Positions 1 to 31,822 of a stretch of DNA of 31,822 nucleotides are shown piece after piece. A program made the position numbers and the translations under genes. How positions within the stretch are numbered: position 1 is the first letter of the stretch; the number at the start of each line of letters is the position of its first letter. Where the stretch lies: the IMG/VR virus record IMGVR_UViG_3300023176_001551, positions 1 through 31,822 of that record; one strand, written 5' to 3'. The notes under the pieces are model-generated. The model was not told the origin of the DNA. It worked only from the letters and a program-made list of their open reading frames with translations, and did not search any database. The stretch comes from a virus.

Positions 1-17
1 ATAGTTTAAGGTAAGTT

Positions 18-1613
18 ATGACTGAAAAAGAATATATTGTTATTGTAAACAAAGATGTTGATTTAGCAGCCTTTGATGCAGAACTTGCTGCCGAAACAGG
101 CGCAGGTCCAATACCTGCTAGATCAGTGCTTGTAGCAAATCCGCGACCAGGATCAAAGCGTATGACACATTGGATGCTTACTGACGAAGAAGCAGCAGAA
201 TTACGCAATGACCCAAGAGTGTTAGAAGTTGAAATTCCGCCACAACATAGAGACGATATAAAAATAGGATTAAACTTAACTCAAACATTTGATTTTACTA
301 AAACCTCTGATCCTGATAATGGAAGAGCTAATTGGGGCTTACGCAGAGTTAATGCTGAAACAAATATTTACGGTGCCGGTTCTAACCCTACAGATCAGAA
401 CTATGAATATGCACTAGACGGTACAGGTGTAGATATTGTAATACAAGATACTGGCATACAAGCAGATCATCCAGAGCTACACGATAGTGAAGGAGTTAGC
501 AGGCTTGTAGAACTTGATTGGTACGCAGCAAGCGGTCTACCAGGAACAATGCCAGCAGATCACTATACAGACTATCACGGACACGGCACACATTGCGCAG
601 GAATAAGTGCAGGCAAAACTTACGGGTTTGCAAAAGGTGCAGCAATATACGCAATGAAAGTAGACGGCTTAGAAGGACCAACAGATCCTAACGGAGGAAT
701 ACCTGTTAGTGATTGTTTTGACACAATTAAAGAATGGCACAACAACAAGCCAGTTGATCCTGTTACAGGTTACAAGCGTCCAACTGTTGTTAACATGAGT
801 TGGGGTTATTCGGGTACACGCTTTCAAACTAATCCAACAGGAGGAGTATATAGAGGTATACCGTGGAATTATGCAGGAGAAAGTGGATTCCAACTTTGGG
901 GACAATATGGAATAGTACCCTTACTAAGTGACGGATTCACACAATTTAGAAACATTCCAGTAAGAGTAGCAAGTGTAGATGTAGATATAGAAGAACTTAT
1001 AGATGCAGGAGTACATGTGTGCATTGCCTCAGGAAATAACTATCATAAAATTGATATTCCTACTGGCGCAGATTATGATAACACTGTTGATTTGGGAGGC
1101 GGACAAGAAGCATATCATAGAGGTAGCAGTCCTTATTCATTACGTGCTTTTATGACAGGAAATATAGACAGCGCCACTGAAGATGATGCAGGTACTGCAA
1201 GAGATAAAACTGCTGGAAGTAGTTGTAAAGGACCTGGAGTAAATATTTGGGCACCTGGCACTGATATTATTAGTTCAGCAAGCAATGTAACGGTGTTTGG
1301 TAGTTCTACAGGAGATTACGACGGCACATACAATCTAGCAAATATAGGCGGAACTTCAATGGCAGCACCACAGGTTGCAGGTGTATTGTGTTTGCATTGT
1401 CAAGTTAAACCTTATATTACTACAGACAAATTACTAGAAACAATTACAAATGATGCTAAACCTGTATTATATAGCACAGGACTAGATAATGACTATGATG
1501 CTTATACAGTATCTATCATGGGATCACCAAATAGAATGTTATACAGTAGATACGGAAAACAACCTGTTACTACAACAGCATCGATTACAAATACAAGTTT
1601 AAACGCAGGATAA
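18..1613 (+). CDS. Subtilisin-like serine protease (peptidase S8), probably virion-associated
   Basis: 531 aa endopeptidase of the subtilase fold. The catalytic triad is complete: Asp144 in QDTG, His189 in HGHGTHCAG, Ser447 in GGTSMAAP. The oxyanion-hole Asn340 lies in ASGNN. Residues 1-80 resemble a short propeptide/inhibitor-like region rather than a signal peptide, and no membrane segment is visible. The start at 18 is the first ATG; only 17 bases lie upstream, so its promoter is outside the window. It is followed 19 bases later by a structural gene behind a late-promoter octamer, which suggests a role in the particle, for example processing a structural protein or cutting host surface protein at entry. 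The family call is secure; substrate and virion location are inferred. It is distinct from the T4 prohead protease gp21, which is not a subtilase. Confidence 0.9.
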   Translation: MTEKEYIVIVNKDVDLAAFDAELAAETGAGPIPARSVLVANPRPGSKRMTHWMLTDEEAAELRNDPRVLEVEIPPQHRDDIKIGLNLTQTFDFTKTSDPDNGRANWGLRRVNAETNIYGAGSNPTDQNYEYALDGTGVDIVIQDTGIQADHPELHDSEGVSRLVELDWYAASGLPGTMPADHYTDYHGHGTHCAGISAGKTYGFAKGAAIYAMKVDGLEGPTDPNGGIPVSDCFDTIKEWHNNKPVDPVTGYKRPTVVNMSWGYSGTRFQTNPTGGVYRGIPWNYAGESGFQLWGQYGIVPLLSDGFTQFRNIPVRVASVDVDIEELIDAGVHVCIASGNNYHKIDIPTGADYDNTVDLGGGQEAYHRGSSPYSLRAFMTGNIDSATEDDAGTARDKTAGSSCKGPGVNIWAPGTDIISSASNVTVFGSSTGDYDGTYNLANIGGTSMAAPQVAGVLCLHCQVKPYITTDKLLETITNDAKPVLYSTGLDNDYDAYTVSIMGSPNRMLYSRYGKQPVTTTASITNTSLNAG

Positions 1614-1616
1614 ATA
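1609..1616 (+). promoter_or_regulatory. Late promoter octamer GATAAATA
   Basis: Matches the T4-type late promoter TATAAATA in 7 of 8 bases and overlaps the protease stop codon. The ATG at 1633 lies 16 bases beyond it, behind an AAAGGA ribosome site at 1621-1626, so this is the class with a leader. Confidence 0.6.
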
Positions 1617-1632
1617 TAAAAAAGGATAGATT

Positions 1633-2508
1633 ATGGCCAAATTTGATTTTCCAAGCGCACCAGAAATAAACGATGTATATACATCCGGAGGCACAACATG
1701 GCAATGGGATGGTATAGCATGGAATGTTGTAACTGCATCAGCACCTTTAGTAGCACAAAACATTTGGACACAAATTGATGCAGATACAGGACAGACAAGT
1801 GCAAATACAACAGCTGATGTTTTAACAATAGCAGGTGGCACCGATATTGCCACAAGTATTACAGATGATACTTTAACAATTAATTACACAGGCACCGGCG
1901 GCGACGGCGGTGGTGGCGTCGAACAGAATCTTTGGGCAACTATCACAGGCGATACAGGTTCTACAACAGCAGATAGCACAACAGACAATCTAACAATTGC
2001 CGGTGGCACAGATATTTCAACTTCGGTTAGCGGAGATACACTAACAATTGCTTATACAGGTTCTGGCGGTGAAGGCGGAAGCTCAACTTTTAGCGGAACT
2101 GACGATGCGACAGCAGCAGGAATTTCTGTTGCAGATATATACGAACCAGCAATTGCAATGTTAAGAGTTGACAATACTGGTGCAACAGCATATACATTTG
2201 ATTCACATTACCAGGGTGACAATCCTACAATTTATGCATTATCTGGAACAACAATAGCATTTGATTTAACTAATGTAGCTGGACATCCGTTTGAAATACA
2301 AGACGGTTCGGGTACAGCATACAACACCGGCCTTGTACATGTTGCACCAGACGGTACTGTAAGTACAGGAGCAAGTGCCCAAGGAAAATCAAGCGGAGTA
2401 CTTTACTGGAGAATACGTGAGACATTGTTTGGCAACTATAGATATCAATGCCAGTCACACGCATCAATGGTAGGTGCTATAACACTTAAAAGATTGAGTG
2501 TAATTTAA
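1633..2508 (+). CDS. Repeat-containing virion protein with C-terminal cupredoxin-like domain
   Basis: 291 aa. Residues 1-35 carry a Trp-rich motif (WQWDGIAW) common in marine phage fibres. Two 46-residue beta-rich repeats follow (42-87 and 98-143, 30 of 46 identical), separated by Gly-rich linkers. Residues 168-291 look like a cupredoxin: His218 in AGHPF, then YQCQSHASMVG with Cys273, His276 and Met279, the order and spacing of plastocyanin-type copper ligands. The likely role is a fibre, decoration or baseplate protein whose tip is a small beta-sandwich that may bind copper. AAAGGA before the ATG supports this start. The 3' end overlaps the convergent gene by 4 bases. A structural role is inferred from repeats and context; copper binding is untested, and the domain could be only a structural sandwich. 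Confidence 0.7.
   Translation: MAKFDFPSAPEINDVYTSGGTTWQWDGIAWNVVTASAPLVAQNIWTQIDADTGQTSANTTADVLTIAGGTDIATSITDDTLTINYTGTGGDGGGGVEQNLWATITGDTGSTTADSTTDNLTIAGGTDISTSVSGDTLTIAYTGSGGEGGSSTFSGTDDATAAGISVADIYEPAIAMLRVDNTGATAYTFDSHYQGDNPTIYALSGTTIAFDLTNVAGHPFEIQDGSGTAYNTGLVHVAPDGTVSTGASAQGKSSGVLYWRIRETLFGNYRYQCQSHASMVGAITLKRLSVI
1756..2061 (+). repeat. Two in-frame 46-codon repeats (period 56 codons)
   Basis: Unit 1 spans 1756-1893 and unit 2 spans 1924-2061. Both encode QN[IL]W...DTG...LTIAGGTDI.TS...DTLTI.YTG. The units are 30/46 identical at protein level and joined by a Gly-rich spacer. Confidence 0.85.
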
Positions 2509-2774
2509 CCTCTTTTGTAATCATCAAGTTTACGTCTAACAGTTTGTCTTATGATAGACATTTGTGTTCTTGAATCTTGCATTAGGCCAGGTTTAATATG
2601 ACCGTTTGGGTTAGCAGTATGACCCACATCAATAAGATCTGCAAGGTCAACTAATTTATTAACAAGTTTTGTACATTCTTCTTTAAGAGATTCGTTCTTT
2701 ACTTTTTTAATTTCATCTCTTAGTGTTTTAACATCTTGTAAAAACTTAGATTCTTTTCTTAGCTTTGGTAGCAT
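2505..2774 (-). CDS. Small basic helical protein of unknown function
   Basis: 89 aa, rich in Lys, Glu and Leu and predicted by eye to be mostly helical, with a possible short coiled coil over residues 5-48 (heptad-like KVKNESLKEECTKLVNKLVDLADLI). It lacks cysteine-pair or catalytic motifs and a signal peptide. It is the last gene of the leftward gp14 operon, starting 2 bases after the cupin gene's stop with AAGGA just upstream. The C-terminus (IIRQTVRRKLDDYKRG) is strongly basic. I do not recognise the family. Late expression and position suggest a virion or assembly factor, but this is only context. Confidence 0.7.
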   Translation of the reverse strand: MLPKLRKESKFLQDVKTLRDEIKKVKNESLKEECTKLVNKLVDLADLIDVGHTANPNGHIKPGLMQDSRTQMSIIRQTVRRKLDDYKRG

Positions 2775-2776
2775 CT

Positions 2777-3133
2777 TTATTCCTTAACTTCCGCGGGTAC
2801 AATATAATATACATCGTTTTCCACACCGTTGCTAACTTCAGAAATACTACTTTGAGCATTCAATGACGTAAGCTGATATGGCTTTAATGTATTTATAAAA
2901 AAGGTGCTACCTTCTGTAAGTTCAACATCGTACATTTGTCCGTCGTTTGTGTCAATATGTCTTAGTTTAAATGCACCTGTGTTTACAAAAAAAGTTTTAT
3001 TAGTTTCTTTGTGAAACTGCATAGGTGTCTGACTACCTGGATCATTAAACACAAGAATCTTTCCTTTGTAAGACTCTGTATCAGCCCATATTAATTCATT
3101 ACCCCATTTATGTTGAATTACTTTACCTTGCAT
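2777..3133 (-). CDS. Single-domain cupin protein
   Basis: 118 aa with the cupin beta-barrel signature. Motif 1 is QFHKETNKTFFVNTGAFKL (His41, Glu43, Gly53). A partial motif 2 begins at Gly75 (ELTEGSTFFINTLKPYQL), but its usual metal-binding His is absent, so metal binding and classic isomerase activity are doubtful. Its start overlaps the preceding Nudix gene's stop (TAATG), so the two are translationally coupled. Cupins of this size often bind sugars or nucleotide sugars; another cupin occurs in the glycan block at 25546. The fold call is fairly good; no substrate can be read from the sequence. Confidence 0.65.
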   Translation of the reverse strand: MQGKVIQHKWGNELIWADTESYKGKILVFNDPGSQTPMQFHKETNKTFFVNTGAFKLRHIDTNDGQMYDVELTEGSTFFINTLKPYQLTSLNAQSSISEVSNGVENDVYYIVPAEVKE

Positions 3134-3567
3134 TACATATATCCTATAAGTTTAAAAACTGTATCTAGCTTTGTTAAGTTTGTCTTACTAGTTAGTGTAT
3201 TACGCAACCCATGATGTAGAGGTTTTGGCCATTTACCTAATTCTACCCAAGCATACCCGTTATGTTCTTCATTTAATATAGGTAAAAATTCTTTATCAAT
3301 TACACACAGATATGTGTGAAACAAAAACTGTTCGTCATTTGATATAAATGTTTCTAGAGGTATTGTTTTTTTAATTTTAGGTAAGGATCCGATTTCTTCT
3401 TTAATTTCTCTTTGTAGGGCCTGCCAAGGTGTTTCTGCATCTTCGTTTGTCCCACCTACAAGACCCCACATGTTATTACGTTTTCCGTTTGCACGATGTA
3501 ATAACAAGAATCTTTTTGTTTCTAGTGCATAAAATAGTGCGCCACTACATATGATTTTGTTGCTCAT
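3133..3567 (-). CDS. Nudix hydrolase
   Basis: 144 aa hydrolase of nucleoside-diphosphate-linked compounds. The Nudix box is complete: Gly39, Glu45, Arg53-Glu54, Glu57-Glu58, Gly60, fitting Gx5Ex7REUxEExG. The segment just before it (MWGLVGGT) is also typical. I chose the ATG at 3567 (MSNKIICSG), which follows the gp15 stop by 8 bases. A longer open frame to 3639 would add 24 Arg-rich residues and overlap the end of gp15, and is unlikely. The substrate is unknown; it could be an oxidised or deoxy nucleotide, a nucleotide sugar or a capped RNA. Its operon with neck genes points to late expression. Confidence 0.9.
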   Translation of the reverse strand: MSNKIICSGALFYALETKRFLLLHRANGKRNNMWGLVGGTNEDAETPWQALQREIKEEIGSLPKIKKTIPLETFISNDEQFLFHTYLCVIDKEFLPILNEEHNGYAWVELGKWPKPLHHGLRNTLTSKTNLTKLDTVFKLIGYM

Positions 3568-3575
3568 ATATGTAG

Positions 3576-4997
3576 TTAGCCGTACAGGTCTATTCTCCAA
3601 GTACCAACTGGATATTCGCCGTCTACGCTTTCGAACCAAGTACCGTCAGTAAATCTATATTGTTTACTGGTATTTAGATTAGTAGTAAAAACAACATCTG
3701 TTGTTTCGCTGCTATCAAATACTATGTGCCAATTTGAACCGTCCCATTCAATAATGTCGTTAGCGTCTGCAACAAAGTTAGCACCTCCAGCATTTGCCCA
3801 TGCCGGCGCCGCATTAGTGTTGTCTGGATCACCAATTGCTTCTAATAGTAATAGTCTAGTACCGGAAGTTTTTACAGATGTAGGATTAAATCTTAACGGA
3901 TCTATAATATAATCTATACTAGTTCTGTCACCCGTTGGACCTGTAATTACTGTATCGTCAGGAAAACTATCTATATCCCAATTTATTATTAGTTGCGTTT
4001 CGTCAAGTGTGTTGATACCTATAGTACCGGTAATTAAAACATCACTACTTTTATTTGTAAGAAAAATTCTTGACACGTTTGCTGAATAAGGTCCTGGAAG
4101 ATTTTCAAACAATCCTCTCCAGCTATATTGTCCTACTGCACCTCTGTGTATAATCTGTGCAGTATTGCCTGACACATACACACCCATACGTTGATAGTTT
4201 GCATTTGCCATTTGATCATTAACTTCTGTTTGTGCTGCACTGCCAAACGAACCTACAACAGCACCCGGAGTTGGGTAATCGTCGTATGCACTAAGCTCAG
4301 GGAAACTTTCTCCTAAGTCAATAGTACCTCTAGATTCGTCAAACATACTTGTAATAATATTTGTAATAGCACCCATACGTTTTACTTTTGCAGGCGGACT
4401 AATATAAATTGGTGCAGTAAGTGTAAGTGTTGCAATATCTATTTCACTATCTACACCTACTGGAATACTTCTATTAGTAAACTGTAAATTTTCTAAATTG
4501 ACAACAGTTAAACTTGTCCAGTCTATGTAATTGTCTGTAGTTTGTATTTCTAAACTAGGATTAAACAATACTAATATCTGTTCAAGTATTTGTAATTTTT
4601 GATCGGTATTGCTTGACCATATATCTACATTTACTCGTAACAAGTAAGGTGTTGGCATTATACGTTCAACCGTATAATTTTTTCCTTGAAAGTTTAAATA
4701 TTCTTCATTTGTTTCATCATAAGCACGTTCTCTAATATTTGTTTTTCTTACATATGTCGCATCTGCTAATCTATCTCTGTCCATTTCTAATGCAGTAATA
4801 TAAACAGCCATACGAGGCGCACTTGGAAGTTTATTTTCACTGTTGTCTCTAATAATATTTGAAACTTGTCTTGTTAAATCTCCGTACATAACAGGAACCT
4901 GTTTTTTTGTTCCGTCCATATCTACAGAAAAGTTACTACACAGCCGTATTATTTGTGTAATATATCTTCTAATTTGTCCGTCATAAAAGTATAGCAT
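3576..4997 (-). CDS. gp15: Tail sheath stabiliser / tail completion protein gp15-like, with C-terminal extension
   Basis: 473 aa. Residues about 36-215 match the gp15 family of marine T4-like phages: MYGDLTRQVSNIIRDNSENK, then TVERIMPTPYLLRVNVDIWSS, LEQILVLFNPSLEIQTTDNYIDW, and APIYISPPAKVKRMG. In T4, gp15 caps the tail tube and sheath and joins tail to neck. T4 gp15 is 272 aa; here about 200 further residues follow, ending in Trp-rich beta motifs (IIEWDGSNWHIVF, RFTDGTWFESVDG) like those in fibre and sheath insertions. The start codon shares its A with the gp14 stop (TAATG), giving coupled translation. The family is confident; the extension's role (surface decoration or a host-contact domain on the neck) is inferred. 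Confidence 0.85.
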   Translation of the reverse strand: MLYFYDGQIRRYITQIIRLCSNFSVDMDGTKKQVPVMYGDLTRQVSNIIRDNSENKLPSAPRMAVYITALEMDRDRLADATYVRKTNIRERAYDETNEEYLNFQGKNYTVERIMPTPYLLRVNVDIWSSNTDQKLQILEQILVLFNPSLEIQTTDNYIDWTSLTVVNLENLQFTNRSIPVGVDSEIDIATLTLTAPIYISPPAKVKRMGAITNIITSMFDESRGTIDLGESFPELSAYDDYPTPGAVVGSFGSAAQTEVNDQMANANYQRMGVYVSGNTAQIIHRGAVGQYSWRGLFENLPGPYSANVSRIFLTNKSSDVLITGTIGINTLDETQLIINWDIDSFPDDTVITGPTGDRTSIDYIIDPLRFNPTSVKTSGTRLLLLEAIGDPDNTNAAPAWANAGGANFVADANDIIEWDGSNWHIVFDSSETTDVVFTTNLNTSKQYRFTDGTWFESVDGEYPVGTWRIDLYG

Positions 4998-6154
4998 TAG
5001 TTGTCCGCCTTAGGTTTAAGTGCTTTTGACAGGCTTTGTCTTTCTGGAATCTCTTCGCCATCGATTGTATTTGTATTTGTGTTGTTAATAAAGTCTGTTT
5101 TGTAAGTTCTTCTAACAATATCGTTAGTCATTGTCATTCTAACATCTGTTGCTTGGTTAACCCACTTTCTACCGTCATATCTAAATAGTCTGTTTGGCAA
5201 GAAATCTGTCCTTAAAAAATAATCACCTTGTTGATTAACTCTGGGAAAACTATTTCCCATTCCGTAAGGTGCTCCGTTTGGTGCATCTTTGGTTCCTAAC
5301 AAGTATCCAGTATACCCTTCGCGTTCCGGACGATTAGTAATTTCTGATGCATCGTTGCTTATATTGCTTGCATCTAATTCTGTTTGGTCAGCTGTGTTTA
5401 AATTAACAGTACCGTCGTCGTTATATGCAACAGAATAATAGTGACTTATATCATATCCACTTAGAGGAGCATCAGCTTCTGCTTGTTGCACAACGGCATT
5501 ATTAATTTGCATTTCTTTTTCATAAGTTGAAAGCATATCACGCAGTGTTGTATCATTATCTTCACTGGCTGGAAGATCTAAAATATCTTTAAATTCTTGT
5601 CCGTCGTATATTTGCTTTAATTTTAATCTGTAAAGATGCGGATACCAAGTAGGCGAAAAACCTTCGCTTGCGCGGTTTACATCTTCTACAACATAAAATC
5701 GTTTCAGAGACATTTCATAGTCATTAGCAGCATACTCATCTTTAAGATGCGGCAATTCAATAACATCCCCGCTCATAATTTTTCTACCAAGCGTCTTAAC
5801 ACTACTATTAATATGTATTGTAAGGAAAAGTGTATCGTTACTTAAAAACAATCCAAATTGGCTAAGATCAAAATCAATATCTTGTACATTGTATATTCCG
5901 CGCATTGAGTAAATATCAGGATCGTACTTACGATCTCGATTTTCTAAAAACAGTAAGTCTTGTATGTTTGTTTCCGACTCTGTTGCATATGTAGGATTAA
6001 CAGCGGTACCTTCTCCTTCAGCAGGATTAGTACTTCCGATGTATTTGTGAACGTTGATATCAGTTCCACCAATAGTAAACATTTCTAAGATTTGTCTATC
6101 TAAAAATGTGTAATCTGCTCCGCGTTCTGGTTTATATAATGATAGTCTTGGCAT
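4997..6154 (-). CDS. gp14: Neck protein gp14-like
   Basis: 385 aa. The N-terminal half carries gp14-family features: LDRQILEMFTIGGTDINVHKYIG, then DLLFLENRDRKYD, a DFDLSQFGLFLSNDTLFLTI segment, and GDVIELPHL. gp14 forms the neck/portal-to-tail connector with gp13 and gp15. It is longer than T4 gp14 (256 aa); the extra part is polar and low in hydrophobic residues. I place the start at 6154 (MPRLSLY) rather than 6160, because the leftward octamer GATAAATA ends at 6160 and 5 bases then lead to this ATG, predicting a leaderless transcript. It begins a five-gene leftward operon divergent from gp13, whereas T4 has genes 13-14-15 in one direction. Confidence 0.8.
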   Translation of the reverse strand: MPRLSLYKPERGADYTFLDRQILEMFTIGGTDINVHKYIGSTNPAEGEGTAVNPTYATESETNIQDLLFLENRDRKYDPDIYSMRGIYNVQDIDFDLSQFGLFLSNDTLFLTIHINSSVKTLGRKIMSGDVIELPHLKDEYAANDYEMSLKRFYVVEDVNRASEGFSPTWYPHLYRLKLKQIYDGQEFKDILDLPASEDNDTTLRDMLSTYEKEMQINNAVVQQAEADAPLSGYDISHYYSVAYNDDGTVNLNTADQTELDASNISNDASEITNRPEREGYTGYLLGTKDAPNGAPYGMGNSFPRVNQQGDYFLRTDFLPNRLFRYDGRKWVNQATDVRMTMTNDIVRRTYKTDFINNTNTNTIDGEEIPERQSLSKALKPKADN

Positions 6155-6159
6155 ATACA

Positions 6160-6167
6160 TATTTATC
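6160..6167 (-). promoter_or_regulatory. Leftward late promoter octamer GATAAATA (gp14 operon)
   Basis: Read on the minus strand from 6167 to 6160. Five bases separate it from the gp14 ATG at 6154, which places a T4-type start site on the A of ATG. It forms the left arm of a palindrome with the gp13 promoter. Confidence 0.65.
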
Positions 6168-6172
6168 GTAAC

Positions 6173-6180
6173 GATAAATA
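6173..6180 (+). promoter_or_regulatory. Rightward late promoter octamer GATAAATA (gp13)
   Basis: It ends 2 bases before an ATG at 6183 but 17 bases before the ATG at 6198. A T4-type start near 6186 gives a short leader with GGAG at 6187-6190, which favours 6198 as the gp13 start. Confidence 0.65.
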
Positions 6181-6197
6181 CTATGTGGAGAATATAT

Positions 6198-6956
6198 ATG
6201 GCTGATATCGCAACCCAAAAACAAGAAGTATTTGACTATGTACATGCATTTTTAGGCGGTGGCATGGTTGATGTAGAATTGGATCCTATACATTATGAGA
6301 CTGCTTTAAACAAAGCACTTACACGTTTTAGGCAGCGTTCTGATAATAGTGTAGAAGAATCTTATATGTTTATGCCTACAGTAGTAGACCAGAACGAATA
6401 TACACTGCCAAATGAAGTGGTAGAAGTAAGAAAATTATTTAGAAGATCAATTGGATCAAGAACAGGCGGCGGCGATGGCGGCAGTCTATTTGAACCGTTT
6501 AACTTAGCTTATACAAACACATATTTGCTATCTAGTTCTAAAATGGGTGGCTTAGCTACATACGATTTATTCTCACAACATCAAGAACTAGTAGGAAGAA
6601 TGTTTGGTAGTTTTATTGAGTTTACTTGGAATTCAACAACAAAAAAATTAACACTATTACAACGTCCTAGAGCAGAAGAAACACTTTTGTTATTTTGTTA
6701 CAACTACAGACCAGATGCACAAATATTAGACGACTATCTTGCTAAACAGTGGGTAAAAGATTATACACTAGCAGGCTGCAAATATATGCTAGGCGAAGCA
6801 CGTTCAAAGTTTGCTACTATTGCTGGCCCACAAGGTGGATCAACACTAAACGGTGACGCACTAAAAGCAGAAGCACAACAAGAGATGGAAAAGCTAGAAA
6901 CTGAAGTTTCAACGCAAGTATCAGGCGGAACAGGCTATAGTTTCTTGATTGGGTAA
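6198..6956 (+). CDS. gp13: Neck protein gp13-like
   Basis: 252 aa. It matches the gp13 family of marine T4-like phages: ALNKALTRFRQRSDNSVEESYMF, then DQNEYTLPNEVVEVRKLFRRSIG, FIEFTWNSTTKKLTLLQRPR, and WVKDYTLAGCKYMLGEARSKF near the C-terminus. gp13 completes the head at the portal together with gp14. The start at 6198 (MADIATQ) has GGAG 7 bases upstream, whereas the ATG at 6183 lies too close to the promoter to be in the transcript with a ribosome site. T4 gp13 is 309 aa. The following hydrolase gene begins 1 base after its stop. The family assignment rests on sequence patterns remembered from cyanophage gp13 and is good but not alignment-tested. Confidence 0.8.
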   Translation: MADIATQKQEVFDYVHAFLGGGMVDVELDPIHYETALNKALTRFRQRSDNSVEESYMFMPTVVDQNEYTLPNEVVEVRKLFRRSIGSRTGGGDGGSLFEPFNLAYTNTYLLSSSKMGGLATYDLFSQHQELVGRMFGSFIEFTWNSTTKKLTLLQRPRAEETLLLFCYNYRPDAQILDDYLAKQWVKDYTLAGCKYMLGEARSKFATIAGPQGGSTLNGDALKAEAQQEMEKLETEVSTQVSGGTGYSFLIG

Positions 6957-6957
6957 C

Positions 6958-7533
6958 ATGAGAGTTGTTTACATTCATGGTGCAACAGCAAGTGAACGTA
7001 GCTTTGCGTTCATACAAAAAAGCATCCGTGCTAAAGATCCAATTTATTTAAACTACGAAAAAAATACAACAGCCAACGAAAACTTAGACTCTATGATAGA
7101 AACATTAGAGTTTGAAGATGGTCCGTTTTATATTATAGCACACAGTTTAGGTGGAGTATACGCAACATATTTGCAGCAAGAATTTGGCGCAGTTCAGGGT
7201 GTTATTAGTTTAGCAACACCTTTTAACGGTAGTGAGATTGCAACTTGGGGTGCTATGTTAAATCCTGGTTATCAGTTATTTCAAGATATTACAACACACA
7301 GTAGTTTTATAAGAAATAGTAGAAAAATAGAAATAAAATGTCCTTGGTTACAAGTTGTAACAACTGTAGGCGATGTTCCTTGGATTACCGGAGCCAATGA
7401 CGGTATTGTTACCCAATCAAGCATGACTTGCAGAAACGATGTAGAATATTTAGAAATTGACAGAAATCATTATGAAATAGTTCTGTCAAAACGTGTTGTA
7501 AGTTTAATAAAAAAACGGTTGACATTGGAGTAA
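6958..7533 (+). CDS. Alpha/beta hydrolase, lipase/esterase-like
   Basis: 191 aa. A complete serine hydrolase triad is visible: Ser63 in the nucleophile elbow AHSLGG, Asp148 in GANDGIV, His171 in DRNHYE. The N-terminus VVYIHGATAS supplies the oxyanion HG motif. It lacks a lid insertion, signal peptide and membrane segment, so it is a minimal lipase/esterase or thioesterase-like enzyme. It starts 1 base after the gp13 stop without a good Shine-Dalgarno and is probably translated by coupling; an in-frame TTG at 6949 is possible but unlikely. Co-transcription with a neck gene makes it a late gene, perhaps acting on host membrane lipid at lysis or carried in the virion. The substrate is unknown. 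Confidence 0.8.
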   Translation: MRVVYIHGATASERSFAFIQKSIRAKDPIYLNYEKNTTANENLDSMIETLEFEDGPFYIIAHSLGGVYATYLQQEFGAVQGVISLATPFNGSEIATWGAMLNPGYQLFQDITTHSSFIRNSRKIEIKCPWLQVVTTVGDVPWITGANDGIVTQSSMTCRNDVEYLEIDRNHYEIVLSKRVVSLIKKRLTLE

Positions 7534-7547
7534 AATTCTTATATAAT
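7519..7547 (+). promoter_or_regulatory. Consensus sigma-70 promoter (TTGACA, 17-base spacer, TATAAT)
   Basis: TTGACA at 7519-7524 and TATAAT at 7542-7547 match both hexamers exactly, with the optimal 17-base spacer. The -35 lies inside the end of the hydrolase gene. It drives the kinase-like gene at 7572, which has AAAGGA at 7559-7564, and marks an early transcription unit set among late genes. Confidence 0.85.
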
Positions 7548-7571
7548 AACTATATTATAAAGGATTTGTAA

Positions 7572-8150
7572 ATGAGATTACCCAAACTTTTAGTCGTAGG
7601 ACATGGCAGACACGGCAAAGACACTGTCTGTGAAATGCTAAATGAATACGGATATACTTTTCAATCATCTTCAAAATTTTGTTCAGAACTTTTTATTTAC
7701 AACGATCTAAAAGACAAGTACGGTTATGCTAACGAAGAAGAGTGCTATACAGATAGACATAATCACCGCACCGAATGGTATAATATGATTCATGATTATT
7801 GTAAGGACGACTTAGCACGACTAGGACGAAACTTGTTTGCAAAGCATGACATTTATTGTGGGCTTCGAAATAAGCGTGAATTTTTTGCAATGCAAAATGA
7901 AGAAATTTTTGATTACGCTATTTGGGTAGATCGCACTGATCACTTGCCTAAAGAAGATCCTAGCTCAATGAGCATCGAACAATGGATGTGCAATTATACA
8001 ATTGACAACAATGGCGACTTATCTAGATTAAAAAGAAATGTAGATATCTTAATCAAAACAATATTTAAAAATCAGGGCGTAAGTCTCCCTGTCGCCACGC
8101 AACTCCCTCTTTTTGAAGAATACGCTGACAATTTGCGCAAATTGTCTTAA
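7572..8150 (+). CDS. P-loop kinase, deoxynucleoside monophosphate kinase-like
   Basis: 192 aa with an N-terminal Walker A of the GxxxxGKDT type (Gly10 to Thr18, GHGRHGKDT) after the strand KLLVV. This resembles T4 gp1 dNMP kinase and its marine phage relatives, which phosphorylate dNMPs for phage DNA synthesis. Later parts (DDLARLGRNLFAKHDIYCGL, FDYAIWVDRTDHLP) fit a nucleoside kinase with a strand that lines the active site. It has its own perfect sigma-70 promoter and an AAAGGA site, consistent with early expression. The last 28 codons overlap the convergent HNH gene by 86 bases, so that C-terminal tail is encoded antisense to it and is probably dispensable. The substrate is uncertain; adenylate or thymidylate kinase-like activity is also possible. 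Confidence 0.65.
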   Translation: MRLPKLLVVGHGRHGKDTVCEMLNEYGYTFQSSSKFCSELFIYNDLKDKYGYANEEECYTDRHNHRTEWYNMIHDYCKDDLARLGRNLFAKHDIYCGLRNKREFFAMQNEEIFDYAIWVDRTDHLPKEDPSSMSIEQWMCNYTIDNNGDLSRLKRNVDILIKTIFKNQGVSLPVATQLPLFEEYADNLRKLS

Positions 8151-8400
8151 GATTGCTAGGACGGCAATTATTTAAGTCTCCGTCCATGTGGTATACGTTA
8201 AACTGTTCTTGGTGTTTACTCGTATAATTACATTTTTCACAAGTATCTTTTTTCTTATAACCTTTTTGTTCCCATTTAGGTATACCGTGATTTACTCCGT
8301 TGCGTAAACATCTTTCGCAAAACTTTCTATAGTAAGTTTTATCATCTTTATAATAATTTATTGCAGCAGGTCTTTTGCCACACACGCACAAAGGTCTCAT
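8065..8400 (-). CDS. Small HNH-type endonuclease with zinc-binding cysteines
   Basis: 111 aa. Two cysteine clusters are visible: Cys5/Cys7 with Cys28/Cys31, and Cys54/Cys57 with Cys88/Cys91. Between the latter pairs lies the HNH-like core, with His71 in YHMDGD and Asn83 in PSNL. The position of the last canonical His is Gln92 (CANCQ), so the metal site is a variant. Such compact proteins are frequent free-standing HNH genes in T4-like marine phages. The start follows a minus-strand GGTAAATA octamer by 4 bases and has no Shine-Dalgarno, so a leaderless late transcript is predicted. It converges on and overlaps the kinase-like gene by 86 bases. A homing role or a packaging-related nicking role are both possible. 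Confidence 0.8.
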   Translation of the reverse strand: MRPLCVCGKRPAAINYYKDDKTYYRKFCERCLRNGVNHGIPKWEQKGYKKKDTCEKCNYTSKHQEQFNVYHMDGDLNNCRPSNLKTICANCQRILQKEGVAWRQGDLRPDF

Positions 8401-8404
8401 ACTG

Positions 8405-8412
8405 TATTTACC
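8405..8412 (-). promoter_or_regulatory. Leftward late promoter octamer GGTAAATA (HNH gene)
   Basis: Read on the minus strand from 8412 to 8405, 4 bases ahead of the ATG at 8400. It departs from the usual GATAAATA at one base; the same variant occurs at 21296. Confidence 0.45.
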
Positions 8413-8467
8413 TCACCTTTTCGGTCCCTTTTTAAGGGGGTTTTGTACTATATTTTTCTTGTAAAGT

Positions 8468-8475
8468 AATAAATA
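8468..8475 (+). promoter_or_regulatory. Late promoter octamer AATAAATA (tail sheath)
   Basis: It lies 36 bases before the sheath ATG at 8512, giving a leader with GGAG at 8501-8504. The rest of the 111-base gap 8401-8511 holds only a weak 5-bp hairpin at 8426-8438 and the leftward HNH promoter. Confidence 0.55.
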
Positions 8476-8511
8476 CATGTAATACACAAACCGTCCTATA
8501 GGAGAAATAAA

Positions 8512-11500
8512 ATGGCATTAGTATCACCAGGTGTAGAGGTCAATGTAATCGACGAGAGTTTTTACACTCCGGCGGCTGCTGGTACCGTACCAATGATATT
8601 TGTTGCAACGGCTGCTAATAAAGTAAAAGGTAGTGGAGCCGGTGTAGCAGAAGGTACGACAACAGTAAATCAAGGCAGACCTTACCTTATTACAAGTCAA
8701 AGAGAACTTGTAGAAACTTTCGGAGATCCGTTATTCTACTCAGACAATAACGGCAACATGATTCATGCAGGAGAGCTTAACGAATATGGCTTACAAACTG
8801 CATATTCATTACTCGGCGTAACTAACAGAGTATACGTCTGCAGAGCAGATATCGACCTAACAAAACTTGAAGCAAGCGCAACACCTCCAGGTGGTGAGCC
8901 AGCAGACGGTACATACTGGTTTGATACACTTAACACAAATGTAGGTGTTAAAGAGTGGAACGGCGCTTCAATCACAACAACTGGAGGCCAGAGCTTTACA
9001 TCACAAGAACCGATCATTATTGTTGCAACAAGTCAAGTAGTTGACTATGCTGGCGGCGACTATACACCAAAAACATCTGTAGGTGCTATTGGTGATTATG
9101 CACTAGTTGCTGTAACAACAATGAACAGATTGTGGTATAAGAACACAGCAGGTGCATGGGTAGAAGTAGGTACAGACGCTTGGAGAAGTGCTTGGGCGGC
9201 TTTAAGAGGCACAGTAAACTCTCCAACTGTTACAGCAAGTGACCAATTGAGTATTGACGGTGAAGTGGTCACTGCTACAGGCGTAACTGTAACCCAACTA
9301 GCAGCTGACATTAACGCTAATGTAAACTTGGCAACCGCAGGTGTAACAGCAGCAGCAGTTGACGGTGCTTTGGAAATTTACACAACAGCTGATAGTGTAG
9401 AGATTGATGCAGCTCCTGCATCTGACGCATCATTGCTTACAGCAGTCGGTCTTACAGCTGGAACATATTATGCTCCGCTAGTAACAGTTGCTCCGCACAC
9501 AAGCGTACCAACATATAAAACATCTGATGCAGAACCAAGACCAACTGGTTCAGTTTGGATGCAAACAACACCTCCAAACGGTGGTGCAACATTTACAGTA
9601 AAACAGTGGAACGAAGATACAAAACTTTGGGAAACTCAACCAGCACCACTATACGATAAGCAAGAAGAAGCACTATACCAGTTAGATAGAACTGGTGGCG
9701 GTAAGAATCTTGCAATTGGTGATTTGTATGTAAATGCAAACGTAAGTGACACAGTTCCTGTAGAAGCTACATATAAAATCTTCCGCAGAAGCACAACAGG
9801 CACAACCAAAATCCAAAGTGCTAAAATTGCAGCGCAACTAGCAGCAGCAAGCGTAAGTTTTGATATCAAAGAAACAGTAGTAGGTTCGAATGCATTTGGA
9901 TCAACAAAAACTGTAACATTTAACGGTAGCGGAACTACAGCAGATGCTGATGATTTTGCAGGTGCAATCAACAGCGCAGGATTAACAAGTGTTGTTGCAA
10001 GTGTAGACGGACAAAACAGAGTTATTATCGAACACACAGGTGGCGGTGATATTCATCTAACAGATACATCAGGACACCTTGCAATAGCAGGTTTTGCTCC
10101 TTATGATCCAGACAATGCAGCAACAACTACATTGAACCTAATGTATGCATTTGGCACAGATAATACAACTACACCAGCGCAGTACTTAGGAAGCAACTGG
10201 AGAGTATTAACTTACACAGCAGACGATGATGCTCCGACTGCACTAGCACCACAAGGTGAACTATGGTATAGTTCGGTTGTTGACGAAATTGATATTATGA
10301 TCCACGACGGTAGTTCTTGGTCAGGATACCTAAACTATGATTTTGGTGACGGCACAGGTCTTACAGATCCAGCAGGTCCTATCGTAGCAGCTTCAGAACC
10401 AACAACACAAAGCAACGGTAATGCGTTAGCAACAGGTGATCTTTGGATTGACACAGCTGATATTGAAAACTTCCCAACAATTTATCGTTGGGGCGCAAAC
10501 GGCGAATGGGCACTAGTTGATAAAACTGATCAAACATCAGAAAACGGTGTACTATTTGCAGATGCACGTTGGTCTATAGCAGGCTCAGATGAAGATGCAG
10601 CTGATATTGTAGATATGCTTTCAAATGATTATCTAGATCCAGATGCTCCAGATCCAGCACTATATCCAAAAGGTATGTTGCTTTGGAACCTAAGACGTTC
10701 TGGCTTTAACGTAAAACGTTTTGAGCGTAACTACATTGACGTAAGTGGTACTAACGATCGTAATGCAGACGAATCAATGCAAAGTTACTATCCACACCGT
10801 TGGGTAACTGACTCAGGCAACCAGCCAGACGGTTCAGGCACATTTGGACGTCATGCACAGCGTAAGAGTGTAACACAATCACTACAAGCTGAAGTAAACA
10901 GCAACCAAGACATACGTGACGAAGAATCACGTCAGTTTAATATTATTGCTTGCCCAGGTTATCCTGAGCTAATCGGTGAAATGATTTCACTAAACTACGA
11001 CAGACGCTTAACAGCATTTGTTGTTGGTGATACACCGTTCCGCTTAACACCTGATGCAACTTCGCTTAACGAGTGGGCAACTAACGTTAACCTAGCAGTA
11101 GAAGACAATGACAGAGGACTTGTTTCAAGAGATGAGTATTTAGGCATTTACTACCCAGCTGGATTTACAAGTGATAACGAAGGTAACAACATTGTTGTTC
11201 CACCAAGTCACATGGCGCTACGTACACTTGTACTAAACGACCAAGTTGCTTATCCATGGTTTGCACCAGCAGGTACAAGACGCGGTGGCGTTACAAACGC
11301 AAGTGCTACAGGTTATGTAACAAGCGAAGGCGAGTTCAAGAGTGTCGCACTAAACACAGGACAGCGTGATACACTGTATTCAAACGCAATTAACCCAATC
11401 ACATTTATTAGTGGTAGCGGACTAGTTGTATTTGGTCAGAAAACTCGTGCTAGAAATGCAAGTGCGCTAGACAGAATTAACGTTGCACGTTTAACTGTTT

Positions 11501-11790
11501 ACATGCGTGGACAACTTGAGTTACTTGCAAGACCTTACTTGTTTGAACCAAACGATAAGATCACAAGAGATCAAGTTAAAGCAGCAGCAGATGCATTCTT
11601 GCTAGAGTTAGTAAGTCTAAGAGCAATATACGACTTTATTGCAGTATGTGATGAAACAAACAACACACCTGCAAGAATTGATCGTAACGAGCTATACTTA
11701 GATATTGCGATTGAACCAGTCAAGGCAATTGAATTTATTTACATTCCGTTGCGTTTGAAAAATACAGGTGAAATAGCTGCACTTGGCTAA
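8512..11790 (+). CDS. gp18: Contractile tail sheath protein gp18-like, greatly enlarged
   Basis: 1092 aa; T4 gp18 is 659 aa. The ends carry the conserved sheath core: MALVSPGVEVNVIDES at the N-terminus (strand exchange between subunits) and, from about residue 690, the core with LLWNLRRSGFNVKRFERNYI, YPELIGEMISLNYDRRLTAFVVGD, PWFAPAGTRRGGV, INPITFISGSGLVVFGQKTR, and the C-terminal IEFIYIPLRLKNTGEIA. Between about residues 115 and 690 sit outward-facing insertions made of repeated modules: five Trp-rich units (GD.W..T....YxW.....W type near 126-151, 191-220, 341-374, 577-606, 637-670) and two DIN/AIN-type beta modules (about 236-320 and 460-530). GGAG lies 7 bases before the ATG. The sheath call is secure; the insertions probably decorate the tail surface. 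Confidence 0.93.
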   Translation: MALVSPGVEVNVIDESFYTPAAAGTVPMIFVATAANKVKGSGAGVAEGTTTVNQGRPYLITSQRELVETFGDPLFYSDNNGNMIHAGELNEYGLQTAYSLLGVTNRVYVCRADIDLTKLEASATPPGGEPADGTYWFDTLNTNVGVKEWNGASITTTGGQSFTSQEPIIIVATSQVVDYAGGDYTPKTSVGAIGDYALVAVTTMNRLWYKNTAGAWVEVGTDAWRSAWAALRGTVNSPTVTASDQLSIDGEVVTATGVTVTQLAADINANVNLATAGVTAAAVDGALEIYTTADSVEIDAAPASDASLLTAVGLTAGTYYAPLVTVAPHTSVPTYKTSDAEPRPTGSVWMQTTPPNGGATFTVKQWNEDTKLWETQPAPLYDKQEEALYQLDRTGGGKNLAIGDLYVNANVSDTVPVEATYKIFRRSTTGTTKIQSAKIAAQLAAASVSFDIKETVVGSNAFGSTKTVTFNGSGTTADADDFAGAINSAGLTSVVASVDGQNRVIIEHTGGGDIHLTDTSGHLAIAGFAPYDPDNAATTTLNLMYAFGTDNTTTPAQYLGSNWRVLTYTADDDAPTALAPQGELWYSSVVDEIDIMIHDGSSWSGYLNYDFGDGTGLTDPAGPIVAASEPTTQSNGNALATGDLWIDTADIENFPTIYRWGANGEWALVDKTDQTSENGVLFADARWSIAGSDEDAADIVDMLSNDYLDPDAPDPALYPKGMLLWNLRRSGFNVKRFERNYIDVSGTNDRNADESMQSYYPHRWVTDSGNQPDGSGTFGRHAQRKSVTQSLQAEVNSNQDIRDEESRQFNIIACPGYPELIGEMISLNYDRRLTAFVVGDTPFRLTPDATSLNEWATNVNLAVEDNDRGLVSRDEYLGIYYPAGFTSDNEGNNIVVPPSHMALRTLVLNDQVAYPWFAPAGTRRGGVTNASATGYVTSEGEFKSVALNTGQRDTLYSNAINPITFISGSGLVVFGQKTRARNASALDRINVARLTVYMRGQLELLARPYLFEPNDKITRDQVKAAADAFLLELVSLRAIYDFIAVCDETNNTPARIDRNELYLDIAIEPVKAIEFIYIPLRLKNTGEIAALG

Positions 11791-11802
11791 AAACTACGCA
11801 CA

Positions 11803-11832
11803 TAACTGGTGCTTGAAAAATAGCACCAGTTA
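11803..11832 (+). terminator. Hairpin after the sheath gene
   Basis: An exact 11-bp stem, TAACTGGTGCT with AGCACCAGTTA, closes an 8-base loop 13 bases after the sheath stop. Only a weak T run follows, so it may attenuate or protect a 3' end rather than stop transcription fully. Confidence 0.6.
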
Positions 11833-11835
11833 TTA

Positions 11836-11843
11836 GATAAATA
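11836..11843 (+). promoter_or_regulatory. Late promoter octamer GATAAATA (tail tube)
   Basis: Directly downstream of the hairpin and 22 bases before the tail tube ATG, with AGGAGAGG at 11853-11860 between them. This gives the tube gene its own strong transcript. Confidence 0.6.
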
Positions 11844-11865
11844 CTTGTGAACAGGAGAGGATAGA

Positions 11866-12513
11866 ATGCCAATCACATCATTAAACAATATTTCGGTCCC
11901 AACAGAAGGCGCTGGCAGTAACCAGAGCTTGTTGATGCCAAAACTACAGTATCGCTTCCGTGTAATCCTAGAAGGATTTGGAGCAGGTGCTGACCTTAGA
12001 GAAATGACACGTCAGGTTGTAGATGTTACAAGACCTAACTTGACATTTGAACAAATTACAATTGACGCTTATAACTCAAGAAGTTACCTAGCTGGTAAAC
12101 ACACTTGGGATCCAATTACACTAACATTGCGTGAAGATGTTAATAATAACATTCAACGTGTAGTTGGACAGCAGTTACAGAAGCAGTTCGATTTCTTCGA
12201 GCAAGCATCAGCAGCAGCAGGCGGCACATACAAATTTAAAACAAAAATTGAAATCTTAGACGGTGGTAACGGAAACTTAGAAGCAAACGTTCTAGATAGA
12301 TATGAACTAGTTGGTTGCTATGTTGAAGCAGCAAACTATAATTCACTAGCATATGCAACTAACGATCCAGTTACAATTTCACTGACTATACGTTACGATA
12401 ATGCTATACAAACAGAGCCAGGCGGCGCAATTGGCGGCGGTGTTGGCGACTCAGTAGGAAGAGCATCAGGCGGTACAGACGGACCTCAGGTTCTAGTTAC
12501 TGGCCAGAGCTAA
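11866..12513 (+). CDS. gp19: Tail tube protein gp19-like
   Basis: 215 aa; T4 gp19 is 163 aa. The order sheath then tube with a separate strong promoter and ribosome site (AGGAGAGG) fits a protein needed in many copies. Segments LQYRFRVILEGFG, REMTRQVVDVTRPNLTFEQITIDAYNSRSYLAGKHTWDPITLTLRED and RYELVGCYVEAANYNSLAYATNDPVTISLTIRYDNA are typical of the tube beta-barrel fold with its DPI-LTLR strand and the long C-terminal strand. The last 35 residues are Gly-rich (AIGGGVGDSVGRASGGTDG), likely flexible. A paralogous tube-fold protein follows at 12611. The family call is good from order and pattern. Confidence 0.85.
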   Translation: MPITSLNNISVPTEGAGSNQSLLMPKLQYRFRVILEGFGAGADLREMTRQVVDVTRPNLTFEQITIDAYNSRSYLAGKHTWDPITLTLREDVNNNIQRVVGQQLQKQFDFFEQASAAAGGTYKFKTKIEILDGGNGNLEANVLDRYELVGCYVEAANYNSLAYATNDPVTISLTIRYDNAIQTEPGGAIGGGVGDSVGRASGGTDGPQVLVTGQS

Positions 12514-12541
12514 TTCTAATTAAAGCATCTATCCTGTTATT

Positions 12542-12571
12542 AAAGGAGGTTACGTTTGTAGCCTCCTTTTT
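12542..12571 (+). terminator. Rho-independent terminator after gp19
   Basis: A 12-bp stem (AAAGGAGGTTAC paired with GTAGCCTCCTTT, one G-U) with a GTTT loop and a following T run. It isolates the tube transcript from the next gene. Confidence 0.85.
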
Positions 12572-12597
12572 ACTTATTATACGCACTTTTAAATATA

Positions 12598-12605
12598 GAT
12601 AAATA
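12598..12605 (+). promoter_or_regulatory. Late promoter octamer GATAAATA (leaderless class)
   Basis: Five bases (TTAGT) separate it from the ATG at 12611, which has no Shine-Dalgarno. A T4-type start would fall on the A of ATG. Confidence 0.65.
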
Positions 12606-12610
12606 TTAGT

Positions 12611-13798
12611 ATGGCACAACAAGTAGTAGATAGACAAAACCTTAGAGATGCACGTCATGCTCACAACCTTTATACAAAGGGCGGATTCGACTGGGCTCCA
12701 AAAGTTAAATTCCTTTATCATGTAAGTTTCGAACTTACTGACGAAGCAAGACAATTTGCAAGTACAACAGCACAGTATAATAAAGTTATCAATGTTCTTG
12801 TTAAAACAGCAGATTTACCTAGCTATAGCTCAACAATAGAAACAAAGAAACAATACAATAGAACTAAACACATGCAAACTAGGATTGATTATGATCCTAT
12901 TAATATTGCTTTCCATGATGACAATGTAGGTATTACATCTAAACTACTTGAAGAATACTACAGATATTATTTTAAAGATGGTAGTAAATTTGGCTCAGCA
13001 GGCACGCCTAAGGATTTTGGTCCAAGAGACAAATACAGAGAAAGTGTACCTAGATATGGACTAGATGGCGGACCTGCAACTCCTTTTTTTAAGAGTATTA
13101 AGATATTTCAATTAGCAAGACATGAGTGGATCGGTTACACACTTGTTAATCCTTTAGTAGAAAAATGGCAACACGATAGCGTAGATGCATCAGACGGCGC
13201 AGGAACTACACAAAATGCTATTACAGTTCTATACGAAAGTGTCCTATATAGTAGAGGAGCAGTAACCGAAAGCGGAGATCCACCAGGATTTGCTGACACA
13301 GATACAGGGTACGACTTAACAGATAGTTATCTTAAAAACGGACCTATATATTCAGTTGCACAGAATATTAGACTGCAAGAGCCAACTGAAATACCCGGTG
13401 ATACAGGACCTTTGGTTAAATTTGCTAACGATATTATTCCAGGATCTGGATCAATAATAGGTGACTTGCTAAAAAATCCAGGTGGATTCCCTAATATATT
13501 ATTTCCAAAGCCTGCCGCAGCATCTAATGCTTCTACATTATCAACTAGTAGTAATAAAATCCTTCCTGCATCAGAAGTTACACGTATTTTAAGAAGTAAT
13601 GAAAGCGCAAAAAGGTCATTTACAAATCAAGCAGTTTTAACAGGACAAGTTGCAGGATTTGCAGTTACAACGTTAAATGCGTTCAATAGTTTACCTAGCA
13701 CACAAAAAACAGCAATAACTAATAATTTAATAGATGCAGTAGATGCAGGTAATAAAAAATTACAACAAATAGGCAGTAACGTTATAAAAGGATTATAA
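12611..13798 (+). CDS. Second tail-tube-fold virion protein (tube-associated or tube initiator candidate)
   Basis: 395 aa. Residues about 30-230 resemble the tube fold and a family widespread in marine T4-like phages: VKFLYHVSFELTDEA, then YNRTKHMQTRIDYDPINIAFHDDN, LLEEYYRYYFKDG, FFKSIKIFQLARHEWIGYTLVNPLVEKWQHD, and a QNAITVLYESVLYSRGAV strand. The DPINIAFHDD strand parallels DPITLTLRED of the gp19 homologue just upstream, which suggests common ancestry. The C-terminal 130 residues are Ala/Ser/Asn-rich, low in complexity and probably extended. It could be a baseplate-tube initiator of the gp54 type or an extra tube component. The start is set by the late octamer 5 bases upstream. Structural role likely; exact position unproven. 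Confidence 0.6.
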   Translation: MAQQVVDRQNLRDARHAHNLYTKGGFDWAPKVKFLYHVSFELTDEARQFASTTAQYNKVINVLVKTADLPSYSSTIETKKQYNRTKHMQTRIDYDPINIAFHDDNVGITSKLLEEYYRYYFKDGSKFGSAGTPKDFGPRDKYRESVPRYGLDGGPATPFFKSIKIFQLARHEWIGYTLVNPLVEKWQHDSVDASDGAGTTQNAITVLYESVLYSRGAVTESGDPPGFADTDTGYDLTDSYLKNGPIYSVAQNIRLQEPTEIPGDTGPLVKFANDIIPGSGSIIGDLLKNPGGFPNILFPKPAAASNASTLSTSSNKILPASEVTRILRSNESAKRSFTNQAVLTGQVAGFAVTTLNAFNSLPSTQKTAITNNLIDAVDAGNKKLQQIGSNVIKGL

Positions 13799-13799
13799 T

Positions 13800-14171
13800 A
13801 TGGCAGTATCAGATTACCCAGGACAAAGTGTAGTAGACAGTGCAAATAAAACTAAAAAGTTTTTTGACCAATACTATCAAAAAGACATATATTACAGTGC
13901 AGAAGAAGTAGATGCAGCGATTAGTTATTTCCTATCAAGAGGATTTGATGAAATATCTGCAACAAATACAGCAGTAGTTCTTTTACAACAAGCACAATTA
14001 GAAGATGTTCCTGTTTTTAAAATTATTGACACATTAAAAGGTCTTACTGAAGTTCAGCTTAGTAATGTTGTTGCGCAAATTCTAAATATTAATAGAGGTA
14101 AAACTAGTACACTAGGATTTCGTGTAGATAACCCTGTAACTAAATTAGAACAGAGAAATATCGTTGTATAA
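13800..14171 (+). CDS. Small conserved virion protein, unknown function
   Basis: 123 aa starting 1 base after the previous stop, so probably coupled. The body is helical: FFDQYYQKDIYYSAEEVDAAISYFLSRGFDEISA, AVVLLQQAQLEDVPVFKIIDTLKGLTEVQLSNVVAQILNINRGKTS, with a conserved-looking tail GFRVDNPVTKLEQRNIVV. I recognise this as a family that accompanies the tail and neck genes of T4-like marine phages, but without a defined role. It contains no cysteine cluster, membrane segment or catalytic motif. It sits between a tube-like protein and gp4, which suggests tail or head completion. The next gene overlaps by one base (TAATG). Confidence 0.7.
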   Translation: MAVSDYPGQSVVDSANKTKKFFDQYYQKDIYYSAEEVDAAISYFLSRGFDEISATNTAVVLLQQAQLEDVPVFKIIDTLKGLTEVQLSNVVAQILNINRGKTSTLGFRVDNPVTKLEQRNIVV

Positions 14172-14608
14172 TGTCACGTTTTGCACAAGGAAAATTCAAT
14201 CTAAAAAACCCTGAGAAATACATAGGTAATAGAACTCCTACATATAGATCTGGTTGGGAATTTACCTTTATGAAATTTTGCGATGAGCATCCAGCAGTTG
14301 CAAAATGGGCAAGTGAAGCAATACGAATACCTTATAGAAATCCGCTAAGTGGAAAGCACACAATTTATGTTCCTGACTTTTTTATTGTTTATAATGACAG
14401 AAAAGGCAAGCAACGTATAGAGCTAATAGAAGTTAAGCCTAGTAATCAAGCACGTAAAGACAAACTAGGCAGATCTAAGCATAATCAAGCTCATTGGATT
14501 GTAAATCAAGCAAAATGGGAAGCAGCTAGAGCTTATGCAAAGCAAAATAAAATGCTGTTTAGAATTGTTACAGAAGAAGATATTTTTCACAACGGTAGAC
14601 GCAGATAA
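14171..14608 (+). CDS. gp4: Head completion protein gp4-like, PD-(D/E)XK nuclease fold
   Basis: 145 aa. The whole protein parallels T4 gp4 (also called gp50), which acts after packaging to let tails join filled heads: KNPEKYIGNRTPTYRSGWEFTFMKFCDEHPAVAKWASEAIRIPY, then VPDFFIVY, ELIEVKPS, and the ending WEAARAYAKQNKMLFRIVTEEDI. PDF plus EVK form a PD-(D/E)XK-type metal site like that of TnsA-type endonucleases, so DNA end trimming is plausible. The start shares an A with the previous stop. Length and motif order match the T4 protein closely. The family call is strong; nuclease activity is inferred from the motif. Confidence 0.88.
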   Translation: MSRFAQGKFNLKNPEKYIGNRTPTYRSGWEFTFMKFCDEHPAVAKWASEAIRIPYRNPLSGKHTIYVPDFFIVYNDRKGKQRIELIEVKPSNQARKDKLGRSKHNQAHWIVNQAKWEAARAYAKQNKMLFRIVTEEDIFHNGRRR

Positions 14609-14611
14609 ATA
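14604..14611 (+). promoter_or_regulatory. Late promoter octamer GATAAATA (halogenase)
   Basis: It overlaps the gp4 stop codon. The halogenase ATG lies 25 bases later behind GGAG at 14628-14631, so the transcript has a conventional leader. Confidence 0.6.
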
Positions 14612-14636
14612 ATATACGCAGTTTATCGGAGATTTC

Positions 14637-16112
14637 ATGCACATAGTAATAGTGGGCGGCGGCACAGCAGGCTGGCTTGCAGCATTTATGTTAAACAAAG
14701 TCCAACCAAGTCATAAAATTACAGTAATCGAATCTAGTAAAATAGGTATAGTAGGAGCAGGCGAAGGCAGTACAGGCTTACTTACATCTATTCTTGATGG
14801 TAATTTATTTGAGGTTGATTTTAGCATATTAGATTTTATGCGTGAAACTGGTAGTACACTAAAGTACGGGATAAAGCATAAAGATTGGACAGGCCCAGGA
14901 ACTGATTATTTTGGACCGTTAGGAGGTAGTGATACTGCAACCAGTATTAAAGATTACTTTTTTGCATTACAATATTTAGAAGGTAATACGCATACTAGTG
15001 CTAATTTAGGCATAATGTATGATAATGATTATAGTCCTTATAACGGTAAAACATTTATAGATAGTAGCTTTAGTTTTCATTTTGACGCACACAAAGTTGG
15101 CCAATTTTTTGCAAAAAGATCTAATGCAACAACAATTGATGCCGTAGTAAAATCTGTAAACAGAAACGAGCAAGGTTTTATTACTAGTTTAGATTTAGAC
15201 AACAATACAAATATAGAAGGTGATTTTTTCATAGATGCAACAGGATTTGCAAGAGTGCTTACAGATTCCAAATGGCAAAGTTACAGTTACAATTTACCAG
15301 TAAACAGTGCTATGCCTTTTTTAATTCCTAGCAAAGAAAAGTTTGAACCTTGGACAACTGCTTGGGCACAAACAGCTGGCTGGATGTGGCAAATACCAAC
15401 AACAGAACGTATAGGTTGCGGATATGTTTTTGATGATAGATTTACAACACCAGATAAAGCACAAGAAGAAATAGAAACTGTACTAGGACACAGCATTGAT
15501 CCTATAAGAATATTAAAATTTGATACAGGTAGACTTGACAAATTTTGGAATAAAAATTGCCTAGCAATAGGGTTATCAGCAGCATTTGCAGAACCGCTAG
15601 AAGCAACAAGTATACACTCAACAATAGTACAACTAATAAAGTTTGTTTTTGACAGTATTACAGAAACACCTTCATACAATCATAACGAATCTAATGTATA
15701 TCAATATAATTATGATGTTGGACTAATGTACGATAACTTTAAAGATTTTTTAAATTTACATTATCAAGGTAATAGAACTGATTCTGAATTTTGGCGTTAC
15801 GTTTCAAGTGGAGAAATAGATACAGATGCAATTAAACAAATAAAAGACTTATGCAAATATAGAATGCCTACTGCTAAAGACTTTGATTACAAGTTTGGCT
15901 TTGCAGGCTACGATTTATGGATATATGTATTAGCAGGTACAAATGTACTGTCAAAAGAGGTTGTAAAAAATAGTCTAATTTTATCAGCAGATAAAATTGC
16001 GTTATGGAAAGATCGTTTATCAACAGTGCAACAAAATGTACACAAAACTTACGAATTTAATTTAAGATATCAAAAGTTCATGCAACATGTGCTAAATAAT
16101 AATAGCATATAA
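14637..16112 (+). CDS. Flavin-dependent (tryptophan-type) halogenase
   Basis: 491 aa FADH2-dependent halogenase. The FAD-binding Rossmann motif is GGGTAGW (residues 7-13). The halogenase signature WxWxIP is present as WMWQIP (249-254). A Lys in the position of the catalytic lysine lies in TLKYGIKHKDW (Lys76), and the PLExTSI motif carries the catalytic-type Glu322. These are the features that separate halogenases from related monooxygenases. A cyanophage halogenase, VirX1, is known to iodinate diverse substrates, so this family occurs in marine phages. It is a late gene between gp4 and gp16, with the gp16 start overlapping its stop by one base. The native substrate is unknown; no flavin reductase gene is visible, so host reductant is presumed. 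Confidence 0.92.
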   Translation: MHIVIVGGGTAGWLAAFMLNKVQPSHKITVIESSKIGIVGAGEGSTGLLTSILDGNLFEVDFSILDFMRETGSTLKYGIKHKDWTGPGTDYFGPLGGSDTATSIKDYFFALQYLEGNTHTSANLGIMYDNDYSPYNGKTFIDSSFSFHFDAHKVGQFFAKRSNATTIDAVVKSVNRNEQGFITSLDLDNNTNIEGDFFIDATGFARVLTDSKWQSYSYNLPVNSAMPFLIPSKEKFEPWTTAWAQTAGWMWQIPTTERIGCGYVFDDRFTTPDKAQEEIETVLGHSIDPIRILKFDTGRLDKFWNKNCLAIGLSAAFAEPLEATSIHSTIVQLIKFVFDSITETPSYNHNESNVYQYNYDVGLMYDNFKDFLNLHYQGNRTDSEFWRYVSSGEIDTDAIKQIKDLCKYRMPTAKDFDYKFGFAGYDLWIYVLAGTNVLSKEVVKNSLILSADKIALWKDRLSTVQQNVHKTYEFNLRYQKFMQHVLNNNSI

Positions 16113-16627
16113 TGGAAAGTCCTATGACAAAAAAACTAGAAGATTTATTAAACTTGCCAGACGCAAAAGAAATAATAGAAACTGCTGAAGCGCAAGAAGC
16201 TGATCAAAAGCAATATGAAGTTCAAGAACAAGAAAAAACTTTTAGAGACATAGCAGAATTTGATAAAATTGCAGCAGCACTACCTAGCGTTAAAGGATTG
16301 GGAGAAGCAGCTGACAAAGAATTAAATGAAGTTGCAGATAAAGCAATGCAAGCATACGAAGACTTAATGGATCTTGGTATGAATGTTGAAAGTCGTTATA
16401 GTGGGCGTGTTTTTGAAGTTGCTGGAGGCATGCTAAAAACATCACTTGATGCTAAAACTGCAAAACTAGATAAAAAATTAAAAATGATTGAACTACAACT
16501 TAAAAAAGAAAAAATGGATAGAGATAGTTCTACGGATACAGGCGATATAGTAAACGGTGAAGGGTACGTTGTTACTGATAGAAACAGTCTACTAGAACGC
16601 CTCAAAGGGCTAGATAAAGATAAATAA
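16112..16627 (+). CDS. gp16: Small terminase subunit gp16-like
   Basis: 171 aa, helical and charged. It fits gp16 layout: an acidic N-terminus, a central helical pair for oligomerisation (ELNEVADKAMQAYEDLMDLGMNVESRYSGRVFEVAGGMLKTSLDAKTAKLDKKLKMIELQLKKEK, residues about 68-135), then a short C-terminal motif GYVVTDRNSLLERLKGL comparable to the T4 gp16 end. gp16 forms a ring that recognises DNA and stimulates gp17. The start overlaps the halogenase stop (TAATG); an ATG at 16124 (MTKKLEDL) with GGAAAG upstream is an alternative. Unlike T4, gp16 and gp17 are separated by two genes. The assignment rests on pattern and context. Confidence 0.72.
   Translation: MESPMTKKLEDLLNLPDAKEIIETAEAQEADQKQYEVQEQEKTFRDIAEFDKIAAALPSVKGLGEAADKELNEVADKAMQAYEDLMDLGMNVESRYSGRVFEVAGGMLKTSLDAKTAKLDKKLKMIELQLKKEKMDRDSSTDTGDIVNGEGYVVTDRNSLLERLKGLDKDK
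16619..16626 (+). promoter_or_regulatory. Late promoter octamer GATAAATA (16650 gene)
   Basis: It overlaps the gp16 stop codon. AGGA at 16638-16641 and the ATG at 16650 follow, giving a leader of about 18 bases. Confidence 0.55.
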
Positions 16628-16649
16628 GTTATATAACAGGATCATTGAA

Positions 16650-17207
16650 ATGAGTACATTTGTAGAAATACTTAACGAATCTAAAAAAACCTATGAATTT
16701 AAAATAGGCGTAGCAGGCGTATTGCCAGAAGGCTTTGCTGATCAATTAGAAACAGCAATGAAAAAGTTTTCAGTTGCAAAAATGAGTGCAGGCAAGAAAA
16801 CACCTATCCAAGAACGTCCTTTAGATTTTCCACAATTACAAAACACAGAAGTAACATATTACGAAGTTGAAGTTGAATACCCGACAACTAGCCAAGTATT
16901 ACAAGAATACGTAGGACAGTGCTGTGGTATTGATCAGTCACACGTAATTGTACGCAATGCAAACGATCCGAGAGAAGAATATCAAGATGAAAAGGATGAC
17001 TCACCTTATGAGCCTATGCTTACAACTGAAGAGCTAGGTGGCGAAAGCGGCCAAGACGGTGTAGCAGGAAACAGAGTAATGGACCTGCTAAAGGAACTAG
17101 AGGCGGCCCGTAAGGAAAGAGGACATGATCCAGCAGAAGCTGCTCCACAAGGAGAGTCGGCTGATATTGATATGAAAGAAAATACAAAATCGGTCGTAGG
17201 AGGCTAA
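16650..17207 (+). CDS. Head/scaffold candidate with small alpha-beta N-terminal domain
   Basis: 185 aa. Residues 1-115 look like a compact alternating alpha-beta domain (KKTYEFKIGVAGVLPEGFADQLETAMKKF, then TEVTYYEVEVEYPTTSQVLQEYVGQCCGI, SHVIVRNANDP), perhaps ferredoxin-like. Residues 116-185 are acidic, Gly/Ala-rich and probably disordered, with a helical patch VMDLLKELEAARKERG. I do not recognise a named family. The location between the two terminase genes, late expression and the following highly charged gene suggest a prohead core or internal head protein, but that is inferred only. AGGA precedes the ATG and the next start lies 1 base after the stop. Confidence 0.65.
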   Translation: MSTFVEILNESKKTYEFKIGVAGVLPEGFADQLETAMKKFSVAKMSAGKKTPIQERPLDFPQLQNTEVTYYEVEVEYPTTSQVLQEYVGQCCGIDQSHVIVRNANDPREEYQDEKDDSPYEPMLTTEELGGESGQDGVAGNRVMDLLKELEAARKERGHDPAEAAPQGESADIDMKENTKSVVGG

Positions 17208-17208
17208 A

Positions 17209-17859
17209 ATGTCAGATATTAAAAAATTACTAGAATCATTAGATGCAATGGAAGGTCCGATGGGAGCTATGCCTGCGCCAATGCCAATGAAAGACGAAGG
17301 CAATCCAGTTACAATGAATGTTTCTTTAAACGCAAGCGGTAAAGAACATGTTGAAGATTTAATTAACATGATGAAAAATGCAGGCATGGATGCAAAACCA
17401 GTACAGCCAGATATGATGCCGATGCGTATGGATATGGAAAGACTACGTGATATTGTAGGCGAGCCAGATCATGAGCACGAAGATCTTGAAATGGAAGAAG
17501 CACCTTGTGAAGATTGCGGCGAAACACCTTGCTGCTGCGATGAGCAAGACGAAGCATATGATAACGAGCCAGACATTGATTATAAAGATCAACACTACAT
17601 GACTAAAGATCTAGCAGGCGGTATCAACAGAGAAAAGAAAGCGTATAAAAAAGCACAAGACGGTGATAACGCAATGGCTGTTGAAACAATCAAAGCAGAG
17701 CTAATGAAAGCACTAGCTGAAAAGAAAAAGCCAGATGCAGACGGCGACGGCGTTCCAGACTGGGCAGACAAGAAGCCAGGTAAAGACGACAACGAAGGTA
17801 AGAAAAAAGGTAGCAAGCCTAAAAAAGGCGAAGTACCTCCGCAGTTCAAGAAAAAATAA
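17209..17859 (+). CDS. Highly charged scaffold-like protein with Cys cluster and Ca-binding-type loop
   Basis: 216 aa. The N-terminal 80 residues are Met/Pro-rich (MGAMPAPMPM, MMPMRMDM). A cysteine cluster lies at 100-110 (Cys100, Cys103, Cys108-110). A calcium-loop-like DxDxDGxxD sequence occurs at 176-184 (DADGDGVPD) in a Lys-rich tail that ends QFKKK. Only one short stretch (40-60) is mildly hydrophobic, so most of it is probably unfolded. Composition and position just before terminase recall prohead core proteins, which are abundant, charged and degraded or expelled during head maturation. It begins 1 base after the preceding stop and is followed by a strong terminator. The function is inferred; the metal sites are predictions. 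Confidence 0.65.
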   Translation: MSDIKKLLESLDAMEGPMGAMPAPMPMKDEGNPVTMNVSLNASGKEHVEDLINMMKNAGMDAKPVQPDMMPMRMDMERLRDIVGEPDHEHEDLEMEEAPCEDCGETPCCCDEQDEAYDNEPDIDYKDQHYMTKDLAGGINREKKAYKKAQDGDNAMAVETIKAELMKALAEKKKPDADGDGVPDWADKKPGKDDNEGKKKGSKPKKGEVPPQFKKK

Positions 17860-17878
17860 AACAACCCCCAGGTTAATC

Positions 17879-17905
17879 AATAGGCACTTCGGTGCCTATT
17901 TTTTT
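17879..17905 (+). terminator. Rho-independent terminator upstream of gp17
   Basis: A perfect 9-bp stem (AATAGGCAC with GTGCCTATT), a stable TTCG tetraloop, then five T. It ends 2 bases before the gp17 late octamer, so packaging ATPase is transcribed separately. Confidence 0.92.
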
Positions 17906-17906
17906 G

Positions 17907-17914
17907 GTTAAATA
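17907..17914 (+). promoter_or_regulatory. Late promoter octamer GTTAAATA (gp17, leaderless class)
   Basis: Five bases (TATAC) separate it from the gp17 ATG, and no Shine-Dalgarno fits between the terminator and the start. It differs from GATAAATA at one base. Confidence 0.55.
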
Positions 17915-17919
17915 TATAC

Positions 17920-19500
17920 ATGAGCAAAAGTTTAGACGGCGTACTCACTAAAAAAGCCAATACTAAAGAAACATACACCGAAGCACAAATACAAGATCTT
18001 GCGCAATGCATGGATCCAGACTTAGGCTATCTATATTTTGCAAAACATTTTGCATTTATACAGCATCCTGTAAAAGGTAAACTGTTGTTTGATCCTTATG
18101 AGTATCAACTACGGCTAATGCATAGCTATCATACATATAGGTTTAACATCAACATGATGCCTAGACAAACAGGTAAGACAACCTGTGCTGCTATCTATCT
18201 TGCATGGTATGCGATGTTTAATCCAGACCAAACTATCCTAATTGCCGCACACAAATACACAGGTGCTCAAGAGATTATGGCACGTATACGTTATGTGTAC
18301 GAAACTTGTCCGGATCATATTAGGGCAGGTGTTACAAGTTACAACAAAGGCAGTATCGAGTTTGAGAATGGTAGTAGGATTGTTTCGCAAACAACAACAG
18401 GGAACACAGGACGTGGTATGAGTATCTCGCTACTATACTGTGACGAGTTTGCGTTTGTTATGCCTAACATTGCGGAAGAGTTTTGGACTTCGATATCACC
18501 TACACTGGCAACAGGTGGTCGTGCTATTATTACAAGTACACCTAACAGTGACGAAGACACATTCGCTACTATTTGGAAACAAGCAGAACAAAAGTTTGAT
18601 GAACACGGTAATGAAAGCGAAGTAGGAATAAACGGATTTCATTCATTTAGAGCAAATTGGGAAGAACATCCTGATCGTGACGAGGAATGGAAGACTGCTG
18701 AAATTGGACGTATTGGTGAAGAAAAGTTCCGCCGTGAATATGGCTGTGAGTTTTTAGTATTTGATGAAACTCTAATTAACTCTATTAAACTTGCAACAAT
18801 GGAAGGTGTAAGTCCTATATTAAATATGGGACAAACACGCTGGTACAAAAAGCCAACTAATCAATATACATATGCTATTGCTTTAGATCCGAGTATGGGC
18901 ACAGGAGGAGACTATGCTGCTATACAGGTATTCGAATTACCTAGCTATGAACAAGTTGCAGAATGGCAACACAACCAAACTGCTATACCCGGACAAATTA
19001 GAGTACTGTCAGATATTTGTAAGTATATAGAACAAGAAACAAAAAATACACAAGGAATATATTGGAGTGTAGAAAACAATGGCCTGGGAGAAGCCGCACT
19101 TATTGTTATCAATGACTTTGGGGAGGAAAATATTCCTGGTCTGTTCGTTAGCGAACCAATCCGCAAAGGACATGTTAGAAAGTTCCGCAAAGGATTCAAC
19201 ACAACGCACAGCACCAAAGTTACAGCTTGTTCCAGACTCAAAACAATGATAGAAAATGATAAGATGCGTGTACATTCAAAACCTTTAATCTCAGAATTAA
19301 AAGGCTTTGTCGCTACAAACACAAGTTATCAAGCCAAAGTAGGTATGACTGATGATTTAGTGAGTGCTACACTGTTGGCTTTGCGTATGATAGATGTTCT
19401 TAAAGATTGGGATCCGAGAGTTTACGACACTTTTAATCAGACAGATCATATAGAAGAACATGATATGCCAATGCCTATTTTTATTAGCTCGAATTATTAA
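17920..19500 (+). CDS. gp17: Large terminase subunit gp17-like (packaging ATPase/nuclease)
   Basis: 526 aa motor that pumps DNA into the prohead and cuts concatemers. The ATPase domain has Walker A RQTGKTT (82-88), Walker B LLYCDE (Asp175, Glu176) and the coupling motif ITSTPN (204-209). The RNase H-like nuclease domain has Asp323 in ALDPSMGTGGD, Glu385 in SVENNGLG and Asp478/Asp479 in MTDDLV. All active-site residues are present and the length suits the family (T4 gp17 is 610 aa). The start at 17920 is fixed by the octamer 5 bases upstream; the next in-frame Met is residue 31. It is separated from gp16 by two genes and a terminator. Confidence 0.96.
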   Translation: MSKSLDGVLTKKANTKETYTEAQIQDLAQCMDPDLGYLYFAKHFAFIQHPVKGKLLFDPYEYQLRLMHSYHTYRFNINMMPRQTGKTTCAAIYLAWYAMFNPDQTILIAAHKYTGAQEIMARIRYVYETCPDHIRAGVTSYNKGSIEFENGSRIVSQTTTGNTGRGMSISLLYCDEFAFVMPNIAEEFWTSISPTLATGGRAIITSTPNSDEDTFATIWKQAEQKFDEHGNESEVGINGFHSFRANWEEHPDRDEEWKTAEIGRIGEEKFRREYGCEFLVFDETLINSIKLATMEGVSPILNMGQTRWYKKPTNQYTYAIALDPSMGTGGDYAAIQVFELPSYEQVAEWQHNQTAIPGQIRVLSDICKYIEQETKNTQGIYWSVENNGLGEAALIVINDFGEENIPGLFVSEPIRKGHVRKFRKGFNTTHSTKVTACSRLKTMIENDKMRVHSKPLISELKGFVATNTSYQAKVGMTDDLVSATLLALRMIDVLKDWDPRVYDTFNQTDHIEEHDMPMPIFISSNY

Positions 19501-19505
19501 CAGTA

Positions 19506-19513
19506 GATAAATA
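19506..19513 (+). promoter_or_regulatory. Late promoter octamer GATAAATA (leaderless class)
   Basis: Four bases (CAAT) lie between it and the ATG at 19518, and no ribosome site is possible in between. Confidence 0.6.
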
Positions 19514-19517
19514 CAAT

Positions 19518-21251
19518 ATGAAAGACTTAGATAAAATTAGCGAAGAATTGTTTAACAAGATCCGTGGCCGTTTCAAAGACGTTACAATTGGTGATGAAGA
19601 TGGTAATGTTACAAACGAACCAGGAGCAGCAAGATTCTTTGATTTTCCGTTTAAGGCTAATGACAAATCATTAGGTAGTATAAGTGTAAGTGTTAACGAA
19701 GGTGAACTAACTGTAATTTATAGTACTGAGCTTGTAACTAATGAAGACGAGTTAACTAAAAAGTCTTGGTATGATTTTTTAAAAGAACTAAGACAGTTTG
19801 CTCGTAAAAGATTATTAAACTTTGACACAAGAAATATTACAAAGTCTAACTTAGATAAAAGAGATTATAAATTTTTAGCAAAACGCTCTGGGGATAGTAG
19901 CATGAATGAAAGTAAGTTATATGGTACATCGCGTATTAGTTATCAGAATGTAGGCGAAGCACGTATTATGATTAAGCACAGCGAAAGTATCAATCAAGAA
20001 AGCGCAACAGGACGCACACAAAAAATAGGAAAGATTTATATTGAGTCGCCCGAAGGCGAACGGTTTAAATATCCTTTCAAGCATCTAAGTGGTGCTAGAG
20101 CAATGGCAATGCATGTTGCTGAAGGCGGCAATGCGTATGATGACTTTGGAAAACATATTGTAGGACTAAGTGAAGAACTTGCTAAACTACGTAAGTTTAA
20201 AAGTTATATGGGACGTTCAAGCGTAATGGCAGAAAGCCTAGCAGGATACATGGACGTTGTACAAGAGCGTATCAAGACAGTAAAGAAAACAATTGAAACA
20301 CTTCAAAAACCAGCAGCATACAAAGAAGCATTTGAATCTTTTGAATCCCCAGTACTAGAAGATGTTCCTGCAGATGTTGCTGAAAATTGGATTGATCAAC
20401 TTACTATCAAACAATTTAATGAAGAACTAAAAGATGTATTTCCTTACATTTACAAACTTGTTTCAGAAGCAACAAAAGCAACAGAACTAGGTCCAGATGA
20501 TTTAGTAGACGAAGGCGAACGTCACGGCAACGATAAAATGTATGACAAGTGCTGGGACGGATACAAGAAAGTACCAGGCAAGAAGCGTGGCGAAAAAGGT
20601 TCGTGTGTAAAAGAAGAAGAAGAGCTAGAAGAATTGTTTAACCAATCACTAGGCCAGTTTGCAGAAGGCGCAATGAAAGATCAGCTTATCCAAGCAATGG
20701 AAAAGATTGCAGCTGATGATAGCGGTGATTTACTATATAAAGCACTAAGCAAAGGCGCAATGGGCCCAGACGTACAAAACTATCTACAGGACATGTACGA
20801 TGATGTAGCTATTGATCACGGATTACACCCAGATGATGACCATGACGAAATCGAACAACGCATGTGGGATCAGATCGAAGCAGACTACGGAATGGGAGAA
20901 GGCAATGCATATGCTAACGCTGTGCGTCAGGCTAAAAAAGATGGCAAGAAAAAAGGTGACAAGATTGACGGTCCAGACGGTGATGAAATTACACTAGAAA
21001 AGGACAAAAAGGCACCATTAGGCGAGTTCATACTATCATACTACGACAGAGAAACAGGCGAGTTTCCAAAAGGCGAGACAGCCGTACTTACTATGATAGA
21101 AAAAGATTACGGCGAGCAGTTCATAGAACCCGCTAAGGCCTTTATCGAACAAGTTAATCAAACTTTTGAAGAATTCCAGATGCGTACACAACCACAGCAG
21201 TTGGATATAGAAGAGTTTGACAGAATGAGAGAGTTAGCGGGTTTAAGGTAA
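19518..21251 (+). CDS. Large acidic virion or scaffold candidate, family unknown
   Basis: 577 aa. At least four parts are visible: an N-terminal alpha-beta region (1-125), a domain with repeated beta strands and helices (135-265, IMIKHSESINQ, KIGKIYIESPEGERFKYPFKHLSGARAMAMHVAEGG), a Cys-bounded short motif KCWDGYKKVPGKKRGEKGSC (Cys345 to Cys363) typical of many marine phage structural proteins, and an acidic helical C-terminal half ending with ILSYYDRETGEFPKGETAVLTMIEKDYGEQFI and RMRELAGLR. The last two blocks look conserved in T4-like marine phages, though no function is known to me. It has its own leaderless-type late promoter and is followed by a hairpin. A late structural or core role is inferred. 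Confidence 0.65.
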   Translation: MKDLDKISEELFNKIRGRFKDVTIGDEDGNVTNEPGAARFFDFPFKANDKSLGSISVSVNEGELTVIYSTELVTNEDELTKKSWYDFLKELRQFARKRLLNFDTRNITKSNLDKRDYKFLAKRSGDSSMNESKLYGTSRISYQNVGEARIMIKHSESINQESATGRTQKIGKIYIESPEGERFKYPFKHLSGARAMAMHVAEGGNAYDDFGKHIVGLSEELAKLRKFKSYMGRSSVMAESLAGYMDVVQERIKTVKKTIETLQKPAAYKEAFESFESPVLEDVPADVAENWIDQLTIKQFNEELKDVFPYIYKLVSEATKATELGPDDLVDEGERHGNDKMYDKCWDGYKKVPGKKRGEKGSCVKEEEELEELFNQSLGQFAEGAMKDQLIQAMEKIAADDSGDLLYKALSKGAMGPDVQNYLQDMYDDVAIDHGLHPDDDHDEIEQRMWDQIEADYGMGEGNAYANAVRQAKKDGKKKGDKIDGPDGDEITLEKDKKAPLGEFILSYYDRETGEFPKGETAVLTMIEKDYGEQFIEPAKAFIEQVNQTFEEFQMRTQPQQLDIEEFDRMRELAGLR

Positions 21252-21261
21252 TCCGCTAACT
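21232..21261 (+). terminator. Hairpin overlapping the end of the 19518 gene
   Basis: A 9-bp stem (AGTTAGCGG with CCGCTAACT) closes a 12-base loop that contains the stop codon. The T run after it is poor, so it may be a weak terminator separating late genes from the gp32 promoter. Confidence 0.5.
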
Positions 21262-21286
21262 TCTTAAAAAAATTTACAAAAAGTAC

Positions 21287-21315
21287 TTGACTTTTGGTAA
21301 ATAATATCGTATAGT
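21287..21315 (+). promoter_or_regulatory. Sigma-70-type promoter of gp32 (TTGACT, 17 bases, TATAGT)
   Basis: TTGACT at 21287-21292 and TATAGT at 21310-21315 are separated by the optimal 17 bases, one mismatch per hexamer. It drives gp32 and probably UvsX and the genes behind it as an early or middle unit. Confidence 0.75.
21296..21303 (+). promoter_or_regulatory. Late-type octamer GGTAAATA inside the gp32 promoter
   Basis: It sits within the 17-base spacer of the sigma-70-type promoter and could allow a second, late start for gp32. The sequence equals the HNH gene octamer. It may be chance in this AT-rich stretch. Confidence 0.35.
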
Positions 21316-21332
21316 ATATATTGTGCTATACG
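21308..21332. repeat. Inverted repeat across the gp32 -10 region
   Basis: CGTATAG at 21308-21314 and CTATACG at 21326-21332 are exact reverse complements, 11 bases apart, and cover the -10 box and predicted start. It may be an operator or a hairpin at the RNA 5' end. Confidence 0.6.
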
Positions 21333-21351
21333 AATAAGGCACAAAGCACAT

Positions 21352-21375
21352 AGGCATAACAATAGGAGGCATAAC
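21352..21375 (+). repeat. Direct repeat AGGCATAAC in the gp32 leader
   Basis: Two exact 9-base copies, 21352-21360 and 21367-21375. The second overlaps the Shine-Dalgarno AGGAGG and ends 1 base before the ATG. This is a possible translational operator, given that T4 gp32 represses its own mRNA. Confidence 0.6.
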
Positions 21376-21376
21376 T

Positions 21377-22360
21377 ATGGCATCATTAGCAGAAATCCGA
21401 GCAAAGCTCAAAGAACAAGAAAACCGTTCAAGCGGTAACACAGGACCAAGCGGTCCAAACCCAATTTACCCATTTTGGAATATGAAAGAAGGCGAGAGTG
21501 CAACACTCCGTTTCCTTCCTGATGGCAACGCTGATAATACTTTCTTTTGGAAAGAGCGTTTGATGATCAAACTTCCATTTGCAGGTGTAAAAGGTGAAAC
21601 TGATTCACGTCCAGTACAAGTACAAATTCCGTGTATGGAAATGTACGGCGAGACATGTAACATTCTTAATGAAGTACGTGGTTGGTTTAAAGATCCAAGT
21701 CTAGAAGATATGGGTCGTAAGTATTGGAAAAAGCGTTCGTATATTTTCCAAGGTTTTGTAACGGATAATCCACTAGCGGACGACGAAGCACCTGAAAACC
21801 CAATCAGACGCTTTATTATTGGTCCTCAGATCTTCCAGATTATTAAGCAGGCACTTATGGATCCTGATATGGAAGAGTTGCCAACAGATTACACAGCAGG
21901 TGTAGACTTCCGTTTGAACAAGAGTTCAAAAGGTGGTTACGCAGACTATTCTACATCTAACTGGGCACGTAGAGAGCGTCCACTAGGTGATGCAGAAATG
22001 GCAGCAGTTAACACACACGGCTTGTTTAATCTAGATGACTTCTTACCTAAAAAGCCAGATGAAACAGCGATTAAGGTTATGCAAGAAATGTTTGAAGCGT
22101 CAGTAGACGGTGAAGCATATGATGCAGATCGTTGGAGCAACTACTTCCGTCCAGCAGGTATGCAAGCACGTACAGGTGATCCGAATGTAACAGCAAGTCC
22201 ACAAGCAACTGCTGTAAGTCAGAGCGCACCTGCACCAGAGGCAGCACCTGCACCAGTAGCAGAGGCAGCACCTGCACCAACACCAGCGGCTGAAGCAGCT
22301 CCTGCAGAAGGCGGCGCTCAAGACATTCTTGCAATGATCAGAGCACGTCAAGGACAGTAA
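21377..22360 (+). CDS. gp32: Single-stranded DNA-binding protein gp32-like
   Basis: 327 aa; T4 gp32 is 301 aa. It coats single strands in replication, recombination and repair. The N-terminal basic helix (LAEIRAKLKEQENR) is the usual self-association segment. The OB-fold core runs from PFWNMKEGESATLRFLPDG through YWKKRSYIFQGFV, IRRFIIGPQIFQIIKQALMD and GVDFRLNKSSKGGYADYSTSNW. Only two cysteines remain in the zinc region (PCMEMYGETC), so the T4-type His/Cys3 zinc site is absent. After about residue 262 comes a Pro/Ala-rich linker and a short terminal GGAQDILAMIRARQGQ instead of a long acidic tail. AGGAGG is well placed. It is followed by a terminator, with UvsX next. Confidence 0.92.
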   Translation: MASLAEIRAKLKEQENRSSGNTGPSGPNPIYPFWNMKEGESATLRFLPDGNADNTFFWKERLMIKLPFAGVKGETDSRPVQVQIPCMEMYGETCNILNEVRGWFKDPSLEDMGRKYWKKRSYIFQGFVTDNPLADDEAPENPIRRFIIGPQIFQIIKQALMDPDMEELPTDYTAGVDFRLNKSSKGGYADYSTSNWARRERPLGDAEMAAVNTHGLFNLDDFLPKKPDETAIKVMQEMFEASVDGEAYDADRWSNYFRPAGMQARTGDPNVTASPQATAVSQSAPAPEAAPAPVAEAAPAPTPAAEAAPAEGGAQDILAMIRARQGQ

Positions 22361-22366
22361 TCATAC

Positions 22367-22396
22367 AGTGGGGGAGCAATCCCCCACTTGCTTTTT
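22367..22396 (+). terminator. Hairpin terminator between gp32 and UvsX
   Basis: An 8-bp GC-rich stem (AGTGGGGG with CCCCCACT), 6-base loop, then TTGCTTTTT. It probably trims gp32 transcripts, with read-through supplying UvsX because no separate promoter is obvious before 22411. Confidence 0.78.
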
Positions 22397-22410
22397 AGAT
22401 AGGAGATATT

Positions 22411-23505
22411 ATGGCGACTAAAGCATTCGATCCGACTAAGTTTCGGACTTCGCTAACAAAATCCATTCAAGGTATGAGTGCAGGATTTAACGATCCTACT
22501 GATTGGATTAGCACAGGCAACTTTGCACTCAACTATCTTATTTCAGGTGATTGGAACAAAGGTGTTCCTCTAGGCAAAGTAAGTGTATTTGCAGGCGAAT
22601 CAGGCGCAGGTAAATCGTACATATGTTCAGGTAACATTGTTAAGTCAGCACAAGATCAAGGTATCTTTGTAGTTCTTATTGACTCAGAGAATGCACTTGA
22701 CGAAGCATGGCTACAAGCACTTGATGTAGATACTTCAGAAGATAAACTACTAAAACTTAATATGTCAATGATTGATGACGTAGCAAAAACTATTTCAACA
22801 TTCATGGCAGACTACAAAGCAATGAACGAAGAAGACCGTCCTAAGGTATTGTTTGTTGTTGACTCACTAGGTATGTTATTAACACCTACTGATGTGGACC
22901 AGTTTAACAAAGGTGATATGAAAGGTGATATGGGTCGTAAGCCTAAAGCACTAACATCACTTGTTCGTAACACAGTTAATATGTTTGGCAGTCACAATGT
23001 AGGACTTGTAGCAACTAATCACACTTACGCATCGCAAGATATGTTTGACCCAGATGATAAGATCTCAGGCGGTCAAGGCTTTATCTACGCATCTTCAATT
23101 GTTGTAGCAATGAAAAAACTAAAACTAAAAGAAGATGAAGACGGTAACAAGATTAGTGAAGTGCGTGGTATTCGTGCAGCCTGTAAGGTTATGAAAACAC
23201 GTTATGCTAAACCGTTTGAAGGTGTACAAGTTAAGATTCCATACGAAACAGGTATGAATCCTTACAGTGGACTACTTGAATTGTTTGAAGCAAAAGGCGT
23301 TATTGTCAAGCAAGGCAATCGCTTAAAGTATGAAACAATTGACGGTGAAGAACTACTTGAATATCGTAAAAATTGGAATGGTGAACTACTCGATAAGGTC
23401 ATGTCAGATTACCTCGTAAAAGAGGCTAATATGGTAAATATCGACAACACAGACGAAGAAGCTGTTGAAGAAGACCTTAACGAGGAATATGTAGCCAATG
23501 AATGA
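22411..23505 (+). CDS. uvsX: UvsX recombinase (RecA family)
   Basis: 364 aa ATP-dependent strand-exchange protein for recombination-dependent replication and repair. Walker A is GESGAGKS (62-69), Walker B ends in LFVVDS (Asp151), and the DNA-binding loop region holds GRKPKALTSLVRNTVNMFG and HTYASQDMFDPDDKISGGQGF. The length is close to T4 UvsX (391 aa). The C-terminal 30 residues are strongly acidic (DNTDEEAVEEDLNEEYVANE), as is usual for the family. GGAG lies 6 bases before the ATG. It follows gp32, which UvsX displaces with help from UvsY; a UvsY-like gene lies two genes downstream. The next gene overlaps its end by 8 bases. Confidence 0.95.
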   Translation: MATKAFDPTKFRTSLTKSIQGMSAGFNDPTDWISTGNFALNYLISGDWNKGVPLGKVSVFAGESGAGKSYICSGNIVKSAQDQGIFVVLIDSENALDEAWLQALDVDTSEDKLLKLNMSMIDDVAKTISTFMADYKAMNEEDRPKVLFVVDSLGMLLTPTDVDQFNKGDMKGDMGRKPKALTSLVRNTVNMFGSHNVGLVATNHTYASQDMFDPDDKISGGQGFIYASSIVVAMKKLKLKEDEDGNKISEVRGIRAACKVMKTRYAKPFEGVQVKIPYETGMNPYSGLLELFEAKGVIVKQGNRLKYETIDGEELLEYRKNWNGELLDKVMSDYLVKEANMVNIDNTDEEAVEEDLNEEYVANE

Positions 23506-23731
23506 AGAAAAAATCGTAGAAATTTGGACATTGTTCAAAGAATATCTTGACAAGAAACAAATAGAAGTTATAGCGGAAAGATTTGTGGATCTAATGGCTG
23601 ATTACGGCGTAGCAGATGATACGTTCAAAGAAGCATTAGGAACTGACACAGAACTTGATAATGCAATTTACTATTATTTAGACTTGGACGAAGATAGCTA
23701 TGATGACGAGATAGATGAATGGGATGAGTAA
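23498..23731 (+). CDS. Small acidic protein in the recombination operon
   Basis: 77 aa and very acidic, ending LDLDEDSYDDEIDEWDE. The N-terminal half is helical (KIVEIWTLFKEYLDKKQIEVIAERFVDLMADYG). No catalytic motif or cysteine is present. It overlaps uvsX by 8 bases and the following gene by 1 base, so it is translated together with UvsX and the UvsY-like protein. An acidic tail of this kind could mimic DNA or contact gp32 or UvsX, but no function is recognised. Confidence 0.7.
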   Translation: MNEEKIVEIWTLFKEYLDKKQIEVIAERFVDLMADYGVADDTFKEALGTDTELDNAIYYYLDLDEDSYDDEIDEWDE

Positions 23732-24186
23732 TGGGATGGTATAGCGAGATATCTCGTGACATATCAAAAATACCCGCAGCAATTGCACACTTTGAATCAG
23801 AACTTATGGTTGCTAAAAACGAATGTAAACTTGTAGGTAATGTTGAAAAAAGTGCGGCTGCTATGCCAGGTATTGTTGAACATCGGTTTAACCAGCTTCA
23901 AGAAATTGAAGCAATTCTAAATTATCTAAATATTGAGCTACGTAGATTGCGTAGTTCATTCTTCAAAAAATATCTTGAAAATTATCAACGAGCCCTGTCT
24001 AGCCGTGACGTTGAAAAATACGTTGACGGCGAGGCAGACGTTGTTGACTATGAAAAGATTATCAACGAGTTTGCACTAATGCGTAACAAATGGTTAGGTG
24101 TACTCAAAGGACTTGATCAAAAGCAGTGGCAAATTACTAACGTGGTTAAACTACGTGTAGCAGGAATGGAAGATGCCACGTTATAG
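23731..24186 (+). CDS. UvsY-like recombination mediator candidate
   Basis: 151 aa, nearly all helical. The pattern from residue about 85 onward resembles UvsY: a KYLENYQRAL turn, an acidic helix with VDYEKIINEFALMRNKWLGVLKGL, and a basic end WQITNVVKLRVAGMED comparable to the QIKN...R segment of UvsY. UvsY loads UvsX onto gp32-coated DNA, and T4 UvsY is 137 aa. Position behind uvsX and close length support the idea. Overall similarity is weak, so it may instead be another helical recombination protein. The start shares an A with the previous stop. The following pyruvyltransferase overlaps its end by 14 bases. Confidence 0.5.
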   Translation: MGWYSEISRDISKIPAAIAHFESELMVAKNECKLVGNVEKSAAAMPGIVEHRFNQLQEIEAILNYLNIELRRLRSSFFKKYLENYQRALSSRDVEKYVDGEADVVDYEKIINEFALMRNKWLGVLKGLDQKQWQITNVVKLRVAGMEDATL

Positions 24187-24877
24187 ATTTTATTGGGTTG
24201 GTAATAATACTACTGGAAATTTTGGTGACGTATTAACACCAAAACTACTTGATCATTTTGGAGTAGACTATGAATTTACTAGAGGTAGTGACTATAATGC
24301 AATTTGCATAGGATCTATTGCAAGACATGCTAAAAAAGATACACTAGTTTTAGGCAGTGGATTTATGTCTAAGAAAAATCCTTGCGAAATAAATGCTGAT
24401 TGGAAATTTGTAAGAGGTCCTAGATCAAAAGCAAAATTGGAATCACACGGTGGCAGGACTTCAGAAATTATGGGAGATCCTGCGTTACTACTTCCTTTGT
24501 TCTGTGATGAAAGCAAAAAGAAACATGATGTAGCAATTATTCCTCATGTAAGTCAGTATGCTTGGGCAAAAGAAAACTTTCCAAAATATCACGTGATTAA
24601 TTTAAAAACAAAAAATGCACTTACAAAAGCAAAAGAAATTTCAGAATGTAGAACTGTAATTAGTAGTTCGTTGCACGGTATTATTGCTGCACATGCATAC
24701 GGCATACCTGCTGCATATGTTGAATTTGAAGATGGCATAAAAGGTGACGGAACTAAGTTTCAAGATCATTATGAAAGTATTGGTCTTACAGCAGAATTAT
24801 CTACAGTAAAAGATCCTAAATTTACAACAGGAACATTTGATATAGAAAAACTTGCAGAGTTTTTCAAAGATCTTTAA
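24173..24877 (+). CDS. Polysaccharide pyruvyltransferase family protein
   Basis: 234 aa enzyme of the PS_pyruv_trans family, which adds pyruvate ketals from phosphoenolpyruvate to sugars of surface glycans. Visible family landmarks are GNFGDVLTPKLLDHFG (15-30), LGSGFM (60-65), VRGPRSKAKL (80-89), MGDPALLLP (100-108) and the C-terminal SSSLHGIIAAHAYGIPAAYVEF (164-185), where the SLHG His is the expected key residue. It is shorter than cellular relatives (about 300 aa or more), so it is a compact version. It overlaps the UvsY-like gene by 14 bases, placing a glycan gene at the end of the recombination operon. Its end overlaps the convergent sulfotransferase by 4 bases. Acceptor sugar unknown. 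Confidence 0.82.
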   Translation: MPRYRFYWVGNNTTGNFGDVLTPKLLDHFGVDYEFTRGSDYNAICIGSIARHAKKDTLVLGSGFMSKKNPCEINADWKFVRGPRSKAKLESHGGRTSEIMGDPALLLPLFCDESKKKHDVAIIPHVSQYAWAKENFPKYHVINLKTKNALTKAKEISECRTVISSSLHGIIAAHAYGIPAAYVEFEDGIKGDGTKFQDHYESIGLTAELSTVKDPKFTTGTFDIEKLAEFFKDL

Positions 24878-25506
24878 AATTCATAATTAAATTTATTTAA
24901 ATCATCAGCAAATATTTTTTCAATTATTTGCCTTGTATTTTTGTTGTAATATTCTCTATAATGCTTATGATTAGTACGATTTGTATGAGGTAGTGGAATA
25001 CTACAGTTAAACATATCTTGGATATTTCTAAATTTTAAATCTAATTCTTCTGCCTTAAACCAAGTTGTGTTTTCGCCTAGCCAATGTGTTTGTGGCGTTT
25101 TTCTTTCATACATCCAAATACCTAAGTCAAAAGGATTGTGTATATTGTTAGAATGTTCTTCTAACCAATTTTCAAAACCCTTGTTATAATATTCTGCAAT
25201 AATTAAATCATCTTGTTGATTTGTGCTTTTCTTAGTTCTTTGTCCTAGCTTTCGCATCTCAATTCTTTCAACTGCACGTTGTCCTATGAAATGATACATG
25301 CTTACCATCCTTGCATAAGGGTTACGCACAAAGCAAAAAGTATATCCCAATTTTTTCCAAATTAGTTTAGCATCGTCGTATGTGCAGTGTTTTTGTTGTC
25401 TGTCATGAGTAATGTTATTATCTCTAATCCATTGCTCAAAACTGCTTCCTGCTGTTTTAGGTATGTGTATAAAAGTAATCTTATGTTTAGGAAAATGTAT
25501 TGCCAT
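24874..25506 (-). CDS. Sulfotransferase (PAPS-dependent, carbohydrate type)
   Basis: 210 aa. The PAPS-binding 5'-phosphosulfate loop is HIPKTAGSSFEQW (14-26) and the 3'-phosphate motif is RNPYARMVSMYHF (61-73), the two hallmarks of the family. It would transfer sulfate to a sugar or, less likely, a protein. I set the start at 25506 (MAIHFPKHK) rather than 25533, because the leftward TATAAATA ends at 25512 and 5 bases lead to this ATG; the upstream ATG would lie before the transcript start. It is divergent from the nucleotidyltransferase-cupin operon. With the pyruvyltransferase it implies an acidic glycan. It needs host PAPS; no PAPS synthesis gene is seen. Confidence 0.88.
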   Translation of the reverse strand: MAIHFPKHKITFIHIPKTAGSSFEQWIRDNNITHDRQQKHCTYDDAKLIWKKLGYTFCFVRNPYARMVSMYHFIGQRAVERIEMRKLGQRTKKSTNQQDDLIIAEYYNKGFENWLEEHSNNIHNPFDLGIWMYERKTPQTHWLGENTTWFKAEELDLKFRNIQDMFNCSIPLPHTNRTNHKHYREYYNKNTRQIIEKIFADDLNKFNYEF

Positions 25507-25511
25507 GAAAA

Positions 25512-25519
25512 TATTTATA
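25512..25519 (-). promoter_or_regulatory. Leftward late promoter TATAAATA (sulfotransferase)
   Basis: Read on the minus strand from 25519 to 25512, an exact T4 late consensus. Five bases (TTTTC) separate it from the ATG at 25506, so a leaderless transcript is predicted. Confidence 0.75.
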
Positions 25520-25532
25520 TTTAATGTGCGCA

Positions 25533-25540
25533 TATAAATA
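25533..25540 (+). promoter_or_regulatory. Rightward late promoter TATAAATA (glycan operon)
   Basis: Exact T4 late consensus. Five bases (TCAGT) separate it from the ATG at 25546. It drives six end-to-end genes up to 30452 and forms a divergent pair with the sulfotransferase promoter. Confidence 0.75.
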
Positions 25541-25545
25541 TCAGT

Positions 25546-26316
25546 ATGAAAGTAGTCTTAGTTACTGGAGGGTTCGATCCTCTACATTCAGGTCATATTG
25601 AATATTTTAAAGCAGCAAAAGAATTAGGCGATGTGTTGCATGTTGGCCTAAATTCAGATGATTGGCTTACACGTAAAAAAGGTCGTCCGTTTATGCCTTT
25701 TGCAGAACGGGCGGCTGTAATTGAAAATTTAGAAATGGTAGACAAAGTTATTGCGTTCGACGATAGTGATGACAGTGCCTGCGGTGCTATATACAAAACT
25801 ATGGCAACACACGGTAGAATAAAAATTATATTTGCTAACGGGGGCGATAGAACTAATACTACAACGCCTGAGTATGAAACATATGGCGACTCGTCAAATG
25901 TAGAGTTTGCATTCGGTGTTGGCGGACAAGACAAAAAGAATTCTAGTAGTTGGATACTCGAAGAATGGAAAGCACCTAAAACAGAGCGCAGTTGGGGGTA
26001 TTATAGAGTGATACATGAATATGAAAATCATACAAAGGTAAAAGAACTAGCAGTTCCACCTGGACATAAACTATCAATGCAACGTCACAAAGAACGCAGT
26101 GAACACTGGTTTGTTGCAGAAGGAACAGCAACAGTATACACTATTAATGTAAGTTCTGATTACGAACTTGTAGGAAGATATAAACAACACGAAAGTTTGC
26201 ATATACCAGTTGGAACATGGCATCAACTTGCAAACGAAGACAGAATACCTTTGAAACTTGTAGAAATACAGTACGGTACAAACTGTATTGAGGAAGATAT
26301 AGAAAGAAGAGATTAA
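25546..26316 (+). CDS. Nucleotidyltransferase-cupin fusion (cytidylyltransferase-like plus ManC-type cupin)
   Basis: 256 aa in two domains. Residues 1-140 form a small nucleotidyltransferase: GGFDPLHSGH (8-17, the HxGH motif), GLNSDD, RPFMPFAERAAVI (47-59) and FANGGDR, like HldE/TagD-type cytidylyl- or adenylyltransferases that activate sugar phosphates. Residues 147-250 are a cupin like the C-terminal isomerase domain of ManC: RSWGYYRVI, VPPGHKLSMQRHKERSEHW (His181, His187), then HIPVGTWHQL (His226). Together they could activate and isomerise or bind a sugar phosphate for glycan synthesis. ManC normally pairs this cupin with a much larger GTP-dependent domain, so the pairing is unusual. The next start shares an A with its stop. 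Confidence 0.82.
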   Translation: MKVVLVTGGFDPLHSGHIEYFKAAKELGDVLHVGLNSDDWLTRKKGRPFMPFAERAAVIENLEMVDKVIAFDDSDDSACGAIYKTMATHGRIKIIFANGGDRTNTTTPEYETYGDSSNVEFAFGVGGQDKKNSSSWILEEWKAPKTERSWGYYRVIHEYENHTKVKELAVPPGHKLSMQRHKERSEHWFVAEGTATVYTINVSSDYELVGRYKQHESLHIPVGTWHQLANEDRIPLKLVEIQYGTNCIEEDIERRD

Positions 26317-26990
26317 TGAAAGTATTTGTAGGTTATGATACTAGAGAAGATATTGCATATCAAGTTTGTAAGCATAGCATTCTCAACAAACAACCGGCAG
26401 CAGATGTGCGACCGCTTAAACAACAAGAACTACGTGATGCTGGTTGGTATACAAGAAGTTTAGATAAACTTGCAAGTACAGAATTTACGTTTACACGTTT
26501 CCTTATACCAGAACTTACAAACTTTAAAGGCTGGGCATTGTTTATGGATTGTGATATGATCCTTACAACAGATATTAAAGAACTATTTGATCAAGCAGAC
26601 GACAAGTATGCAGTAATGTGTGTGCAACACGATTACACACCTAAAGAAGGCACAAAAATGGATGGACAGAAACAGACTATCTATCCACGTAAGAACTGGT
26701 CAAGCGTTATGTTGTTTAATTGTGCGCATCCTAGCAATGCTGCACTTACAATGGACCTAGTTAATAGTCCAGAAATAAATGGAGCATATCTACACAGGTT
26801 TAGTTGGTTGAAAGATGAGGAAATTGGAGAATTGGATCACACTTGGAATTATCTTGTTGGTGTTTACAATGACATTGATGTTCCAAAACTAATACACTAT
26901 ACCGAAGGTGGTCCTTGGTTTGAAAACTATCGTAACTGCGAATTTGCACAATTATGGAAAGACGAATTACAGGATATGATGAATGGCTAA
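26316..26990 (+). CDS. Glycosyltransferase (GT-A, GT8-like)
   Basis: 224 aa. The N-terminus MKVFVGYDTREDIAYQVCKHSI begins a nucleotide-binding fold, and GWALFMDCDMIL contains the metal-binding DxD (Asp78-Cys79-Asp80). The following KNWSSVMLFNCAHP and LDHTWNYLVG, with IHYTEGGPWFENY near the end (a His in the position used by GT8 enzymes for metal or sugar diphosphate), fit a retaining transferase of the LgtC type. It is cytoplasmic, without membrane segments. It would add one sugar from a nucleotide donor, possibly made by the preceding fusion enzyme. It starts on the previous stop (TAATG) and overlaps the next gene by 8 bases. Confidence 0.82.
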   Translation: MKVFVGYDTREDIAYQVCKHSILNKQPAADVRPLKQQELRDAGWYTRSLDKLASTEFTFTRFLIPELTNFKGWALFMDCDMILTTDIKELFDQADDKYAVMCVQHDYTPKEGTKMDGQKQTIYPRKNWSSVMLFNCAHPSNAALTMDLVNSPEINGAYLHRFSWLKDEEIGELDHTWNYLVGVYNDIDVPKLIHYTEGGPWFENYRNCEFAQLWKDELQDMMNG

Positions 26991-27777
26991 TGATGCTGGA
27001 AAGCATGAACGTAGAATGCATATTGAGTACCCTGACGGCACAGTGTATCCTGGTAAGAAAGACTTTAGACATTGGACAAAGTTTTTAGGATTAGACGAAC
27101 TTGACTTTACAGGTAAACGTGTGTTAGATGTAGCTACCAACGAAGGTTGGTGGGCTTTGTGGTCTGAAATGCAAGGTGCTAGTTATGTAGAAGCAACGGA
27201 CGTAGAACGTGGTGAAGATTACGATTGGGGCAACAACAAGGATTGGGATTGGATTGAAAAACTAAACAAAAATCGTGGCGGTAGAGATGTATTAGAATTT
27301 CATATAAAAAATCTTAATAGTAATGTAATTGTAAAAAAAGAAAACATATACGAAGCAAGCGGAGATTTTGATTTTATATTCGCACACGGATTAATGTATC
27401 ATCTAAGACATCCACTACTTGCAATAGATAATATGTACAAATGCTGTCACGGTATTTTTATATTTGAAACATTTGTAGATTCTAGATCCAATCAGTATTG
27501 TGCGCAAAATAAGTTTTATAGAACAAATGAATTAAATGCATCTTCAAATTGGACCGGTGCTACTACTTCGTGCTATGCTAGTTGGTTAAAAGATGCAGGG
27601 TTTAGAGATATATTTTATTCTCATATAGGCGACGGTCCTGTTGGAAACACACGAGCTTTTTTTGTTGCAGTTGAAGATGAAAAGTATACTCCTATGTTTG
27701 CAGCAAACAAAAATTTAAATTATTGCAACGAGCAATATTGGGAAACAGTTTACTTGAACACAAAGTTTGATAAATGA
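26983..27777 (+). CDS. SAM-dependent methyltransferase, class I
   Basis: 264 aa. Motif I is VLDVATNEGWWALWSEMQGA (47-66), followed by the acidic end of strand 2, VEATDVERGED. A motif-IV-like segment reads DFDFIFAHGLMYHLRHPLLAIDNM, which is close to the CmoB-like family of methyltransferases and carboxymethyltransferases. The DxGxxxG of motif I is DVATNEG, a common variant. Position in the glycan operon argues for methylation of a sugar hydroxyl or carboxyl rather than of tRNA, but the substrate cannot be read. It overlaps both neighbours by a few bases (8 upstream, 4 downstream, ATGA), consistent with one polycistronic message. Confidence 0.85.
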   Translation: MANDAGKHERRMHIEYPDGTVYPGKKDFRHWTKFLGLDELDFTGKRVLDVATNEGWWALWSEMQGASYVEATDVERGEDYDWGNNKDWDWIEKLNKNRGGRDVLEFHIKNLNSNVIVKKENIYEASGDFDFIFAHGLMYHLRHPLLAIDNMYKCCHGIFIFETFVDSRSNQYCAQNKFYRTNELNASSNWTGATTSCYASWLKDAGFRDIFYSHIGDGPVGNTRAFFVAVEDEKYTPMFAANKNLNYCNEQYWETVYLNTKFDK

Positions 27778-28544
27778 TTTGTCTAAGCAAAAATAAAACA
27801 GATGAATACGTTAACATGTTTGCAAACGGAGCAAACTTGCCTATCCAAGATTATAATTATCAATTTGGCAATAATCCTATAATGATAAGAAGTATGGGCA
27901 AACGTAAACTAATACACTGGTGTTGGAAAAACAATCATACATTTTATTATATGGATAGTGGATATGTAGGAAACTATAAATCAAATACTAATCCTTACGG
28001 TTGGAAACTATATCACCGTATAGTAAAAAATGATGTGCAACATAATGAAATAATTGACAGACCAGATGACAGATGGAAAAGATTAAATTATAAAATTAAA
28101 AAACCAAACAGTGGAAGATATATTTTACTTGTAACACCTAGCGAAAAACCTTGTAAGTTTTATGGCATAGATAGAGATATCTGGGTAGAGCAAACTGTAG
28201 AACAAATAAAACAGCATACAGATCGTCCTATAAAGATAAGAGATAAAGCACCAAGACAGCAGCGTATAACGAATACAATATTTCAAGACTTACACGATGC
28301 ACACGCACTTGTTACCTATCAAAGTGTAGCAGCGATTGAAAGTGTGCTTGAAGGTGTACCAGCATTTACTCTTGCACCAACTGCTGCTGATCCAGTTTGT
28401 GATAAAGATTTAAGCCTTATTGAAACACCAACAATACACGATCAGGATAAAATATATAAATGGGCCAGTCATCTAGCCTACGGACAATTTCATATAAACG
28501 AGTTCAAAGATGGAACCGCATGGAGAATATTAAATGAAATATAA
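27774..28544 (+). CDS. Putative GT-B-like glycosyltransferase, paralogue 1 of 3
   Basis: 256 aa. It is the shortest member of a three-gene tandem family. Shared blocks are TDRPIKIRDK (149-158), HALVTYQSVAAIESVLEGVPAF (177-198) and the ending WASHLAYGQFHINEFKDGTAW. The middle block (VTYxSxxAIExxLxGVP) is the sort of C-terminal nucleotide-sugar-binding motif seen in capsule-synthesis GT-B enzymes such as KpsC/KpsS. In this copy the usual HP after the RPI block is replaced by DKAP, so the site may be altered. No membrane segment. It overlaps the next gene by 11 bases. The glycosyltransferase role is inferred from motifs and context. Confidence 0.65.
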   Translation: MICLSKNKTDEYVNMFANGANLPIQDYNYQFGNNPIMIRSMGKRKLIHWCWKNNHTFYYMDSGYVGNYKSNTNPYGWKLYHRIVKNDVQHNEIIDRPDDRWKRLNYKIKKPNSGRYILLVTPSEKPCKFYGIDRDIWVEQTVEQIKQHTDRPIKIRDKAPRQQRITNTIFQDLHDAHALVTYQSVAAIESVLEGVPAFTLAPTAADPVCDKDLSLIETPTIHDQDKIYKWASHLAYGQFHINEFKDGTAWRILNEI

Positions 28545-29535
28545 AGTGTTTATGAACAGTGCAGGCACTAACAGAGAAAGAGATGTGCTTCGTGCGTTCC
28601 ACGAAGGAATAACAACTACTATCCCAACAGAAAAAGCTGAATATAAAAAGTTACGCAACTTTAACAAAGAACAAGGTTGGGGTACTGGTGTTGACTTTGA
28701 CTATAACGAAAAGTACAGTAAGTGTGAAGTTGCTGTTATGTACGGCAGTTGGAAGCCAGAACGTACTAATATTCATCACACTGTTAGAGCAAGCGTGTAT
28801 GATAAAGCAACAACTTTTATTTGTATTGAAACTCCTTTACTAGGAAGAAAGATTACTAATCATCATTCATACTACAGAGTTGGTGTAAACGGCTTTTTAA
28901 ATCATGCTGCTGAGTGGGGATTTACTGACAATTGCCCTTCGGACAGATTTGATGCACTGAACTTAGAATATAACGGCTTTAGAAAGCATAGAGGTAATAA
29001 AATTGTAGTTGCATTACAGTTAGCAGGAGATGCAAGTTTACGTCACAACGATATTAATGAATGGGCTGTAGACACTGTGCAAGAACTTCGCAGGTACAGT
29101 GACAGGCCAATTGAGATCAGAGTACATCCTGCAATAAGTGAAAAGGGTATGACTAATCACAACGATCTTTTTAGACGATTGGCATTCCTTGGATTAAACA
29201 ATGTAAAAGTTATAGACGGAACTAGACAAGCATTTGAGTATCAATGTAAAGATGCATATGCAGTAGTTACATATTCCAGCGGTCTAGCAATAGATGCATT
29301 GCTGTTCGGTGTACCTGTATTAACATGTGACGAAGGCGGGTTTGCATATGATATTACTGAAAATAAATTAATGAATATTGAATCAATGTATCTTCCTGAC
29401 GAAGACAAGGTTAAGCAATGGTTGTATAATCTAGCATATTGCCAGTGGCGTGTAGAAGAGATGCAAGACGGTACTGTAATTAATCATTTGATGCCTGCAA
29501 TTACCGAAAGCGTAAAAAGAGGACCACAAGATTAA
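28534..29535 (+). CDS. Putative GT-B-like glycosyltransferase, paralogue 2 of 3
   Basis: 333 aa and the longest of the trio. Blocks: VAVMYGSWKP (67-76), ETPLLGRKITNHHSYYRVGVNGF (99-121), SDRPIEIRVHP (189-199), DAYAVVTYSSGLAIDALLFGVPVLTC (240-265) and LAYCQWRVEEMQDGTVINHL near the end. IRVHP keeps the His-Pro that paralogue 1 has lost. The arrangement suits two Rossmann-like halves of a GT-B enzyme or of a related capsule-synthesis protein. Translation probably couples through the 11-base overlap with the previous gene, and the next start shares an A with its stop. Donor and acceptor unknown. Confidence 0.65.
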   Translation: MKYKVFMNSAGTNRERDVLRAFHEGITTTIPTEKAEYKKLRNFNKEQGWGTGVDFDYNEKYSKCEVAVMYGSWKPERTNIHHTVRASVYDKATTFICIETPLLGRKITNHHSYYRVGVNGFLNHAAEWGFTDNCPSDRFDALNLEYNGFRKHRGNKIVVALQLAGDASLRHNDINEWAVDTVQELRRYSDRPIEIRVHPAISEKGMTNHNDLFRRLAFLGLNNVKVIDGTRQAFEYQCKDAYAVVTYSSGLAIDALLFGVPVLTCDEGGFAYDITENKLMNIESMYLPDEDKVKQWLYNLAYCQWRVEEMQDGTVINHLMPAITESVKRGPQD

Positions 29536-30452
29536 TGCAAGTTATCAGTTACTTAAAAGGCATCCCGTCTAAAAATAAAAATCCAGAAAAAGAACAAGTT
29601 TTGAGATATTTTGCTCAAGGTGTAGATGCTTACGGTGATAACGGCATACAGTCGCAAAGTGATAGGTGGATACCTAGTGATGTTGGTGTTATACAAGGAT
29701 ATGTACATGAGTCAAGTCCTAATAGTCCTCATCTAAGATTACGTAAGAGTGTAATTGATAACCAAAAAAAATCTGGGAAGCATAGTATTATAATTGATAG
29801 TAATTTATTTTTATATGTAGACAAAAACAATCCACATCATTACTTACGATATAGTTTAGACGGTGTATTCCCTACTACAGGAAATTACTTTTGGGATAAT
29901 CCTGATCCTGCACGTTGGCAAAGTATAAGCAATAGACTCGGTTTAAGTTTAAAGCCGGAACGTAAAAAAGGACATCACATACTAATATGCCTGCAAAGGA
30001 ATGGCGGCTGGAGTATGAAGGGGTTAGACGTAATGAAATGGCTTTTTCAAACTATACAAACGTTGCGTATGTATACTGATAGGCCTATACTAGTGCGAGG
30101 ACATCCTGGAGACAAAAGGGCTAAACAGTATCTGCGCATAAACAAGCCAGGAGTAGTAGTATCAACCAATCCTGACATAAGAACAGATTTTATAAACTGT
30201 CATGCTGTAATTACATATAACAGCAGTCCTGGGGTAGCAGCAGCAATTGAAGGATTGCCTGTATTTGTTTTAGATCCTAATCCTAAAATTAGCCAAGCGT
30301 ATGATATTGCTAACGTTGATATCACTAAAATAGAAAATCCAGAATTTTATGATAGACAATCGTGGATAGAAAAGATTTCCATGAGCCATTGGAATTTTGA
30401 TGAGTTAAGAAACGGAAAGGCTTGGAAACATATGAGACCGTTTATTTCGTAG
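29535..30452 (+). CDS. Putative GT-B-like glycosyltransferase, paralogue 3 of 3
   Basis: 305 aa. It shares with its two neighbours VGVIQGYVHESSPNSPH (50-66), YLRYSLDGVFPTTGNYFWDNPDPARW (103-128), TDRPILVRGHP (181-191), CHAVITYNSSPGVAAAIEGLPVFVLDP (222-248) and the ending SHWNFDELRNGKAWKHM. The RGHP and TYNSS..VAAAIEG blocks are in good shape, so this copy looks active. It is the last gene of the rightward operon and its end overlaps the convergent GT-FkbM fusion by 11 bases, with no terminator in between. Function is inferred as sugar transfer in glycan assembly. Confidence 0.65.
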   Translation: MQVISYLKGIPSKNKNPEKEQVLRYFAQGVDAYGDNGIQSQSDRWIPSDVGVIQGYVHESSPNSPHLRLRKSVIDNQKKSGKHSIIIDSNLFLYVDKNNPHHYLRYSLDGVFPTTGNYFWDNPDPARWQSISNRLGLSLKPERKKGHHILICLQRNGGWSMKGLDVMKWLFQTIQTLRMYTDRPILVRGHPGDKRAKQYLRINKPGVVVSTNPDIRTDFINCHAVITYNSSPGVAAAIEGLPVFVLDPNPKISQAYDIANVDITKIENPEFYDRQSWIEKISMSHWNFDELRNGKAWKHMRPFIS

Positions 30453-31713
30453 GAACATAAACTATATCATTATCGTACTGTGCTGCTTTTTTGTAGTTCA
30501 TTTCAGCAAACCAGTTGTCTAAATCGTTAAGGTCATATCCAAATTTATTTGCAAGTTTATTATACTCAATAGCAACAGTTGGTTGACAGCGTTCAAGTGT
30601 TTTCACTGCACCTTTTAATGCAAACAGCTCGTAGCCTTCTATGTCAAGATGTATTAAATCTAAATACTGTATTTTCATACCGTCTATAGTAATTTGGGGG
30701 ATGTCACCTTTGCCTTTAACAAAATATGTACCTACATTTTTTTGATGCGGTAATTCTAAACTTATCATGTCCCCAGTTTCACCGAGTGCTGCTCTATAAG
30801 GCCAAACATGCCCGTGCCGTCTTGTGTTCTCTAGCAAACAATGAAAATTTACTGGATCTGGTTCAACTGTGTATACCCTTCTGTATAGCTCTGCATATTT
30901 ACAAGCATAGAATCCACAGTTGCCTCCAGCTTGCAACACTGCACCTTTTTTGACTACATGCTTACTAAGTAACTCAGGAATGTCTGGCCATTTGCGCATA
31001 TACTTCCAGCAAAACTTGTCCGCTTTGGGCCAGAGCCATCCGCGCCTATTTTCGACTAACTCACTATAGTCCGCATCTTGTAGTTGCCAATTTTCCACAG
31101 CATATCTGCTTGCGGAATTATAAGGTTTGTTTTGTGGTTTAGCAAACAACATTATTCTTAGGTTTTTTGCATTCTTTGCAACTTGGCTTTCATATCCTAC
31201 ATGTCGTTTATTAATAATATTTTGTAGGTGTATGTAATCTACATTTTCTGCAATGTATGCTTGATCTCCGTAACGTTCGTTTGTTACATAGGTTTTTATA
31301 ATTTCTTCTTTGTTTTCTAAATATTGATCGTAAAGATAGCTGTAATCACCGTTCCAATACATAATGCAACTTGACGTCTTTTTTGTTCTACCTTCTACCA
31401 TTACAAACGAAGGTTGCTGCATCAATTGTGTTATAATTACATCAATGTTACCACATATTATAGTGTCTAAATCGAAGTACAATGTAGGACCTTTGAATAG
31501 ATCCTTTCTAAACAATTCTAACTTTGACCACCAAGTAGGACTATCTGATTCTAACCAAACTTTGCCTTCAAAGTCTTCTTTGCAATCAGTTAAACAATAA
31601 AATTTAAAATCAAACGTACAATGTTTTTCTAAGCCCCAGCGTAGTTTTTCTATCCAAGTAGTATCGTATATTCCATCAGGACTAGTTTTATAAACACATA
31701 CAAAATTAATCAT
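30442..31713 (-). CDS. Glycosyltransferase-FkbM methyltransferase fusion
   Basis: 423 aa with two domains. Residues 1-220 form a GT-A-like glycosyltransferase with DxD in TLYFDLDTIICG (Asp81-Leu82-Asp83), after WWSKLELFR, and ERYGDQAYIAE later on. Residues 250-420 are an FkbM-type methyltransferase: VLQAGGNCGFYACKYAE (259-275), YTVEPDPVNFHCLLEN, and the family's LIHLDIEGYELFALKGA (353-369), which contains the conserved IEGxE. Motif I has Gln260 where Asp or Glu is usual. The fusion could add a sugar and O-methylate it in one step. It is translated leftward from an 8-base overlap with the preceding gene. No membrane segment. The family calls are good; the joined reaction is inferred. Confidence 0.88.
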   Translation of the reverse strand: MINFVCVYKTSPDGIYDTTWIEKLRWGLEKHCTFDFKFYCLTDCKEDFEGKVWLESDSPTWWSKLELFRKDLFKGPTLYFDLDTIICGNIDVIITQLMQQPSFVMVEGRTKKTSSCIMYWNGDYSYLYDQYLENKEEIIKTYVTNERYGDQAYIAENVDYIHLQNIINKRHVGYESQVAKNAKNLRIMLFAKPQNKPYNSASRYAVENWQLQDADYSELVENRRGWLWPKADKFCWKYMRKWPDIPELLSKHVVKKGAVLQAGGNCGFYACKYAELYRRVYTVEPDPVNFHCLLENTRRHGHVWPYRAALGETGDMISLELPHQKNVGTYFVKGKGDIPQITIDGMKIQYLDLIHLDIEGYELFALKGAVKTLERCQPTVAIEYNKLANKFGYDLNDLDNWFAEMNYKKAAQYDNDIVYVPTK

Positions 31714-31822
31714 CTAAACTATCCCAGTATTTTGTACGAATAAGACTAGGCTTACCTTTTGTTTTTTCTCTAGCAATTGCTTTGCCCATCATATAATTGT
31801 GTATTTGTATTTTTACTAAATG
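31706..31822 (-). CDS. C-terminal fragment of a gene cut by the window edge
   Basis: The minus-strand frame stays open from the edge to TAA at 31708-31706 and gives 38 residues ending SLIRTKYWDSLDD. The last 8 bases overlap the start of the GT-FkbM gene, the same tight spacing as in the rest of the glycan block, so it is probably the upstream gene of that leftward operon. The start is outside the window, though an internal ATG ATG at 31792 could begin a small protein. The product is not recognisable from 38 residues. Confidence 0.6.
   Translation of the reverse strand, partial: HLVKIQIHNYMMGKAIAREKTKGKPSLIRTKYWDSLDD

Follow-up and report, generated by a model that had tools for sequence, protein, structure and literature searches.

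A probably late-expressed flavin-dependent halogenase at a gp4-gp16 cargo site of a jumbo myophage

The stretch of marine viral DNA analysed here (31,822 nucleotides, IMG/VR record IMGVR_UViG_3300023176_001551, hereafter the window) carries a flavin-dependent halogenase gene between gp4 and gp16 which, on balance and judging from sequence comparison, probably encodes a late-expressed tailoring enzyme that has moved from a tail-module set into a cargo site at the gp4-gp16 junction. The halogenase would be a mobile late cargo gene. Its own late promoter motif stands ahead of it, and the leader of gp16, including a variant promoter, has been kept and overlaps the halogenase 3' end. By kinship, the enzyme belongs to a clade of jumbo-phage halogenases that elsewhere form arrays with 2OG-Fe(II) oxygenases beside baseplate and tail-fibre genes, and in the same virus species an oxygenase run occupies the corresponding position just beyond the window. 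The features concerned are as follows.

18 to 1613, plus strand: S8 protease, at the left edge of the window
14171 to 14608, plus strand: gp4 head-closure/head-completion nuclease (PHROG 218, 1e-43; PF08722)
14604 to 14611, plus strand: T4-type late promoter motif GATAAATA, which overlaps the stop codon of gp4 and begins 33 nt before the halogenase
14637 to 16112, plus strand: flavin-dependent halogenase (PF04820, 491 aa), with E43, K76, W249-P254 and E319-I326 intact
16091 to 16116, plus strand: conserved gp16 leader GCTAAATAATAATAGCATATAATGGA (variant late promoter), within and beyond the halogenase 3' end
16124 to 16627, plus strand: gp16 terminase small subunit (PHROG 445, weak, 1e-5), with the start corrected by comparison with relatives (MTKKLEDLLNLPD)
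16619 to 16626, plus strand: the following late promoter motif GATAAATA, ahead of the virion gene at 16650 and bounding the halogenase-gp16 unit
17920 to 19500, plus strand: gp17 (large subunit of the terminase), sharing 54% identity with Pseudomonas jumbo phages of PA5oct type

The halogenase ORF lies where the first-pass annotation had placed it. Residues 3 to 442 of the protein matched the PF04820 profile (6.2e-92), and the protein also matched PHROG 2928, 'tryptophan halogenase' (7e-105). The hallmarks of the family had been described as intact, and all were found: the FAD motif GGGTAGW (GxGxxG, G7 to G12), the GxGE glutamate E43 in GAGEGST, the catalytic lysine K76, WxWxIP in the form WMWQIP, and the halide loop EPLEATSI, which includes the PLEATSI named earlier. 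An alignment with 64 phage homologs had 15 invariant positions, including G7, G9, G40, G42, E43, G248, W249, F317 and P320, and in the same alignment K76, W251, P254, E319 and L321 were at least 90% conserved. An AlphaFold2 model built from this alignment had a mean pLDDT of 94.8, and its best match was PyrH (Z 44.5, rmsd 2.2, 470 residues). By motif and by model, the window protein is a flavin-dependent halogenase of PyrH/PrnA-type fold, for which catalysis is predicted. Five same-species IMG/VR contigs were collinear with the window and 99.6 to 99.9% identical to it; three of these (99.9% identical) span gp4, the halogenase and gp16 and the other two cover one side each, and the arrangement is therefore no assembly chimera.

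The Trp4 motif marks halogenases of free tryptophan, and is lacking from BrvH, MibH, VirX1 and the Xcc enzymes (PMC8269204). Either form of this motif was absent from the window halogenase and from all 148 phage and bacterial homologs searched, which places the enzyme outside the free-tryptophan halogenases of groups A and B. This absence argues against free tryptophan and names no substrate; the enzymes of the clade probably do not take free tryptophan. A phage-borne flavin reductase (PF01613) was rejected, as none was detected in 25 phage records (three of them isolates), with controls positive in 13 of 14 genomes, so that the host, or a reductase that escaped recognition, would have to supply reduced FAD. 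The clade enzymes seem to borrow a host flavin reductase. From the chemistry of the family, FADH2 supplied by that reductase would react with O2 and halide to form HOX, which by way of K76 would give a halogenated electron-rich ring. The substrate may be a late-made molecule, not free tryptophan, that is also hydroxylated by the oxygenases, although we are unsure of this.

The window has a T4-type gene order, with an S8 protease, baseplate connector, gp15, a gp14-like gene, gp13, the sheath (1092 aa) and two tail-tube genes, followed by gp4, the halogenase, gp16, virion proteins, gp17, gp32, UvsX, UvsY and then sugar and methyl transferases. The nearest kin of the terminase and sheath were found in jumbo phages of Pseudomonas (PA5oct type), Sinorhizobium (Phosso), Agrobacterium (Atu_ph07) and Vibrio. 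By these two proteins the virus is a jumbo myophage nearest to phages of PA5oct, Atu_ph07 and Phosso type, and a cyanophage origin was unsupported. The two tail-tube-like genes (11866 to 12513 and 12611 to 13798) differ from each other, stand in tandem with a late promoter motif on each, and are conserved in relatives. The region after UvsY (24173 to 31713) holds pyruvyl-, sulfo-, glycosyl- and methyltransferases and a cytidylyltransferase, and is variable in relatives L116, L118 and L121.

A first comparison of gp4-gp16 junctions covered seven relatives, in six of which gp16 directly followed gp4, while a methyltransferase-like ORF lay between the two in the seventh. In L116, whose gp4 is 77% identical, the junction has no insert and a halogenase adjoins the S8 protease instead. 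A junction survey of 80 gp4 relatives (68 to 87% identical) from related jumbo myophages gave 76 scorable junctions. The two genes were directly adjacent in 58 of these, and the remaining 18 held cargo: 12 sulfotransferase-like inserts, three methyltransferase-like inserts, one radical-SAM gene (L135), one small ORF and one halogenase (L185). An extra ORF accompanied three of the sulfotransferase-like inserts, which were observed in L127, L133, L145, L147, L148, L155, L162 to L164, L187, L198 and L200. The inserted halogenase (L185:3289-4518, 409 aa) is located downstream of a late-promoter leader, and since it is only 27% identical to that of the window, the two insertions must be independent. 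By its content in these relatives, the gp4-gp16 junction is a cargo site of this phage group that has repeatedly received extra genes, and the halogenase appears to lie among packaging genes because this junction docks them. Conservation of the gp4-halogenase-gp16 order, which the first-pass annotation had proposed to check, proved patchy, an outcome which that annotation had named as counting against its reading, with 58 of the 76 junctions empty, 17 with other cargo and one with an unrelated halogenase; a conserved order was thus ruled out.

In most relatives gp16 has the leader [GC]ATAAATAATAGTAGCATATAATGGA upstream and the start codon context ATGAC(T/A/C)AA (MTKKLE...), which corresponds to 16124 in the window, and gp4 is the only gene ahead of the leader. 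The halogenase 3' codons CTA AAT AAT AAT AGC ATA TAA (L N N N S I *) overlap this leader, so that the last six codons and the stop are read from it, with TAATG being part of the leader. Coupling of the halogenase to gp16 by a TAATG overlap had been claimed earlier; these letters do exist (16110 to 16114), but gp16 starts at 16124 and not at 16112, and translational coupling through TAATG was ruled out. In L116, the nearest of the first seven relatives, the ATG of the leader and gp16 are in different frames. An ending like that of the halogenase (STLNNTSI*) is seen in L117, in its methyltransferase-like insert. The presence of the leader in insert-free relatives suggests that it is older than the insert.

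The window was scanned for late motifs using NATAAATA, the form of the S-PM2 late promoter (PMC2984593). The count of 12 was not above chance (14.7 in shuffles), but 11 of the 12 were found at a correctly oriented gene start, for which 4.3% of window positions qualify (binomial p ~1e-14); the non-random feature of these motifs is their placement only. Because of the motif at 14604 to 14611 and the gene-start placement of 11 of the 12, the halogenase is very probably a late gene expressed from its own promoter, and the earlier assertion of late expression is thereby supported. In the sulfotransferase ORF at 24874 to 25533, the start is probably at 25506, because a minus-strand late promoter motif (25519) falls within the longer ORF, and a second late motif at 25533 faces the gene opposite.

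A quick maximum-likelihood tree built from 148 phage and bacterial proteins put the window halogenase together with jumbo-phage array members in a clade of 23 rows (SH-aLRT 99), itself nested in a 64-row clade with alphaproteobacterial proteins (SH-aLRT 99). The best phage-database matches were 34% identical, and a profile scan of IMG/VR gave many closer homologs, up to 53% identical. Thirty-four loci also carry at least one gene of the window's tail/neck module, and these contained 1 to 5 halogenases with 0 to 12 2OG-type oxygenase genes. In L025, L031, L034, L035, L036 and L040, 3 to 5 halogenases and 7 to 12 2OG-type oxygenase genes are located within about 20 kb by jumbo-phage tail genes, and the arrays adjoin baseplate wedge or tail-fibre genes in L006, L025, L034, L035 and L044. 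A GroEL-like chaperonin gene was observed by the halogenase array at L034:4691-6370 (Pfam match) and L035:4413-6083 (similar N-terminus). A 2OG gene was found within 4 kb of 69 of the 90 halogenase genes that had at least 3 kb of flanks (79 loci), whereas the 692 kb covered around gp4 in related phages held none; as this zero background comes from one genomic region only, clustering is demonstrated and function is not. Upstream late-promoter-like motifs exceeded expectation for the array halogenase and 2OG genes (12 of 133 against 2.1 expected; 16 of 111 against 1.9 in jumbo loci).

Beyond the left end of the window, outward of the S8 protease, the same-species contig L103 has genes for a tail/baseplate protein, a DUF6445 protein and a run of four oxygenases of PF13759 type (two being weak matches, E ~0.005). 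The halogenase is more than 14 kb from this oxygenase run, and an exact-match scan found no further contig extending left of the window.

Possible substrates are a virion protein of the tail and a molecule made late in infection. Our tentative first choice would be a tail-fibre or other surface structure, and otherwise a small molecule or glycan conjugate. A counterpoint to tail fibres is provided by L027 to L033 and L037 to L039, in which two adjacent halogenases are followed by PfkB/cytidylyltransferase and NAD-epimerase genes with no 2OG gene detected, an arrangement that points to sugars. A bolder and rather unlikely proposal is a late tailoring system in which several halogenases and many 2OG oxygenases act on defined positions of the jumbo phages' own tail fibres or other virion surface protein. 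Virions would then bear halogenated and hydroxylated residues, and the window gene, under a late promoter, would be a stray member of such a set.

We consider it possible, though doubtful, that the halogenase, oxygenases and carbamoyl- or glycosyltransferases jointly produce a halogenated metabolite, which would be directed against rival phages or competitors or would alter the host surface. A similar role was proposed by Iyer and colleagues for the cluster of jumbo cyanophage S-SSM6a, which combines a carbamoyltransferase, a halogenase and 2OG enzymes (PMC7824862). A Nol-like carbamoyltransferase adjoins the halogenase in L044, two halogenases share one operon with sugar-nucleotide genes in L027 and L030, and the window itself has sulfotransferase, cytidylyltransferase, GT8 and methyltransferase genes at 24 to 31 kb, all of which would suit such a route. 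However, a core scaffold-making enzyme was not seen in the arrays, their gene content varies greatly, and the late promoters and tail-gene neighbours suit structural timing.

The closest cellular homologs of the window halogenase were 36 to 43% identical and belonged for the most part to Alphaproteobacteria, a few being in MAGs that are labelled as Deltaproteobacteria, and others. Of 49 bacterial loci at least 14 kb long, 47 have the homolog set among GH4 glycosidases and an SBP_bac_5 (Opp-type) ABC importer, and some bacterial loci also had a PhyH gene. These conserved operons around the nearest bacterial kin (L205 to L284, for example L211:4331-15444) are an unexpected lead. No report of halogenases with glycoside hydrolases and TonB systems was found in a literature search on that combination, and a halogenase in GH4/ABC-importer operons may perhaps be undescribed. 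Together with the L027 and L030 operons, this context would fit a phage enzyme whose substrate is bound to or derived from a sugar, as could also hold for the bacterial kin, but we regard such a function as distinctly unlikely, as GH4 and the ABC importer are absent from the phage halogenase loci and, at an identity of only about 40% to the bacterial proteins, the phage enzyme could have a different substrate.

The lineage-specific insertion and the patchy cargo of the junction would also be expected of passive cargo, that is, an intact but dispensable gene without an important role for the window virus. This is improbable in our opinion, as the catalytic residues are retained at about 50% divergence from the nearest kin, the gene has its own late promoter, and each same-species contig differs by only 0 to 2 changes in the halogenase, although these are too few for testing selection. 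Least of all do we expect the packaging- or head-linked function at which the first-pass annotation had hinted, in which the enzyme would modify head or terminase proteins and its place by gp16 would matter, for although the position itself, the independent halogenase of L185 and the gp16-PhyH-halogenase-gp17 order of pelagimyophages (HTVC008M, L097) favour it, the junction is usually empty or filled with sulfotransferase, methyltransferase or radical-SAM genes, the closest viral kin lie elsewhere, near baseplate and tail-fibre genes, and other phage halogenases are found at gp55-gp47, within tail arrays or at unrelated positions. The halogenases between gp55 (late sigma factor) and gp47 were observed in another T4-like group (L062, L069, L071 and L072).

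With a late-expressed tailoring enzyme at a cargo site as the preferred explanation, the role of viral halogenases is narrowed, for this clade, to enzymes that look late, occur with 2OG oxygenases by tail-fibre genes, and probably do not act on free tryptophan. Halogen on a virion or tail protein, or in the late lysate, would be the trace to look for. A position by packaging genes can reflect a docking site, which is a warning for readings of function from neighbours.

The free-tryptophan enzymes PyrH, PrnA and RebH (PF04820) share with the window halogenase the fold, FAD box, GxGE glutamate, catalytic lysine, WxWxIP and EPLE(A/S)T halide loop, but they are about 24 to 27% identical to it, and the window enzyme has neither Trp4 nor a surrounding natural-product cluster. 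The active BrvH and Xcc halogenases (group C, PMC8269204) likewise have no Trp4, but they are bacterial and about 26% identical to the window halogenase. The first-pass annotation had drawn a comparison with VirX1 of cyanophages Syn9 and Syn10 (PDB 6QGM; 1271 bits for the Syn9 copy), which holds loosely, insofar as both are viral flavin-dependent halogenases without Trp4 and the Syn9 copy, like the array clade, is near tail-fibre and 2OG genes. VirX1 is, however, 24% identical, differs in genome position and phage group, and falls far from the window halogenase in the tree, where it groups with Syn9gp41, S-B64 and others; the window virus is not a cyanophage, and membership of the VirX1 subfamily was ruled out by the distant clade and low identity. 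The halogenase of pelagimyophage HTVC008M also lies among late structural genes, by gp16 and with PhyH-type oxygenases nearby, but it sits between PhyH and gp17 and belongs to another clade, and its placement is therefore separate. The S-SSM6a cluster resembles the present phages in combining a halogenase with 2OG enzymes and carbamoyltransferases, whereas here there are up to five halogenases per array, the jumbo group is a different one, and one member is located at a late packaging junction.
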